From Chitinophaga niabensis (lineage in GTDB: Bacteria; Bacteroidota; Bacteroidia; Chitinophagales; Chitinophagaceae), in assembly GCF_039545795.1 (NCBI RefSeq), contig NZ_CP154260.1:1989001-2053000 (forward strand): a stretch of 64,000 bases of DNA, written 5' to 3'. This document shows positions 1-64,000 of the stretch, piece by piece. Both the position numbers and the translations under genes were made by a program. Position 1 is the first letter of the stretch. Each line of letters opens with the position of its first letter. The notes beneath the pieces were generated by a model that did no database searches, was not told where the DNA came from, and saw only the letters and a program-made list of their open reading frames with translations.

Positions 1-1
1 A

Positions 2-2245
2 GCCACTAATATTGATTACCTCCGGCAGATCATGCGTACCGGTGTTTTCCGGGAAGTTACCCTGACCGCCAGTAATGGCAGTGAGAAAACAAAGTTTTAC
101 CTGAGCGGAACTTATAAACGTACGGTAGCCAATATCCGGGGCTCGGAGATGAACCAGTTCAACTTCCGTGTTAATATAGATCATACCTGGAATAAATTTA
201 TCCGCCTGGGGGCCAGTGTTGCACCGTCCCTGAATAAAGAATACCGTTTGGGTTCAGGCTCTGTAACTGCCGCCGGTGGTTATGGCGCAGCCGTATCAAC
301 GAACCTGCCTATTTATCCATTGTATAAGGAAGACGGTACTTATTTCAACCCATGGACCAACCCGCTGGCTTTTCTCAACAGGGACCTGTATGAGAACACC
401 AGCAAGAGGATACGCCTGCTGGCATCTGCTTATTTTGAAGCCGATCTGTTACCCGGCCTGAAGTCCAGGACCAATGTACAGCGGGAGGATATGGACCAGC
501 TGGGCCGTACTTACATTGACGGAATGCTCCGGCTGCGGACCAATTCTGCCAGCACTATCAGCCCTTTTGCGGACGATCAGCTGGCCAGAACATCACATCA
601 GAACTCTTATGGTTTTATCAATTCTATAGAAAGCTTTTTTACGTATGACAGATCTGTTGGGAAGAAACATAAATTAAATGCAGTGCTGGGGATGCGCTTT
701 TCGCAAATAGACATGCGGTATGAGGCCATGTACGGAGAGAATTATGCGAACAGGCATTTATTGTATCCATCCCTGGCAGCGTATATCGACAATGCTTTTC
801 AAACGGGCGCTGTTGGAGAACCTTCCGCCAACCTTGGTTACTTTTTTCGTGTAAACTACAAGTACCGCGAGAAATATAATGTGAGCCTGGTAGTGAACAG
901 GGATGGCAGTTCACGTTTTGGCAGGAACATGCGTTTCGGAACATTCCCTGCGGTTTCCGTAGGCTGGATACTTTCTGATGAACCTTTCCTGAAGAACGCC
1001 ACTTTTATAGACCTGCTTAAACTGCGTGTGAGTGGAGGATTAACAGGTAATGCACAAGGGATCAGCAACATCGCTCACATTGCCAACTGGAGCACGAGCC
1101 AGAATACTTCCGGTTATATGGGCTCTGCCACCAGTACGCCTGCCCGTCCTGCTAACCCTAACCTGCACTGGGAGAAGGGCGTAAAGTATGATGCAGGTAT
1201 TGATGTTACTTTATTTAAGAACCGGCTGGACGCAACGGTTGATGTGTATCATTACACAACACAGGATCTGCTGCTGTCCATTCCTACCGGTACAACTTTT
1301 GGTTACGGGGCACCGGGTAGCAGTCAAACATACCTGGAGAACAGGGGAAACCTGGTGAACAAAGGAATAGAATTCGCCATCAGCTCTACCAACGTTCAAG
1401 GTGCATTCACCTGGAAAACAAATTTCAATATCAGCTTTAATCAAACACATATTCTCAGCTTAGGCGGGCTGACGCCGGAAACGGTTTCAGGTGGCGCCGG
1501 GGATGTACAATTATACGTTGGATATCAGGGGCCGGTATTCTATCTTGTTGAATGGGCTGGTGTAGACCCTGCCACCGGCGGGGAACTGATCCGTGATAAG
1601 AATAACAAAGTGGTACTGGCCAGCAGCCTCAATGCACAGGAACTGGCACAGGCAAAGAAACCACAGTTCGATAAACTGCCTGCGCCGAAATTTTATGGTG
1701 GTATCGGTAATACATTTTCTTACAAAGGATTTTCATTGAGTGTTTTCTTTTCCTACCGCGTAGGGAACTATATCCTGGATGCAGGAGAACGGGTGGCCAG
1801 TTATGTGGGTAATATTAATTTCAACAATGGTGGAACCTTTATCAATATCGGCAACCTGTCCGCCAAAGTAATGGACCGGTGGAATAAGCCGGGGCAGGTT
1901 ACAGATGTGCCGAAGCTGTATTATAATGATGCCGTCAATGATAAATTAAGAGGTACCAATACTACGCGTTTCTTATCTGATGCATCTTTCATCCGCCTTA
2001 AGAATGCACAACTCAATTACACTGTTCCTGCAAACATATACTCTAGGGTGCGGCTTAAATCAGCACGTATTTTCCTGACCGGGCAAAATCTTTTGCTGTT
2101 CACCAGGTTCAAAGGTGTTGATCCGGAAGCGGCTAATATCCCCGTGACCACTGATAACCGTGACCGGAATTTCAGCTACGGTATCATTCAGAATGTAGTG
2201 CCCCAACCCAGGACGGTTACACTTGGGGTGAATGTAGGATTTTAA
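2..2245 (+). CDS. SusC-family TonB-dependent outer-membrane transporter, 5' end outside window
   Basis: This is the C-terminal part of a SusC/RagA-type TonB-dependent transporter, which imports glycan fragments across the outer membrane together with a SusD lipoprotein. The reading frame is open from the first bases, so the N-terminal signal, any carboxypeptidase-regulatory-like domain and the plug lie to the left. What remains is the 22-strand barrel, with the SusC hallmarks GSEKTKFYLSGTY near the start, RDGSSRFG, and the closing strand VTLGVNVGF. A SusD gene follows after 10 bases. The barrel closely resembles that of the next SusC (both carry VDPATG and a GNYxLDxGER segment), which suggests a tandem duplication of the pair. 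An ATG at 32 is an internal methionine, not a start. Confidence 0.95.
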   Translation, partial: ATNIDYLRQIMRTGVFREVTLTASNGSEKTKFYLSGTYKRTVANIRGSEMNQFNFRVNIDHTWNKFIRLGASVAPSLNKEYRLGSGSVTAAGGYGAAVSTNLPIYPLYKEDGTYFNPWTNPLAFLNRDLYENTSKRIRLLASAYFEADLLPGLKSRTNVQREDMDQLGRTYIDGMLRLRTNSASTISPFADDQLARTSHQNSYGFINSIESFFTYDRSVGKKHKLNAVLGMRFSQIDMRYEAMYGENYANRHLLYPSLAAYIDNAFQTGAVGEPSANLGYFFRVNYKYREKYNVSLVVNRDGSSRFGRNMRFGTFPAVSVGWILSDEPFLKNATFIDLLKLRVSGGLTGNAQGISNIAHIANWSTSQNTSGYMGSATSTPARPANPNLHWEKGVKYDAGIDVTLFKNRLDATVDVYHYTTQDLLLSIPTGTTFGYGAPGSSQTYLENRGNLVNKGIEFAISSTNVQGAFTWKTNFNISFNQTHILSLGGLTPETVSGGAGDVQLYVGYQGPVFYLVEWAGVDPATGGELIRDKNNKVVLASSLNAQELAQAKKPQFDKLPAPKFYGGIGNTFSYKGFSLSVFFSYRVGNYILDAGERVASYVGNINFNNGGTFINIGNLSAKVMDRWNKPGQVTDVPKLYYNDAVNDKLRGTNTTRFLSDASFIRLKNAQLNYTVPANIYSRVRLKSARIFLTGQNLLLFTRFKGVDPEAANIPVTTDNRDRNFSYGIIQNVVPQPRTVTLGVNVGF

Positions 2246-2255
2246 ACAAACGAGC

Positions 2256-3746
2256 ATGAAAAAATTATTCTTCTTCATATTACTTTCACTGCCGCTGATC
2301 ACTTTCCAGGCCTGTGAAAAAAGGCTGGACATTGTTCCCGCATCTGTTTCTCCTGAATCCCTCATCCTGTCCAGCGTGGATGGATTGAACGGAGGACTCA
2401 ACTTTGCTTACCAGCAGTTGCATACAGACCTGGGCAGGCATTTTACGATATGGTCTGAATTACTGTCGGATCATTTATTGGTAAGAGGTGGCGCTGTATT
2501 GCCTACGCAGCAGTTTATCTATGACCGGAACCTCGATGCGGTTGCAACGGAGCCGGTGAGTTCTACTGATCCCCGCCTGGTGAGCGATGTGCGTTTGCGG
2601 GATATGTATAACTGTGTGAACACGGCCGCGCTTATTTTGCGTGCCTGTGAAAACGGACTGGCGGAAAGCGATCTTACCTATGCCGATAATAAGGACCGCA
2701 TCATGGGAGAATGTTATTTCCTGCGTGCCGTTTGCCATTTTGAACTGGTAAGATATTGGGCGCTTCCATGGGGCACTACGGCAGATAACAGCCATCCCGG
2801 CATTATTATTAATGAACAACCGGTGGATGACCGTATAAGCCAGATCAAACCACGCGCCAGCGTTGCAAAGGTATATGAGTTCATTATCCGTGACCTTCAA
2901 AAGGCAGATAGCCTGCTGCCGGAAACCTTTGTTCAGGGTGTTCATTCCGGTGTTTATAAAGGCCGTGCCTACAGGGATGCCGCAAAAGGATTTCTGGCAA
3001 AAGTATATTTCCAGCAGGGCAATTATGTACAGGCAAAGGAAATGATCGATCAACTGATAGGCAGTACACCTGGTGTGATCACGGGGTATCCGTTACAAGC
3101 CAGTCTCACGCAATTGTTCTCAGCCAGGGGAGCGGAAAATACAGATCCCGAATGTATCTATCAAACCACGAGTTCCACGGCTATCAATGCTTCACAGGCT
3201 ACCTACTGGAACAGCACCAACCCGGAAAGCATTTATCCAAGATCTGCAACTGTTGCCTCCAAAGGTATTGCTACCATGCAGTTTATAACAGATGCACATT
3301 TCTATCCGCAGGACCTGCGGCTGACCCTGTTCAAAACATTATCTGACGGAAGGATCAGCCCCACGAAATACTGCCTCGTGGATTTTTTCAATATACCATT
3401 GATCAGATCTGCAGAAATGGTACTGGACAGGGCAGAGATCTATGCATCAGACAACCGGCTGGAGGATGCGGTGGCAGATTGTAATACCGTACGGCAAAGA
3501 GCGCAGATCCCTTTGCTCACCATACCTATTTCCAAAGAAGCATTGCTGGATTCCATCCGTACAGAACGCATCCGTGAACTCTGCTTCGAAGGAGACAGGT
3601 TACATGATCTCAGAAGAAAGAAACAAATGGTGCTGCCGGGTGAACGCGCCGGGATACAACCGCTTGCATGGAACAGTAAGGACCTTGTGTTAAAATATTC
3701 ACAGGAAGACATGGCAAGGAATCCGCAGCTGGAAAATAATTACTGA
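2256..3746 (+). CDS. SusD/RagB-family glycan-binding lipoprotein
   Basis: This SusD-like surface lipoprotein caps the preceding SusC barrel and binds the glycan ligand. It is 496 residues long, normal for the family. It has a lipoprotein signal peptide with the lipidated Cys at about residue 20 (ITFQAC). It also has the alpha-helical TPR-like core (GECYFLRAVCHFELVRYW around residues 150-167) and the C-terminal RxxRxxELCFEGDRLHDLRR signature common to SusD proteins. Its stop codon overlaps the start codon of the next SusC by one base (TGATG at 3744-3748), so the two pairs are probably translationally coupled. The specific ligand cannot be read from sequence; the downstream genes suggest a decorated pectin. 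Confidence 0.95.
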   Translation: MKKLFFFILLSLPLITFQACEKRLDIVPASVSPESLILSSVDGLNGGLNFAYQQLHTDLGRHFTIWSELLSDHLLVRGGAVLPTQQFIYDRNLDAVATEPVSSTDPRLVSDVRLRDMYNCVNTAALILRACENGLAESDLTYADNKDRIMGECYFLRAVCHFELVRYWALPWGTTADNSHPGIIINEQPVDDRISQIKPRASVAKVYEFIIRDLQKADSLLPETFVQGVHSGVYKGRAYRDAAKGFLAKVYFQQGNYVQAKEMIDQLIGSTPGVITGYPLQASLTQLFSARGAENTDPECIYQTTSSTAINASQATYWNSTNPESIYPRSATVASKGIATMQFITDAHFYPQDLRLTLFKTLSDGRISPTKYCLVDFFNIPLIRSAEMVLDRAEIYASDNRLEDAVADCNTVRQRAQIPLLTIPISKEALLDSIRTERIRELCFEGDRLHDLRRKKQMVLPGERAGIQPLAWNSKDLVLKYSQEDMARNPQLENNY

Positions 3747-6574
3747 TGAAAATATCACTTCTCATGATAAGAAAAATATTTACAGGCCTGTTCCTGTTGC
3801 TGGGCATGGTAACTGTGGCTACTGCACAGGTAGACGCAGATTCTTTGCTGGTGCAGGCAGGTTACCGTAAAATACCTGCAATTTATGTAGCAGGGTCTAT
3901 CGCTTCTTTAGGAAGCAGAGCGATGGAGAACCTGGTGGTGCCCAACCTGAAAGCTGCCATGCAGGGAAAGATGGCAGGTGTGCATACGGTTCAGGCAAAC
4001 GGGATGCCATCCGCCGAAGTGGCGGTGAGGGTAAGGGGAACAGGTTCCATTTATGGGGAAACAGAACCTTTGTATGTAATAGACGGGATACCTGTATATG
4101 CAGGCCCGCGTGAGATCGCGCCGGAAGGCATTGGTGGAAACTGGGGGGCTGTGTTCAATGCCTTAAGTGATATCAATCCTATGGACATAGCATCTATACA
4201 GGTGTTGAAAGATGCAGGCGCCGCCGCTATTTATGGTGCAAGGGGCGCCAACGGCGTCATCCTGATCACTACTAAAAATGCCAGGCCCAACAGATCTGAT
4301 GTGCGGCTGGATTACTATACCGGCATCACACAAACCACTAACCGGGTTCGTTTATTGAACGGGCCGGATTATCTCCGGTTGCTGGATCAGGCCTGGCAGA
4401 ACAGCGGGCAAACAGGAGAAGGCCCCCTGCCGGTTGTTGAAGGTTTCAACAGGGCCACTGCAACAGGTGTGAATTCAGATCATTTATCACAGGTGCTGGG
4501 TCAGGGGAGTGTGCAGCAATTATCTTTATCCGCCTCAAGTGGTACGGCCAAAAGCGCTTTTTACTTTTCGGGTTCTTACCGGAAGGAAGCGGGCATACTT
4601 ACGGGTAATGATCTTACCCGTTATACCGGTAAGGTTAAATTTACGAATCAGCTGACCTCAAAACTTAGTATCAATGCAAACATTGGCATGAACTACAGCG
4701 AGTACTTTAATATGCCTGTTGGAAGAAGTGAAGGTGGAGGTTTTGGCGCCGCACAAAGGAACCTGCCGGTATTTCCATGGTACCATCCGAACGGCACCTA
4801 TTTTTATGCATCAGATCCCGCTGTGTACCATCTTCCCGGTTCTAACATTATGAGCTTTATGAGTAAGAATGATTATGATAATGAAGAGCAAACGAAACGG
4901 GTGTTTGTTGCAGCAGGTTTGGGGTATAAGGTGATGAAGGGACTGGAATTACGGGTAGATGCAGCGATGGACCAATACTATCATACCCGCCGTGATTACA
5001 TCTCCAAACGTTTGCGGTATGGATCAGTTGGTTCAGGTACCGGCCGCGAAGGTACTCCTCTTGCTTATGCGGGTTACGAGAAATATTCTGAAAACGTATA
5101 CAACCTGCTCGCTACGCTTTCCTATAAAAAGATAAAGGGCGCACATAATCTTTCCGTATTGGGAGGGTTTGAGGTTTACTACAATGATAATCCTTATTTC
5201 TTTGCAGAAGGAGAGGGTTTTGTGAGTGATTTCCTGCGCCAGCCGGCTGCTGCGGCTTACAGGAACCAGATCACGCCTGAAGCATTGGTGACCAATGTGA
5301 ATGTATTGACCGGTTATTTTGCTACTGCGGATTATGTGTTTAAAGAAAGATACTTATTGAACGCGACTGTGCGGGTAGATGCTTCTTCCCGTTTTGGCGC
5401 GGATAATAAGTACCAGGTATTCCCGGCTTTATCCGCAGGTTATATTTTCTCCGGTGCACTAAAGTTGCGTGCGAGTTATGGATGGACGGGCAATTACGGG
5501 ATCGGCAATTATTCTTCGCTGGAAAGATGGGGCATCAGCCCTTCTTCCCGTTACCTGTTACAGGCAGGTGTGCATGCATTAGGACTTGGAAGCCCTTCGC
5601 TTAAACCGGAAAAACAGGAACAGATCAATATAGGGGCGGATTTTTCCTTGCTGAAAGGCCGCATCAGTGGATCCCTGGATATATACAACCGTACCACAAA
5701 AGATATGATACTCCTGTTCCCGGTTCCCTTGTCCTCCGGTGTAAAAGAACCTGGTTTGTTGTTAAATGGCGGCGCTATGCGTAACAGGGGCATTGAACTG
5801 AACATCGCTTCCAGAAACGTGCAGGGCGTTTTCACCTGGAATACGGAACTTTCCATTGCACATAATCAGAATAAGATATCAGACCTGGGAGGATTATCGC
5901 CGGACCAGGTGAGTGCGCATAAAAACATCGTTAACTATACCGGGCATGCTGCCGGTGTTTATTACCTGGCGGAATATGCGGGAGTAGATCCTGCAACAGG
6001 GCAGGAGCTGATCTATGACCGCGACCGTAAAGTGGTACCGGCTATATCCGCTGCCCGGATAGACAGTGCACGTATCCCGCATTTTAATAAACCTTCTGCA
6101 CCTAAGTTTTTCGGTGGGCTGAATAATATTTTCACGTATAAGAATTTTGACCTCTCTGCCTTTATCACTTTTTCATATGGCAACTACCTGCTGGATGAAG
6201 GTGAGCGGGAACTGAGCTACCTGAAAGGAAAGAATAACCTGCTGGCAACAGCCACACAGGCTTCTTTTCCGAAGTTGCGTTACAACGATCCTGTTGCAGG
6301 CAGTAATACCACCCGCTTTTTACATGATGCTTCCTATCTCCGTATGAAAAATCTCACACTGGGGTATGCTATCAAAAAAATAAAATTCCTGAAAGAAGCA
6401 AGGATATATCTCACTGCGCAGAACCTTTTCACCCTTACCCGTTTCCCCGGTTGGGACCCGGAAGTGGCAGGCAGTTACCTGACTAATGCGGAAAGAAGTT
6501 TAAACCAGGGTATCACTTATATGGACCTGCCGCAGGTAAGGAGTTTTGTGGCAGGCATCAATGTGAAGTTGTAA
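3746..6574 (+). CDS. SusC-family TonB-dependent transporter lacking the usual N-terminal extension
   Basis: This is a SusC-type transporter of 942 residues with a signal peptide cleaved near residue 27 (ATAQ). The plug domain starts almost at once (about residues 55-180, with the VRVRGTGSIYGETEPLYVIDGIPV and DAGAAAIYGARGANGVILITT hallmarks), followed by the beta-barrel. Most SusC proteins carry a carboxypeptidase-D-regulatory-like domain of about 80 residues before the plug. Here there is only a short linker, so this copy is short for the family. The start overlaps the upstream SusD stop by one base, and its SusD partner follows after 18 bases. The barrel is similar to that of the first SusC in the window, which fits tandem duplication and divergence. 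Confidence 0.94.
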   Translation: MKISLLMIRKIFTGLFLLLGMVTVATAQVDADSLLVQAGYRKIPAIYVAGSIASLGSRAMENLVVPNLKAAMQGKMAGVHTVQANGMPSAEVAVRVRGTGSIYGETEPLYVIDGIPVYAGPREIAPEGIGGNWGAVFNALSDINPMDIASIQVLKDAGAAAIYGARGANGVILITTKNARPNRSDVRLDYYTGITQTTNRVRLLNGPDYLRLLDQAWQNSGQTGEGPLPVVEGFNRATATGVNSDHLSQVLGQGSVQQLSLSASSGTAKSAFYFSGSYRKEAGILTGNDLTRYTGKVKFTNQLTSKLSINANIGMNYSEYFNMPVGRSEGGGFGAAQRNLPVFPWYHPNGTYFYASDPAVYHLPGSNIMSFMSKNDYDNEEQTKRVFVAAGLGYKVMKGLELRVDAAMDQYYHTRRDYISKRLRYGSVGSGTGREGTPLAYAGYEKYSENVYNLLATLSYKKIKGAHNLSVLGGFEVYYNDNPYFFAEGEGFVSDFLRQPAAAAYRNQITPEALVTNVNVLTGYFATADYVFKERYLLNATVRVDASSRFGADNKYQVFPALSAGYIFSGALKLRASYGWTGNYGIGNYSSLERWGISPSSRYLLQAGVHALGLGSPSLKPEKQEQINIGADFSLLKGRISGSLDIYNRTTKDMILLFPVPLSSGVKEPGLLLNGGAMRNRGIELNIASRNVQGVFTWNTELSIAHNQNKISDLGGLSPDQVSAHKNIVNYTGHAAGVYYLAEYAGVDPATGQELIYDRDRKVVPAISAARIDSARIPHFNKPSAPKFFGGLNNIFTYKNFDLSAFITFSYGNYLLDEGERELSYLKGKNNLLATATQASFPKLRYNDPVAGSNTTRFLHDASYLRMKNLTLGYAIKKIKFLKEARIYLTAQNLFTLTRFPGWDPEVAGSYLTNAERSLNQGITYMDLPQVRSFVAGINVKL

Positions 6575-6592
6575 TTTTTAAAAAGCAGTAAC

Positions 6593-8080
6593 ATGAAGAA
6601 ATTATTATTCATATCGTTGGCAGCTGTCCTTATCGCCGGTTGTTCAAAATACATCGATGAACCGGATAATTCCACCCTGACCACGGAGATGCTGTTCAAT
6701 TCCAGTCGTGACCTGGATAACCTGTTATACGGGGCTTATGGCGCTATTGCCAATAATGCTACGCTGGCCGGTAACTGGCGGGTTTTCCCGGAATTGCTGG
6801 CAGACCAGGTAACGGTGAATGTGGCGGAGCCTTCTACCGCAGACCCTTACACGAAATTGTACGACCGCATACTGAGTGAGGCAGAATACGCAGATAATTA
6901 TCAGCAGGCTTATATGGCTTTGCAAAGCGCTAATACGGCCATATACGCTATAGAGAATAACCTGATCACTAAAGCAAAGGACCCGGAGTTTTCTGATTCC
7001 ACACGGAACAGGATATTGGGAGAAGCCTATTTTATCAGGGGATTGGTACATTTTGAACTGGTGCGTTATTATGGTCATCAGTACGGGTATCATTCAACGG
7101 ACGCGAACAGCGGCATCGTACTGAAAATAAAACCTATGCTGAATGTAAAAGGCATTGCTGATATAGAGAATGTGAAACGTGCCACCGTAGAGGAAGTGTA
7201 TCAACAGGTGATCCGTGACTTCAAAGATGCGGAAAGCCTGATGCCGCCTGTACCGCTTCGCCGTGGCAGGGCAACTAACAAGGCGGCGGCTGCTTACCTG
7301 GCCCGGGTATATTTTCAGATGAATGATCTCCCCAATGCGCTTATACAGATCAATAAAGTGATCGGTTCCACGCCTGGTTTCATAGATCCGGAATTCAAGC
7401 TGGTGCGCTCACCGGCAACCGGTAATTTAACTACTGCACAAACAGTGGCGAATGTAAGCGCCGCATTTAAATCCTCCGGCACTTCACTGAAAGTATCGGA
7501 GAATATATTTGATCTTGTGGGCGTTGCGGCTTACCCCGTGAATGGTGTAATGAACCGGAAATATTACCGGACCACCGCTGTGAATCCACAGCTGGCCATC
7601 AGTAATGCCTATATGACGGAAGCTGCTTTTGCGAACAACGATGCCCGTAAAACAGGTTTGATCACTACAGCCAACGGTAAAAATTATTCAAAGAAGTATG
7701 ATCAGGCACTGATGAACATCCCGGTGATACGTTCGGCAGAACTGCTTCTGGACAGGGCAGAGATCTTTGCCCTGCAGGGTAATACGGCGGATGCAACGAA
7801 AGATGTGAACCTGGTCAGGGACCGGGCTATTCCCTTATACAATATGAACACGGTGATCACTCCGGCTAATATACTGGCAGAAGTGAGAAGGGAGCGTATC
7901 CGCGAACTGGGGTGTGAAGGAGACCGGTTGCATCAGCTGCGCCGGATACAGTTGAATATAGGACCAGGCGACCGCCCGGCGGTATCTCCTTTGCCCTGGA
8001 ACAGCAATAAGCTGTTGTTTAAGATACCTGAAGCAGAAATAAGAGCAACAAGAGGGGCCATTGTTCAGAACCCTGATTGA
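6593..8080 (+). CDS. SusD/RagB-family lipoprotein
   Basis: This SusD-like lipoprotein of 495 residues is the partner of the SusC just upstream. The lipobox is LIAGC, with Cys at about residue 17. The helical core contains GEAYFIRGLVHFELVRYYG, and the C-terminal ERIRELGCEGDRLHQLRR signature is nearly the same as in the SusD at 2256-3746, so the two are paralogues. It is likely to sit on the cell surface as a lid on the SusC barrel. The next gene begins 25 bases later on the same strand, so they probably share a transcript. Confidence 0.95.
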   Translation: MKKLLFISLAAVLIAGCSKYIDEPDNSTLTTEMLFNSSRDLDNLLYGAYGAIANNATLAGNWRVFPELLADQVTVNVAEPSTADPYTKLYDRILSEAEYADNYQQAYMALQSANTAIYAIENNLITKAKDPEFSDSTRNRILGEAYFIRGLVHFELVRYYGHQYGYHSTDANSGIVLKIKPMLNVKGIADIENVKRATVEEVYQQVIRDFKDAESLMPPVPLRRGRATNKAAAAYLARVYFQMNDLPNALIQINKVIGSTPGFIDPEFKLVRSPATGNLTTAQTVANVSAAFKSSGTSLKVSENIFDLVGVAAYPVNGVMNRKYYRTTAVNPQLAISNAYMTEAAFANNDARKTGLITTANGKNYSKKYDQALMNIPVIRSAELLLDRAEIFALQGNTADATKDVNLVRDRAIPLYNMNTVITPANILAEVRRERIRELGCEGDRLHQLRRIQLNIGPGDRPAVSPLPWNSNKLLFKIPEAEIRATRGAIVQNPD

Positions 8081-8105
8081 TAAATAGTAAAAGTATAACC
8101 GCACC

Positions 8106-11100
8106 ATGCAACGGAAATGTATTTTAGTCTGGATCTTTTTAATGTTAACGGATATGATATCCCATGCCCAGGAAAGCGATCCTTTTGCACCCTGGTTAAC
8201 AGGGCAGCCGCCTGCTGTGGCGGAGGACCTGGGTACTGAGACAATGGCAGACGGTATCCGGGTACAGAAGCTGGTATTTCGTTCGCGAACAGGATCATTT
8301 GTTTATGCGGCCATTGCTTTTCCTGCCGGCAAGGGACCTTTTCCCGGTTTGCTGAGATTACATGGCGGAGGTGGTGCGGCAGATATCCCTGCTGCCATCA
8401 GTTCTGCAAAAGCCGGTTATGCGTCTATAGTGATCGATATTCCCGGCATTGCAGGTGTAAAGGCAAGAAGCCCCAAAACTACAGGCCCCTGGAATGGACG
8501 GGCTATGATCACGGCAAAACCGGATGTAACTTATAGCGCTTTGTTTGATGCCGTATTAAGTTCCGTGCAGGCATTCTATTTACTGCGTGCGCAGCCTGGC
8601 GTTGATAAGAACAGGATGTGCATTGCAGGCGCTTCATGGGGTGGATACACTGCTACGATGGTGGCTGCTTTACTGGATAAGGATAATACGGCCACCTGGT
8701 CTGTATTCGGGTCCGGCAATTTTGAGTTGGGCGCTTATGAAAAAGATCATATCAATAAGCTGCCGGCAGATGAACGCAGCAGGTGGCAACGCTGGCTTGA
8801 TCCGGGAAGAAGGGCGCAAAATATCAGTAAGCCTTATTTCATTTCTACAGCCTCTAACGACAGGCACTGGTCATGGATGGCAGTGCAGGCCACCAACGCG
8901 CGGATGAAAGGACCGGTGAACCAGTTCTATTCTCCCAATGATAATCATGCCATCAATTACCGCGGCGCCAAAAACATGCTGCGTTTCTTTGATCACTATG
9001 TAAAACAAACAGCGCCGCCATTACCGGTGGTGACAGCCGAAAAAACAGTACGCCTGAAAGACGGAAGGCTGCAGGTGAATTTTACTGCAAAACATGTTGA
9101 GCATGTTGTAAAAGCAGAAGTATACTATACAGGTAAAGACAGCATCTGGACAGCCAAAAAATGGATACCGGCAGCAACTGTTAAAAACGGCAACGGATTT
9201 ACAGCTTATCTGCCTTCCTCTGAAACATGCTACTGGTATGCCATTGTAAGTGCAAAGAACGGAAATGATACGATAGCCTGTTCCAGCCTGGTACAGGAAG
9301 TTGACCCCGCGGCAGGATTGCCCCTGATCTTCCATAGCGGGGAAACGGCAGGCGCAGGTGATGTGTTTGGATTGCAAGGCACGTATTTCGGTCAATGGCC
9401 GGAAGTTTGGTATGCGCCCATTGAAGGTGATGAGAAAACATTGAAGCCTGCAGGCAAATTATCTGTGCTCAGTGCATCTGACAGGAATATCACGGCGCAA
9501 TTACCGGATACAGGTATTAAAAAAGGCCAGCTCCTGGCAGTATGGGTAAAAAACAGCTACGGGTTTAGTAAACCAGTATTCCTTAATAAGGCAAGAGCTG
9601 TTTCCGTTGAACATGATGAGATCATGCCTGAACAATCATTTCGCATTTTTGGCCGTAATCTTGTTGCTGAAGGCTATCAGCCGGTAGTGCAACTGAAGGC
9701 GGGAAAAAGTATTTTAGTTGCAAAAACAGATCACGCGGACGCATATACGATAACTGTAACCGCTCCTGCCGGCGTGAAGAAAGGAGTACGGTATTCTATT
9801 ATGATCAGCAACGGCGCCGGTAATGCATGGGGCACATCCCTGGCGGAGGAGCATATTACAGGACGTGCGCCGGGTGCAGATCCTTTCCATCTAAAGGTGC
9901 CCTGGGGCGCGGACTTCTCTTTCTCAAAAGAAAGATATAATGTAAAAACGGATCCGCGTTTAACTGTAAAAGCTAAAGGGGATGGTTTAACGGACGACAG
10001 GAAAGCCATTCAGCAGGCAATAGACCTGGTACATAAAAAAGGCGGCGGTGTTGTATACCTGCCTGCCGGTAAATATAAATTAGAGATCCCTTCTGGTAGC
10101 GGATTGGTGATGCAGTCTAAAGTAGTGCTGCAGGGAGAGGGGCCGGAACAAACGATCATTCAATATGGCTATGGTACACCTCCGCCGTATCCTAATCCTA
10201 TCGGTAAAGGCGGATGGCCTGATTCCACAACAGATGGCGTAGCTATCCTATGGCCTTTGAAAACAACGCTCAGCGGCCTGTATAACCTGCAGGTGCAGAA
10301 TGTGAATACCAGCGGCCGCTGGCGGCACAGCCTTAAAAATATGCAGCCAGCCCTGTTACAACCGGGTGCTGCGGGGTCAAAATTCTTTGTTTCCCGTTGC
10401 ATATTTGATCTTGCCGTAGCCTGGGGATTATCCTGGGGGTATGTGGACCGTATGGTGATCACAGATTGCAGTTTTGAATCAAAGGCACAGGTAACATGGC
10501 CATGGATGTGGCATTGCAACGGATCTACCAATTTTGTGGTCCGCAATAATATCTTCCGTTACAGTGCAGGGCGTTTTGGTTTTAATGAAGCTTATAATGG
10601 TATCATCGAGAACAATCATATTACCCGCCTTGGTGATCTGCAAACCGCAAAAGGAGAAACCGGCGGGTTCAACATTGATTATTCTTCGGATATCATGGTG
10701 CTGAATAATCGAATGGATGTGGAAGGAAGAGAAATTGAGTACCATAACCAGGGGGAAACCATCTTAAGCCAGGGAGGGGATCCTAAACAAATGGATGCGG
10801 GCATTGCTACCGGCGCTACCAGTAACACACTTACAGATACAAAGAAGAACTGGGGCCTCATCAGAACGCCCAGGCTCAATTCCTGCGATGTGATCGCTAT
10901 TGTAGATGGAAAGGGAGCAGGGCAGTGGAGAAGGATATTGAAGAACAATGCCGGCACCATTACAATTGAGCGCACATGGGAAGTAATACCGGACCAGAGC
11001 AGTCATTATATACTCACGCGCTGGTCTGCAGAAGACTGGCTGGTGAAAGGAAATATACTTGAGGGTAATAACCGCGGCATCTGGTTCTATTGTGGTAATA

Positions 11101-12779
11101 CAGATGTTGCCATTGTGAACAATCAGCTCACTAATTCAGAAGGGATCTATTTAAGGGCAGATCAGCGGCTGGCGATAGGCAGGTATAACCTTACCTGGAA
11201 TACACTGGTGGCAGATAACAGCGTGATCAATACAAACGGGCTGCGTCCCGCTTTTGTTTGCAACACACTGGCGCTGGTATCGCCGGATTCTCTTTTCGGC
11301 CTTGGGTCTATTGGGGTAGAGATACGCCGCAACTATGTGCAGGCGCATCAGCCTAACAGCGCCTCTTTTGTAAATGGAGAGGGGTATTGGAATGAAGTTC
11401 ATTCTAAACTGCCTGTTAAACCAGGAGTGACCGGTGTGATAGGTACTATTTTCGATCAGAATAAAGTGGCCTATGCGGATACGGGATACAGGCTGCATCA
11501 TAACATTGATCAGACCATTGTTAAAGATCCTGTTTACCGGCAGGTGAAAGCAAAGTATACAGTACCGGGTAACACGGTTTTCCTGGATGAACACCGTCCG
11601 GATAATGATCCCTTTACACCTTTTCTCACGGGCGAAGCGCCTGCTGTTATAAAGGAATTGGGAGACAGTGCTGCGGAAGGTGTAACCATCAGGAAACTCC
11701 TTTTCCACTCCCGTGATGTACAAACGGCAGAAGGTGTTGTTCCTACAAAGATATTTGCAGCAGTGATCCGCCCTGCTGCGCCGGGAAAATATCCCGGCCT
11801 GCTGGTATTACATGGCGGTGGCGGAACGGCTGAAATAGAAAGAGGTATCCGCTGGGCCAGGCAGGGTTATATTGTGGTAACGCTGGACCTTCCGGGGATC
11901 ACGGAACCGAAGAAGGCATTGCAATCTTCCGGTCACTGGAAAACATTTACCTATGGCACCCAGCGTTTCACAGCAAAGCCCGATGTTACACACAGTACTA
12001 TTTTTGATGCGGTACTGGCCGCCCTGCAGGGCTTGTACCTGCTGCATGATCAGGCGGATGTGCTGAAAGGCCGTATAGGGGTTACCGGTATTTCCTGGGG
12101 CGGTTATATGACCACTATGCTTTCAGGGCTGGCAGCGCCTTATGTGAATGCTTCCTTCTCTACTTACGGCGCAGGGTTTTACGATACAAATTCTGTTTTC
12201 CTTAAAGACCTGGATAAAATGCCGGCAGCAGAACGCGCCACCTGGTTGAAATACCTGGATGCCGGCCGCCGTGCAGGGAATATCAACGCACCTTTTTTTA
12301 TTGCTGCGGCATCCAATGATAACTGGTTTTATCCGCCTGCAGTGATGGCTACTTTGCAGGCTGTACATGCACCAACGAATCACTTCTTTGCACCTAATGC
12401 CAATCACACGGCCCCCGTGCCTGGAGGCTCAGGCAGGAAAGAAAAGGTAGGAACGATGGATATGGAACTGACCTATTTTAATTATTACCTGAAGGGAGAT
12501 GGCATGCCACTTCCTGTTATAGCAGAAGAAACATCTGCCGTACAATTTTTTGTGGAGAGCAAAACAACCATAACAGATGTATCCGTGTATTACAGCACAG
12601 ATACCTTATGGACAAAACGTAAATGGATTGCCTGCAAAGCGATGCCGGTAGAGGGAAAAGCAGGATGGTACTATGCAATATTGCCGGATAATATACGCCA
12701 GCCCGGAACCTGGTGGTATGCCAGCGTTTCAGATGACAGGCCGGTTACCGTATCCGGCAGAATGATGGAATTTAAATAG
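8106..12779 (+). CDS. Esterase / pectate-lyase-3-type beta-helix / esterase fusion protein
   Basis: This 1557-residue secreted protein has a signal peptide (MQRKCILVWIFLMLTDMISHAQ). Residues of about 27-300 form an alpha/beta-hydrolase with an HGGGG oxyanion motif near 86, nucleophile motif GASWGG near 175, an Asp in ASND near 250 and a His in NDNH near 281. Two IPT-like segments follow at about 400-600. A parallel beta-helix of the pectate-lyase-3/GH28-related type covers about 610-1160 (GDGLTDDRKAIQQAID). A second alpha/beta-hydrolase covers about 1163-1557 (HGGGG, GISWGG near 1328, ASND, NANH). The two esterase units begin with matching DPFxPxLTG segments, so one is a duplicate of the other. 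It may deacylate and cleave an esterified pectin. The beta-helix could be a lyase, a hydrolase or only a binding domain. The family of the esterases is not certain. Confidence 0.85.
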   Translation: MQRKCILVWIFLMLTDMISHAQESDPFAPWLTGQPPAVAEDLGTETMADGIRVQKLVFRSRTGSFVYAAIAFPAGKGPFPGLLRLHGGGGAADIPAAISSAKAGYASIVIDIPGIAGVKARSPKTTGPWNGRAMITAKPDVTYSALFDAVLSSVQAFYLLRAQPGVDKNRMCIAGASWGGYTATMVAALLDKDNTATWSVFGSGNFELGAYEKDHINKLPADERSRWQRWLDPGRRAQNISKPYFISTASNDRHWSWMAVQATNARMKGPVNQFYSPNDNHAINYRGAKNMLRFFDHYVKQTAPPLPVVTAEKTVRLKDGRLQVNFTAKHVEHVVKAEVYYTGKDSIWTAKKWIPAATVKNGNGFTAYLPSSETCYWYAIVSAKNGNDTIACSSLVQEVDPAAGLPLIFHSGETAGAGDVFGLQGTYFGQWPEVWYAPIEGDEKTLKPAGKLSVLSASDRNITAQLPDTGIKKGQLLAVWVKNSYGFSKPVFLNKARAVSVEHDEIMPEQSFRIFGRNLVAEGYQPVVQLKAGKSILVAKTDHADAYTITVTAPAGVKKGVRYSIMISNGAGNAWGTSLAEEHITGRAPGADPFHLKVPWGADFSFSKERYNVKTDPRLTVKAKGDGLTDDRKAIQQAIDLVHKKGGGVVYLPAGKYKLEIPSGSGLVMQSKVVLQGEGPEQTIIQYGYGTPPPYPNPIGKGGWPDSTTDGVAILWPLKTTLSGLYNLQVQNVNTSGRWRHSLKNMQPALLQPGAAGSKFFVSRCIFDLAVAWGLSWGYVDRMVITDCSFESKAQVTWPWMWHCNGSTNFVVRNNIFRYSAGRFGFNEAYNGIIENNHITRLGDLQTAKGETGGFNIDYSSDIMVLNNRMDVEGREIEYHNQGETILSQGGDPKQMDAGIATGATSNTLTDTKKNWGLIRTPRLNSCDVIAIVDGKGAGQWRRILKNNAGTITIERTWEVIPDQSSHYILTRWSAEDWLVKGNILEGNNRGIWFYCGNTDVAIVNNQLTNSEGIYLRADQRLAIGRYNLTWNTLVADNSVINTNGLRPAFVCNTLALVSPDSLFGLGSIGVEIRRNYVQAHQPNSASFVNGEGYWNEVHSKLPVKPGVTGVIGTIFDQNKVAYADTGYRLHHNIDQTIVKDPVYRQVKAKYTVPGNTVFLDEHRPDNDPFTPFLTGEAPAVIKELGDSAAEGVTIRKLLFHSRDVQTAEGVVPTKIFAAVIRPAAPGKYPGLLVLHGGGGTAEIERGIRWARQGYIVVTLDLPGITEPKKALQSSGHWKTFTYGTQRFTAKPDVTHSTIFDAVLAALQGLYLLHDQADVLKGRIGVTGISWGGYMTTMLSGLAAPYVNASFSTYGAGFYDTNSVFLKDLDKMPAAERATWLKYLDAGRRAGNINAPFFIAAASNDNWFYPPAVMATLQAVHAPTNHFFAPNANHTAPVPGGSGRKEKVGTMDMELTYFNYYLKGDGMPLPVIAEETSAVQFFVESKTTITDVSVYYSTDTLWTKRKWIACKAMPVEGKAGWYYAILPDNIRQPGTWWYASVSDDRPVTVSGRMMEFK

Positions 12780-12781
12780 GC

Positions 12782-15700
12782 GTGAAGATGTTAAAGAGCT
12801 GTATTATTTTACCTGTTTTGCTATTGAGCCTGGTGATGCATACGAATGCCATCATCCGGGTTCCTGCGGACTGGAAACAGAAAGGATTTATTATTCAGTT
12901 AAAGGATGACCTGCGGCACCCGGATATTTCCTGGCCGGTTACATTGCTGGAATACCAATTAGATTTTGGCACTAACGGACCTGCTGACGGCCATTTTTCA
13001 GTGATTGATGAGCGCAGCGGTAAACAAGTGGCGTTCCAGTTAACAGATAGAGGTGAAAAGAACGGGCGGGCTACGTTATTGCTATTATCTGATCTGCCTT
13101 CCGGCGGAGAAAGGCGGTTCCGGTTATCAGCGAATGCGGCTGAGTTTTCAGCATCTGTGCACATCAGGCAGGAAAAAGGAAACGTAGTGATGTCCAATGG
13201 CCTGCTGCAACTGACGATACCATCTCCGGGCACTATCATTCCGCAACCACCTGTTATCCGTTTCGGGAATATGGCCACAGGTGAGTTGCCTGCTGCTTTC
13301 AGTAAAGCAGGGATGCAGGTGAAACAATTGGAGAAAGGGCCTTTGCGGGTAACATACGAAGTAGCATATACTTTTCCCGGTAATAAGCGCTATAAAACGC
13401 TGATACGTTTAACTGCCGCCATGGAGTTTGCCGAACTGGAAGAGATCATGAGTGGTTTTTCTGAAAAAGATGCCATGGCCTGGCGGCTGGTATGGAATGG
13501 GCTCCGGCCAACAGTACGGTATGCGTCAACCAGGTCATCCGGTACGCAGAGAGAACCCATGGAAGGGTACAGTGAACAGCTCTTTTCCGAAAAGCATCCT
13601 TATCAGCGCAGTGATCAGCAAAACGATAGTGCAGGAACATTACCTTTTCGTTTGTCCGTTTATGATAACTGGATGAGCTGGTGGCGTTTGCCAACAGCTG
13701 CTTTCTGGAATGAAGAGGCTGGCTCTGTAACGGCAGGGCTGTTTATAAAAGATGCAGAAAAATGGAATGACGGGCAGTATCCGATCGGCGGTTCAAAACC
13801 AGGATTGAGTATTTACTACCATTGGAAGAATAATATACTGGATTACAGTTTTCCACTGGTTACAGGCTCACGTTCCACTTCATTGGCAGTTTATCCTCAT
13901 CAGAAAGACAGTGCATCCCGGTTTGCTTATATTGAGGAACTGCGCCGTTATTATGGCTGGATCTCACTAAATAAAACAAAGGATTGGATACTTGATTATG
14001 AAGCACCGGATGGAGTATCTCCTAAATATTTTAAACCGGAACTGGCAGCAGGAAAACTAAGTACCGGCGGGCTTGAGCAAAGCCTGCGGAACATGGTGGG
14101 TTCTGTAGCTAAGGGTACAGAACGGAATGGAGGTCCTACACCGGTAGGCTTAAGAGTATGTTATGAATCCCTGGCGCCATCTTTTGATATTAATGGCAAT
14201 AAGATGGATGCGGCCCAATACAAAAAGCTGAGAGCCTGGTTTTTGTTCATGAGTTACGTATGCATGGATGAAAGCCTTATGCCCATGCGTAACATGTTAA
14301 GCGGGCATCCGAACTTCCTGATGGATATTAAAACAGTACCGGCGCTGTGCGCATTTCTTTTCCCTGGTCATCCACAGGCGAAAGAAATGGCAGCGCATTT
14401 TGAAAAGGCGCTGCAACTGAATTACAATTTCCATATCCGGCCTGCAGTGCTCCCATGGAATGCAAAAGCAGGGAGGTGGACGGAGAACCTGGCCACTTAC
14501 ACATGGGCGGCTCTACGGCCTGCTTTACGTACCGTGTTCCTGTTACAGCATTATTATGACGGAAAGAACCGGATGCTGCAACCAGGTGTATCCGCGTTGG
14601 GCGACTGGCTGTTGCATACACTCACACCTCCTATGCAATTTTCCGGGAACCGCCATACCTATCCGCCACAGGGCGCACATGCACAGGATTTTAAAGAGGG
14701 GCCGCCTGACCTGTTACGTGCATTAGCACAACAGCTGGTATATTATGATCCCCTGCTGGCGGAGCATATCTTTTGGGCCACCAGCCATACAGATAAACCC
14801 TTTGAAGGAGAGAAGGAAAAAACAGCGGTATGGAAGGAACTCCTGAACGGCGAATGGGCTGCTAACAAAGGTACAGCACCGGACCTTCGTTCTGCTAAAT
14901 ATACAGGGTACGGTATGATCCTGAGAAAAGCAGATATGCAGGTTTGGCTGCAGCAAATAGATAATGGGCCTAACTACCGCTGGGGGCGTGCTGCCGGCGG
15001 CGGCAATGGTGTGATCTACTATTATGCCAATGGAAAACGTTACAGTTTTAACGGCCCGGAAGACGTAGGAGACGGACCTTTCGGAGATGTGGAACGGTGC
15101 ACCAATTTTGGAGTGAAGAAAGCACCAGGATACAGAGAGATGGGTAATTACAGAAGTATTGGGCGCGGAGATCTTACAGCACCCATGTATGACTTCGGTT
15201 TTGCGCAATCTGCTACCGTTACGGGCATGTATCATTCCCGCAGCATCCTGCAATCCGGTGCAGATTATATCGCTGTGTATGACGATGTGGTAAATGACAG
15301 CGCGGAAGGCCGCTTTTCATGGTTCACCGGGAAAGAGGATGAATTCCCCGCCATTCACCAGGTGGTGCCAGGCGCTTTACCTGTGGATGCGGATCCTGGT
15401 CTTCCTGCCAAAGGAAAGTATTATGATGGTAAGGGGGATTTCCTGACCATTGTTACCCATCTGCCTGCTTTAAAAGTAGTGAAGCAATCATATGGATGTA
15501 CCGTATTGTCCGGCAACGGCGATACAGATCTTGTATTCCGCAACGGCTCATGGATCAGCTACCAGGAAAAAGATATTCGTTTCAGCGGCAGGTCCGGTAT
15601 TATCAAAAGATCTGCTGCTGCATTATTCGATGGTAAAGAAATAGCCGCGGGAGGATTAAACATCCGGCTTACAACAGCCGGTAATACAGGCATCGGCTTT

Positions 15701-16525
15701 GAAAGGATAAAGGATGGTTTTTCAGGAACCTGCCAAAGTGCTGTTTCGCAGGAGGTGCGATTTTATATGGAAAATGCCGGTACATTCACTTTCTACCTGG
15801 ATGGGCTACCGGTGAAAACCCGCAGGGATGCAGACGGATCATTCACCGTTCATTTTCCGGATGGTATACATCAATGGCAATTCTCTGCCAGCGGGTCTGT
15901 GCCGGGTAAACCTGTGATATTGGGCACCGTTAATAAAAGCGGCGGTTGTGAAGCTGAATGGACGAAAGTGCCCGGTGCCAGCGAGTATCAATTGCAGCTG
16001 AGTAAAGACAATGGCAGTACCTGGCAATCCGTGCGCACTGTGGCCGGCTTAAGGAATGGAATAAAGATACACCTGCGCGTGATGGCAAAGGGTGCAGGAG
16101 GCTGGGGAGAACCATCTGCTGCTTACCCGGTATATATCACGGAAAAAGTACCGCATTGCCCTGAGGGTTTAATGGTGGAACGGGATAGTACCATTTCCTG
16201 GGGGCAGGTGTTGGGTGCGGGTTATTACAGGTTATACCGGCGAATAAAAGGAGATACAACATGGCAGCTGATATATTCCGGTAAAGAGCGCAGTTTCACT
16301 GACAAAGAAAACCGTGTCTGCGAATATGCGGTAACGGCGGTGAATGGTAATGGCGAAAGCAACAGGAGTATTTCCTGCGATACGGACCCTGCTGATTTCC
16401 TGAACTGGTATCCGGATCCCTTTGGCCCGTTCAGAAGAGATACAGAAAACCACGAAAACGGATTCCCCGAATATAACCCATTTACAGAAGATAAGATGCC
16501 TGTGCTCAGGTATCCAGGAAAATGA
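12782..16525 (+). CDS. Large secreted protein with C-terminal FnIII repeats, candidate polysaccharide-active enzyme of unrecognised family
   Basis: I do not recognise a named family for this 1247-residue protein. It has a signal peptide (about residues 1-23). A beta-rich N-terminal part (about 25-370) is followed by a helical, Trp- and Tyr-rich middle (about 380-680) that looks like an alpha/alpha toroid. A beta-sandwich-like part (about 690-1035) contains a Gly/Asn-rich segment, NYRWGRAAGGGNGVIYYY. Two fibronectin-III-like repeats end it (about 1040-1120 and 1125-1205). A toroid followed by a beta-sandwich is the layout of several polysaccharide lyases, such as the heparinase II/III and PL8 folds. 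The start follows the fusion esterase stop by two bases, and a GH105 unsaturated-uronyl hydrolase follows after 15 bases, which suits a lyase. This function is inference only. Confidence 0.75.
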   Translation: MKMLKSCIILPVLLLSLVMHTNAIIRVPADWKQKGFIIQLKDDLRHPDISWPVTLLEYQLDFGTNGPADGHFSVIDERSGKQVAFQLTDRGEKNGRATLLLLSDLPSGGERRFRLSANAAEFSASVHIRQEKGNVVMSNGLLQLTIPSPGTIIPQPPVIRFGNMATGELPAAFSKAGMQVKQLEKGPLRVTYEVAYTFPGNKRYKTLIRLTAAMEFAELEEIMSGFSEKDAMAWRLVWNGLRPTVRYASTRSSGTQREPMEGYSEQLFSEKHPYQRSDQQNDSAGTLPFRLSVYDNWMSWWRLPTAAFWNEEAGSVTAGLFIKDAEKWNDGQYPIGGSKPGLSIYYHWKNNILDYSFPLVTGSRSTSLAVYPHQKDSASRFAYIEELRRYYGWISLNKTKDWILDYEAPDGVSPKYFKPELAAGKLSTGGLEQSLRNMVGSVAKGTERNGGPTPVGLRVCYESLAPSFDINGNKMDAAQYKKLRAWFLFMSYVCMDESLMPMRNMLSGHPNFLMDIKTVPALCAFLFPGHPQAKEMAAHFEKALQLNYNFHIRPAVLPWNAKAGRWTENLATYTWAALRPALRTVFLLQHYYDGKNRMLQPGVSALGDWLLHTLTPPMQFSGNRHTYPPQGAHAQDFKEGPPDLLRALAQQLVYYDPLLAEHIFWATSHTDKPFEGEKEKTAVWKELLNGEWAANKGTAPDLRSAKYTGYGMILRKADMQVWLQQIDNGPNYRWGRAAGGGNGVIYYYANGKRYSFNGPEDVGDGPFGDVERCTNFGVKKAPGYREMGNYRSIGRGDLTAPMYDFGFAQSATVTGMYHSRSILQSGADYIAVYDDVVNDSAEGRFSWFTGKEDEFPAIHQVVPGALPVDADPGLPAKGKYYDGKGDFLTIVTHLPALKVVKQSYGCTVLSGNGDTDLVFRNGSWISYQEKDIRFSGRSGIIKRSAAALFDGKEIAAGGLNIRLTTAGNTGIGFERIKDGFSGTCQSAVSQEVRFYMENAGTFTFYLDGLPVKTRRDADGSFTVHFPDGIHQWQFSASGSVPGKPVILGTVNKSGGCEAEWTKVPGASEYQLQLSKDNGSTWQSVRTVAGLRNGIKIHLRVMAKGAGGWGEPSAAYPVYITEKVPHCPEGLMVERDSTISWGQVLGAGYYRLYRRIKGDTTWQLIYSGKERSFTDKENRVCEYAVTAVNGNGESNRSISCDTDPADFLNWYPDPFGPFRRDTENHENGFPEYNPFTEDKMPVLRYPGK

Positions 16526-16540
16526 CAATAATAACCGGAT

Positions 16541-18349
16541 ATGAAAACATTATTTAAATTTTTACCCGCTCTTGTGCTGACGGGCTATGCATCCAATGCA
16601 TCCGGCCAGTATAAACCAGAGCCATCCACTGAACCCTTAACACTCATTAAAGCAGTAGCAGACAGGATCATCAGGGAAACGCCTTTTGCTTTTCAGTTAG
16701 TGCTTCCCGCACAATCGGCGGATTTTGATTTTGTAAAGCATGTAGACCTGGGAAGGACCTTTGGCCTGGGAAAACCCGCCGTAGCTTATGCATTGAGCCA
16801 GTTTGAAAGCAACGCCGATACTTCATTCATTGTACAGGTTAGTCATAATGACGGCCTGAAGATCTGGATCAACAACGCAGTGGTGTATGAAAAGAACGGG
16901 AACAGGCATGTAAATATCCAGCCAAAAGAAAGGGATATTGTATTGGAATCTTCCTTTCCTGTAAAACTGAGAAAAGGTAGTAACAGGATATTAGTAAAAT
17001 CGGAAACGAAAGGGGAAGAATGGATCTTTTACCTTCAGCCCAAAGGAGCGTTGATTGAAGAGCGGATACCGGGTTGCCCCAAACTATCCATTGAGAATAT
17101 CCCATTCATCTCTCCTGAAGTGGCAAAGCTAAGCAACTGGCTGGTGATAGGGCCCTTTGATGGATTGCAAAAAGCATATGGACCTGAAAAAGAATTTTCG
17201 ATCGGCAAATTATATACGGAACGTGGCAAAGAATTAACATGGACCATCCCCAAAGTAGAAGTCTTTGGGGATATGATAGATCCAAAGCCTTACTGGGGTA
17301 CTTATTATAACTGGAACTATCACACCGGCGGCGTAGCATGGGCTATGGCTCATCTGGCAGAGGCAACGGGTAATAAGAAATATGATGATTTTTCGAAAAA
17401 GTGGACGGATTTTATGTTGGAAAAAAAACCGTTCATCGGTTACCAGGTGAATACACTGAATGGTTTCCGGTCCATCAACCATCACCTTTTCCATACACCA
17501 CTGCTGGACTTTACCGCGGCGCCGGCCCTACCTTTTATCTATCGTTTAAATAAACATAAACAATTCCCTAATCGTGCAGGGTATGAATCCTTTGTGCATA
17601 CCATCAAAGATTATGTACTGAAAGAACAGATCCGGTTACCGGGAGGTAATTTCACACGTGAAACGCCCCGGAAATATACTACCTGGGTGGATGATATGTT
17701 CATGGGCATCCCTTTTATTGTACAGGCGGCACTAGGTTCGGATGATGCTGATGAGAAGAGTAAGCTAATGGATGATGCGGCGCAGCAGATACTGGCCTTC
17801 AATCAACAGGTATTCGATACCAGCATGAACCTGTACCGCCATGCGCAGTATTCAGGCAGCCATGCAAAGATGCCTTACTGGTCGAGAGCGAACGGATGGG
17901 GGATATGGGCTACTGTGGAAGTATTGCAGCATCTGCCTGTTGCACATCCTGACAGAGCTAAGATCATGGCATATTATAAAAAACATGTTGATGCCCTGGT
18001 TAAACTGCAAAACAGGAATAGCGGATTCTGGCATAATGTATTGGACCGGCCTGACAGTTATGAGGAAGTATCCGGTACAGCCATATTCACGATGGCTATT
18101 GCCAAAGGTATTAATGAGGGTTGGCTGAACAGGGAAACTTACCTGCCGGATGTGCTGCTGGGATGGAAAGCGATTTCTTCTTCGATTGAAGCAGACGGAA
18201 CAGTGCATAACATTTGTGTAGGTACCATGAGTAGTGAGGATGTAGCGTATTACATGAACAGGCCCAAAATAGATAATGATTCGCATGGCATTATCGGCCT
18301 GGTTTTCTCGGCGATAGAAGTAGATAAACTGTTGAAGAAAAAGCTATAA
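16541..18349 (+). CDS. GH105 unsaturated rhamnogalacturonyl hydrolase with N-terminal accessory domain
   Basis: GH105 enzymes (YteR/YesR type) remove the unsaturated galacturonyl residue that pectin lyases leave at the non-reducing end of rhamnogalacturonan oligosaccharides. The catalytic alpha/alpha barrel occupies about residues 245-600 of 602. It contains WNYHTGGVAWAM, the signature WVDDMFMGIPF near 381 with the Asp pair of the catalytic region, YWSRANGWGIWA and SGTAIFTMAIAKGI. The first 240 residues hold a signal peptide and a beta-rich accessory domain (NDGLKIWINNAVVYEKN) like those found on larger Bacteroidota GH105 proteins. It is the last gene of the + operon, and a strong hairpin follows 4 bases after its stop. 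Confidence 0.92.
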   Translation: MKTLFKFLPALVLTGYASNASGQYKPEPSTEPLTLIKAVADRIIRETPFAFQLVLPAQSADFDFVKHVDLGRTFGLGKPAVAYALSQFESNADTSFIVQVSHNDGLKIWINNAVVYEKNGNRHVNIQPKERDIVLESSFPVKLRKGSNRILVKSETKGEEWIFYLQPKGALIEERIPGCPKLSIENIPFISPEVAKLSNWLVIGPFDGLQKAYGPEKEFSIGKLYTERGKELTWTIPKVEVFGDMIDPKPYWGTYYNWNYHTGGVAWAMAHLAEATGNKKYDDFSKKWTDFMLEKKPFIGYQVNTLNGFRSINHHLFHTPLLDFTAAPALPFIYRLNKHKQFPNRAGYESFVHTIKDYVLKEQIRLPGGNFTRETPRKYTTWVDDMFMGIPFIVQAALGSDDADEKSKLMDDAAQQILAFNQQVFDTSMNLYRHAQYSGSHAKMPYWSRANGWGIWATVEVLQHLPVAHPDRAKIMAYYKKHVDALVKLQNRNSGFWHNVLDRPDSYEEVSGTAIFTMAIAKGINEGWLNRETYLPDVLLGWKAISSSIEADGTVHNICVGTMSSEDVAYYMNRPKIDNDSHGIIGLVFSAIEVDKLLKKKL

Positions 18350-18352
18350 AAG

Positions 18353-18389
18353 GAAGAGGTCGTATCATTGCTTTTGATACGACCTCTTC
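18353..18389. terminator. Bidirectional intrinsic terminator between convergent genes
   Basis: A perfect 15-base-pair stem (18353-18367 with 18375-18389, arms GAAGAGGTCGTATCA and its complement) closes a 7-base loop. On the + side it is followed after a few bases by a T-rich tract at 18401-18410. It lies between the convergent GH105 and GH28 genes, whose stops are about 60 bases apart, and probably ends both transcripts. Confidence 0.85.
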
Positions 18390-18408
18390 TTATTCAGATG
18401 TTTTTATT

Positions 18409-19950
18409 TTATAATTTAGCAGTACCTGGTGGTTCATTCTTTGTTAACTTCACATCCTTACTTTCTGCTCCTTCTATTTTTACAAAATTTTGTGCGGTTC
18501 CTTTTGCTTTTACGCCACTAATATTGGCCTTGTTTACATTCTCCAGCCTTATAATGGCTTCTGCGCCTTCCGTTGCAGGGATATTCCAGTCATTGAGCGT
18601 TACGTCCTTCCCGTCTTCACAAACAAAAGCAGGGCGGAGGTCATTACTGTTCAGGTTGAATTGAATGTTCTTCAGTTTTAAACCTTTCACGTGCCTGGCC
18701 CAGATGCCGTATGCTGGTACTAATGGACCAAAGGTTTTCACTTCGGGATATTTATCGATGGCTTCCGGTACTACCTGGCGGGCATTTTCTGCTGTGCCGC
18801 CACCGGCGAGGTCAATCTTGATATTTTCCAGGGTGAGACCGGTGATATAATGGCCGGGTACGCCTGTAATGAGAATGCCGGAGGGTGGCATCAGTTGTGC
18901 GTTCGCAGCTGCCTGGGCAATCACATTCCTTACGGTTACATTTTCCATGGTGCCGGTTTGCTGCTGTGTGTCTTTGCCTTTGCGGAACACGCTGAGCCTT
19001 GAGCCAAGGCGGAAGAGCATGGGCGTTTTCACATTCACCATTTTGATGTCGGAGATGTCTACATTCCGGAGATGTGCACCATCAACTGTCAACAGTTTGA
19101 TGCCGCCGTTGTTGGTATCGTAGATGTAACAGTCGGAGATCTTAATGTTTTCGAAAGGGGCCATGGATTCAGTGCCCATTTTAATAGCACCATGGCCGCT
19201 TTTTAAACGCATGCGGGTAACAACAATGTTATTGCAACCCATTTTGCTGGAAGTGGTTTTGAAACAAAGCGCATCATCTCCGCTTTGAATGTCGCAATCG
19301 CTGATGCGTACATCCTGGCAGCCATCGATATCTATACCATCATTATGCGGAACGCCATGGCTTACGATCTTCACCTTCTCTATATTTACTTTTCTGCATT
19401 GGAAGTAGTGGGAGGTCCATGCGGCGGAGTATTTGAGGGTGATATCTTTTACGTTCACACCTTCGCATCTTACAATACGTACCAGGAATGGACGGCGCCC
19501 CCAGCGGAGGGATTCTGAACGCGTATCCGTGCGGATCTGTTGTTCTTTTAGTTTAACGCCCTGCCCGTCTATGGTGCCGTTGCCTTCAATGCCGATGTTC
19601 TTTGCATCTACGGCTACCAATAAAGCCCATCCCACATCAATGCCGAGGCCATCCGTGAAGGGGTCCATATTCTTATAATCGTTAACATCCGTGCTGCCCA
19701 GCAGAACGGCATCCTGTTCAAAATGCAGGGTGACTTTATCTTTCAGTACGATAGTGCCGGAAAGGAAGGTGCCTTTGGGGAAGATCACTTTGCCGCCGCC
19801 ACTGTTATGGCATTCGTCAATAGCTTTCTGAATGGCTTCGGTATTCGGTTTCTGCCCATCGCCTACAGCGCCGTGGGAGGTAATGTTTACATCTTTGGCA
19901 TTAATGCGCAGGCATGCCAATAGCAACAGGCAAAGCGTTATAGCTCTCAT
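18409..19950 (-). CDS. GH28 polygalacturonase-family glycoside hydrolase
   Basis: GH28 enzymes hydrolyse polygalacturonan or rhamnogalacturonan by inversion on a right-handed beta-helix. Starting at the ATG at 19950 gives a 513-residue protein with signal peptide MRAITLCLLLLACLRINA; an upstream in-frame ATG at 20001 would put 17 extra residues before it. Family motifs are present in order: HNDGIDIDGC near 203, SGDDALCF near 226 and SGHGAIKMG near 252. These supply the Asp triad and the conserved His. The last GH28 motif, usually RIK, reads GIK here. The gene is convergent to the GH105 operon and likely works on the same substrate after uptake or in the periplasm. The exact linkage cut is unknown. 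Confidence 0.92.
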   Translation of the reverse strand: MRAITLCLLLLACLRINAKDVNITSHGAVGDGQKPNTEAIQKAIDECHNSGGGKVIFPKGTFLSGTIVLKDKVTLHFEQDAVLLGSTDVNDYKNMDPFTDGLGIDVGWALLVAVDAKNIGIEGNGTIDGQGVKLKEQQIRTDTRSESLRWGRRPFLVRIVRCEGVNVKDITLKYSAAWTSHYFQCRKVNIEKVKIVSHGVPHNDGIDIDGCQDVRISDCDIQSGDDALCFKTTSSKMGCNNIVVTRMRLKSGHGAIKMGTESMAPFENIKISDCYIYDTNNGGIKLLTVDGAHLRNVDISDIKMVNVKTPMLFRLGSRLSVFRKGKDTQQQTGTMENVTVRNVIAQAAANAQLMPPSGILITGVPGHYITGLTLENIKIDLAGGGTAENARQVVPEAIDKYPEVKTFGPLVPAYGIWARHVKGLKLKNIQFNLNSNDLRPAFVCEDGKDVTLNDWNIPATEGAEAIIRLENVNKANISGVKAKGTAQNFVKIEGAESKDVKLTKNEPPGTAKL

Positions 19951-20410
19951 AAAGTGGAAATTCGTGTAAGCCGAAATTAACAGTTGTGGAGAATAAATCA
20001 AAGGTTCAGGGAAGATAATACCGGATACGGAGAAGATGACATTGGTATTATCAGGAAGAAATAGTCAGTTTTTGAGTAACAAATATTTAACAATTCACAT
20101 GGGGTACTTAATCTCAAGATTGACAAGGGATTGTAAATTTAGTTAACACGTCATTAACCAATTGATAACAATAAACAGATTTTTTTTTAAGCGTTTCCCA
20201 GTGTAGAACAATCTTTTCGTACAGGTTAGATATATACCGAAAAGGGAGCGTGATAAACCTCAGTCCATAGAATAAATTTTTTATTCCACTGTCTTTATAC
20301 AGCCTATATATAAAATCCCATCTGGTAAGGTTTTGTTTCATATTTAGCATTTAAATTCAAGAGGTCCTTCTACTAAGAGTATAAATAGCAGGATAAAGGG
20401 TGAATCCTTT
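19951..20410. other. AT-rich intergenic stretch, no confident gene
   Basis: This is about 460 bases between the GH28 and SDR genes, both on the - strand. It is visibly more AT-rich than its surroundings. It contains a T9 run near 20181, a tentative small ORF at 20114-20350, and presumably the GH28 promoter. No tRNA-like fold, terminator with a clear T-tail or repeat was recognised. Confidence 0.5.
20114..20350 (-). CDS. Small hypothetical protein (tentative)
   Basis: This is a 78-residue reading frame rich in Lys, Tyr, Phe and Leu. It lacks a signal peptide or any motif I recognise, and it sits alone in an AT-rich gap. The segment GIKNLFYGLRFITLPFRY could be a short amphipathic or membrane-associated helix. 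It may be a remnant of a longer gene or a chance ORF; no neighbour hints at a role. Confidence 0.25.
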   Translation of the reverse strand: MLNMKQNLTRWDFIYRLYKDSGIKNLFYGLRFITLPFRYISNLYEKIVLHWETLKKKSVYCYQLVNDVLTKFTIPCQS

Positions 20411-21229
20411 TTACAAAAACAGGTCCGGATGTAATGGCCCGCCGGGAGTAACGGCGTATTTTTCCAGGTCGGTGATCCCTTCGTCCTTTAATACATCTTC
20501 ATCAATAAAATTATTGCCGGTGCAAACAGCGGAAGACCTGCTCAGGATGTAGTATACCGCGTCTGCGATAATATCCGGTTTGCGGCTTCTGCTGATAAGT
20601 GCTTCGCCTCCCAGGAGATTCCTTACCGCGGCAGTGGCAATAGTAGTAGCTGGCCAGAGAGAATTGGCGGCAATACCATAAGGTTTTAATTCTTCCGCCC
20701 ATCCTAATACGAGCATACTCATATTGTATTTGCTGATGGTATAAGCCACATGCGGGCCCAGCCATTGCGGTGCCAGATTGATGGGAGGGGATAAGGTGAG
20801 TATATGCGGATTGTTGCCTTTTTTCAGCCAGGGGATGCAATGCCGGGTAACAAGAAAAGTGCCCCGCACATTGATATCATACATCAGGTCGAACCGTTTG
20901 GCGGGCGTTTGTTCTGTATTCGTCAGTTGTATAGCGGACGCATTATTGATGAGGATATCTATTCCGCCGAATTTGTCCACGGCCTGCTGAACGGCCTGTT
21001 GAATATTGGCTTCGTCCCGGATATCCACCTGTACGGGCAGTGCTTTGCCACCTGCTTTTTCCACGGCTTCTGCTACGGAAAAAATAGTGCCGCCAAGACG
21101 TGGGTCTTCTTCCACACTCTTTGCGGCAATAACGATGTTAGCGCCTTCAGCAGCCAGTTTGAGGGCAATCGCTTCTCCGATGCCTCTGCTGGCGCCGGTA
21201 ATGAAAACAGTACGGTCCTTGAAAGTCAT
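20411..21229 (-). CDS. SDR-family oxidoreductase, HSDL2/citronellol-dehydrogenase-like
   Basis: This is a short-chain dehydrogenase/reductase of 272 residues. The Rossmann glycine motif is TGASRGIG near residues 11-18, followed by NNAS near 90. The catalytic Tyr/Lys motif is YTISK. The segment LTLSPPINL before it, with the active-site Ser followed by two prolines, is characteristic of the HSDL2-like subgroup. Related proteins are often annotated as citronellol/citronellal dehydrogenase or as acting on lipid-like alcohols. It is a single gene with its own flanks and does not obviously belong to either neighbouring sugar locus. The substrate is unknown. Confidence 0.88.
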   Translation of the reverse strand: MTFKDRTVFITGASRGIGEAIALKLAAEGANIVIAAKSVEEDPRLGGTIFSVAEAVEKAGGKALPVQVDIRDEANIQQAVQQAVDKFGGIDILINNASAIQLTNTEQTPAKRFDLMYDINVRGTFLVTRHCIPWLKKGNNPHILTLSPPINLAPQWLGPHVAYTISKYNMSMLVLGWAEELKPYGIAANSLWPATTIATAAVRNLLGGEALISRSRKPDIIADAVYYILSRSSAVCTGNNFIDEDVLKDEGITDLEKYAVTPGGPLHPDLFL

Positions 21230-21321
21230 ATTGCGATCATTTTACTAAAGGTATGTTATTATCCTTTATACATGACCTGCTTTGTGATGTCGTAATTCAG
21301 GGTTTCTATGGATTTTTATTT

Positions 21322-22278
21322 TCATTTTACTTCTTTGGGGGTAAAGGTGCTGGCAATGACGTTGCGCACCGGTTTAAGTGTTTGCAGATAATTATAAACA
21401 GCTTTCAGTTCAGTGTCAGACATTCCCTTGTAAGCACTCCAGGGCATAGGGGAGCCTTCAACGATCCTGCCTAAACGAAAGCGGGCGATAAAGTTTTCCT
21501 CACTCCAGTTGAAGATGCGGCTGCTGGAATCCGGGGTGATGTTTGGCGGGAAGAAAGTGCCCAGGCGTTCTTCCATGGGTGTACCGCCTGCAAAAGATTC
21601 CCCGATAAAGTTACCTGCCAGGTCTCTGGCCGTGTGGCAGCCATTACAGTTGGCGATATTGTGGGCAAGGTATTTTCCATATTCAGCAGAACTGTCCCGC
21701 ACAACGGATTTGGGAACTTCTCCATGTGGCCCGTTGGGTTTGATCATATAAGCCTGGATGAGATTGCCCATAAAGTTTAGGTTATGTTTTGGTACCTCAT
21801 TTTTAACAGGAGGGCGGGAGCGGAGGTAAGAGATGATGGCGGTGAGGTCTTCATCACTGGCATCGTGGAAGGACATGAATTCGTACACCGCGCGCCCGTC
21901 TGCGTGTACGCCATACCGTAGGATACGTGCAATGGCTTCATCAGAGTATTTACCGATCCCTGTTTCTTCGTCCGGGGTGATGTTTTTGGAATAAATATCC
22001 CCCACAGGCAGTTTGAATACTACACCGCCGGATAAAGGAATGTCCTGGCCAAGGTTCAGCAGGGAATCGTTGTTGGCGGTACTGTGGCAGTCCATACAGT
22101 GGGCGGGACCGAATACCAGGTGTTTCCCATGAGCGATCACTGCACTGTCTTTCGAGGCTTTGATATCCGGAAAGGGAGCATCGTATTTCAGTTTTTGCCG
22201 GAAAGGGGTCAGCAGCAGGATAATTGCGATGGGTGTTAATACTATTATCGCCGTCCATTTGAGGATTTTTTTGATCAT
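21322..22278 (-). CDS. Membrane-anchored diheme cytochrome c
   Basis: This 318-residue protein has one N-terminal membrane segment (about residues 7-26). Two cytochrome c domains follow, with haem-binding motifs CMDCH near 61 and CNGCH near 211. It resembles the cytochrome c subunits that accept electrons from periplasmic dehydrogenases in Bacteroidota. It probably faces the periplasm. No partner dehydrogenase gene lies next to it, so its electron donor is unknown. Confidence 0.9.
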   Translation of the reverse strand: MIKKILKWTAIIVLTPIAIILLLTPFRQKLKYDAPFPDIKASKDSAVIAHGKHLVFGPAHCMDCHSTANNDSLLNLGQDIPLSGGVVFKLPVGDIYSKNITPDEETGIGKYSDEAIARILRYGVHADGRAVYEFMSFHDASDEDLTAIISYLRSRPPVKNEVPKHNLNFMGNLIQAYMIKPNGPHGEVPKSVVRDSSAEYGKYLAHNIANCNGCHTARDLAGNFIGESFAGGTPMEERLGTFFPPNITPDSSSRIFNWSEENFIARFRLGRIVEGSPMPWSAYKGMSDTELKAVYNYLQTLKPVRNVIASTFTPKEVK

Positions 22279-22415
22279 GAGCCTTGGGGTATTTTTGTTT
22301 TCTGAGGCTAAGGTATTGCAGGGCTGAGGGAGCTGAAATGTGAAAGTGGGTGAGTTGGGGGAATTGGGGGATGAATTGGAGATATGGAATCGGGTACTTT
22401 TTTCATCTTAATGTT
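22279..22415. promoter_or_regulatory. Divergent intergenic region with a G-rich tract
   Basis: This gap separates the cytochrome gene (-) from a small lipoprotein gene (+) and should hold both promoters. Five runs of three to five G occur between 22321 and 22370 on the + strand, an arrangement able to form a G-quadruplex. No clear promoter hexamers were assigned. Confidence 0.3.
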
Positions 22416-23093
22416 ATGAGATACCTATACCTGTTTATCGTTCCGTTTATGGCGTGTCATAAGGTTACACGTACACCTCTTTTATTCCAGGGAAGGGGTT
22501 TTGTTTTGTCTGATACACTTTACAATGTAAGAGCAGAATATGAGGAATATGATGGCTACGCAGCCTATCCCATTTATTATAAGGGGGAAATGCGCGATAC
22601 CATAGGGATTGCTACGATGTTCAGGCGTGGAGATATTAAGAACCGTAGGTATTTCGATGAAGCAGTGCATGGATATACTTCAGATCTGAAATTGTTTGTG
22701 GATACCAGTGTGAAAACCATGATTGAATCAATGACCTATAAGGATAGCAGCCGGACAACAATTGATAGCGTTGTGAATAAAAATGCTTTCCTCCTGACTA
22801 TCAAAAACGGCGGCGACAGTTTGTTTTTTATTGGGGATAGCTATTATCTCCGTTCCGTATGCCGGGAGGTGAAAAACAATCAAGGGGATTGGGTAAGGGT
22901 AGAAAAGAGGCTGGAGGTGCCCTGTATGACGCGGGATATCCTCTATCTGAAGCCGGGTGAAATAATCATTTCGAAGGTTTACAGGTATAAAGGCAATGTG
23001 CTGGTACCGTGCCGGGTGGTGTTGAGTAATATGGGGAGTAAGGTTTATTCTAATGTTTTTATGGATAGTGTGGATTCCTGTTTGCTGGAGTGA
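22416..23093 (+). CDS. Hypothetical lipoprotein
   Basis: This is a 225-residue predicted lipoprotein of unknown function. I chose the ATG at 22416 because it starts directly at a lipoprotein signal (MRYLYLFIVPFMAC, lipidated Cys at about residue 14). The longer frame from 22350 would put 22 unlikely residues first. The mature part is rich in charged residues and beta-prone segments (KGEMRDTIGIATMFRRGD, KPGEIIISKVYRYKG) with no recognised domain. It converges on the small EF-Tu-like gene at 23114. Confidence 0.65.
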   Translation: MRYLYLFIVPFMACHKVTRTPLLFQGRGFVLSDTLYNVRAEYEEYDGYAAYPIYYKGEMRDTIGIATMFRRGDIKNRRYFDEAVHGYTSDLKLFVDTSVKTMIESMTYKDSSRTTIDSVVNKNAFLLTIKNGGDSLFFIGDSYYLRSVCREVKNNQGDWVRVEKRLEVPCMTRDILYLKPGEIIISKVYRYKGNVLVPCRVVLSNMGSKVYSNVFMDSVDSCLLE

Positions 23094-23113
23094 TACTCAG
23101 CCGGATATTTGGA

Positions 23114-23395
23114 TCATAAGTTCTCAATAACGGCTATTTGCGGTACGATCTTCATGTTTTCAATCAATAGTCGCTGTTTCCCATTTTCATAAGCCAGGAA
23201 CAGCCCTGTTTTAAAGATCTTCTCCATAATATTATCTACAGACCCTATGTTTTTGATCTTTACAGTAATCTCTGATGTGTCATGCTGAAATTTCAGAATA
23301 TCGTTTGGTTTGACATTACCGCTTAATAATTCACCCACTATTACCAAACCTCTGTTGGTTATTTTAAATGTATCTTCTATTCTGAAAGTAGTCAT
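23114..23395 (-). CDS. Orphan EF-Tu domain II-like small protein
   Basis: This 93-residue protein resembles the beta-barrel domain 2 of translational GTPases: FRIEDTFKITNRGLVIVGEL followed by GNVKPNDILKF matches the way EF-Tu domain II begins (VFxIxGRGxVVxGxxxxGxVxxGD). No GTPase domain is present, so it is a free-standing barrel. The ATG lies about 14 bases downstream of a strong - strand terminator that ends the upstream SDR transcript. It is therefore expressed by read-through, or from a promoter buried in the hairpin region. Function unknown. Confidence 0.7.
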   Translation of the reverse strand: MTTFRIEDTFKITNRGLVIVGELLSGNVKPNDILKFQHDTSEITVKIKNIGSVDNIMEKIFKTGLFLAYENGKQRLLIENMKIVPQIAVIENL

Positions 23396-23408
23396 ACTGA
23401 AAGATATA

Positions 23409-23438
23409 AAAAAAACCGGACCAATTACCTGGCCCGGT
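23409..23438 (-). terminator. Intrinsic terminator downstream of SDR gene
   Basis: Read on the - strand, a 7-pair stem (CCGGGCC with GGTCCGG, one G-U pair, 23432-23438 with 23417-23423) with an 8-base loop is followed directly by eight T. It lies 24 bases after the stop of the SDR gene at 23462. Confidence 0.85.
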
Positions 23439-23461
23439 CCCGCAGATCCACTCCCTCCAGC

Positions 23462-24214
23462 TTAATTAGTCGCGCCGCCATTGACTAACAAGTGCTGTCC
23501 TGAAACGAAAGAGGACAGATCACTGGCAAAGAACTCCGCCAGGTTCGCCACATCTTCTACTTCAGCCAGCCTTCCCATAGGGCAGCTATCCAGCAATTGT
23601 TTCCTTAATTCAGGGTATGCTTTGGGATCTGCAAAGATGCCGGAGTGATCTACTGCAAAAGGAATGATAGAATTCACGGTTACACCTCTGTGGCCTATTT
23701 CTTTGGAAAGGATGTCCACTAAATATCTCGGGGTGGTTTTGCTGCCGCCATATACTGCCATACCGGGAACAGGGAAGGAGGTCGTACTGGACGCGATGTA
23801 AATGATCCTTCCATTATCAGCTACATGTTTTGCGGCCTGCTGCATGGTGAAGTAAGAACCTTTGGTATTAATGGAAAACACTTTGTCGAATTGTTCTTCT
23901 GTGAATTCTGTTACGGGTACTTCCACCATTTCAATCCCTGCGTTCGCTACCACGATATCTATCTTTCCAAAGGCAGCGATGGCTTCTGCGAATAATCTTT
24001 GCAGGTCTGCCACTTTACTTACATCTGCCTGTACGGCTATGACCCTTGCGCCCATGGCGGTGATATTGCTGACTACTTCATCGGCAGAAGATTTGTCTTT
24101 AGAATAATTGATCACGATATCTGCGCCGAGAGCTGCGTAACGTTCGGCAATAGCTTTCCCTAAGCCCCTTGCTGATCCTGTGATCAGGGCTACTTTGTTG
24201 TTTAACCTGTTCAT
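23462..24214 (-). CDS. SDR-family oxidoreductase
   Basis: This classical SDR of 250 residues starts at the ATG at 24214 (MNRLNNKVALITG), where homology begins; the longer frame adds 23 residues unlike the family. Motifs are TGSARGLG for cofactor binding, NAGIE, and the catalytic Ser (YIASSTT) with YGGSK. The C-terminal FVSGQHLLVNGGAT is typical of 3-oxoacyl-ACP-reductase or glucose-1-dehydrogenase-like SDRs. It lies 23 bases downstream of a paralogous SDR, so the two probably form an operon. The substrate is unknown. Confidence 0.88.
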   Translation of the reverse strand: MNRLNNKVALITGSARGLGKAIAERYAALGADIVINYSKDKSSADEVVSNITAMGARVIAVQADVSKVADLQRLFAEAIAAFGKIDIVVANAGIEMVEVPVTEFTEEQFDKVFSINTKGSYFTMQQAAKHVADNGRIIYIASSTTSFPVPGMAVYGGSKTTPRYLVDILSKEIGHRGVTVNSIIPFAVDHSGIFADPKAYPELRKQLLDSCPMGRLAEVEDVANLAEFFASDLSSFVSGQHLLVNGGATN

Positions 24215-24237
24215 GTCTTTAGTTTTTTGAAAATGAA

Positions 24238-24978
24238 TTATGCCATACCGCCGTTTACGCCAATATTTTGTGCGCTGATCCATTTGGCGTCATCGCTGGC
24301 GAGGAAGAGAACGAGGCCGGCAATATCATCCGGTTCGCCAATGCGGTTGAAAGCGGAGAGAGATGCGAGGCGGGCTATCACTTCCTGGGATTTACCGTTA
24401 GTGAAAAGCTCTGTATTGGTAGGGCCAGGAGAGATGGAGTTTACATTGATGCCCCTGCTGCCTGCTTCTTTTGCAAATACCCTGGTGAGTTGTTCTACGG
24501 CTGCTTTGGTAGCTACATAAGTACCATAGCCGGGCAGCATAATACGGAGAACGGAAGTGGAGAAGTTGATGATGCTTCCTTTGTCTGCCAGGCGGGTAGC
24601 AGCTTCACGCATGGTGTTGAAAGTGCCTCTTACATTGATGTCGAACTGGCGTGTGAACTCTTCGTCTGTTGTATCTTTTATCAGTTTGGTGATCATGATG
24701 CCGGCATTATTCACCAGTACATCTACTTTGCCATATTCAGCAATGGTGGCATCAAAGAGTGCTTTCACCTGTGCAGCGTTACTTACATCTGCCTGGATGG
24801 CGATAGCATTTCCGCCCTGTTGTTTGATGCCGTTCACTACCTGTTCGGCGGCATCTTTGCCACCTGCGTAGTTGACCACTACACTGGCGCCTGCATTAGC
24901 CAGTTTATGTGCAATGGTAGCACCGATACCTCTTGAGGAACCTGTTACGATGATTACTTTTCCTGTTAGCGTGCTCAT
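24238..24978 (-). CDS. SDR-family oxidoreductase
   Basis: This 246-residue classical SDR starts at the ATG at 24978 (MSTLTGKVIIVTGSSRGIG). The longer open frame extending to 25245 overlaps the AraC gene and has no SDR-like sequence. It has NNAGIM, the catalytic YVATK motif and the C-terminal ISAQNIGVNGG segment. It forms a tandem pair with the SDR downstream and lies 85 bases after an AraC-family regulator on the same strand, which may control it. Such AraC/SDR pairs are common in Bacteroidota; the substrate is not predictable here. Confidence 0.9.
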   Translation of the reverse strand: MSTLTGKVIIVTGSSRGIGATIAHKLANAGASVVVNYAGGKDAAEQVVNGIKQQGGNAIAIQADVSNAAQVKALFDATIAEYGKVDVLVNNAGIMITKLIKDTTDEEFTRQFDINVRGTFNTMREAATRLADKGSIINFSTSVLRIMLPGYGTYVATKAAVEQLTRVFAKEAGSRGINVNSISPGPTNTELFTNGKSQEVIARLASLSAFNRIGEPDDIAGLVLFLASDDAKWISAQNIGVNGGMA

Positions 24979-25063
24979 GATTTTTTGTTTTAGTTTGATA
25001 GAACAAAGATCATCCGTTTTGAGCGCCCGGGAAGACGAGTATTTAACAAAAAGATACAAATTC

Positions 25064-25993
25064 CTAAGAAAGGTGTTGTTTTCTGAAGAGAACAGGGGAG
25101 AGGTCCGTATGTTTTTTGAAATAGTTGGAGAAATGGGTGGATTCTGTAAAGCCCAGCTGCCAGGCGATCTCTTTAATGGAAATGGAGGAATTCTGCAGCA
25201 GGGATTTGGCTTCGGCAATGGTTTTCTCCGATATCCAGGTGCCAATGGCCTTGCCGGTTTTGCTTTTGATCACATTGCTGAGGTAATTGGGGTGGAGGTT
25301 CAGCTCGTCTGCATAGTCCTGTATACGGTAAGGCTTGTCTGCCTTGCCGCTCATAAGGTCCCGGTAGTGCTTTTCCAGCGACCTTTTAAAGGTCTTTACG
25401 ATCTGGGAGCTTCTGTTGCCTTCATATATAGGATTATAATCTTCCCAGAAGTATTCCTTGATCTTCAGGAGCAGTACCACAAACAGGTTGCCGATGAGGC
25501 GGTTCCTGTAGAGGGAGTTTGAAAAGTATTCTTTCTCTATCTGCTGGTACAGTTGTTCAAACTGGGCAAAGATCTCCGGTTTCAATACCCTTGGCGGTAC
25601 GGTTTCCGCCAGCAGGAAGGGGAATTCCTCGAAGATCTTTGGGTGTACATTCTCTTTCAGGAAGGATTCGCTGAGGGTAATAAGGCATACTTCCCGCATC
25701 TCCTGCCAGTGAAAGGATTTAAAATGACCCGGGTTGGTGAAGTAGATGGTGCCGGGTACGGTGCTGAACACCTGGTCGTCTGTCGTATATTGTCCGGATC
25801 CGTCTTTTACAAAAACAAAGGAGAAGAAATTGGTCCTGTACACCGGCGATTTGTAGGGCAGGGTATCGTGTATGTCTTTCAGATTATGAATAGTGAAATC
25901 GGACTGTACATCGATCTTGTCGAGTGGAAGGCCCAGGTACACGTATTGATCATACAGCCTATTAAAAACCAGTTTTTCGGTTGTTTTTTTCAT
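25064..25993 (-). CDS. AraC-family transcriptional regulator
   Basis: This 309-residue regulator has an N-terminal cupin-like sensing part (about residues 20-150, GSGQYTTDDQVFSTVPGTIYF). A C-terminal AraC helix-turn-helix domain covers about 205-305 (YADELNLHPNYLSNVIKSKTG, then IAWQLGFTESTHFSNYFKKH). I place the start at the ATG at 25993; an upstream TTG at 26002 would add three residues. It is divergent from the ECF sigma gene and upstream of two SDR genes, which are its most likely targets. Confidence 0.92.
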   Translation of the reverse strand: MKKTTEKLVFNRLYDQYVYLGLPLDKIDVQSDFTIHNLKDIHDTLPYKSPVYRTNFFSFVFVKDGSGQYTTDDQVFSTVPGTIYFTNPGHFKSFHWQEMREVCLITLSESFLKENVHPKIFEEFPFLLAETVPPRVLKPEIFAQFEQLYQQIEKEYFSNSLYRNRLIGNLFVVLLLKIKEYFWEDYNPIYEGNRSSQIVKTFKRSLEKHYRDLMSGKADKPYRIQDYADELNLHPNYLSNVIKSKTGKAIGTWISEKTIAEAKSLLQNSSISIKEIAWQLGFTESTHFSNYFKKHTDLSPVLFRKQHLS

Positions 25994-26002
25994 GGAATAC
26001 AA

Positions 26003-26093
26003 ATATACACATGATGGGGCAGGATGCTAAATAGTATGCTTAAACTTATATTAGCCATTATCTTGACATTAGCAATTACTTTCCTTAAATTTA
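26003..26093. promoter_or_regulatory. Divergent promoter region between AraC and ECF sigma genes
   Basis: These 91 AT-rich bases separate the divergent regulator and sigma genes and must contain both promoters. No -33/-7 pair could be assigned with confidence. Confidence 0.35.
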
Positions 26094-26699
26094 TTGTTAA
26101 ATCCTAAGCAGTTTATTTTGTCAATAAGGTCTGTTCATAACGAATCAGCACTGCTGGAGCAGGTAGCGCAGGGAGAACCGGAAGCGTTTGCAGCACTTTT
26201 TTATGCCTACCACCAGCAATTGGCAGAATACATCTACCTGCTCACAGATTCCCTGGAAATGACACAGGACATTGTGCAGGATGTGTTCATTAAGATCTGG
26301 ACGAAAAGAGAAACCCTTCCTTCCCTGAACAGTTTTACCCATTACTTATTTATACTCAGCCGGAACCATGCTTTCAATTGTTTGCGCCAGCGGGTGAATG
26401 AACAGGCCCGTCAACAGCAATGGGCAAGGCAGGTGGAGCAGGAAGCCATTCCATCCGGCTACCGGGAGGACGATTACCGGGCTATCCTGGATGCTGCAGT
26501 AGCCAAATTACCTCCCCAGCAGCAAAAAGTATATTTCCTCAGCCGGCATAAGCGGCTGAAACATGAGGAAATAGCTATACAACTGGGCATCTCTACGGAA
26601 ACCGCCAAAAAACACATGAAGCTGGCCCTGCGTTCCATTACGCAATACGTTCGTAATCATCCTGATGCGGCGTTGTTAGTTGTTCTTTTACTGCATTGA
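26094..26699 (+). CDS. ECF-type RNA polymerase sigma factor
   Basis: This is an extracytoplasmic-function sigma factor of the kind that drives SusCD operons in Bacteroidota under control of a FecR anti-sigma. Region 2 covers about residues 22-88 (ALFYAYHQQLAEYIY, then DIVQDVFIKIW). Region 4 covers about 125-185 (KLPPQQQKVYFLSRH, EEIAIQLGISTETAKKHM). There is no ATG near the 5' end: the frame begins with TTG at 26094, and a second TTG at 26118 gives a protein eight residues shorter. The true start is undecided. The FecR partner follows 69 bases later. Confidence 0.92.
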   Translation: MLNPKQFILSIRSVHNESALLEQVAQGEPEAFAALFYAYHQQLAEYIYLLTDSLEMTQDIVQDVFIKIWTKRETLPSLNSFTHYLFILSRNHAFNCLRQRVNEQARQQQWARQVEQEAIPSGYREDDYRAILDAAVAKLPPQQQKVYFLSRHKRLKHEEIAIQLGISTETAKKHMKLALRSITQYVRNHPDAALLVVLLLH

Positions 26700-26768
26700 A
26701 AAAATCTTTTCCTTCCAACTACCCCTTTTTAGAAACCGCTGTGTCTTTAGTCTATAGAATCTTATCAT

Positions 26769-27926
26769 ATGGCTAATGAAAGGCTCACCTATTTATTCTA
26801 CCGTTATTTCCAGAAAACGGCCAGCCGGGAGGAACTGGATGAGCTAAGCCTGCTTATCAATGAGCCTGAAAACGAAGCGGCTGTAAAGCTGCTGATGGAA
26901 GAAGCCTACCTGTTATTTGAACCGCAGGGGGATGTGCTCAGCGAAACACAAAGCGAACAGATCCTCACGAATGTACAGTCCCGTACCCGTAAACATATTA
27001 CCTGGTGGCGCAGGATGGCTGTTGCAGCTGCTGTGCTGGTATTTGTCTCCGCCGGTCTTTATGGCTGGCTGCAAATGGGAGATTGGAAACCGGCACCTGT
27101 AATAGCCCGGCAGAACGATGTGCTTCCCGGTACCAATAAAGCCGTGTTACACCTGGCAGATGGAACAGTGGTTACTTTGGACAGTGCAGGCAACCAGGTG
27201 ATCCAGCAGGGAGGCACCATCATCAACCAGCAAAATGGTCAGCTGCGTTACAATGCAAATGACCCTAACGCCGCTACTGTCAGCTTTAATACACTGGCTA
27301 CACCACGCGGTGGTCAATACTCGGTTACCCTGCCGGATGGCAGTAAGGTTTGGTTGAATTCCGCTTCTTCCCTCAGGTTCCCTACCGCTTTCACTGGTTT
27401 GGAAAGGAAGGTGGAATTAACGGGAGAGGCTTATTTTGAAGTGGCTAAAAATGCAAAACAACCTTTTAAAGTAACACTGGAAGATAAAACAACGATCGAA
27501 GTACTGGGCACTCACTTTAACGTGAATGCTTATAAAGATGAACCTGCGATCAGCACCACTTTGCTGGAAGGCGCTGTGCGGTTAACGAACGGGAAGGCAC
27601 GGATCACTATCAAACCCGGAGAGCGCGCGCAGTTACAGGAAGGGGGCACAAAGTTTGTGATAGACCGGCCTGATGTAGACAGGGTGGTAGCCTGGAAGAA
27701 TGGATTCTTCCAGTTCGATGGGGACAATATCACCCTGATCATGAAGCAACTGTCCCGCTGGTATGATATAGAACCTGTATATGCCGGCAACATGAACATG
27801 AAAGACTATTCCGGATATATTTCCCGCAACTCCAATATCTCTGAGGTATTGAAAATGCTGGAGCTGACCAACGAAATTAAGTTTAAGGTAGAAGGAAGGA
27901 AAGTGACGGTAAGTGCTATTAAGTAA
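26769..27926 (+). CDS. FecR-family anti-sigma factor
   Basis: This inner-membrane anti-sigma factor relays a signal from an outer-membrane TonB transducer to the ECF sigma factor. Of its 385 residues, about 1-78 form the cytoplasmic sigma-binding part. A single membrane segment lies at about 82-101 (MAVAAAVLVFVSAGLYGWL). The periplasmic FecR domain covers about 175-280 (TPRGGQYSVTLPDGSKVWLN, GEAYFEVAKN), and a DUF4974-type secretin-like domain ends it (about 300-385). It sits between its sigma factor and an STN-containing SusC, the usual order for this signalling cascade. Confidence 0.94.
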   Translation: MANERLTYLFYRYFQKTASREELDELSLLINEPENEAAVKLLMEEAYLLFEPQGDVLSETQSEQILTNVQSRTRKHITWWRRMAVAAAVLVFVSAGLYGWLQMGDWKPAPVIARQNDVLPGTNKAVLHLADGTVVTLDSAGNQVIQQGGTIINQQNGQLRYNANDPNAATVSFNTLATPRGGQYSVTLPDGSKVWLNSASSLRFPTAFTGLERKVELTGEAYFEVAKNAKQPFKVTLEDKTTIEVLGTHFNVNAYKDEPAISTTLLEGAVRLTNGKARITIKPGERAQLQEGGTKFVIDRPDVDRVVAWKNGFFQFDGDNITLIMKQLSRWYDIEPVYAGNMNMKDYSGYISRNSNISEVLKMLELTNEIKFKVEGRKVTVSAIK

Positions 27927-28026
27927 TGCAATTGATGATACCAGATTATTAACCAAAAAACTGATCCACAGTATGAAAGGACTATTCCACTAAACGAACA
28001 ACCAAGCATTTTCTGCAAAAAGAAAA

Positions 28027-28049
28027 CAGGAGCGGTTGCGACGCTCCTG
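28027..28049. promoter_or_regulatory. Leader hairpin between FecR and SusC
   Basis: A perfect 8-pair stem (CAGGAGCG with CGCTCCTG) closes a 7-base loop 72 bases upstream of the SusC start. It lacks a T-tail, so it may be a 5' UTR structure or a transcript boundary rather than a strong terminator. The 194-base gap around it should also hold the sigma-dependent SusC promoter. Confidence 0.4.
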
Positions 28050-28120
28050 CGGATTCTTTGGGCAGCCTAAAAAACGTCTAGATCAACGATTTCTTAATTC
28101 ACCCAAAACATTGCAAAGGT

Positions 28121-31100
28121 ATGGATTCCTATACAAAAAGTAACGGGAGGGCCACTTCTATGCGGCATCTCCTCAAAATATTCCTTGTCATGAAGTTGCT
28201 TATAGTACTGATTACAGCAACCTGTTTACAAGTCAGTGCAAAGGTTTCTGCACAGACGGTAACGCTATCGGGGAAGAACATCTCCCTGCAGCGGGTATTT
28301 GAAGAAATAAGGAAACAATGTGATTACCAGTTCCTCTACAATACGCACCTGCTGAAGGAAACGCGTAAAGTGGACCTGAATGTGAAGGAAATGCCTTTCC
28401 AGCAGGTATTGAACATCTGCCTGAAGGACCAGCCGGTGACCTATGTGATCTCCGGAAAAACCATCATTATCAGGCAGGTGCAGCCGGAAGAAGTGCCGGC
28501 ACCTGTAGTGGAGGAAATCAAAGTGCAAGGTAAGGTCACGGAAAAAGGTACACCGCTGGTAGGTGTTACCGTAAAAGCAAAAGGTACCAATACAGGTACT
28601 GTTACAGATGTCAACGGGACTTATACCATCAGCGTACAAAAGGATGCAGTACTGGTATTCAGTTATATCGGGCACACCACACTGGAAGAACCGGTGAATG
28701 GCCGCACAAACATTTCTGTAGAGCTGGAAGCTTCCCGCAGCAATATTGAAGAAGTAGTGGTAGTGAGTTATGGTACACAACGCCAGCGCAGCATCACAGG
28801 TGCTATTTCAAAAGTATCTTCTAAAGAAGTGCAGGATATCCCTGCTGCTGAATTTGGTCAGAAACTGCAGGGACGTGTAGCCGGTGTACAGATCAGCCAG
28901 GTATCCGGCCGTCCGGGACAGGGTATGACCTTCAAGATCAGGGGCGCCGCTTCCCTTGGTTCCGGTAACCAGCCTTTGATAGTGGTAGATGGCCAGCCCA
29001 TCACCAACGAAAACATCAACCTCCTCAACCCGGATGATATAGAAAGTTTCTCTGTGCTGAAAGATGCATCCACTACAGCACTATATGGCTCAAGAGCTGC
29101 GAACGGCGTAGTGATCATTACTACCAAACAGGCTAAAGCAGGGCGTACTACCATGTCGCTCAACAGTTATTACGGCTGGCAGTCTGTTCCCAAAAGAGGT
29201 AAACCGGATATGATGAATGCCCGTGAGTTTGCCACTTTTATGAATGGTTTCTATGAAGACAAGATCAAGTATGAAAACTGGAAGAACCCGGCTACAGGCC
29301 TGGCTGAAATTCCGGATGATTACAAAGATCCTTCGAAGTACGGAGAAGGAACTGACTGGTATGATGCGGTATTGAGAACAGCGCCCATGACCAATCACTC
29401 CCTGAATATTTCAACGGGTACAGATAAAGTATTGTCCAGCACTACACTCACCTATTTCAACCAGGACGGAGTGATGTATAATACCGGTATGGAACGTTTC
29501 TCTTTACGTTCCAACAATGAGTACCGCCCTAATGAGAAACTGAAACTGGGTTTAAACCTGAATCCCGTTTATCAGAATGATAAGAATACCCGCAGTGGTT
29601 CGATTGATAATAACCGTAACGTGGTGTCAGGCGGGCTGATCAGTTCTCCATTGATCCCCAAGATCAATCCTGATGGTACTTATCCTACTAAAACAAGTTC
29701 TTACGGCATGTATGCGCTGCCTAACTTTTACCAGCAGCTCATGATCATGAATATTAATCAGAAGTCGCTGCGTTTGCTGACGAATGTGTACGCGGACCTG
29801 GAACTGTTGCCAAACCTGCATTTCAAGACCACGTTCAATACGGACCTGGGTAACTATGATTACAATGCTTTCTTTCCTTCCGCCACAGGATCATTTGGCA
29901 GCCCTCCACCGCGTATACCTTCTGCTGTAGCCAGTTCTGCCAACATTGTTTCCTGGCTGAACGAAAACATGCTCACATACAACTTCAAAGTGAAAGAGCA
30001 TAACATTGACCTGCTGGCAGGATACAGCGCGCAGAAATATGATCAGAACTACCGGACCATCAATGGTTCCAATTTCCCCAGTGATAAAATTCCCTGGATC
30101 ATTGGCGCTACTACCACTACAGGTAATACCAACAATACTGCCTGGACGATGGCTTCCTGGTATGGCCGTGCGAACTATAGCTTCAGGGATAAATATTACC
30201 TCACCGCTACTATCCGCCAGGATGGATCTTCCCGTTTTGGTGAGAACAAAAAGTGGGGTTATTTCCCTTCTGCTTCCGTGGGCTGGATCGTGAGTGAAGA
30301 ACCTTTCTTCCCTAAATCAGATGCCTTGTCTCTCCTGAAAATAAGGGGTAGTTATGGTTTGACCGGTAATAATAACATCGGTGACTATACGCAGATCTCT
30401 TTACTCAGTGCCACCAACTATGTATTTGATGGTGCATTGGCTCCGGGGCAGTCCATCAGCCAGCTGGGTAACAAAGACCTTACCTGGGAAACTTCCAAAC
30501 AACTGGACCTTGGTCTTGAACTGTCTTTGCTGAAAGACCGTATTTCTTTCACCTATGATTACTACAGGAAGGAAACGGACAATATGCTCTACCAGATGAA
30601 TATTCCCTGGGCTTCCGGTTATGGGTCTATTAAATACAATGTGGGAACTATCAGGATGTGGGGCCATGAGTTCCAGGTGAACTCCCGCAACCTTACCGGC
30701 GAGCTGGAATGGAATACCAATTTAAATATCTCCTTTAACGATAACAAGGTGATCAGCCTGCAGAATGGTACACCTATTGGTGGTATCAATACTTACAGTG
30801 ATTACAACCGCACGGCGGTGGGCAGAAGGATCGGTGAGTTCTGGGGATATGTATTTGATGGTATTTACATGACGCAGGATGAATACAACAGGCAGCCGAA
30901 ACATGCTACCTCCGCCGTGGGTTCAACCAGGATGAAAGATATCAGCGGCGATGGCATCATCAATGCCAGTGATAAGGATTATCTCGGTAATCCCAACCCT
31001 ACCCTGATCTTTGGTATGGCAAATGACTTCCGTTATAAGAAGTTCGATTTCTCTATCGTAGTATCCGGGCAGGCAGGGAATGATATCATGAACACCAATA

Positions 31101-31498
31101 TGCAGAACCTGGTGAATATAGATGGTATCTTCAACGTAACGAAAGACATGGCTAACCGCTGGCGTTCAGAACAGAACCCGGGTAACGGCAAGGTGCCAAG
31201 AACACTGGCCAACACTACGGAACTGTATCGCCTGGCTAACTCCAACTGGGTGTTCTCCGGTGATTACCTCACCATCAAAAACATTTCACTGGGGTATACG
31301 GCAGATATGAGCAGACTGAAATACCTCAGGTCCATACGTTTTTACGCGAGCCTGCAGCAGGCATTTGTGTTCACCAAATATCCCGGTCAGAACCCTGAGG
31401 TGAATGATACGCGGGATAACCAGACTACGGCCGGGCAGGACAATGGAACCTTCCCCATCCCGAGAACACTTATGTTCGGTGCAAACATTAATTTCTGA
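28121..31498 (+). CDS. SusC-family TonB-dependent transducer with STN domain
   Basis: This is a full SusC protein of 1125 residues with the extra N-terminal secretin/TonB (STN) domain that signals to FecR. The order is signal peptide (to about residue 45, SAKVSAQ), STN at about 48-115 (SLQRVFEEIRKQCDYQFLYN), a carboxypeptidase-regulatory-like domain at about 130-212 (GVTVKAKGTNTGTVTDVNG), then the plug with VVVVSYGTQ, LQGRVAGVQI and DASTTALYGSRAANGVVIIT, and the barrel. With the upstream ECF/FecR pair it forms a substrate-sensing cascade that likely induces the operon to 39078. SusD follows after 24 bases. Confidence 0.96.
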   Translation: MDSYTKSNGRATSMRHLLKIFLVMKLLIVLITATCLQVSAKVSAQTVTLSGKNISLQRVFEEIRKQCDYQFLYNTHLLKETRKVDLNVKEMPFQQVLNICLKDQPVTYVISGKTIIIRQVQPEEVPAPVVEEIKVQGKVTEKGTPLVGVTVKAKGTNTGTVTDVNGTYTISVQKDAVLVFSYIGHTTLEEPVNGRTNISVELEASRSNIEEVVVVSYGTQRQRSITGAISKVSSKEVQDIPAAEFGQKLQGRVAGVQISQVSGRPGQGMTFKIRGAASLGSGNQPLIVVDGQPITNENINLLNPDDIESFSVLKDASTTALYGSRAANGVVIITTKQAKAGRTTMSLNSYYGWQSVPKRGKPDMMNAREFATFMNGFYEDKIKYENWKNPATGLAEIPDDYKDPSKYGEGTDWYDAVLRTAPMTNHSLNISTGTDKVLSSTTLTYFNQDGVMYNTGMERFSLRSNNEYRPNEKLKLGLNLNPVYQNDKNTRSGSIDNNRNVVSGGLISSPLIPKINPDGTYPTKTSSYGMYALPNFYQQLMIMNINQKSLRLLTNVYADLELLPNLHFKTTFNTDLGNYDYNAFFPSATGSFGSPPPRIPSAVASSANIVSWLNENMLTYNFKVKEHNIDLLAGYSAQKYDQNYRTINGSNFPSDKIPWIIGATTTTGNTNNTAWTMASWYGRANYSFRDKYYLTATIRQDGSSRFGENKKWGYFPSASVGWIVSEEPFFPKSDALSLLKIRGSYGLTGNNNIGDYTQISLLSATNYVFDGALAPGQSISQLGNKDLTWETSKQLDLGLELSLLKDRISFTYDYYRKETDNMLYQMNIPWASGYGSIKYNVGTIRMWGHEFQVNSRNLTGELEWNTNLNISFNDNKVISLQNGTPIGGINTYSDYNRTAVGRRIGEFWGYVFDGIYMTQDEYNRQPKHATSAVGSTRMKDISGDGIINASDKDYLGNPNPTLIFGMANDFRYKKFDFSIVVSGQAGNDIMNTNMQNLVNIDGIFNVTKDMANRWRSEQNPGNGKVPRTLANTTELYRLANSNWVFSGDYLTIKNISLGYTADMSRLKYLRSIRFYASLQQAFVFTKYPGQNPEVNDTRDNQTTAGQDNGTFPIPRTLMFGANINF

Positions 31499-31522
31499 GG
31501 CATTCACAATTAATTTAAAAGT

Positions 31523-33100
31523 ATGAGACCGGTTATATATATAATACTCACCTTTTTGTTATTCTCTTCCTGCAAGAACAACTTCCTCAATGAATTCCCG
31601 GAAGGGCAACTGAATGAGAAGAACTTTTATAAAAGCACTGCAGATTTCCAGCAGGCGCTGACAGGAGCTTACGCACCACTGAGAGGAGCGATCGATCCCA
31701 CCAGGGGTACTTATGTAGCAGGTTCCGGCATCAATAATATTGCCTTTTTCATGGACGAAATGCGCTCTGATAATACCCACTATGATTACAATGCAAAAGA
31801 CCGCGGCGGGATAGGTTATGAGCAAATAGCAGACTTCCTGGACGATGCCCCCAATGGTGTAATATTAAGCAGGTACAGGGCAGCCTATACAGGTATTTCC
31901 CGCACGAATGTGATCCTGGACAGGATAGAGACGATAGATTTTACGATGGCAGAGGCAGATAAAAATGTGATCGTTGGGGAAGCAAAGGCTTTGCGTGCAC
32001 ATTATTACTTTGACCTCGTGCGCCACTATGGAGCAGTGCCTTTACACCTGCATGAAGTAAAAACAGCCGGTGATGCTTTCCTGGCCCGTACCGGTGTGGA
32101 TTCTGTTTATGCACAGATCATCAGCGATTTTACAGATGCGCTGGGTTTACTGGCGGCGCCTGCTAAATTCCCGCAATCCGGCCATATCACCAAAGGTATG
32201 GTGGCAACAGAACTGGCGCTGGTGCATATGACGATGCAGAAATTTGACCTTGCCGTTCCTTTACTGCAAAGTGTAACCACTATGGGTTATGACCTGCTGC
32301 CTACTTATGCAGAAGTATTTGATCCCAATAAGAAGAACAGCATTGAATCCATTTTTGAGATCCAGTACAAAGATGGTACGGATGGGCAGCAGGGCAACCT
32401 GATCTACCGTTTTATTCCTGTAACACCCAATACGCTGAACATCCTGGGCATCACTTATAACAATACAGATGGCGGTTGGAACATACCAACAGATGATATG
32501 GTTGCCGCTTACGAGCCGGGAGACAAAAGGCTGGACGAAAGTATTGCCGTGGTAGAAGGTGCCCTGAATTCCAATACTGATTTTATACCGGAAAGAATCG
32601 TTAGTATTGTAGGGTATGCGGGTCCTCCGGCCGGAAAGATCGCCAAAAGGTTCATCAAAAAATACCTGCACCCGCCTTACACACTTGTTAATAACACCAA
32701 AGATAACTGGCCGGTGTTCAGGTATGCAGATGTATTGCTGATGCTGGCGGAAAGCCTGAACGAAACAAATAAGCCGGGAGAAGCATTGCCGCACCTGAAC
32801 AGGGTACGCAGAAGGGCAGGTTTACTAAACGATATCACTACTACAGACCAGGCCCAACTGCGCGACATCATTGCGAAAGAAAGGAGAGTGGAACTGGCTT
32901 TTGAGAACCACCGCTGGTTAGACCTGGTGCGTACCAAAAAAGCAGTGGCTGTGATGAATGCGCATGGCATTGTGATGAAGGCCACTTATGGTTACCTGTT
33001 ACCCACTTCTTACACCGTGAATGATAACAAACTGGTATTTGCCATTCCTTTCGCAGAAAGGCAGATCAACACAAAACTGACACAGAACCTGGGCTATTAA
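31523..33100 (+). CDS. SusD/RagB-family lipoprotein
   Basis: This is the SusD partner of the STN-type SusC, 525 residues. The lipoprotein signal is MRPVIYIILTFLLFSSC, with Cys at about residue 17. The core contains GEAKALRAHYYFDLVRHYGA. The C-terminal part has LNRVRRRAGLL and ERRVELAFENHRWLDLVRT, the SusD signature. It is followed after 11 bases by a dioxygenase-like gene in the same run. Confidence 0.96.
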   Translation: MRPVIYIILTFLLFSSCKNNFLNEFPEGQLNEKNFYKSTADFQQALTGAYAPLRGAIDPTRGTYVAGSGINNIAFFMDEMRSDNTHYDYNAKDRGGIGYEQIADFLDDAPNGVILSRYRAAYTGISRTNVILDRIETIDFTMAEADKNVIVGEAKALRAHYYFDLVRHYGAVPLHLHEVKTAGDAFLARTGVDSVYAQIISDFTDALGLLAAPAKFPQSGHITKGMVATELALVHMTMQKFDLAVPLLQSVTTMGYDLLPTYAEVFDPNKKNSIESIFEIQYKDGTDGQQGNLIYRFIPVTPNTLNILGITYNNTDGGWNIPTDDMVAAYEPGDKRLDESIAVVEGALNSNTDFIPERIVSIVGYAGPPAGKIAKRFIKKYLHPPYTLVNNTKDNWPVFRYADVLLMLAESLNETNKPGEALPHLNRVRRRAGLLNDITTTDQAQLRDIIAKERRVELAFENHRWLDLVRTKKAVAVMNAHGIVMKATYGYLLPTSYTVNDNKLVFAIPFAERQINTKLTQNLGY

Positions 33101-33111
33101 AATTTCCATTT

Positions 33112-33933
33112 ATGAAATACAAATTGGATAAAGCGCAAATTGAAAGCTATCAGAAAAACGGGTTTATAGTGATCGAAGACTTCCTCTCGCAGGAAGAGCT
33201 GGCACACTGGCGCAAAGTGGTGATGGAAGCCGTAGAACAAAGAGCCGGCAGAAAAATGCCGGGTAAGGATACTAAAGTGGGAGAGGATGATGGTATTAAT
33301 GAAGATGCAGAATACTTCGGGAAAGTGTTTGACCAGTTGCTGAACCTCTGGCAAACGCATGATGGTGTGAAAGAGATCATGCTGGATGAACGCATCGGCC
33401 AGATGGCCGCGCAATTATCCGGTTCCGAAGGCATCAGGATCTGGCATGACCAGGCCTTGTTTAAACGGCCCTGGGCAAATGCCACTGCCTGGCATCTGGA
33501 TACACCATTCTGGTCTTTCTCCGATCGTAATGCGCTATCCATCTGGGTAGCGCTGGACGATGCCACTTACGAGAATGGCTGCCTGTATTTCATTCCAGGG
33601 TCCTGGCAGCAAACGGGTTTTGAGAATAGCGGTATCGGAAAAAACATGGATGGCATCTTTACCGTGTATCCTCAATTAGCCAAGATTGCATCAGTTGCCG
33701 CGCCTATGAAGGCCGGCAGCTGTTCTTTCCATAACGGGTTAACGATCCATGGCGCAGGTGCCAATATGACCAATGGTTTCCGCCGTGCCATGACCTGTGC
33801 CTATATGCCGGAAGGTAATACCTTCAACGGGCAGAAGAACATCCTCCCGGATGATTACCTGCAAACACTGAAGATCGGAGATGCACTGAATAATAACGAA
33901 CAAAATCCGCTGATCTACCCTAAAGCCCTATGA
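33112..33933 (+). CDS. Phytanoyl-CoA-dioxygenase (PhyH) family protein
   Basis: This is a non-haem Fe(II)/2-oxoglutarate-dependent oxygenase-like protein of 273 residues without a signal peptide, so probably cytoplasmic. The iron-binding facial triad is visible as HLD in AWHLDTPFW (about residue 127) and the distal His in IHGAGAN. An Arg suited to 2-oxoglutarate binding lies in GFRRAM. PhyH-family proteins hydroxylate varied small molecules, and the substrate cannot be read here. Its place in a pectin-type operon, translationally coupled to a sugar isomerase-like gene (4-base ATGA overlap), suggests modification of a sugar or methylated sugar. Confidence 0.85.
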   Translation: MKYKLDKAQIESYQKNGFIVIEDFLSQEELAHWRKVVMEAVEQRAGRKMPGKDTKVGEDDGINEDAEYFGKVFDQLLNLWQTHDGVKEIMLDERIGQMAAQLSGSEGIRIWHDQALFKRPWANATAWHLDTPFWSFSDRNALSIWVALDDATYENGCLYFIPGSWQQTGFENSGIGKNMDGIFTVYPQLAKIASVAAPMKAGSCSFHNGLTIHGAGANMTNGFRRAMTCAYMPEGNTFNGQKNILPDDYLQTLKIGDALNNNEQNPLIYPKAL

Positions 33934-34754
33934 TAGTTAAATTCTTTTGTCCAAGGTGGGGAAGTGAACATATACCATGGAGTGTTTTCCTGGAGAATGT
34001 AAAAGCTGCAGGTTATGCAGGCGTGGAATGGTTTCCCTATGGAGAAGCCACTAACCCTGTTACCGTACTCAACCTTTTAAAGCAATACGACCTGGAGTTT
34101 TCCATTGTAACCGCCGTGTTGCAAATGCCGGAAACTTTTAAAGAGTACCTGCATGTTTTAAAAGAGCAGCTCACTGCACTCAGCCGTTTGCAACCACTGT
34201 TCATCAGTACGCAAACAGGCCGGGAGTATTATTCGGAAGAACAGATCATTCAATGCCTGGAAGTTTGCGAAGAAGTAAGCGACCAGCTGGGCGTACCCAT
34301 ATATCAGGAAACCCACCGTAACAAATGGTCCTATGCCGCGCATGCAACAGGGCCCTTGTTGCGGAAGTTCCCGGCGCTTCCTTTAACGCTGGATGTTTCA
34401 CACTGGTTCTGCGTATCTGAAAGTTACCTGGAAGATCAGCAGGGCATAGTGGCAGAGGCTATCAAACATGCCCGTCATATTCATGCGCGGGTAGGCCATA
34501 CGGAAGGGCCGCAGGTATGGGATCCTGCATTGCCGGAATATGCAGCAGCTTTGGCTGCACACCTGGCCATCTGGGATGAATGGATAAGACAAAGGGAAAA
34601 GAACGGGGACAGCTATTGTACCATTACGCCTGAGTTCGGACCTCCGCCTTATATGGTGATGGGGAACAGAACAGTTCCTGCACAACAGGAGCAATGGCGC
34701 ATTAATTTATGGATGAAAACGTTTCTGGATAAAAGATACAACCGCACCACATGA
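33930..34754 (+). CDS. Sugar phosphate isomerase/epimerase-like TIM-barrel protein
   Basis: This 274-residue protein of the xylose-isomerase-like TIM-barrel superfamily has no signal peptide. The likely metal ligands are in the expected order: Glu in YQETHRN, Asp and His in LDVSHWF, His in HARVGH, and Glu in TPEFGP. The start overlaps the PhyH stop by four bases, and the stop overlaps the GH106 start by four bases. All three are therefore likely translationally coupled. Members isomerise or epimerise sugars, or cleave modified sugars; which applies here is unknown. Confidence 0.85.
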   Translation: MIVKFFCPRWGSEHIPWSVFLENVKAAGYAGVEWFPYGEATNPVTVLNLLKQYDLEFSIVTAVLQMPETFKEYLHVLKEQLTALSRLQPLFISTQTGREYYSEEQIIQCLEVCEEVSDQLGVPIYQETHRNKWSYAAHATGPLLRKFPALPLTLDVSHWFCVSESYLEDQQGIVAEAIKHARHIHARVGHTEGPQVWDPALPEYAAALAAHLAIWDEWIRQREKNGDSYCTITPEFGPPPYMVMGNRTVPAQQEQWRINLWMKTFLDKRYNRTT

Positions 34755-37603
34755 AAAGAAGAGAGTTCCTGTTAAATAGTACATTCCTTACCGCCGGATA
34801 TTCCATTGTGGGTGCCTTGCCGGGAATAGCCCGTACAGCACTGGCTCCCCTGGATACGGACCTGTATAAATTGTTTAAAGACCCACTGCCCGTGTACCGT
34901 CCTTTTGTTCGCTGGTGGTGGAATGGTGATAAAGTAGAAAAAGATGAACTGATCAGGGAATTGCGGCTGATGCATGCTGCCGGTATCGGCGGTGTGGAGA
35001 TCAATCCCATCAAATTCCCTGCCCGTACAGATGATATGGGCAAACCTTCTTTGCAATGGCTCAGCAATGAATGGAACGATCTGTTGCTGGCCACATTCAA
35101 AGAAGCGGAATCCCTGGGCATGACCTGCGACCTGATCGTTGGCTCCGGCTGGCCCTTTGGGGCTGAATACCTGCAAGGGGAAGAGCGTTCGGATGTGGTG
35201 GTGATAGGCGTGAAAAAACTGGAAGGACCGCTGTATTATGAAACGTCTATGTTCGATCTGTTCAAAGAAGCGGATCCTGCCATCAGTTCTCCCTTCCCGG
35301 GCAGAACGCTGGAAATGATGGAACTGAAACTGGTGCCGGAACCGCTGGGTGACCTGAGCCAGGTGAAAGACCTGAAAGCACAGGTAAAAGATGATATCAT
35401 TAAACTGGATATACCTAAAGGAAAATATGCTTTATACGGACTTGTTAAAATAAAAGGTTTTATGGAAGTGATCAACGGTGCTCCGGGGGCTAACGGCCCT
35501 GTGTTGAATCACTACAATAAAACGGCCGTGAACAAGTACCTCAATCATATGACGGACACCATACAGAATAGGATAGGTCCTCTGTCGCGCCACGTACGTG
35601 CATTGTTCACAGACAGTATGGAGCTGGAAGGCGCCAACTGGAGCAGTGACATGATGGATGAGTTTAAGAAGCGGCGCGGGTATGACCTTTATCCTTATCT
35701 GCCTTTCGTATTGCTGAAGATCGCCTCCATGGGCAACACCTACAATTTTACATATGGGGCTACCCTCACGCCGGAATTTGCTGATATGATACAAAGGATG
35801 CGGTATGATTTTGAGCTGACCAAAGCAGAGATCCTGGAAGACAGCTTTATCAAAACATACGTGGCCTGGTGTAAGAAGAACAATGTGAAGTCCCGTGCGC
35901 AGGCATACGGCCGGGGATACTTCCTGCTGGAAGGCAGCTTTGAATTCGATCTGCCGGAATGTGAAACCTGGCTGAAGTATGGCATCGGTTATAAGATGCC
36001 GGAAGATACACCGCTGCTGGGCAGGGCTTATACCATGATCAACAAGTATGTATCTTCTGCAGCCCACCTGAAAGGGAAACGGTATATCAGCGCAGAAGAA
36101 CTGACGAATACGGATATGGTATTCAACGATTCCCTGGAGATGCTGAAGGTAGCAGGAGATCAGAGTACGATATCAGGTGTTACGCATCCCATCTTCCATG
36201 GTTTTAATTACACACCGCCGGATGCACCTTTCCCGGGCTGGATCAGGTATGGTGGGTTTTATAACGAAAAGAATACCTGGTGGCCTTACTTCCGCCATTT
36301 TACAGATTACAAAGCGCGTATCTCCGCTTTACTGCAACAGGGGGATATGTTTGCTGATATCGCAGTATTACCGCCAACAGCAGATATGTGGGGCCAATAC
36401 AGCGCACAGAACGAGCCATTCCCTTTCATTATCCATCCGCCTTACCAGCCATTGATATGGGAAGCGATCCACAAAAACGGGAACGCCTGCGATCATGTGT
36501 CTGAATCCGTGATCCGCGATGCTACGTTTAAAAATGGCTTCATGCATTACGGCCCGCGGAAGTATCACACCCTCTTCCTGATAGAAGTGCTGAGCATGGA
36601 ACCTGCCACATTGCAAAAGTTGCTGGAATTTGTAGCAGCAGGCGGAAGGGTTTTCTGCATAGAAAAATATCCGGAGAAAGCCACCGGCTGGAAAGATGCC
36701 GTGCAGCGTGATCAGCAGGTGAAAGCCCTCGTAGCTAAACTGCAATCCTATCCTGATAAATTCATCCTGCTGAAGAAACCCGAAAAGGATTTCATCGGAT
36801 GGTATAAAGAAGTACAGGAAGAGTACCAGATCAAACCTTATGTGAAGATCGTCAAACCGGAACCATTTGTAACACAGGTGCGTTACCAGGCCGGGGATAC
36901 AGAGATCCTGCTGTTCACCAACTCGCATATGGATGATGGCTACACCATGGATATCACTGTTTCCAAAGAGCTGATGGGTAAAAGGGAAGGCTGGATCTGG
37001 AACCCTGATAACGGGGAAAGGTATTACCTGAACGGCGTGAACGGATCTTATACATTAGACCTCGGGCCTTCTGATTCAAGATTGCTGGTGTTTGATAAAA
37101 CGAAAAAAGGAAAACCTGCAGCACCATTTCCATCCGGAGAAGGCGTAAAGATAGCTGGTGCATGGAAGGCGACCTTTAAACATATTGATGGCACTGTGAA
37201 AGAGGTAGCGCTGGATGAACTGAAAGACCTGGCCACGGTAGAAACGCTGCAGCATTTTACAGGAACGATCACTTATCGCAATAACCTGCCGGTAACGGAT
37301 AAAACAGATGCCATCTGGCTGAACCTGGGCAAAGTGCACGGGGTTTCAGAAGTGACCATTAATGGAAAATCCCTGGGTGTGCAATGGTATGGCAGGCGGA
37401 TCTATAATATTGCATCCGATGTAAAAACCGGGGATAATACGATAGAGGTAAAGATCACCACCAATATGGGGAACTATATGAAAACGCTCACTGATAATAA
37501 AGTAGCACAATACTGGACGAATGAACTCCGGAAGAACCAGCCTATTCAGCCTCTGGGCATGATAGGTCCCGTGAGTGTAATGTCTGCTAAAACTAAACAA
37601 TAA
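34751..37603 (+). CDS. GH106-like alpha-L-rhamnosidase
   Basis: GH106 enzymes release alpha-L-rhamnose, chiefly from rhamnogalacturonan. This 950-residue protein has a Tat-like N-terminus (MKRREFLLNSTFLTAG). The opening of the catalytic region is RPFVRWWWNGDKVEKDEL and AGIGGVEINPI, with LIVGSGWPFGAEY and LFTDSMELEGANWS as catalytic-barrel segments. A C-terminal jelly-roll binding domain lies at about 800-945 (WLNLGKVHGVSEVTINGKSLG). The length matches the family. It overlaps the isomerase gene upstream by four bases and is followed 5 bases later by a GH28-like gene, pointing to rhamnogalacturonan side-chain or backbone degradation. Confidence 0.88.
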   Translation: MKRREFLLNSTFLTAGYSIVGALPGIARTALAPLDTDLYKLFKDPLPVYRPFVRWWWNGDKVEKDELIRELRLMHAAGIGGVEINPIKFPARTDDMGKPSLQWLSNEWNDLLLATFKEAESLGMTCDLIVGSGWPFGAEYLQGEERSDVVVIGVKKLEGPLYYETSMFDLFKEADPAISSPFPGRTLEMMELKLVPEPLGDLSQVKDLKAQVKDDIIKLDIPKGKYALYGLVKIKGFMEVINGAPGANGPVLNHYNKTAVNKYLNHMTDTIQNRIGPLSRHVRALFTDSMELEGANWSSDMMDEFKKRRGYDLYPYLPFVLLKIASMGNTYNFTYGATLTPEFADMIQRMRYDFELTKAEILEDSFIKTYVAWCKKNNVKSRAQAYGRGYFLLEGSFEFDLPECETWLKYGIGYKMPEDTPLLGRAYTMINKYVSSAAHLKGKRYISAEELTNTDMVFNDSLEMLKVAGDQSTISGVTHPIFHGFNYTPPDAPFPGWIRYGGFYNEKNTWWPYFRHFTDYKARISALLQQGDMFADIAVLPPTADMWGQYSAQNEPFPFIIHPPYQPLIWEAIHKNGNACDHVSESVIRDATFKNGFMHYGPRKYHTLFLIEVLSMEPATLQKLLEFVAAGGRVFCIEKYPEKATGWKDAVQRDQQVKALVAKLQSYPDKFILLKKPEKDFIGWYKEVQEEYQIKPYVKIVKPEPFVTQVRYQAGDTEILLFTNSHMDDGYTMDITVSKELMGKREGWIWNPDNGERYYLNGVNGSYTLDLGPSDSRLLVFDKTKKGKPAAPFPSGEGVKIAGAWKATFKHIDGTVKEVALDELKDLATVETLQHFTGTITYRNNLPVTDKTDAIWLNLGKVHGVSEVTINGKSLGVQWYGRRIYNIASDVKTGDNTIEVKITTNMGNYMKTLTDNKVAQYWTNELRKNQPIQPLGMIGPVSVMSAKTKQ

Positions 37604-37608
37604 CAAAG

Positions 37609-39078
37609 ATGAGATCATTTATAATACTATTATTGACGCTGACGTGCCTGCAGGCATCGGCCAAAGATTACAATGCTTCTTTATTCGGCATCTATTCCGA
37701 TGGTGTAACACTGAACACCCGCGCTATTCAATATGGCATCGACTATATCAGTAAAAATGGCGGCGGGAGGCTGGTATTCCATGTGGGCAGATACCTCACA
37801 GGCTCTATCTATCTAAAATCCAATGTTACCATACAACTGCAGGAAGGCGCGGTGCTGCTTGGGTCGCTGAATCCCTGGGATTACGACCGGAAGATATTCA
37901 CCGCGCTCGTTTTTGCCTATGAACAGGAGAATGTGGGTATCACGGGTAAAGGTATTATTGATGGGCAGGGGCGCCAGGTGGCACGTAATGTGGTAGACAA
38001 TATTCATAAGGGAATACTGAAAGATGGGTTCCGTTATGATCGTCCGGAAGCAGAAAGCCGGCCGATGGTCATCAATTTCTATAAAACCAATAATGTTCTT
38101 ATTAAGGGTATAACGATCAAAAATTCTGCCAGCTGGGTGCAAACATATGATCAATGTAAGAACCTGCACCTGGATAGTATTGTGGTGGACAGTAAGGCAT
38201 ACTGGAACAATGATGGGATTGATATTGTAGACTGTGAAGATGTGAAGATCACCAATTCCTATATTGATTCAGATGATGATGGGGTGTGTTTAAAATCACA
38301 CGATGGTACAAAGGCCTGCAAAAATGTGCTGATCCAGAATTGTGTGATCCGTTCCAGTGCAAATGGCATCAAATTCGGCACAGCTTCTCATGGCGGCTTT
38401 AGTCATATCCGGATTAAGAACATCAAGGTGTTTGATACCTACCGTTCTGCTGTGGCTTTACAGGCAGTAGACGGCGGTTTCCTGGAAGATGTGGAAGTGG
38501 ACAGCCTGGAAGCATTTAATACCGGCAATGCTATCTTTTTGCGGATAGGAGAGCGGGTAGCAGGCAGAAAAGGAAGACTGGAGAATATCAGGATCAGCAA
38601 TCTGTATGCAGAGATCCCTGCCACTAAACCGGATGTGGGATATGAATATGAAGGGCCAACAGAAGATATGCCGCGTAATATTTCACCATCAGCTATTGTA
38701 GGTATGCCGGATGCACTGATCAACAACGTTAGTTTTAAAAACGTGACCATCAGTTATCCCGGCGGTGCGAATCCCTTCTTTGCAAAGGTAGCGCTGGATA
38801 CGCTGGACAGGATCGATAATAAGGCAAACGCTTACCCTGAGTTTTCGATGTTTAAAGAGTTACCGGCCTGGGGATTGTTTATCAGGCATGCAAAGAACAT
38901 TGATATCTCCGGCCTCACGCTTACAGTGGCAAAGAAAGATTTCAGAACGGCAGTGGTGTTTGATAATGTGCAGAATGCAAAGTTCACGAACCTCACGGTG
39001 AAAGAGCCGGAGAAGAAAGCCATCAGTTATGCAAAACGTTCAACAGGAATAACTATCAACAATCAGCCTGTTAAATAA
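37609..39078 (+). CDS. GH28-like beta-helix protein with altered catalytic motifs
   Basis: This secreted beta-helix protein of 489 residues has signal peptide MRSFIILLLTLTCLQASA. GH28-like features are NNDGIDIVDC near residue 200 and SDDDGVCLKS near 220, which keep the Asp residues. The motif that normally carries the conserved His (GHG) reads SSANGIKFG here, and the usual RIK region reads SAVALQAVDGG. It may thus have a changed substrate or mechanism. It is the last gene of the ECF-linked operon, followed by a long terminator hairpin. Confidence 0.85.
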   Translation: MRSFIILLLTLTCLQASAKDYNASLFGIYSDGVTLNTRAIQYGIDYISKNGGGRLVFHVGRYLTGSIYLKSNVTIQLQEGAVLLGSLNPWDYDRKIFTALVFAYEQENVGITGKGIIDGQGRQVARNVVDNIHKGILKDGFRYDRPEAESRPMVINFYKTNNVLIKGITIKNSASWVQTYDQCKNLHLDSIVVDSKAYWNNDGIDIVDCEDVKITNSYIDSDDDGVCLKSHDGTKACKNVLIQNCVIRSSANGIKFGTASHGGFSHIRIKNIKVFDTYRSAVALQAVDGGFLEDVEVDSLEAFNTGNAIFLRIGERVAGRKGRLENIRISNLYAEIPATKPDVGYEYEGPTEDMPRNISPSAIVGMPDALINNVSFKNVTISYPGGANPFFAKVALDTLDRIDNKANAYPEFSMFKELPAWGLFIRHAKNIDISGLTLTVAKKDFRTAVVFDNVQNAKFTNLTVKEPEKKAISYAKRSTGITINNQPVK

Positions 39079-39091
39079 TCAACAGATCAGC

Positions 39092-39174
39092 GCGGAGCTG
39101 CCAGACAAGTGGGATGAAGGCGCTGTCTTCATCTCCCGGGGGGGAACACTTATCAGGCAGCTCCGCTTTTTTTT
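39092..39174 (+). terminator. Long structured intrinsic terminator
   Basis: An outer 11-pair perfect stem (39092-39102 with 39156-39166, GCGGAGCTGCC) encloses a 53-base loop. That loop holds a second hairpin (GATGAAG at 39113-39119 with CTTCATC at 39127-39133) and a short AAGTG/CACTT pairing between the two. Eight T follow directly. It lies 13 bases after the GH28-like stop and ends the operon. Confidence 0.85.
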
Positions 39175-39193
39175 GTTCGTGCTGAAAAAAATA

Positions 39194-39225
39194 TTTGGTA
39201 ACTATTCCTAAAATTTATACTTTCA
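39194..39225 (+). promoter_or_regulatory. Candidate Bacteroidota-type promoter for the GH116 gene
   Basis: TTTG at 39194-39197 and TACTTTCA at 39218-39225 are spaced 20 bases apart. They resemble the Bacteroidota -33 (TTTG) and -7 (TAnnTTTG) elements, with two mismatches in the latter. The LacI-type operator at 39262 would then lie about 30 bases into the transcript. Confidence 0.35.
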
Positions 39226-39261
39226 TCCCCGAAGCGAAAGCTCCTTTTTTTATCTCTTTTT

Positions 39262-39277
39262 GCTTAATCGTTTAAGC
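39262..39277. promoter_or_regulatory. LacI-type operator upstream of GH116 gene
   Basis: GCTTAATCGTTTAAGC is a 16-base palindrome with one mismatched pair and a central CG, as in LacI-family operators. It matches the perfect sites at 41954 and 59049 in all but one base of the 14-base core. It lies 70 bases upstream of the GH116 start. Confidence 0.7.
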
Positions 39278-39347
39278 GTTATGAAAACTGAGGAAAGATA
39301 TTTCCTGCAGCAGTAGATCTATTTGCCAATTCGAACCAAATACCATC

Positions 39348-41876
39348 ATGAAATCACGTAACAACCGGCGTAACTTTTTAAAAGATTTTACATTAGGCGC
39401 TATTGGCGTAACCGCTTTACCGGCGGCAGTTTTAGCGAAAGACACACCTGAAAGGAAAGCGCCCGGAGCGCGTGGTTTTAATGAAGTATATAAAGGAAAG
39501 AACAATAACCGTATTGCATTTCCTATTGGCGGTATCGGCGCAGGTATGTTCTGCATTGAAGGTACAGGTGCTATTTCGCATATGAGCATCCGCCATAACC
39601 CTGAGATGTTCTTTGAACCTGCCATGTTTGCTGCGATCAGTATAAAAGGTAAGGGCGCAAAAGTGCTGGAACAACTGGTGCCGGACTGGAAGAAGTTCGG
39701 GCAGCGGGATGCCGGCCTTGGTGGAACAGGTGGTGCTACCTGGGGCCTTCCGCGTTTTGCGGCGGCTGAGTTTAAAGCACGTTTCCCATTTGCAGAGATC
39801 ACTTTGAAAGATGCTACCATGCCTGTGGCAGCGAGTATCAAAGCATGGAGCCCATTTGTGCCTACGGAAGAAGATAATTCCAGCCTTCCGCTTGGTGCAC
39901 TGGAATATCATTTTACCAATACCGGCACTAAAACAGAAGAGTTTGTATTCTCTTACAATGCCCGCAACTTCATGCGGCAGGGAGATGTACAGAACAATAT
40001 TAAATCTATAAAAAACGGATTCATCTTATCACAGGAAGCCATCACCAATGCCCCGGAAAAGCAGGGCCACTTCGCGATCTATACAACAGATGACAACACT
40101 GTGGTGGATCATTGCTGGTTCCGGGGCGGTTGGTTCGACCCGCTGAGTATGGTATGGAACACGGTGAAAGATGGTAAACCCAGGAGCAATGCACCTGTAG
40201 AAAAAGATGCACCGGGCGGATCTTTATTTGTGCCTTTCACTTTAAAACCGGGAGAGAAGAAAACAGTTCGTTTGATGATGGCCTGGTATGTACCGGATTC
40301 CAAACTGCGTATTGGTGATGATACCACCGGTGCTCCGCACACCTTCCATAAACCATGGTATAGCAGTAAGTTTAAAAGTATCAATGAAGTAGCAGATCAC
40401 TGGAAGGAGAATTACGAAGTACTGTATAAAAAAACTTCGTTATTCTCTGATGCCTTTTATAAAAGTACTTTACCGCCGGAAGTAGTGGAAGCTGTAGCGG
40501 CTAACCTTACCATTTTGAAATCAGCTACAGTAATGCGGCAGTATGATGGCCGTTTCTGGTGCTGGGAAGGTTCCGGCGATAACTGGGGCAGTTGCCACGG
40601 TTCCTGTACACATGTATGGAATTATGCGCAGGCTGTTCCTCACTTATTTCCTGCACTGGAAAGAAGCCTGCGTAATACCGAGTTTAAAGAGAACCAGAAT
40701 GCAGACGGGCACCAGGGGTTCCGTGCAAACATTCCTATCTCTCCTTTAGTACATAATTTCCATGCAGCAGCAGACGGACAGTTGGGCGGCATCATGAAAG
40801 TGCACAGGGAATGGCGCATCAGCGGCGACAATGCATGGCTGCAACAGATCTACCCCGCAGTGAAAACCAGTATGGATTATTGTATCCGCACCTGGGATCC
40901 TCATAAAAAAGGGATCGTGGAAGAACCGCATCATAATACCTATGATATTGAATTCTGGGGCCCTACGGGTATGTGCACCAGTTTCTACCTGGGTGCATTA
41001 CAAGCTATTGCATTAATGGGCAAATCATTGGGTAAAGATGTAACGGAGTATACTACACTTTACGCAAAAGGAAAACAGTTCCTGGAAACAGAGCTTTATA
41101 ACGGTGAATACTTTATACAAAAGATCCAGTGGACAGGATTGAATGCACCGGACCCCACGAAAGCACAATCTTTCCATACGCAATACTCCGAAGAAGCAAG
41201 GCAGCTCCTGCAAAAAGAAGGCCCCAAATACCAATATGGAGCCGGCTGCCTTTCTGATGGTATCCTGGGTTCATGGATTGCCCGCGTATGCGGCATGGAG
41301 GAACCTGTTGATGCAGCGAAAACAAAAAGCCATCTGCTGGCCGTACATAAATACAACTTAAAGAAAGACCTCAGTGCACATGTGAATCCCCAGCGGCCTA
41401 CGTTTGCTTTAGGCAATGAAGGCGGATTGCTATTATGTTCCTGGCCAAAGGGCGGCATGCTGTCTTTACCATTCGTGTACAGCAATGAAGTATGGACAGG
41501 TATAGAATACCAGGTGGCATCTCACCTGATGTTCATGGGGGAAGTGGAAAAAGGGCTGGATATTGTAAGAGCCTGCCGTAACCGTTACGATGGATCTGTG
41601 CGCAACCCCTTCAACGAATATGAATGCGGCCACTGGTATGCACGGGCCATGAGCAGTTATGGTATGCTGCAGGGCCTTACCGGCGTTCGTTTTGATGCGG
41701 TGGATGGTACACTGTTTATTGATTCCAGGGTAGGGGATTTCACCAGTTTCATTTCAACAGAAAAAGGTTTCGGCACTGTTAGTCTCCATAAAGGGAAACC
41801 ATCATTAACAGTAGCATATGGCAATATACCGGTGAAAGAAGTGATCGTTTCCGGTAAAAAAGTTCAATTGGGATAG
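39348..41876 (+). CDS. GH116-family glycoside hydrolase
   Basis: GH116 contains retaining beta-glucosidases, beta-xylosidases and glucosylceramidase-like enzymes. This 842-residue protein has a Tat-like N-terminus (RRNFLKDFTLGAIGVTALPA), then the family's opening motif NNRIAFPIGGIGAGMFCIEG at about 50-70. The alpha/alpha barrel contains HNTYDIEFWGPTG, with the probable nucleophile Glu, and AGCLSDGILGSW, with the probable acid/base Asp. Both key residues appear intact. It is a single transcription unit preceded by a LacI-type operator shared with the SusC operon downstream. It probably acts on oligosaccharides imported or trimmed by that locus. Confidence 0.9.
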   Translation: MKSRNNRRNFLKDFTLGAIGVTALPAAVLAKDTPERKAPGARGFNEVYKGKNNNRIAFPIGGIGAGMFCIEGTGAISHMSIRHNPEMFFEPAMFAAISIKGKGAKVLEQLVPDWKKFGQRDAGLGGTGGATWGLPRFAAAEFKARFPFAEITLKDATMPVAASIKAWSPFVPTEEDNSSLPLGALEYHFTNTGTKTEEFVFSYNARNFMRQGDVQNNIKSIKNGFILSQEAITNAPEKQGHFAIYTTDDNTVVDHCWFRGGWFDPLSMVWNTVKDGKPRSNAPVEKDAPGGSLFVPFTLKPGEKKTVRLMMAWYVPDSKLRIGDDTTGAPHTFHKPWYSSKFKSINEVADHWKENYEVLYKKTSLFSDAFYKSTLPPEVVEAVAANLTILKSATVMRQYDGRFWCWEGSGDNWGSCHGSCTHVWNYAQAVPHLFPALERSLRNTEFKENQNADGHQGFRANIPISPLVHNFHAAADGQLGGIMKVHREWRISGDNAWLQQIYPAVKTSMDYCIRTWDPHKKGIVEEPHHNTYDIEFWGPTGMCTSFYLGALQAIALMGKSLGKDVTEYTTLYAKGKQFLETELYNGEYFIQKIQWTGLNAPDPTKAQSFHTQYSEEARQLLQKEGPKYQYGAGCLSDGILGSWIARVCGMEEPVDAAKTKSHLLAVHKYNLKKDLSAHVNPQRPTFALGNEGGLLLCSWPKGGMLSLPFVYSNEVWTGIEYQVASHLMFMGEVEKGLDIVRACRNRYDGSVRNPFNEYECGHWYARAMSSYGMLQGLTGVRFDAVDGTLFIDSRVGDFTSFISTEKGFGTVSLHKGKPSLTVAYGNIPVKEVIVSGKKVQLG

Positions 41877-41953
41877 AGATAAAGACAACCTAACGGCCAA
41901 TGATGTAAAAGTACGTTCATCCCCATTTTCAGAGGCATACTATGTGATATTTG

Positions 41954-41967
41954 CTTAAACGTTTAAG
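41954..41967. promoter_or_regulatory. LacI-type operator upstream of SusC operon
   Basis: CTTAAACGTTTAAG is a perfect 14-base palindrome with central CG, identical to the site before the LacI-family gene at 59049. It lies 42 bases upstream of the SusC start. A possible -7 element (GATATTTG, 41946-41953) directly abuts it, so bound repressor would block the promoter. Confidence 0.8.
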
Positions 41968-42009
41968 TAAGTACCTAATCCTCCTATAACCAAAACTAAC
42001 AACACGTTT

Positions 42010-45000
42010 ATGAAAGGCTCCTCCCATCAAAGAGCATTAAAGAAAAAGGCATGCTGCTTCTTTCTTTTCTTCTTCACTATCACAGCCGTCAGTTATGCGC
42101 AGAAGGTGATCACCGGTAAGGTGACTTCTGCCGCTGATGGTAAACCATTATCTGAAGTAACGATTGTGGTGCAGGGAACGCCGGTTGGCACCACTACTTA
42201 CCCTGATGGCACTTATGCCATTAAAGTTTCAGGGAATGAGGCCATGCTGGTGTATACCTATGTAGGGTATGAACCGCAGGCGATCACGGTGGGCAATAAC
42301 AGCATCCTGAACATACAACTGAAACAACAGTCCAGCACACTGGGTGATGTAGTGGTAGTAGGTTTCGGGAAGCAAAAGAAAATGACGGTAACAGGTGCCA
42401 TATCCAGCGTACCGGTAAACAACATCCAGCGGATTGCTACACCCTCTTTATCAAATGCACTGGCCGGCAGTATGCCGGGTATCATTACACGGCAGAGTTC
42501 CGGTGAGCCGGGATATGATGGTGCGGCTGTGTTCATCCGTGGTTTCGGTACCTGGGCTAACAGGGCACCTTTGATACTGGTAGATGGGGTGGAACGTGAT
42601 ATTAACCAGATCAACACACAGGAAATTGAAAGTTTCTCTATCCTGAAAGATGCATCAGCTACTGCAGTGTATGGAGTAAGAGGAGCTAACGGCGTAATTC
42701 TTATTGTTACAAAAAGAGGTAGTACGGGTAAACCGAAAGTGATCTTCCGTACGGAGAATGCAAGTTTACAGGCTTTGCGCTTACCGGATTATATCAACGG
42801 CCCGGAGTACGCAGGCCTGATCAATGAAGCCCTGGCGAACAATGGCCAGCCTGCAAGGTACACGGAGGCTGAGCTGCAGAAGTTCAAAGACGGTTCTGAT
42901 CCTTATCTCTATCCCAATGTGGATTGGACGGATGCAGTGCTGAAAAGGAACACTTTCCAGAGCATCAACAACCTGAGTGTTTCCGGTGGGAATGAAATTA
43001 TTAAGTACTATACAAATGTTGGGTACACGGTGCTGAATGGTATTTATAAACAAGACCCTAAGAACGCCTACAAAACAAATGCACAGATGAAACGGTATAA
43101 CTTCCGTTCCAATATGGATATCAATGTTTCCAAAACTATCAGCATTGAATTGGGCATCGGTGGTGTGATACAAAAAGGCAATTACCCGGGTACAGGCGCA
43201 CCTGCCATTTTTGATGCACTAAAGATCACCTCACCGATCAACTATCCGAAACTGAATCCCGATGGTTCTGTTGCCGGAGCTTCTACTTCTTATCTGCAAA
43301 ACAATCCCTGGGGGCTGGTAACGCAATCGGGGTATACACGGCAGGACAGGAATACATTGCAGGGAACTTTCGGTGGTAAATGGGACCTTTCCAAACTTGT
43401 AACGCCAGGCCTTTCCGTACGCGGACTATTTGCTTACGATCACTATTATTCTGCTTCAACTGACCGTATAAAACCTTATGCCATCAAACAATACCTGGGT
43501 AAGGATGCGAACGGGAACGACCGGTATTCTTCACCACCCATCCGTGAGGAACAGCCCATGACCTATGTGTTGCACAATGGTGCTAACCGGGCTTATTATA
43601 CAGAAGCAGGCATCAACTATAACCGCACTTTCGGGGATCATACCCTGACAGGTATGGCGTTAGGGAACCGCCGTGAATACATTGACCTCACGGCAGGATC
43701 TACTTTAAACAACCTGCCATACAGGCGGCAGGGGCTGGCAGGGAGGATCACTTACAATTATAAGAACCGTTACCTCGCAGAAGTGAATGCAGGGTATAAC
43801 GGATCAGAGAATTTTCCGGAAGGCAAACAATACGGTTTCTTCCCTTCTGCTTCGGCAGGCTGGATCATCAGTAATGAAAAGTTCTGGCACATAGACGCTG
43901 TTTCCAACCTCAAAATAAGAGGATCATATGGCCAGGTAGGTAATGACCAGATAGGGGCAAGGCGTTTCTTATTCCTCACTACCATCAACCGCCAGGGGCA
44001 GTCCTATTTCTTTGGAGATAACCAGCGGTTCTACCAGGGTTTTGAAGAAGCACAGATCGGGAATGACGATGTGACCTGGGAAGTGGCCACCAAATCAAAC
44101 ATTGGTATGGACCTGGAGTTATTCAAAGGCATCATCAGCCTGCAGGTAGATGCGTTTAAAGAAAACAGGGAAGGCATCCTTATTCAGCGGGGTGTAATAC
44201 CACGCGTTACAGGTTATTATCCCTGGACCCTGCCTTATGCCAACCTGGGTAAAGCAAAGAATTCCGGTGTTGATGCATTGCTGGAAGTGCGGCATACTAC
44301 CCGCAAAGGTTTCTATTACAACTTCAGGGGTACTTTCACCTATGCTAAAAGTATCTGTACACAAAACGATGATCCCATCCCGAAGTATGATTATCAATCT
44401 TTCGTAGGGCAGCCTATTGATCAGCCCATGGGATTGATTGCGCTGGGTTTTTTTAAAGACCAGGCGGATATAGAGAAAAGCCCGAAACAGAATTTCATGG
44501 ACCAGGTAAGGCCGGGTGATATCAAGTACCAGGACTATAACAACGATGGTGTAGTGGATGATTACGACCGTGTGCCCATAGGTTATCCCAGGACGCCGCA
44601 GATGGTATATGGCGCCGGTGCGAGTTTTGGCTACAAGGGTTTTGAACTGAGCTTTTTCTTTACAGGTGTGGCACGCACCAGCCTGTTCGTAGACGGCCCT
44701 TCCATGTATGCCTTCCAGATGGGATTGGGTACTTACAACATCTTACGTGAGTACTATGATAACCGCTGGACACCGCAAAACCCCAATGCCAAATATCCGC
44801 GCGCATCCCCTTTACAGAATCCCAACAATAACAGAACGTCTACCTTATTCCTGCAGGATGCATCATACATCCGGCTGAAGAGTGCGGAGATAGCCTATAA
44901 TTTTGTCATCAAACGCGGGCTGGAAGGTATCCGGCTGTTCATTAACGGATACAACCTGGCTACCTGGGATAAGATAAAAGTGATAGATCCGGAATCCAAT

Positions 45001-45063
45001 TACGGTACGGGGGGATATCCTTTGCAGCGCAGCATCAATTTCGGGGCACAGCTTTCGTTTTAA
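42010..45063 (+). CDS. SusC-family TonB-dependent transporter
   Basis: This is a 1017-residue SusC transporter. It has a signal peptide (ending about residue 31, SYAQ), a carboxypeptidase-regulatory-like domain at about 33-115 (GKVTSAADGKPLSEVTIVVQG), a plug with VVVVGFGKQKK and DASATAVYGVRGANGVILIV, and a barrel ending in the closing strand RSINFGAQLSF. There is no STN domain and no adjacent ECF/FecR pair, in contrast to the SusC at 28121. Control here is probably by the LacI-family protein through the palindrome at 41954. SusD follows after 20 bases. Confidence 0.96.
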   Translation: MKGSSHQRALKKKACCFFLFFFTITAVSYAQKVITGKVTSAADGKPLSEVTIVVQGTPVGTTTYPDGTYAIKVSGNEAMLVYTYVGYEPQAITVGNNSILNIQLKQQSSTLGDVVVVGFGKQKKMTVTGAISSVPVNNIQRIATPSLSNALAGSMPGIITRQSSGEPGYDGAAVFIRGFGTWANRAPLILVDGVERDINQINTQEIESFSILKDASATAVYGVRGANGVILIVTKRGSTGKPKVIFRTENASLQALRLPDYINGPEYAGLINEALANNGQPARYTEAELQKFKDGSDPYLYPNVDWTDAVLKRNTFQSINNLSVSGGNEIIKYYTNVGYTVLNGIYKQDPKNAYKTNAQMKRYNFRSNMDINVSKTISIELGIGGVIQKGNYPGTGAPAIFDALKITSPINYPKLNPDGSVAGASTSYLQNNPWGLVTQSGYTRQDRNTLQGTFGGKWDLSKLVTPGLSVRGLFAYDHYYSASTDRIKPYAIKQYLGKDANGNDRYSSPPIREEQPMTYVLHNGANRAYYTEAGINYNRTFGDHTLTGMALGNRREYIDLTAGSTLNNLPYRRQGLAGRITYNYKNRYLAEVNAGYNGSENFPEGKQYGFFPSASAGWIISNEKFWHIDAVSNLKIRGSYGQVGNDQIGARRFLFLTTINRQGQSYFFGDNQRFYQGFEEAQIGNDDVTWEVATKSNIGMDLELFKGIISLQVDAFKENREGILIQRGVIPRVTGYYPWTLPYANLGKAKNSGVDALLEVRHTTRKGFYYNFRGTFTYAKSICTQNDDPIPKYDYQSFVGQPIDQPMGLIALGFFKDQADIEKSPKQNFMDQVRPGDIKYQDYNNDGVVDDYDRVPIGYPRTPQMVYGAGASFGYKGFELSFFFTGVARTSLFVDGPSMYAFQMGLGTYNILREYYDNRWTPQNPNAKYPRASPLQNPNNNRTSTLFLQDASYIRLKSAEIAYNFVIKRGLEGIRLFINGYNLATWDKIKVIDPESNYGTGGYPLQRSINFGAQLSF

Positions 45064-45083
45064 TCAATCTTCAAACTTAACAG

Positions 45084-46859
45084 ATGAACAAGTTTCTTGT
45101 TTTAGTCACCATATTGCTCTTTTCAGCATCATGCACCAAAGACTATCTTAAAAAAGCGCCGGATGAAGACCTGGACATAAAAAAGGTATTTTCCGAAAGG
45201 AAATACGCAGAGTCTTTCCTCTCTTCGGCCTACAACAATGTTCCCGTTATGCTGGGCGCGGCAGACTGGGATCAGCGTAATCCATTCACGGGCGCCAGTG
45301 ATGAAATGGAGATCACTTTCCTGGGGGCTTATTCCCATCTGTTGAACTCAGGCGCCTGGAGTGCGAATGACTACTTCCCGGATGTATGGGGTTTTATGTA
45401 TGAAGGCATCCGTAAAACAAATCTTTTCCTGGACAATGTGGCACAGGTGCCGATGGATGAAACCGAGCGGAACAGGTGGATAGGAGAAGCTACTTTCCTG
45501 CGGGCTTTCTTTCATTTTATGCTGGCACGTATCTATGGTGCCATTCCTATCGGTGATCATGCGTATACCCTCAGTGAAGATTATTCCAAGATCCGCCGGC
45601 AACCCATTGAAAAAGTGATTGAATTCATCACCAGGGAATGTGATAAAGCTGTGCCATTGCTGGAATGGAAAGTAGCCCCGGATAAACTGGGCCGTGTTAC
45701 CAAAGCGGCAGCGCTGGCATTGAAATCGCAGGCCTTATTGTATATGGCCAGTCCGCTTTGGAATGGTAACCCTGATTACACCGGCATCAAAGATAAAGAG
45801 GGGGTGCAGCTCTTTCCTGCTTTCGACAAAGAGCGCTGGAGAAGAGCGGCGGTTGCAGCAAAGGAATGCATAGATGGGGTAGAAGCAAATGGATACAGGT
45901 TATACCGTGCCGCGAATAACGATCCTGTGAGGAATTACCAGGAAGTGTTCATTGAACGGAATAACGCTGAGGTATTATTTGCCCGCAATGCAGGAGAACA
46001 TTCGCATTTTGAACGTTGCAGCAATCCTATCAGTTATGGCGGTTTCTCTATTTTCTGCCCTACGCAGGAATTAGTGGATGATTATGAAATGGCCAACGGG
46101 CAGCGGCCTATCAATGGTTATAATGCAGACGGCTCACCGGTGATCAATGCAGGTTCCGGTTATGTGGAGGCAGGATATGTTGCGGCAAAACATCCGCTGG
46201 ATTATTACCCTGCCGGTGTGAGCAATATGTACGTGGGCAGGGAGCCCCGCTTTTATGCCAGCATCAATTTCAACGGTTCCATCTGGAAAGGCCGGGGTAT
46301 ACAGTTCTGGTTTGAAGGATTGGATGGCAGGAAGCGGGCTGGTTCTGATTACTGCATTTCCGGTTACCTGATGAAGAAAATGGTGAACCCTACTTCAGAT
46401 ATCTTCCAGAACAGGTTTTCTTTGAATACCTTCATCTACTACAGGCTGGGAGCGGAATACCTGAACTATGCGGAAGCATTGAACGAGATGGATGGTGCTG
46501 TGCCGGATGTATATAAGTACGTGAACCTGATCAGGGAACGATCCGGTTTGCCTCCTTTACCAGCAGGTTTAAGTCAGGATGAAATGAGGGCCCGCATATG
46601 GCATGAGCGGAGGATAGAGCTGGCCTTTGAAACACATCGGTACTTTGATACACGGCGCTGGAAGATTGCAGCGGGTATTGACAGCAAAGAAATTCATGGG
46701 ATGAACATTGGTGCAGGCACCAGTTTGTCCGACAACAATTTTTATAAACGTACGGTGATAGAGAAACGGGTGTTCATTGCACCGAAGCACTATTTATGGC
46801 CCTTGCAACAAGAGGAGATCAATAAGAATCGTAACCTGGTACAAAATCCCGGATGGTGA
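45084..46859 (+). CDS. SusD/RagB-family lipoprotein
   Basis: This is a SusD partner of 591 residues, longer than the other SusD proteins in the window. The lipoprotein signal is MNKFLVLVTILLFSASC, with Cys at about residue 17. The core shows GEATFLRAFFHFMLARIYGA, and the C-terminal part RRIELAFETHRYFDTRRWK. The last codons overlap the next gene by seven bases, so translation of the DUF4091 protein is likely coupled to it. Confidence 0.95.
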   Translation: MNKFLVLVTILLFSASCTKDYLKKAPDEDLDIKKVFSERKYAESFLSSAYNNVPVMLGAADWDQRNPFTGASDEMEITFLGAYSHLLNSGAWSANDYFPDVWGFMYEGIRKTNLFLDNVAQVPMDETERNRWIGEATFLRAFFHFMLARIYGAIPIGDHAYTLSEDYSKIRRQPIEKVIEFITRECDKAVPLLEWKVAPDKLGRVTKAAALALKSQALLYMASPLWNGNPDYTGIKDKEGVQLFPAFDKERWRRAAVAAKECIDGVEANGYRLYRAANNDPVRNYQEVFIERNNAEVLFARNAGEHSHFERCSNPISYGGFSIFCPTQELVDDYEMANGQRPINGYNADGSPVINAGSGYVEAGYVAAKHPLDYYPAGVSNMYVGREPRFYASINFNGSIWKGRGIQFWFEGLDGRKRAGSDYCISGYLMKKMVNPTSDIFQNRFSLNTFIYYRLGAEYLNYAEALNEMDGAVPDVYKYVNLIRERSGLPPLPAGLSQDEMRARIWHERRIELAFETHRYFDTRRWKIAAGIDSKEIHGMNIGAGTSLSDNNFYKRTVIEKRVFIAPKHYLWPLQQEEINKNRNLVQNPGW

Positions 46860-48502
46860 AAAAAGTAATTATTTTATTGTTGCTGAGTGCTGGCTTTTTC
46901 ACAGCACAGGCACAAAGTATGAACGTATGGCTGGAAACTTCTTTGAAAAGGATCTTTCCGCAATCTCCTGCGGGTACCGATTCTGTATTGGAGTTATCCG
47001 CAGCCAGGGGCAGCCGCATTTCCTTTCAGGCAGCTTTTCACAGCGATCTGAAAGACCAGGTGCATATTGAATGCAGTATGGAGAATGCGGCGGAATTAAA
47101 ACCCCGGATACGTTATGTGGGGCTGGTGCCCATGCATCATTTTACAACGGACGTAAGGAAAGAAGAAATGGACGGAATCGGCTTCCTCCCGGGACTGGTG
47201 CCGGAACCATTATACCCGCTTACAAAGGTGGAAGCAAATCCTTATGCAAGCCGTTCTTTCTGGGTAACGCTGAACATTCCCGCTAACATTACACCCGGCA
47301 TGCACACTTACAATGTGAAGCTGAAGTGGAATAAAGGGGAGCGGGTATTAAAACTGAAAGTGAATGTGAGCAAACTGGTGTTGCAGCCCCGCCGTAATTT
47401 CCCTGTTACACATTGGTGGCGGGGAGAAGCTACGAGCATTTATTACAAAACTAAAATGTTCGATGAACAATGGTGGAAACACACGGAAGCACAAATGCGG
47501 AACCTGATGGAGCATGGAACGGATGTGGCTTTTGTGCAGAACTTCTTTGAGTTTAAAACCTTGTTTAAACAACCCTGCCAGATGTTGCTCGTTGATGAGC
47601 CAAGCCCGGGGAAGTATACATTCGACTGGTCTGTGATCAAACGGTTCACGGATATGTGTAAGCAAATGGGCTACCGGAAATTCGAATGGGCACATCTGTG
47701 GATGTACTGGGGGGTAACAACGGCCATGCGGGTGTATACGGTGAAAGATGGAAAGTATGTGTTACTGTGGGATGCGGACCTTCCGGCTTTCTCAGACAAG
47801 TACATCAGCTTCCTGAAACAATTCCTGCCCGCCTTTCACGCCTTCCTGCAAAAGGAAAATATACTGGAAGATTCTTATTTTCATTTATCGGATGAACCCT
47901 GGTCTGAACATGTGCCTAATTACAAACGTGCACGGCAGGTGCTGAAAGATCTGGCGCCCTGGATGAAAGTAATGGACGCCTTAAGCGATATCCGTTATGG
48001 AAAAGAACACCTGACAGATATACCGGTGCCCATTATCAGCTCGGCAGCGGCATACCTGAAAGAAAAGATCCCACACTGGGTGTATTTCTGTACCGGTCCA
48101 AGGGATAAATGGCTGAACCGTTTCTTTGATACACCGCTTCCGAAGATCCGGATGTCCGGCTGGTTGTTTTACCATCTGAAGGCAGAGGGCTTTTTGCATT
48201 GGGGGTATAATTACTGGCATAAACTGGATTCAGAGGAAGCATCAGACCCTTATACGAATGGTTCTGCACACGCTTATCCGGGTATACCGGATGGCGATCC
48301 CTTTGTGGTGTATCCGGGTCCTGAGGGGCCTTATGATTCCATCCGCTGGGAGGTGTTTGCAGAGTCGCTGCAGGACTATGCTATCCTGCAATCTGCGGGT
48401 ATTGATCCGGACGATAAGTTGTTCACTCCTTTACTTTCTTATGAAGATTTTCCTAAAACATCAGCATGGATAACAGCGGCATTAAAGCAGGTTTTATTTT
48501 AA
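46853..48502 (+). CDS. DUF4091 / GH123-like putative glycoside hydrolase
   Basis: This secreted protein of 549 residues (signal peptide to about residue 20) has an N-terminal beta-sandwich and a TIM-barrel-like part (WAHLWMYWG). The motif HLSDEPW near 344-350 has an adjacent Asp-Glu pair, as in GH123 N-acetyl-beta-galactosaminidases, which carry a DUF4091 domain. Because DUF4091 proteins occur with many substrates in Bacteroidota loci, the specificity is open. The C-terminal GWLFYHLKAEGFLHWGYNYW is typical of the group. The gene overlaps SusD upstream by 7 bases and the next gene downstream by 37 bases. Confidence 0.75.
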   Translation: MVKKVIILLLLSAGFFTAQAQSMNVWLETSLKRIFPQSPAGTDSVLELSAARGSRISFQAAFHSDLKDQVHIECSMENAAELKPRIRYVGLVPMHHFTTDVRKEEMDGIGFLPGLVPEPLYPLTKVEANPYASRSFWVTLNIPANITPGMHTYNVKLKWNKGERVLKLKVNVSKLVLQPRRNFPVTHWWRGEATSIYYKTKMFDEQWWKHTEAQMRNLMEHGTDVAFVQNFFEFKTLFKQPCQMLLVDEPSPGKYTFDWSVIKRFTDMCKQMGYRKFEWAHLWMYWGVTTAMRVYTVKDGKYVLLWDADLPAFSDKYISFLKQFLPAFHAFLQKENILEDSYFHLSDEPWSEHVPNYKRARQVLKDLAPWMKVMDALSDIRYGKEHLTDIPVPIISSAAAYLKEKIPHWVYFCTGPRDKWLNRFFDTPLPKIRMSGWLFYHLKAEGFLHWGYNYWHKLDSEEASDPYTNGSAHAYPGIPDGDPFVVYPGPEGPYDSIRWEVFAESLQDYAILQSAGIDPDDKLFTPLLSYEDFPKTSAWITAALKQVLF

Positions 48503-49422
48503 TACTCCTGTTTGCTTTTACGGCAGGCAGGGCGCAATGGATCAGGCGGGACAGTACTGTATGGGGTGTTCGCAATGGTATAGTGGTGGGCCTCTGGCCA
48601 GGTGCCATTGAAAGTCTGAAGGAAGGGGCTAACGGAGGCCCGCGGGGATTGTTACGTATCGGATATCACTTTGGTGGCGTAACCTATCATATCAATTACA
48701 TCGCCGTAGAACCGGTGGTGAATGGGAAGATAGAATTCAGCGAGATCTCACCTTCAGCATCGGATGGCAAATGGGGGAAGCAGATGTGGATAGGGGATAC
48801 TGTGATGACGGAAAATACATTGAACCTGTATGTTCACATGGAGAAATTCGCCAACGGCGCACATCCTTACCTCAGGTTAAGTATACATAAAGACAGGCCG
48901 GAGGAATTATGCATAGAAGTATTCCATCATCCCGGCAGCGCTCCTATGGAGCGTTGCGGGATCACGGCTACGATGGGGAATTATTCCCGCCTGCGGAAAT
49001 TGTATTTAAAAGATACGGTGATCAACTCCCGGGAGCTGTATGCCGGTTACGATGGCATTGATTTCATTGAGAAAGAGACGTATCCTGTAGATAAGATTGT
49101 TTTAGCAACACCGGATGAATCTTTTGCGCAACTGGCCGCATGGCCGCAGGAGCCTGCTTACCTGGCCCGCTGGAACTGGCGGTACCGGCCCTTTTATATG
49201 CTTACACAATATTGGCGGAAAGATACGGCAACGCCTTCTTTGCAAGTTAGAGTGAATGGCCGTGCTAAATACTGGAGCGGAGGAAACAGAGACCCGCGGC
49301 AGTATATTGCTATACCGGGCGGGCCTTCTTTTGAGAATTTTGAGTTGAGAGAGAAATATCATGCAGGGCAGAAAGCCTATTTCGGTTTAAGTCTTAAACC
49401 GGTGGCGGAATTACTTCGGTAA
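48466..49422 (+). CDS. Secreted protein of unknown function
   Basis: I do not recognise a family for this 318-residue protein. It has a signal peptide (IKAGFILILLFAFTAGRA). The mature part is beta-rich with many Trp, Tyr and Gly residues (WIRRDSTVWGVRNGIVVGLW, GPRGLLRIGYHFGG). This suggests a beta-sandwich carbohydrate-binding or glycoside-hydrolase-associated fold. The start lies 37 bases inside the DUF4091 gene, and the stop overlaps the convergent permease stop by 12 bases. Its place at the end of the SusC operon implies a role in glycan handling outside the cytoplasm. Confidence 0.7.
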   Translation: MDNSGIKAGFILILLFAFTAGRAQWIRRDSTVWGVRNGIVVGLWPGAIESLKEGANGGPRGLLRIGYHFGGVTYHINYIAVEPVVNGKIEFSEISPSASDGKWGKQMWIGDTVMTENTLNLYVHMEKFANGAHPYLRLSIHKDRPEELCIEVFHHPGSAPMERCGITATMGNYSRLRKLYLKDTVINSRELYAGYDGIDFIEKETYPVDKIVLATPDESFAQLAAWPQEPAYLARWNWRYRPFYMLTQYWRKDTATPSLQVRVNGRAKYWSGGNRDPRQYIAIPGGPSFENFELREKYHAGQKAYFGLSLKPVAELLR

Positions 49423-50673
49423 TGCATGCCGCCACGCATAATACAACACAACCGCAAAACAGATCATCGGCACAACATAGGCCAGCTGCACATTATAATA
49501 GTAAGCGATAGCTCCCAGCCCCAGGGGCACCAAAGCGCCTCCCACAATAGACATCACGAGGAAAGCAGAAGCGGATTTGGTTTCATTGCCCAGGTCCCTG
49601 ATAGCGAGTGAAAAGATGGTTGGGAACATGATAGACATGAAGAACTCTACCATCAGTAAGAAATACACACCGGTCTTTCCGCCCTGTAATACACAATACG
49701 CCAGTAATAACACACATGCCGCACTGTAAATGATCAGCAGGATCCGGGGTGCTATCTTTTGCATGAGGAAAGTGCCCACATAACGCCCGATCATAAAGCA
49801 GAGCAACAGCATGCCCAGGAAAGTGGTGGCTTCCAGTTCCGGCATACCTGCACTGAAACCTGCGTAACGGATAAAGAAGCTGGAGATACATACCTGTGCC
49901 CCTACATATGCAAACTGTGCTATCACGCCCCAGCGGAAATGTACATGCCTGAATACGCGCAGGTTGATGCTGAGTTTACCACCATGTTCTTCCTGTACCG
50001 GCGGAAAATGCACCAGCCTGAAAGTAAGTGCTACCAGTAATAGTACACCTGCAATAGCGAGATAGGGGACCTGTACAGACCTTGCTTCTGAAAGCAGGTA
50101 ACTGTTCAGTGCCTCTGGGTTCATGGCATTGAGTTGTTCCGTGGAGAACTCTTTGCCGGAGAGGATCACTTTGCTCAGGAAGAAGGCAGCTACAAAAGCT
50201 CCCAGCCCGTTAAAGGCCTGTGCAAAGTTGAGGCGTTGTACAGCAGTTTCCTTTGATCCCATAATGGTGATGTAAGGATTGGCGGCAGTTTCCAGGAAGG
50301 TCATACCTGCTGCTACCAAGAACAGTGCGAACAGGAAGAGGCCAAAGGAACGCAGTTCAGCTGCGGGGAAGAATAAAATGGCCCCGGTGGCAGCAATGAG
50401 CAGGCCTGTGATGATGCCTGTTTTGTAACTCCATTTACGCATCACCCATGCCGCTGGTAATGCAAAAAAGAAATAGCTCACCCAATAGGCGGAATCAATG
50501 AAGGCGGATTGAAAGTCGTTCAGCTGGCAGGCTTTGCGGAGATGCGGGATCAGCACGGGTATCAGGTTACCGGTCAGTGCCCATAAAAAGAACAGGCTGA
50601 TAACGAGTATGAACGTCAGTTTAACAGTGTTGCTGTGCGTGGAGGGCTGCAACGTTTCAACGGTGGAATTCAT
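49411..50673 (-). CDS. FucP-like MFS sugar permease
   Basis: This is a 420-residue major-facilitator sugar/H+ symporter with 12 predicted membrane segments, close to E. coli FucP, which carries L-fucose and also D-arabinose. Shared stretches include FFLWAL near 33, SYKTGIITGLL, FLETAANP, RLNFAQAFN and AQFAYVGAQ. The Glu of FLETAANP matches the important FucP Glu135. The position of FucP Asp46 (LND) is replaced by Pro in GNLIPVLIP. It is the last gene of the - operon, separated by 100 bases from the gene upstream, and would bring the released monosaccharide into the cytoplasm. Confidence 0.9.
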   Translation of the reverse strand: MNSTVETLQPSTHSNTVKLTFILVISLFFLWALTGNLIPVLIPHLRKACQLNDFQSAFIDSAYWVSYFFFALPAAWVMRKWSYKTGIITGLLIAATGAILFFPAAELRSFGLFLFALFLVAAGMTFLETAANPYITIMGSKETAVQRLNFAQAFNGLGAFVAAFFLSKVILSGKEFSTEQLNAMNPEALNSYLLSEARSVQVPYLAIAGVLLLVALTFRLVHFPPVQEEHGGKLSINLRVFRHVHFRWGVIAQFAYVGAQVCISSFFIRYAGFSAGMPELEATTFLGMLLLCFMIGRYVGTFLMQKIAPRILLIIYSAACVLLLAYCVLQGGKTGVYFLLMVEFFMSIMFPTIFSLAIRDLGNETKSASAFLVMSIVGGALVPLGLGAIAYYYNVQLAYVVPMICFAVVLYYAWRHALPK

Positions 50674-50773
50674 ATAGGGCGGATTTAATGCAGTGTTGGA
50701 ACCTGGTTGATCATTGTAGTCAATGATGCGTTTTGTATTGATTAGCGTGTTTGAAGGTCATTGGCCAACCTGA
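50674..50773. promoter_or_regulatory. Gap between FAH-family and permease genes with hairpin and repeats
   Basis: A 7-pair perfect stem with a TAGT loop lies at 50710-50727 (ATCATTG with CAATGAT). The 10-base repeat AATGCAGTGT occurs at 50687-50696 and, just inside the upstream gene's stop codon, at 50776-50785. The gap may hold a secondary promoter or an mRNA-processing site that sets permease expression. Confidence 0.3.
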
Positions 50774-51631
50774 TCAATGCAGTGTCTGTACGTCATTGAT
50801 CAATGTGCCGATGTGGTCTATGCTGATCTCTACACGGTCATTATCCTGCAGTGTGAAACTGTTATCCGGTACCAGGCAGGTGCCTGTCATAAGATAACAA
50901 CCGTCAGGAAATGCACATCCTTTGAAGAGAAAATCTACCAACTCCTGGTGGCCGCGTTTCATCTGGCTGATGGGAACACTATCACTATACTTCATGTCTT
51001 CCTTCCGGAAGATGGACATTTTTATGAGCGTATCCGGCGGGATAGGTGTATCTGTTACAATCAGACAGGGGCCAAGACCGGCGCATTTCTCATAAACTTT
51101 TGCCTGCGGGAGGTACAGGGGGTTTTCTCCTTCAATACTGCGGGAGCTCATGTCGTTGCCAACGGTATATCCTTCAATGGTACCATGGCTGCTTACAAAG
51201 AGCGTAAGCTCCGGTTCCGGTACATCCCAGGAAGAATCTTCCCGGATGAACACCACTTGTTTGTGGCCGGATACCCTGTGCGGCGTGGCTTTGAAAAAGA
51301 GTTCCGGCCTTTCTGCCACATATACTTTATCATAAAAGGTAGCACCGCCGGAAACCTCAGATTCTTCCATGCGAGCGGTACGGCTGCGGAAATACGTAAC
51401 ACCGGCAGCCCATACTTCCTGTGTGGCAATGGGCGCCTGCAGCTCATTTTCAATGATGGTTTCTGCGGTGGCTTTATCTATGCGCGTTTGGGCAGGAAGT
51501 TCTGACAGGATGTTTTTGAATAACTCTTTCCTGTTCACGAAACTATTCCAGTCCGCCTTGATGGAATAATACTGTTCATCGTAGAAGGCCAGCAATGTGG
51601 CGGCGGTTTTATAGAGACGAATGATCTGCAT
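50774..51631 (-). CDS. FAH-superfamily protein, 2-keto-3-deoxypentonate (D-arabinonate/D-xylonate) dehydratase-like
   Basis: This fumarylacetoacetate-hydrolase-fold enzyme has 285 residues from the ATG at 51631; the longer frame adds 12 residues overlapping the upstream gene. The segments [34 protein letters not shown] (metal-binding Glu residues), [19 protein letters not shown] and AKVYEKC match the subgroup that includes 2-keto-3-deoxy-D-arabinonate dehydratase of Sulfolobus. It would dehydrate 2-keto-3-deoxypentonate to alpha-ketoglutarate semialdehyde. The aldehyde dehydrogenase that would use this product is in the same operon. A hydrolase acting on 2,4-diketo-3-deoxy-L-fuconate is the main alternative. 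Confidence 0.85.
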
Positions 51632-51638
51632 GGTGTAA

Positions 51639-52865
51639 TTATTTTTTGCTGAGGAATTGTTGTACATCTTCCAGCGGCAGGTTCCACAAGCGGGCAGCGA
51701 GGGCTTTCAGGGCTATGCGGTCTGCAGCTTCAAAGTGCATGGTCACCTGTTTGTAACTGAGTGTTTCTCCGGGTTGCAGGGCGCGTGCATCGGAAGAAGA
51801 TTCTACTTCATAGAAAGGGCCCATTTGAGAACCATCTGCCAGCGGGCCATCGTTATAGCAATTCACGGCATCTCCTTTGAATGGTTCTTTCTGCAGTTCC
51901 CATTTGGAGTTCACATAACGGCCCTGTGGCACTACTTCATAGAAAAGCACGGTAAGTGTGTTGTTCTCCAGGTCTATACTGCCTGCACCTGATTTGGCAA
52001 CGAGGGGAGAGAGGCCCAGTTTGCCACGGGCTTTACCGTCTGCGCGGAAGAGCAGCAGGCTGTCTTTCACCTGCAGGTTCTGCGGAGGTATTTTGCCGAA
52101 GTAATCATCCGTGATATGTGCACGGGCATCTGCTACTCCTTTGAAAGGCGCTACCACCACCGTCTGATCAGAGGGTATAAACATACCCAGCAGCCAGATG
52201 CTTAGCAGACCGTTCTTTTCCTGCCATGCACTATCTCCGGTATTGGTCAGTACATTCTCTGTTTCATAAGCTACGCTTTTAACACCTTCGGGCAATGCAT
52301 ATTGCAGTCGTGCAGCGATGGCGTTATTATCCAGCAGGCGGATGGTTCTGCTGATATCGAGTTTAAAGGTAGTGCCGGAATAGTTTTGAATACTTCCTGC
52401 ATATTGATACGTGATGGCGTTGGCGGACTGGGATTTCACGTTGTAGTGCGCAGTATCTATCAGGCCGGGTGTTTGCCAGTTATCGAATTCAAAGGATTTA
52501 CCGCCGGGGAAGAACAGGGAATACTGTCCGCCTTCGGGTCCTAACCAGAAGCGTTCTTCACCACCGAATGCATTGATGTGCGGCGAGAGTTTGCCGGAGG
52601 ATACCAGGTTGTAATTGATCCAGCCAAAACTTTTGCCTGCGTTGCCGCTGGCGGTGCTGGTCATTACGCGGGCCTGATAATCGCCTGTTACCACCACACG
52701 GCTGCTGTCGCTGCTGCTTTGCAGTACTACTACATTCTGCAGGTGTTTTTGCAGGAAAGCTACGTCTTCCCCGAAAGTGCCGGGTTTCTTTTCTTCTTTC
52801 GTTTCGGCCTGGTTGCAGCTGATCATGCCTGTCAGCAATGCGGCTGCGATAATGTTTAATTTCAT
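51639..52865 (-). CDS. DUF6786-like lipoprotein
   Basis: This 408-residue lipoprotein ([17 protein letters not shown], Cys at about residue 17) is beta-rich, with segments such as [20 protein letters not shown] that I associate with the DUF6786 group. The fold looks like the aldose-epimerase/beta-sandwich type, but no catalytic His pair is evident. It lies between the dehydratase and FAH-family genes with gaps of 17 and 7 bases, so it is part of the sugar-acid operon even though it is extracytoplasmic. It could interconvert anomers or bind the sugar. The family name is from recollection. Confidence 0.65.
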
Positions 52866-52882
52866 AACGGTGTTTTGAAAAC

Positions 52883-54490
52883 TTATAAAGAAACCCCTCT
52901 TTTCCAGGGAATGAAATCATCCTGTTCCAGCACCTGTGCCCTTGCGGTGTATAAACCACTGGCGGTATCGATCACTAAATTTAAGATCCTGTCTGCTGCT
53001 TCATTGATAGATTCTTCTCCATTGATAATAGTTCCTGTGTCTATATCAATGATGTCCTCCATTTTGTTGGCAAGTTTGCTGTTGGTGGAGAGCTTGAGCA
53101 CCGGCGTAACAGGGTTGCCGGTAGGAGTGCCAAGCCCTGTTGTAAAGAGCACGATGTTAGCGCCTGCACCTACTTCTGCCGTAGTGGATTCCACATCGCT
53201 GCCGGGTGTACAGAGCAATGCAAGGCCCGGGCGTTGTACCCTGCCCGGATAGTCAATTACATCTGTAACGGGAGAGGAGCCTCCTTTTTTTGCTGCGCCG
53301 GCAGATTTGATGGCATCTGTAATGAGTCCATCGCGGATGTTGCCGGCAGAAGGATTGGAATCGAAGCCTGATCCCACAGCTTCCGCTCTGCTGGCATACT
53401 CACGCATGAGTTGTGTGTAACGTGCAGCGAGTTCTGTGTTGATGCAGCGGTCGCTCAGTTCCTGTTCCACACCGCAGAGTTCGGGGAATTCAGATAAGAT
53501 CACGGAGCCGCCTAATGCTACCAGTATGTCCGAAACCCTTCCCACGGCCGGGTTGGCAGAGATGCCGGAGAAGCCGTCTGAACCGCCGCATTCCATGCCA
53601 ATGATCAGTTTATTGAGCGGTGCGGGCTGGCGTTGTTGTTTGTTGGCTTTGGCAAGTCCTTCAAAAGTGAGTTGCAATGCCTGTTCCATCAATACTTTTT
53701 CAGAGCCTATCTTTTGCTGTTCCAGGCAGATCACTGTTCTGTCGAAACCCGGTACTCTTTTTTCTATCTCTTCCTTCAGCATATCTATCTGCGCATTCTG
53801 GCAGCCGAGGCTGAGCACGGTAGCGCCTGCTACGTTGGGATGCGTGATGTATCCGGCTAACAGGCCGCAAAGCGTGCGGGCATCATCTTTGGTGCCGCCG
53901 CAGCCTAAAGTATGGGAGAGGAGTTTAATGCCGTCTATATTTTCAAAGGTCCTGCGTTTGGGTGGTTTTATAACTATCTCAGGATCTTCTTTACCCTGCA
54001 GCAACTGCTGCAGCATTTCTTCATAAGGATTGTGTTTGCGGTAACCCAGTTCTTTCACCAGCACTTTATGCAACATCTGTACATTGCGGTTTTCACAGAA
54101 CACCAGGGGAATGATCACCCAGTAATTGCCAGTGCCCACACGTCCGTCTGTGCGATGGTAACCCATGAAATGACGGTCTTTCCATTCGGAGACATCCGGT
54201 ACATCCCAATTGATCTTACGTTCTTCTTTCACGGCAAAATTGCCGGAAGCGTGGCGGATATTCTTTGTGGTGATCAGTTCACCTTTGGGGAGATCTTCAT
54301 TGGCTAAACCTACCAGCACGCCATACATGATAATAGGGCTGTCTTTCGCAATGAATTCCCCGGTGAGTTTATGTTTGGCAGCCACATTACGGATAGCGGT
54401 GATACCTTCCACCGTTGTGCCGGCCGGGATATCCTGCAGGGCTACCCACACATTATCATCCTGATGGATCTTTAATATTTGTAAGCGCAT
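52883..54490 (-). CDS. UxaA-family sugar-acid dehydratase
   Basis: This 535-residue protein belongs to the altronate/galactarate dehydratase family (UxaA/GarD). It has an N-terminal SAF-like domain (about residues 1-90) and the large UxaA core, with HTLGCGGTKDDARTLCGLLAGY, LSLGCQNAQID and GMECGGSDGFSGISANPAVG. The cysteines in these motifs fit the metal site of the family. In UxaA the product is 2-keto-3-deoxygluconate. Next to the FAH-family and alpha-ketoglutarate-semialdehyde dehydrogenase genes, a five-carbon acid such as D-arabinonate is a more likely substrate. D-altronate, D-arabinonate and L-fuconate share the same configuration at C2-C4. Confidence 0.88.
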   Translation of the reverse strand: MRLQILKIHQDDNVWVALQDIPAGTTVEGITAIRNVAAKHKLTGEFIAKDSPIIMYGVLVGLANEDLPKGELITTKNIRHASGNFAVKEERKINWDVPDVSEWKDRHFMGYHRTDGRVGTGNYWVIIPLVFCENRNVQMLHKVLVKELGYRKHNPYEEMLQQLLQGKEDPEIVIKPPKRRTFENIDGIKLLSHTLGCGGTKDDARTLCGLLAGYITHPNVAGATVLSLGCQNAQIDMLKEEIEKRVPGFDRTVICLEQQKIGSEKVLMEQALQLTFEGLAKANKQQRQPAPLNKLIIGMECGGSDGFSGISANPAVGRVSDILVALGGSVILSEFPELCGVEQELSDRCINTELAARYTQLMREYASRAEAVGSGFDSNPSAGNIRDGLITDAIKSAGAAKKGGSSPVTDVIDYPGRVQRPGLALLCTPGSDVESTTAEVGAGANIVLFTTGLGTPTGNPVTPVLKLSTNSKLANKMEDIIDIDTGTIINGEESINEAADRILNLVIDTASGLYTARAQVLEQDDFIPWKRGVSL

Positions 54491-54498
54491 GTTATGTT

Positions 54499-55269
54499 CT
54501 ATTTTAAAGCCCTGTCCAGGTGCACATATCCGCCATCTACATGGATCAGCTGGCCGGTGGTGTGGCTGGACTTTTCAGACAGCAGGAAGGTAACCATCTG
54601 TGCAATCTCTTCCGGCGTGGTCATTCTTTTTTCCAATGGTATACCTTCCACAATGTTGGCGAGTTTGGTTTCTTTATCGGCAAAAGTATTGATCCAGCTT
54701 TCGTACAAAGGTGTCCATGATTCCGATACTACTACGGCATTTACACGGATGCTGTAGGGGAGTAGTTCTACTGCCCATTCACGGGTGAGTGCATTCCTGC
54801 CTCCGTTGGCAGCAGCATAACCGGAGGTATTACCCTGGCCTGTTTCGGCGGTTTTGGAAGTGATGTTCACAATAGGACCTTTGCTCTTTTTAAGGTAAGG
54901 CAGGGCATGATGTGCAATGAGATAGTAATGCACTACGTTGCGGTGAAGGGATTGCATAAAGCCTTCGTAAGAACCGGATTCCAACCCAACGCCATCATTG
55001 ATACCGGCATTGTTCACTAACCCGTCTATCCTTCCATATTGTTGTATGATAGCTTCTACCGCTGCTTTACAGGTATCGGGGTCAGTGAGTTCAGCAGTTA
55101 TCTGCCAGCCTTTTCCGATTTGGGCCAGGTGTTGCAGGTTATCTGATTCATTCCTTCCGATGATCACAGGAAAGGCACCTTCTCCGGCGAGTACGGCTGA
55201 AATAGCTGCACCGATCCCTTTGGCGCCACCTGTTACTATGATGATCTTATCTTTTAATCCCAGGTCCAT
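54499..55269 (-). CDS. SDR oxidoreductase, L-fucose/D-arabinose 1-dehydrogenase-like
   Basis: This 256-residue SDR starts at the ATG at 55269 (MDLGLKDKIIIVTGGAKGIG); the longer frame runs into the aldehyde dehydrogenase gene. It has NNAGIND, ITSKTAETGQ with the catalytic Ser, and GYAAANGGRNALTREWA. The usual YxxxK motif is Y151-A-A-A-N155, so the catalytic Lys is Asn. The C-terminal SESWTPLYESW and GQLIHVDGGYVHLDRAL resemble bacterial L-fucose dehydrogenases, which also oxidise D-arabinose. It would make the sugar lactone at the start of the pathway. A 2-keto-3-deoxyfuconate 4-dehydrogenase is the alternative. Confidence 0.85.
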   Translation of the reverse strand: MDLGLKDKIIIVTGGAKGIGAAISAVLAGEGAFPVIIGRNESDNLQHLAQIGKGWQITAELTDPDTCKAAVEAIIQQYGRIDGLVNNAGINDGVGLESGSYEGFMQSLHRNVVHYYLIAHHALPYLKKSKGPIVNITSKTAETGQGNTSGYAAANGGRNALTREWAVELLPYSIRVNAVVVSESWTPLYESWINTFADKETKLANIVEGIPLEKRMTTPEEIAQMVTFLLSEKSSHTTGQLIHVDGGYVHLDRALK

Positions 55270-55276
55270 AGATAAA

Positions 55277-56818
55277 TTATGTTTTAGAAAAGTTTCCGTT
55301 AAATAAGCGCCATATGCCGAGTGGATTTTCGTCCTGCAGCTCAGGCGGTAACAGGTAAGCGGGGAAGTCCTGGTAACAGACAGGTCTGCAGAAACGATAG
55401 ATGGCAGTACTGCCAACGGAGGTGCCTGCTGCGGGTGTGGTAGCTGGCCATGGGCCGCCATGTACCATGGCGTGGTTAACGGCTACGCCTGTAGGAAAAC
55501 CATTGATGACGATCCTGCCTGCTTTTTCTCTAAGGATATTCACCAGTTCCGTGTATTCGCGGAGGTCTTCTTCCGTACCATGAATAGTGGCGGTGAGTTG
55601 CCCTTCCAGTGCATGGGCGAGCCGGAACAGTTCTTCTTTGCTGTTGGTGCTGATATGTAAAGAAGAGGGGCCGAATACTTCATGGCAGAGGGATGGGTTA
55701 TCCAGCACCTGTGTGGCATTTACCTGTAAGAGGGCGGGAGATGCCTGGTGTGCGGTGGCAGACGCTGCTCCTAATAATTGGGCGCCTGCCTGCCGCAGGC
55801 TGTTGATACCGCTGTTGTAAGCCTCCAGGATTCCGGGAGTTAACATGCATCCGGTGGGCATTGCTGCGATTCCTTTTTGCAGGGTGCTGAGGAATAGTTC
55901 ATCTTCCGCGGGTGTAATGAATACGCCCGGGTTGGTACAGAACTGGCCCACACCCATGGTAAGGGATTGTAAAAACTGTGCAGCTAATGTTTCTCCTTTT
56001 TCTTTCAATGCGCGGGGCAGAAAGAAAACCGGGTTTACGCTGCCCATTTCTGCATAAACAGGAATGGGCACTGCTCTACGGGTGGCTGTATCATAGAGGG
56101 CCTTGCCGCCCCTGAATGAGCCTGTAAAAGCGATGGCAGACAACTGCGGATGAACTGCCAGTTGCTGGCCGGTATTAATGGAGGCACCATGTACTAACGA
56201 AAATACACCTTCCGGCATGCCGGTATCATTGGCGGCGGTGCGGATCACATTGGCAACAAGATGAGAAGTGTGCGGATGCGCAGGATGTGCTTTGAACACT
56301 ACCGTACATCCTGCAGCCAGTGCGGCGGCGGTATCACCACCGGCAACAGAAAATGCCAAGGGGAAATTGCTTGCCCCGAAAATGCCAATTACGCCAAGCG
56401 GTATCTGCATCTGCCGTACATCCGGCGTTGCTTTATCGATGCGTGCGTTCACCCAGGAGCCTTCCGAGATCATGGTGGCGAATAAACGCAGCTGCCCGGC
56501 AGTACGGTCTCTTTCTCCCTGTAAGCGTGCCAGTGGCAGGCCGCTTTCTGCCGAGGCGGTATTGATCAATTCATCTCCTAAGGCTGCTATACCTGTTGCG
56601 ATGGCTTCTAAAAAAGCGGCACGTTGTTGTGCAGGCACTTTTTTGTATATGGTAAAAGCCTGCGCGGCCAGTTTCACTGCCTGGTCAATTTCTCCGGGTG
56701 TTGCTTCCCTGAATTCCTGCGGTAACCATTGCTGCTGCTGTGGTGCGAAAGCACGAAAAGTACTATCGCCCTCACTGCTGAAATGATTGCCGATGATCTG
56801 TGATCCTGTTTGGTTCAT
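55277..56818 (-). CDS. Aldehyde dehydrogenase, alpha-ketoglutarate-semialdehyde (2,5-dioxovalerate) dehydrogenase type
   Basis: This 513-residue NAD(P)+-dependent aldehyde dehydrogenase resembles type III alpha-ketoglutarate-semialdehyde dehydrogenases, including the characteristic C-terminus VCYQDFPAYLLPPELQDENP. The catalytic Cys is in GVGQFCTNPG (about residue 293) and the general-base Glu in YAEMGSVNP (about 258). The cofactor loop is visible as FTGSFRGGKAL. It would oxidise 2,5-dioxopentanoate to alpha-ketoglutarate, the last step of Weimberg-type pentose oxidation. It lies between the GH172 gene (8-base gap) and the SDR (7-base gap). Confidence 0.9.
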   Translation of the reverse strand: MNQTGSQIIGNHFSSEGDSTFRAFAPQQQQWLPQEFREATPGEIDQAVKLAAQAFTIYKKVPAQQRAAFLEAIATGIAALGDELINTASAESGLPLARLQGERDRTAGQLRLFATMISEGSWVNARIDKATPDVRQMQIPLGVIGIFGASNFPLAFSVAGGDTAAALAAGCTVVFKAHPAHPHTSHLVANVIRTAANDTGMPEGVFSLVHGASINTGQQLAVHPQLSAIAFTGSFRGGKALYDTATRRAVPIPVYAEMGSVNPVFFLPRALKEKGETLAAQFLQSLTMGVGQFCTNPGVFITPAEDELFLSTLQKGIAAMPTGCMLTPGILEAYNSGINSLRQAGAQLLGAASATAHQASPALLQVNATQVLDNPSLCHEVFGPSSLHISTNSKEELFRLAHALEGQLTATIHGTEEDLREYTELVNILREKAGRIVINGFPTGVAVNHAMVHGGPWPATTPAAGTSVGSTAIYRFCRPVCYQDFPAYLLPPELQDENPLGIWRLFNGNFSKT

Positions 56819-56826
56819 CTGTGTTG

Positions 56827-57963
56827 TTAGTTTACTTCGAGTTCGTCTTTTGCCTGTAATTTGGGGAAAGGAGCATGCGGTTCACGCTGATACCAGAACA
56901 CTACGCTGCTGATATCCGATTGCTGCGGAAGGTAACGTCCGCCGCTGCGCCAGCCAAGGTCCTGGATAGTGATCTTCAGCTCTTTGTCAAAACGCACCGG
57001 GTCCATGATATGCCAGCGGTACAGGCCAAAACGTTGCTGCGATTTATATAATCCATCCGGCCGTATCACCTGGTGCAGGCCGGCGTAGGGTGTGGAAAAT
57101 TCCTGGTACTTACCCTTGTTGTCAAAGTTGTAGGAACCGCAGAAATAATCTTCTGTACCCGTGCCGCAGATAGTCGGGAATTTGTTATCGCCGTCCATGA
57201 AGAATTTAATTTCACCTTCACCCCACCAGCCGTTATTGTTCACACCCCATGCCATGTAAGTTCCTACGTAATGGCCTTTTCCTTTGATACCATCTATCAT
57301 AGTGAACTCAGCACCTTTTACAGGATTGTTGCGGCGGAACTGCGCATGAAAATAAGCAGCGTCTTCCGGCACCGGTGTGAGTGTGTAATCTACCTGGTAG
57401 TAGAGCGTCATACGTTCTGTATTGATATTCTCCATGGTGATCTTACACTTTTTACGGAAGGGCATAGACCAGTAGCAGTTAAATGCGCTGCCGGGATTTA
57501 CGGTAACGGCGAGGGAGTTCATCTGTGCATATTCACCCCAGCCCATGCCGAAGAAATCACCTACAGGTACTTCCACGGAAGGAGTGGTTTCATCGTCCCA
57601 GTAAAAGCGGAGGATGGAATAGCGCCAGTTACCGGTAGGTGTCATCCAGATGTGCTGGATAGCGCCTGAGCCATTGATCTCTGCGAGGGTAACTGTTTTA
57701 CCCGGTTCAATATGAATGTATGGATTCACTTTCCAACCCTGCCCCAGGTCTCTTGCGGCATTTTTTGCATTGCCCTGATCCAGTGTGGCCATACCGCCTT
57801 TGCCGGGTTCGCCGGTGAAGTTCTCCGGACTGATAGAACGCGTTTTTGCGTCTGAAAGGCGGGAGAGATTACCCAGGTTCATGTCCAGCCCGTTAAAGGT
57901 TTGTTGGGAGAAGGCCGTCCAGCTAAAGCAGACCGCCATGGAGAGAAGGAACAGTTTTTTCAT
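56827..57963 (-). CDS. GH172 (DUF2961) glycoside hydrolase
   Basis: This secreted 378-residue protein (signal peptide to about residue 19, AFSQ) has the DUF2961 domain, now glycoside hydrolase family GH172. Known members are alpha-D-fructofuranosidases/difructose-anhydride enzymes and exo-alpha-D-arabinofuranosidases. Conserved segments are MTPTGNWRYSILRFYWDDE, VGDFFGMGWGEY, GEGEIKFFMDGD near 250 and GTGTEDYFCGSYNF near 268. The last two hold the Glu residues expected to be catalytic. It is the first gene of the - operon, behind an operator-like palindrome. Release of D-arabinofuranose fits the downstream pathway better than fructose, because no fructokinase gene is present. Confidence 0.88.
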   Translation of the reverse strand: MKKLFLLSMAVCFSWTAFSQQTFNGLDMNLGNLSRLSDAKTRSISPENFTGEPGKGGMATLDQGNAKNAARDLGQGWKVNPYIHIEPGKTVTLAEINGSGAIQHIWMTPTGNWRYSILRFYWDDETTPSVEVPVGDFFGMGWGEYAQMNSLAVTVNPGSAFNCYWSMPFRKKCKITMENINTERMTLYYQVDYTLTPVPEDAAYFHAQFRRNNPVKGAEFTMIDGIKGKGHYVGTYMAWGVNNNGWWGEGEIKFFMDGDNKFPTICGTGTEDYFCGSYNFDNKGKYQEFSTPYAGLHQVIRPDGLYKSQQRFGLYRWHIMDPVRFDKELKITIQDLGWRSGGRYLPQQSDISSVVFWYQREPHAPFPKLQAKDELEVN

Positions 57964-57986
57964 ACAGTGTTTTAATTTACGTGTTG

Positions 57987-58004
57987 TGCTTTAACGATTA
58001 AGCA
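57987..58004. promoter_or_regulatory. LacI-type operator upstream of GH172 operon
   Basis: TGCTTTAACGATTAAGCA is an imperfect palindrome with central CG. Its right half (CGATTAAGCA) is the exact complement of the left half of the site at 39261. It lies 24 bases upstream of the GH172 start, in the 63-base gap after the LacI-family gene. Confidence 0.65.
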
Positions 58005-58026
58005 ATAATAGTTTATTTAGTTATGC

Positions 58027-59034
58027 TTACTTTTTTCCGGAGGATCTCCTGATCACGAGTTCTGTATCAATGCAGATCAGTTCTGCGGGTTTCTCTGCGT
58101 CTTTTATCTGATCGAGCAATACGCGCACGGCTGTTTTACCCATTTCCAGGATGGGTTGCCTTACGTAGGTAACGGGGGAGTAGAAGAGGTCGAATGCTTC
58201 ACTTTCATCGAAGCTTACTACGGCCAGTTCCTCCGGTACACGGATGCCCAGTTCATTAATGTATTTCAGTCCTTCAATGGCCAGGCTGTTGGTGGCAAAA
58301 AAGAGGGCGTCTGCGGGTTTGCGCGCCTTGAGCAATTGATCGATAGCCAGTTTGATATCTTCTTTCAGGTGGGAATACCGGGCCAGTTTCATCTGGCTTT
58401 TCTTTTCACCCAGGGCTTCCGTATATCCGCGTTTGCGTTCGCTGATATGATGAAGGGCTGTTTTATAGGCAATCATACCTATCTGCTGACGGCCCATTTT
58501 AATGAGATGGGTAACAGCATTATAGGCAGATTCGTAGTTATTGATGCTGATGTGGCTGGCGGGGATGTCCGGGAAATACCGGTCTATCAGCACAAAAGGC
58601 ACGTTCTGGTTCTGCAGGTTTTTGATCTGCTGTTCGGAACCTTCCGTGGGAATGAGGATCAGCCCATCCACCTGCCGGTTCAGGAGTACATTGATCAGGT
58701 CCCTTGATTTGTCCACATTCTCATCAGAGCTGCCGAAGATCACGGTATAGTTATTCCGTTTGGCTTCGTCTTCGATGGTGCGGGCAATGTTGGCGAAGAA
58801 GGGGTTGGAGATATCTGCTACGATCAGCCCAATGGTGTCCGACCGGCCGCTTTTAAGGCTGCGGGCAATGTGGTTGGGCTGATAGTTCAGCTTGCGGGCT
58901 ATTTTGCGGATCTTTTTGGCCATTTCCTGGCCTACTCTTGCTTTCTCCTCTTTATTGGTAAGTACATAAGATACCAGCGCGGTAGATACACCGGCTTCCT
59001 GGGCAATATCTTTTAAGGAGACCTTCTTCTTCAT
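58027..59034 (-). CDS. LacI-family transcriptional regulator
   Basis: This 335-residue LacI/GalR-type regulator has an N-terminal helix-turn-helix at about residues 4-25 (VSLKDIAQEAGVSTALVSYV) and a hinge with NYQPNHIARSLKSGRS. The periplasmic-binding-protein-like sensor domain follows (IGLIVADISNPFFANIART; SFDESEAFDLFYSPVTYVRQP). It lies upstream of the GH172 operon on the same strand. A perfect CTTAAACGTTTAAG palindrome 15 bases before its start implies autoregulation. The same motif marks the GH116, SusC and GH172 units, so it is the likely regulator of the whole 39-58 kb locus. The inducer is unknown. Confidence 0.94.
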   Translation of the reverse strand: MKKKVSLKDIAQEAGVSTALVSYVLTNKEEKARVGQEMAKKIRKIARKLNYQPNHIARSLKSGRSDTIGLIVADISNPFFANIARTIEDEAKRNNYTVIFGSSDENVDKSRDLINVLLNRQVDGLILIPTEGSEQQIKNLQNQNVPFVLIDRYFPDIPASHISINNYESAYNAVTHLIKMGRQQIGMIAYKTALHHISERKRGYTEALGEKKSQMKLARYSHLKEDIKLAIDQLLKARKPADALFFATNSLAIEGLKYINELGIRVPEELAVVSFDESEAFDLFYSPVTYVRQPILEMGKTAVRVLLDQIKDAEKPAELICIDTELVIRRSSGKK

Positions 59035-59048
59035 GCACTAAAAATATG

Positions 59049-59062
59049 CTTAAACGTTTAAG
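59049..59062. promoter_or_regulatory. LacI-type operator upstream of the LacI-family gene
   Basis: CTTAAACGTTTAAG is a perfect palindrome with central CG, identical to the site at 41954. It lies 15 bases before the regulator start codon and 92 bases before the divergent DUF2652-like gene, so it could affect both. Confidence 0.8.
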
Positions 59063-59153
59063 TAAACAAATTTCGGGCGAAAAAATAATTAATTATATTG
59101 CAGCGGTGACCTAATTATTGCTCTCCGGATTTTATAACTCAAAAAGAAAAGCG

Positions 59154-60236
59154 ATGGAAAACAGGGGCCTGCTTTTTATTCCCGATATCAGTGGCTTTTC
59201 CAAATTTGTTAACGAGGCTGAGATTGAACATAGCAGGTATATTATTAAAGACCTGCTGGAAATACTCATCAACGCCAACGAAATTGGCCTGGAGATCTCC
59301 GAGATAGAAGGAGATGCCATCCTCTTTTATAAGTTCGGGAAACCGGCTGAGTTACGCGAGCTGTACAAGCAGGTGGAAAAGATGTTCTGTGAATTCCACC
59401 GTTACCTGATCAATTACGATCACCGTAAGATCTGCCAATGCCATGCCTGCATATCTGCCATCGACCTTTCATTGAAAGTGATCACCCATTATGGTGAATT
59501 CACAGAGTACAATGTAAAGAACTTCTCTAAACTGATCGGGAAGGATGTGATTGTAGCGCATCAGTTACTGAAGAACGATATCCAGCAGCATGAATACTGG
59601 CTGGTGACCTCCAATATGCTGCAGGACCAGGAACCCGCGGATTTCAGGGAATGGATGCAGTGGAATACGAGTGTACGGCAAACAGAAACAGGGGAGGTCT
59701 CTTTCCATTATACGCAACTGGGCCAGCTTAAAAAGGAGATACTGGCAGACCCCTTGCCGAAGCTGGAAGTAAAGGATAAAGTGAAACTGGTTTCCATCAC
59801 CAAAGAATTTAATGAAGAGATCAAGAAGGTGTTTTTTACCATTGTGCATTACGAGTTCCGGGAGCACTGGATGGAAGGTGTGCTGAATGTAAAGGAGGTG
59901 AGCCACCTGATCCCGGGCGTAGGAAGCCTGCTGCGCGGGGAGCTGGCAAACGGGCAGGAGACACTGTATTATTCGAGCGGTTTTTCCTATCATCCGGAAT
60001 CAAGGATACTGTTTAGTGAAACGGAACAGAATAACCAGCAGGCTACGAATTATATCATGGAGAAAAAAGGGCCGGACACTACGGTGTTAACGCTGGAGTA
60101 TTATGAAAAGATGAATGTTTTTAAAGAGTTCCTCTTCCGCTTTGGGAAAAAGAAAGAGCTGGAACAAAAGTATAAACGGTCTTTGGATAACCTCGAAGTA
60201 TTTATGAAAGAGATCACGCTGCCGGGAGAGTTTTAA
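59154..60236 (+). CDS. DUF2652-like class III cyclase-related domain fused to SRPBCC-like domain
   Basis: This 360-residue cytoplasmic protein starts at the ATG at 59154; a TTG at 59118 would add 12 residues. Residues of about 5-150 resemble the class III nucleotidyl cyclase fold, with FIPDISGF (Asp11) and EIEGDAILF (Asp54) at the positions of the two metal-binding aspartates. This group is annotated DUF2652. Residues of about 215-340 look like an SRPBCC ligand-binding domain. Whether it makes a cyclic nucleotide is unknown. It is divergent from the LacI-family gene and may share its control region. Confidence 0.75.
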   Translation: MENRGLLFIPDISGFSKFVNEAEIEHSRYIIKDLLEILINANEIGLEISEIEGDAILFYKFGKPAELRELYKQVEKMFCEFHRYLINYDHRKICQCHACISAIDLSLKVITHYGEFTEYNVKNFSKLIGKDVIVAHQLLKNDIQQHEYWLVTSNMLQDQEPADFREWMQWNTSVRQTETGEVSFHYTQLGQLKKEILADPLPKLEVKDKVKLVSITKEFNEEIKKVFFTIVHYEFREHWMEGVLNVKEVSHLIPGVGSLLRGELANGQETLYYSSGFSYHPESRILFSETEQNNQQATNYIMEKKGPDTTVLTLEYYEKMNVFKEFLFRFGKKKELEQKYKRSLDNLEVFMKEITLPGEF

Positions 60237-60335
60237 CCTGCCCCGGCCGGCTTCCCAACAAAGTAAATAGATCTTTCTAACAAAGCAGCCTGTGCTTTTT
60301 TCTATGGAATTTTGTGGCAGCGATACTGGTTACAG

Positions 60336-60360
60336 CGGAAAGCCTGGTAACAGGTTTCCG
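60336..60360. promoter_or_regulatory. Hairpin in the 5' leader of the metallo-hydrolase gene
   Basis: CGGAAAGCCTG and CAGGTTTCCG pair around a GTAA (GNRA-type) tetraloop with one bulged G. The hairpin ends 24 bases before the start codon. The rest of the 148-base gap (60237-60384) shows nothing recognisable. Confidence 0.3.
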
Positions 60361-60384
60361 GATTTGTAACTAGATTGCAGTGCC

Positions 60385-61515
60385 ATGAAAAGAACTTTCA
60401 GAATAATTAAATGGATAACGGGGATCTTGTTCCTGCTCATCCTTTTGTTGATAGTAGTTACTTATTTCTATATGCGCCAGCCGCAGTTCGGTAAAGCGCC
60501 TTCCGGTGAAAGACTGGCAAGGATAGAAAGCTCACCGCATTACAAAGAAGGGCGGTTTCGCAACCGGGTGGAAAGGCCTACAATAACGGAAGGTTACAGT
60601 ATCATCGGAGAGGTTTATAAAACCGTTTTTACATCGTATCCAAGACGGGAGCCTGCTGCTGCACTTCCTTCCATCAAAACAGACCTGTTTAAGTTACCGG
60701 CAGACAGTAATGTAGCGGTGTGGTTCGGGCATTCATCCGTATTCCTGCAGGTTGACGGGAAAAAGATCCTCATAGACCCTACTTTCAGTGGGAAGGCATC
60801 CCCACTGCCAGGTTCCGTGAAAGCCTACAAGGGGAGCAATACCTATACGGCAGCAGATATGCCCCCTGTAGATTACATACTCATTTCGCACGATCATTAC
60901 GATCACCTGGATTATGAAACAGTGGTGGCGTTAAAGGATAAAGTAAAACATGTGGTTTGCGGTTTAGGTGTAGGCGCACATTTTGAATACTGGGGATATG
61001 CGCCTGAACAGATCATAGAAAAAGACTGGTATGAAACCGTTGTTGCAGACAGTGGTTTTACGATACATACCGGTTCTTCCCACCATGAATCCGGCAGAGG
61101 TTTTATCCGCGGTAAATCATTATGGATGTCTTACCTCATACAATCACCCGACCTGAAAATTTATATCAGCGGCGATGGTGGTTATGATGGGAGGTTTGCG
61201 GAAATGGGAGAGAAATTCGGCCCGGTGGATTGGGCGATCATGGAGGACGGGCAGTACGATAAAGCCTGGCAGTCCGTGCACCTTTTACCCGAAGAAGTGG
61301 TACAGGCTACCCTGGGTTTGAAAGCAAAAAATATGCTGCCCGTACATAATTCTAAATTCACTTTAGGCAAACATGCCTGGGATGAACCGCTGATAAAGGT
61401 TTCTGAACTTTCGGCCGGGCAGCCTTACCGCCTGGCAACACCTATGATCGGAGAAGTGGTGTATCTCAGCAATCCTTCGCAGACCTTTAAGGCCTGGTGG
61501 AAAGGTGTTGAATAA
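60385..61515 (+). CDS. Membrane-anchored metallo-beta-lactamase-fold hydrolase
   Basis: This 376-residue protein has one N-terminal membrane segment (about residues 11-31) followed by a metallo-beta-lactamase fold of the UlaG/NAPE-PLD-like type. The metal motif SHDHYDHLD lies at about 167-175. Further ligands are the His pair in GSSHHESGR, the Asp in YISGDGGYDG and the His in MLPVHNSKF. Family members hydrolyse lactones, phosphodiesters or N-acyl lipids. No lactonase is obvious in the nearby sugar-acid operon, but nothing links this gene to it directly. It is convergent with a SusD gene. Confidence 0.88.
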   Translation: MKRTFRIIKWITGILFLLILLLIVVTYFYMRQPQFGKAPSGERLARIESSPHYKEGRFRNRVERPTITEGYSIIGEVYKTVFTSYPRREPAAALPSIKTDLFKLPADSNVAVWFGHSSVFLQVDGKKILIDPTFSGKASPLPGSVKAYKGSNTYTAADMPPVDYILISHDHYDHLDYETVVALKDKVKHVVCGLGVGAHFEYWGYAPEQIIEKDWYETVVADSGFTIHTGSSHHESGRGFIRGKSLWMSYLIQSPDLKIYISGDGGYDGRFAEMGEKFGPVDWAIMEDGQYDKAWQSVHLLPEEVVQATLGLKAKNMLPVHNSKFTLGKHAWDEPLIKVSELSAGQPYRLATPMIGEVVYLSNPSQTFKAWWKGVE

Positions 61516-61541
61516 AATGAAGTAAGATCCATGGTAATAAG

Positions 61542-61567
61542 AAAGCCCGGCGTGAACACCGGGCTTT
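61542..61567. terminator. Bidirectional intrinsic terminator
   Basis: AAAGCCCGG and CCGGGCTTT form a perfect 9-pair stem (61542-61550 with 61559-61567) around an 8-base loop, flanked by A-rich and T-rich bases. It lies between the convergent metallo-hydrolase and SusD genes. Confidence 0.85.
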
Positions 61568-61595
61568 TCTTTTGCTGCTTTCCTTGACTGATTTA

Positions 61596-63176
61596 TCATC
61601 TATAATCGGGATTCTGTACCAGGTTCGGGTTTTTATCAATTTCGGCCTGTGGGATCGGGAATAAGATCCTGAGTTTACCATCATTCTTGGCACGGTGATT
61701 AAACCATGTTTTCCGGGCAAATACACCAAAACGGATCATATCCGCCCTGCGGTGCCCCTCTGCGGCGAATTCCCAACCCAGTTCATCATAGAACCGTCCA
61801 AACTGGATATCTGCACCACCTTCCAGTCCTGATATGCTGCCATTCAGTTCCTGGTATCCATACTGGTATACACTTCCCATCAGCAATTGTGCACCGGTTA
61901 CAGTAGCTTTTGCAGGGTTGGTGGTGGCAAATGCCCTTTGCCGCACTTCAGTGACGAGTAATGCTGCATCGCCGGAGAGGCCTTTTCTTAAGAGGCATTC
62001 CGCTTTCATCATCTTGATATCCGCATAGCGGAAGATCACATAATCTGTGCTGAGCCCACCCCGTGCACCAACCTTGATCTCGTATTTGCCGATGCGGTAA
62101 CCATCGAAATAATCTGTTCCGTTAAGGCTGGGTACCTGTTTTCTGTAAGTGAGCACGAGCGCGCCGGTAGTAACATTGTACTGTGGCCCCATGATCCAGG
62201 TATCTTTCAGGCGGGTATCATCTGCATCGTATGTATCAATGAACTGTGGTACTGCGCAGTTGCCGCCCCAGGGCTGTGTTGCCATGTTCAGCACATTCCG
62301 GTGAGCCGTAGCCAGCGTTTTCATATGGATAGAGTTCTGTGACGCAAAGATCTCATCATATGGTACGGCAAAAATGATCTCTTTAGAGTTTTGATTTTCC
62401 GTTAGAAAACTGGTTTTATACAAAGGCTCCAGGGTATATTTGGCGCTGTTGATAATATCGTCACATGCAGCGATGCATTCATCCCATTTGGCAACTCCGG
62501 TATACACCTGTGCGTTGAGATAAAGCCGGGCCAGGATAGCCTTCGCCACCCACCTGTTCACACGGCCATAGGTTAATTTGGAAACCTCGGTGCTTAAAAG
62601 CGGCATGGTTTCGTTCAGTTCCTTAATAACAAAATCAAATACCTGCTGCCGGGTACTTTGCTTTGGAGCGGAACCATCACGGAAATCGGTAACAATGGGC
62701 ACATTGCCATGTGTATCTACCAGTACGGAATAGTAGAAGGCCCTGGCTGCACGGAGTTCTGCAATGAGACTTTCTTTACCGGTGGTAACGGGTATCTTGC
62801 CTTCTTCTATCTGGAAAATGATGCGGTTCACATTGTTGATACCGGAATAGGCCTGCCGCCAGACATTCTCCGGCTGCCATTGGTTAGCCGGCCAGTCGTG
62901 TTTATGCATGATCTGGTAAGTACCTGCATCGTACCATCCGTTAGGGCGGTTAGGTGTAACGATGGCATCACCGGGTTCTTCCTGCAGGTCAAAGTTTCCC
63001 TGCCAGCCTGCATACATACCACGCAATACGGTATAAGCAGGTGCCATGATGGAAGGAATATCTCCAGCGCCGGGCTGATAGTCTGATTCCTGTACGATAT
63101 CAAATACTTCTTCTTCCAGGTTGGTGCAACCTGCCGGAACGATCAGGAATAGCAGGATCAATATTTTCTTGTACAT
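61596..63176 (-). CDS. SusD/RagB-family lipoprotein
   Basis: This is a 526-residue SusD-like lipoprotein. The start is placed at the ATG at 63176 because it opens directly into a lipoprotein signal (MYKKILILLFLIVPAGC, Cys at about residue 17); the longer frame enters the SusC gene. The core has ELRAARAFYYSVLVDTHGN, and the C-terminal part GWEFAAEGHRRADMIRFG, a variant of the SusD signature. It lies 19 bases after its SusC partner and ends the last locus of the window. Confidence 0.94.
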   Translation of the reverse strand: MYKKILILLFLIVPAGCTNLEEEVFDIVQESDYQPGAGDIPSIMAPAYTVLRGMYAGWQGNFDLQEEPGDAIVTPNRPNGWYDAGTYQIMHKHDWPANQWQPENVWRQAYSGINNVNRIIFQIEEGKIPVTTGKESLIAELRAARAFYYSVLVDTHGNVPIVTDFRDGSAPKQSTRQQVFDFVIKELNETMPLLSTEVSKLTYGRVNRWVAKAILARLYLNAQVYTGVAKWDECIAACDDIINSAKYTLEPLYKTSFLTENQNSKEIIFAVPYDEIFASQNSIHMKTLATAHRNVLNMATQPWGGNCAVPQFIDTYDADDTRLKDTWIMGPQYNVTTGALVLTYRKQVPSLNGTDYFDGYRIGKYEIKVGARGGLSTDYVIFRYADIKMMKAECLLRKGLSGDAALLVTEVRQRAFATTNPAKATVTGAQLLMGSVYQYGYQELNGSISGLEGGADIQFGRFYDELGWEFAAEGHRRADMIRFGVFARKTWFNHRAKNDGKLRILFPIPQAEIDKNPNLVQNPDYR

Positions 63177-63195
63177 ATTCTTTTCGTTTAGAAGG

Positions 63196-64000
63196 TTAAA
63201 AAGTGATGTTCGTACCGAAAGTGAAGGTGCGGGTAGTAGGATATTTATCGCGTGAGTCATTCCCTGCATCCAGGCCAAGGCGGCTGATCTCAGGGTCTAT
63301 GCCTTTATATCCCGTGAGCACCAACATGTTCAGGCCGGATACATAGATCTTCGCCGATTTGAAGTATTTGCTGCGCGAAACATTGATGTCGTACCCTACT
63401 GTTATATTATCCAGCTTCCAGTGATCACCATTTTCTATATAGTGGGAAACATAGGCGAGTGGATTGGCGAGCTGCTCCTTACCGTATATTTTGTCGAATG
63501 CGGTTTTCAGCATATTGTATTGTTTGATGGTAGGATTCTCGTAGTACATCCGCTGGAAGTTCAGGATCTGGTAGCCGAATGCGCCGCGCATGTTGAGGCC
63601 CAGGCTGAATTGTTTGTAACGCAAACCAAGGTTCCAGCCGGCCGTATGGCGGGCAATACCATTACCCAATACTTTACGGTCGTTCGGTACAGCATCATCA
63701 ATAGGTTTGGGTTTTCCATCCTGGCCTTCAATGATCCATTGGCCGTTTTCATCGATGTCGATGGATTTGTAGCCGTAGAAATTACCGATGGGCTCGCCTA
63801 CTTTCACGCGGTGGGTGGTGAGCTGGATGGGTTCTCCTGTATGGCCTGCAAAGAAGAAATCATTCGTGGTCTTATACAGGTCGTTAGAGATGCTGAGGAG
63901 CGTGTTCTTGTTATTCATGTACGTGATATTGCTGGTCAGGCTGAAATCCTTTGAACGGATGATCTCATAGTTCAGCAATACTTCCACACCGCGGTTACGC
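63196..64000 (-). CDS. SusC-family TonB-dependent transporter, C-terminal part only
   Basis: This is the last roughly 268 residues of a SusC-type barrel; the frame stays open to the window edge, so the N-terminal part lies to the right. The visible sequence begins RNRGVEVLLNYEI, a common SusC barrel strand, and ends with TTRTFTFGTNITF, the closing strand. SusD follows directly. An internal GTG at 63987 is not the real start. Confidence 0.95.
   Translation of the reverse strand, partial: RNRGVEVLLNYEIIRSKDFSLTSNITYMNNKNTLLSISNDLYKTTNDFFFAGHTGEPIQLTTHRVKVGEPIGNFYGYKSIDIDENGQWIIEGQDGKPKPIDDAVPNDRKVLGNGIARHTAGWNLGLRYKQFSLGLNMRGAFGYQILNFQRMYYENPTIKQYNMLKTAFDKIYGKEQLANPLAYVSHYIENGDHWKLDNITVGYDINVSRSKYFKSAKIYVSGLNMLVLTGYKGIDPEISRLGLDAGNDSRDKYPTTRTFTFGTNITF

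Follow-up and report, generated by a model that had tools for sequence, protein, structure and literature searches.

Organization of the locus

The analysed stretch (64,000 nucleotides, hereafter the window) carries a set of plus-strand genes that converges with a minus-strand operon. The features are as follows:

39261..39278, unstranded: LacI-type operator before GH116 (operator search; one of five sites in the genome)
39348..41876, plus: GH116, predicted exo-beta-D-arabinofuranosidase, twin-arginine-like N-terminus
41952..41969, unstranded: LacI-type operator before SusC (operator search)
42010..45063, plus: SusC-like TonB-dependent outer-membrane transporter (Plug and CarbopepD_reg_2 domains, SusD next to it)
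45084..46859, plus: SusD-like glycan-binding lipoprotein (family profile)
46853..48502, plus: GH123/DUF4091-type protein, predicted beta-N-acetylgalactosaminidase (892.6 bits to 8p4l)
48466..49422, plus: secreted protein without known function, predicted beta-supersandwich (model pLDDT 87.1)
49411..50673, minus: FucP-type permease, predicted D-arabinose:H+ symporter (family models)
50774..51631, minus: FAH-fold protein, KdaD-type (catalytic positions compared with KdaD)
51639..52865, minus: DUF6786 lipoprotein, predicted galactose-mutarotase fold
52883..54490, minus: UxaA/GarD-type dehydratase, predicted D-arabinonate dehydratase (family domains, conserved Cys)
54499..55269, minus: SDR of the L-fucose dehydrogenase family, predicted D-arabinose 1-dehydrogenase (NCBIfam model)
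55277..56818, minus: aldehyde dehydrogenase, predicted alpha-ketoglutarate-semialdehyde dehydrogenase (role by context)
56827..57963, minus: GH172, predicted exo-alpha-D-arabinofuranosidase, signal peptide by eye
57987..58004, unstranded: LacI-type operator between lacI and GH172 (operator search)
58027..59034, minus: LacI-family regulator (family models)
59047..59064, unstranded: LacI-type operator before lacI (operator search)

The tight minus-strand operon described in the sequence-only reading is present with all eight genes from lacI to FucP, and profile searches confirmed the families named for them. Gaps measure 7 to 17 bases from GH172 to FAH, 63 between lacI and GH172, and 100 between FAH and FucP. 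The true starts of the SDR and FAH genes, to which the coordinates above refer, probably lie inside longer mechanical ORFs. The interval 49411..59034 in which the system had been placed was too short, as it omitted GH116, SusC/SusD, the GH123-type protein and the shared operators; the regulon begins at the operator at 39261.

One operator type precedes GH116, SusC, GH172 and lacI. Four such sites were observed in the 64-kb window with 0.06 expected, and the window holds four of the five sites found genome-wide (7.2 Mb, at most two mismatches). Because the operators are shared, the convergent plus-strand genes belong to the same regulon as the minus-strand operon. By way of the single palindrome TGCTTAAACGTTTAAGCA, the LacI protein would repress its own gene as well as GH116 and the SusC and GH172 operons. 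In the related loci described below, the operator (at most three mismatches) lies upstream of lacI in 21 of 21, of GH172 in 19 of 21, of GH116 in 10 of 11 and of SusC in 8 of 8; the denominators for GH116 and SusC are smaller since in the remaining loci the gene start, the upstream stretch or (for SusC) an ortholog at 60% identity falls outside the locus. As background, three sites occurred in 893 kb of loci longer than 10 kb without the operon at the same number of mismatches.

Glycosidases and glycan uptake

SusC/SusD and GH172 occur together here, as in a D-arabinan PUL (profiles; shared operators). The DUF2961 domain of GH172 scored 327.9 bits against a cut-off of 27. Its nearest solved relative is the exo-alpha-D-arabinofuranosidase 8ic8 (434.6 bits), as against 153.1 bits for the difructose enzyme 7v1v. 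Asn279 aligns with Asn253 of ExoMA1, which is said to block fructofuranose (PMC10509167) and where the fructofuranosidase has Gly299. For GH116 the best solved match is the exo-beta-D-arabinofuranosidase 8ic6 with 370.8 bits, the best glucosidase reaching 42.2. E407, D533, H422 and R459 align with E431, D557, H446 and R483 of ExoMA2, so that all four residues are kept; the ExoMA2 chain numbering appears to be offset by 4 residues, judging from all four motifs. At the H446 and R483 positions TxGH116 has Asp and His. The exo-beta-D-arabinofuranosidases form subfamily 4 of GH116 in PMC10509167, and the assignment made here is by residues rather than by a subfamily tree. SusC/SusD would capture the glycan, whole or in fragments, and take it up, and GH172 and GH116, which are predicted to be exported, would clip terminal alpha- and beta-linked D-arabinofuranose; the GH123-type enzyme may take off beta-GalNAc. 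A profile search of the genome for the GH183 endo-D-arabinanase (PF13810) found none; the same profile matches in 15 of 296 Bacteroidota (13 above cut-off) and in none of 14 control genomes.

The proposed oxidative route

FucP would bring D-arabinose into the cytoplasm. The permease passed the TIGR00885 model (356.8, cut-off 280.4), stayed under the cut-off of a second FucP model (333.8 versus 427) and also exceeded that of a glucose/galactose-transporter subfamily model (228.1 versus 202.6). The FucDH-type SDR, which passed the NCBIfam L-fucose dehydrogenase model NF052481 (405.3, cut-off 300), would oxidise D-arabinose to the lactone. The sequence-only reading had recognised no lactonase gene, and this gap stands: none is found in the operon, and a relative of L-fucono-1,5-lactonase is encoded elsewhere in the genome. 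The lactone would open spontaneously or by a lactonase encoded elsewhere.

D-arabinonate would then be dehydrated to 2-keto-3-deoxy-D-arabinonate by the UxaA/GarD-type enzyme. Its family domains are present, and Cys occupies four presumed family-conserved positions in all 11 aligned sequences, a set that leaves aside the Herbaspirillum sequence and in which we infer the correspondence of the Cys residues; the galactarate dehydratase model was missed by far (271, cut-off 730.9). The FAH-fold enzyme would dehydrate the product to alpha-ketoglutarate semialdehyde. Its nearest solved relative is KdaD (2q18), and E122, E151, E153, D172 and K190 (numbering of the 297-aa ORF) correspond to KdaD E114, E143, E145, 164 and K182. 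Thus five of five catalytic positions are kept, position 164 being Asp in both sequences and Glu in the review. The earlier assignment as a keto-deoxy-pentonate dehydratase and not a diketo-acid hydrolase is supported: the NYxxHxxE motif is absent, while the hydrolase His-Glu motif (the catalytic pair His83/Glu86 of C785_RS20550; PMC6336799) is present in the FAH protein of the L-fucose cluster of the same genome.

The aldehyde dehydrogenase would yield alpha-ketoglutarate, if flux runs in this direction. It scored 117.8 against the NCBIfam KGSADH model NF042993 (cut-off 770), and its nearest chains are the aldehyde dehydrogenases 3v4c and 1eyy. As the model is missed, the semialdehyde step is called by context. 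The gene directly follows FAH in 8 of 59 loci without GH172. No FucI (PF07881), the one isomerase family covered by the search, was found in the genome; the same profile matches in 3 of 14 controls.

The tests applied to the proposed route from D-arabinofuranose to alpha-ketoglutarate support it, with the KGSADH model as the one exception. We regard the cluster as a D-arabinofuranoside (D-arabinan-type glycan) utilisation regulon that probably oxidises D-arabinose to alpha-ketoglutarate, and put the probability of this sequence-based reading at roughly 0.85.

Alternative explanations

The family names FucDH and FucP, whose models were passed (for FucP one of two), might point to an operon mainly for L-fucose or L-galactose, the more so as FucDH-type enzymes are reported to accept both sugars (PMC6336799). 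This is very unlikely, since the genome has a separate L-fucose cluster with its own FucP, FucDH (405.7 bits), lactonase relative (L-fucono-1,5-lactonase, 311.4 bits, below the cut-off of 400), hydrolase-type FAH (357.3 bits, below the cut-off of 500) and second SDR. Moreover, the residues of GH172 and GH116 are those of D-Araf enzymes, and on chemical grounds 2-keto-3-deoxy-L-fuconate dehydrated in the KdaD manner would end up as a ketone, leaving no aldehyde for the aldehyde dehydrogenase. A Weimberg operon for D-xylose would share 2-keto-3-deoxy-D-pentonate and the identical final two steps (PMC9795676). It is scarcely credible, however, as the opposite C2-C3 configuration is the one used by D-arabinose dehydrogenase and by the UxaA-type enzyme of the literature, and a profile scan of the operon showed no xylonate dehydratase of the IlvD type. 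Equally hard to credit is an operon for another sugar in which GH172 acts on difructose dianhydride or alpha-fructofuranosides: the family does include such an enzyme (7v1v), but the bit scores, the Asn in place of Gly299 and the exo-beta-D-Araf residues of a GH116 under the same operator all speak against it.

A minority possibility is that the operon serves D-arabinose while its UxaA-type dehydratase also serves the L-fucose cluster. No dehydratase is found among the six genes of that cluster (FucP to SDR) or the seven nearby ORFs scanned, one of which (427 aa) matches no family, and the published UxaA-type enzyme is weakly active on L-fuconate (5.6% of D-arabinonate; PMC6336799). The genome has six enolase-superfamily matches; of the best three, to which the scan was applied, one exceeds the cut-off as a galactonate dehydratase and two pass no cut-off. 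However, a second UxaA paralogue (56.7%) lies in a uronate cluster, any of the five other enolase-type genes (two unassigned, three unscanned) or an IlvD-type dehydratase, a family outside the search, may do the work, and in P. mimosarum each cluster is induced by its own sugar only (PMC6336799).

Conservation in related loci

The same gene set was looked for in other genomes and found: 21 of 80 FAH-containing loci also have GH172 (at least 60% identity). Among these 21, LacI, the aldehyde dehydrogenase and DUF6786 occur in all, SDR in 20, UxaA in 17 and FucP in 12. Because the partners recur, the gene array is not due to chance; the absence of UxaA from 4 and of FucP from 9 loci counts against the D-arabinose reading, and as 20 of the 21 loci come from one genus, this conservation is not independent evidence. 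Of the neighbourhoods of 12 close GH172 relatives, 4 contain a KdaD-type FAH and 3 contain FucI-family genes. Counting against the reading, neither D-arabinose module was recognised in 3 of the 12, and in one locus (L121) GH172 has beside it an isomerase/kinase set as well as an oxidative set of the L-fucose type.

Relation to known systems

D-Arabinofuranose polymers are characteristic of mycobacterial and corynebacterial walls. A Route II pathway whose D-arabinonate dehydratase is of the UxaA type has already been described in Burkholderiales. In Paraburkholderia mimosarum and Herbaspirillum huttiense it has the same UxaA/GarD enzyme, an FAH-superfamily KDP dehydratase leading to alpha-ketoglutarate and the same dual D-arabinose/L-fucose specificity of the D-arabinose dehydrogenase (PMC6336799). 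A UxaA-type enzyme in place of the archaeal enolase type, as earlier suggested and in agreement with the family domains, is therefore not new as a step; an enolase-type gene elsewhere (L131), weakly similar to the archaeal arabinonate dehydratase (232, cut-off 650), counts against the overall reading. The dehydrogenase of the Burkholderiales is an aldo/keto reductase, whereas the Chitinophaga cluster has an SDR, and the available part of PMC6336799 mentions no glycosidase, SusC/D or FucP, in contrast to the PUL and LacI found here. The archaeal Sulfolobus pathway resembles the cluster in KdaD (2q18), whose five catalytic positions are common to FAH, but uses an enolase-type dehydratase and a medium-chain dehydrogenase instead of UxaA and SDR.

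On the glycan side, the exo-enzymes GH172 and GH116 of the Microbacterium arabinogalactanolyticum D-arabinan PUL are the closest solved relatives, but that PUL differs in its GH183 endo-enzymes, putative ABC importer, signal-less exo-enzymes and putative isomerase and kinase (PMC10509167). Dysgonomonas gadei PUL42 is likewise a Bacteroidota PUL with GH172, with GH183 present unlike here (PMC10115798), and a putative GH116 has been noted in it (PMC10509167). These two degraders are proposed to route D-arabinose via an isomerase, one also via a kinase (PMC10509167, PMC10115798). Within the literature searched, the joining of a D-arabinan-type PUL to Route II is new. The cluster predicts a Bacteroidota lineage that uses D-arabinofuranosides without a phosphorylation step, and closely similar GH172 enzymes paired with either catabolic module, depending on the relative. 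It offers a handle in the form of a named operator, along with predicted enzymes acting on each D-Araf anomer and one unassigned secreted protein.

DUF6786 and the secreted protein

In its predicted structure DUF6786 has the aldose 1-epimerase (mutarotase) fold, and it may be a periplasmic mutarotase-like protein acting on released D-arabinose. It is found with FAH in 17 loci without GH172; thus FAH is not everywhere tied to D-arabinan. The secreted protein at 48466..49422 matched no Pfam or NCBIfam family, and its model (pLDDT 87.1) is a beta-supersandwich. A rather improbable idea is that it founds a new glycoside hydrolase family and opens GalNAc-bearing D-arabinan instead of GH183; the cluster would then be a D-arabinan system that is complete without GH183 and catabolises the sugar oxidatively.

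The predicted D-arabinose operon and its relatives

The eight genes described in the sequence-only reading are all present as described, and their families were confirmed. They form a tight minus-strand operon in the order lacI, GH172, ALDH, SDR, UxaA-type dehydratase gene, DUF6786, FAH and FucP, in a host genome of 7.2 Mb assembled as a single contig, of which the window covers positions 1989001-2053000. Among 80 FAH-containing loci, GH172 (at least 60% identity) was found together with FAH in 21; 20 of them carry the genus label Chitinophaga and the remaining one Pseudobacter. DUF6786 near FAH and without GH172 was seen in 17 loci of other Bacteroidota, for example at L025:8560-10837. Another locus, L055:837-9000, carries GH116 (55%), FAH, DUF6786, UxaA and ALDH, and no GH172 within its short contig of 11.4 kb; it is possibly a further member outside Chitinophaga.

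Enzymes predicted to act on the glycan

GH172, whose signal peptide was judged by eye, has its best match in the Microbacterium exo-alpha-D-arabinofuranosidase 8ic8 (434.6 bits). Asn253 of the Microbacterium enzyme is named as the block to fructofuranose in PMC10509167, and the window protein has Asn279 at the equivalent position of the alignment. Three further genes lie near the operon:

39348-41876, plus strand: GH116, outside the interval covered by the sequence-only reading
46853-48502, plus strand: predicted GH123/DUF4091-type beta-N-acetylgalactosaminidase, 892.6 bits to 8p4l
48466-49422, plus strand: secreted protein of 318 aa in no Pfam or NCBIfam family, with 686 homologues and a confident predicted supersandwich model

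GH116 matches best the exo-beta-D-arabinofuranosidase of the PMC10509167 study (370.8 bits versus 42.2 for the best glucosidase). In the alignment both of its catalytic residues (nucleophile and acid/base) are conserved, as are the two Araf-specific ones. Of the 21 operon loci, 18 have a GH116 of at least 70% identity nearby. Its N-terminus (39348-39440) contains the twin-arginine-like motif NRRNFLK, and this exo-enzyme may accordingly fold before its export. No signal sequence is present in the Microbacterium GH116 enzyme.

Downstream of GH116 follow SusC, SusD, the GH123-type protein and the secreted protein, in this order. The secreted protein adjoins FucP in 12 of the 21 operon loci, which are exactly the 12 that have FucP. 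A GH123-type gene is near the operon in only two of the 21 (L008 and L011). The position of the window's GH123-type gene inside the predicted D-arabinose regulon hints that the glycan may be a GalNAc-bearing D-Araf glycan. A search of the genome for GH183 gave no hit. Immediately ahead of the regulon, at 26769-39078, lies another SusC/SusD locus, which also contains FecR, PhyH, a xylose-isomerase-like TIM barrel, GH106 and GH28 and whose substrate apparently differs from that of the D-arabinose regulon.

A shared operator

A palindrome near TGCTTAAACGTTTAAGCA lies upstream of GH116, SusC, GH172 and lacI. With up to 3 mismatches the window contains four such sites, where 0.06 are expected; with up to 2 mismatches the whole genome contains five, namely the four of the window and one at 4.58 Mb. 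Since the consensus was derived from the window itself, it is the related loci that provide an unbiased test. In these 21 loci, nearly all from one genus, the palindrome was found before lacI in 21 of 21 cases, before GH172 in 19 of 21, before GH116 in 10 of 11 and before SusC in 8 of 8. The background was 3 sites in 893 kb of loci longer than 10 kb that lack the operon. GH116, SusC, GH172 and lacI thus constitute one predicted regulon.

The proposed catabolic route

In the alignment with the archaeal 2-keto-3-deoxy-D-arabinonate dehydratase KdaD, all five catalytic positions, as taken from PMC9795676, are kept in the window FAH. The sequence-only reading would have been refuted had this protein proved to be a diketo-acid hydrolase. 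The His-Glu pair that characterizes such hydrolases according to PMC6336799 is absent from it; the FAH encoded in the genome's separate L-fucose cluster does have the pair. Of the 59 FAH loci other than the 21 operon loci, many of them short contigs, 8 have an ALDH of 48-56% identity immediately after FAH, and in a ninth, L055, the ALDH lies 6 kb from FAH on the opposite strand. This arrangement supports FAH and ALDH as consecutive steps. The ALDH fails the NCBIfam model for alpha-ketoglutarate-semialdehyde dehydrogenase, and this role is assigned to it by context.

The preceding steps are already known. According to PMC6336799, L-fucose dehydrogenases act on both D-arabinose and L-fucose, and a UxaA/GarD enzyme has strong dehydratase activity on D-arabinonate and weak activity on D-altronate and L-fuconate. 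Hence the proposal of a UxaA-type enzyme in place of the enolase-family dehydratase is not new.

What we rate as new, within the open-licence PMC literature searched, is the predicted link of a D-arabinan system to oxidative D-arabinose catabolism. No description of such a combination was found in titles and abstract openings there, and 'D-arabinonate' together with 'D-arabinan' gave no match. Two published D-arabinan systems (PMC10509167 and PMC10115798) both point to isomerase-type D-arabinose catabolism, whereas the window cluster has a predicted oxidative set. No FucI (PF07881) was found in the genome; the control search was positive in 3 of 14.

Other sugar-acid systems of the genome

The genome has a separate L-fucose cluster at 4.44 Mb, with FucP, FucDH, a relative of L-fucono-1,5-lactonase (311.4 bits, below the cut-off of 400), a hydrolase-type FAH (357.3 bits, below 500) and an SDR. 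At 4.87 Mb lies a uronate cluster, in which the second UxaA paralogue is accompanied by UxaB, UxaC and KDPG-type aldolase genes. Therefore the set in the window is a third, separate system. No dehydratase was found within or around the L-fucose cluster, and the window UxaA might be common to the L-fucose pathway too. The lactonase relative of this cluster shares 56% identity with a lactonase-like gene adjoining GH172 in the locus L124; because of this resemblance, the lactonase step may be supplied in trans. At L128:5845-13356, which holds the L-fucose cluster, a lipoprotein of 250 aa and of no known family is encoded between FAH and SDR, and a MauG/MbnP pair lies beside the cluster.
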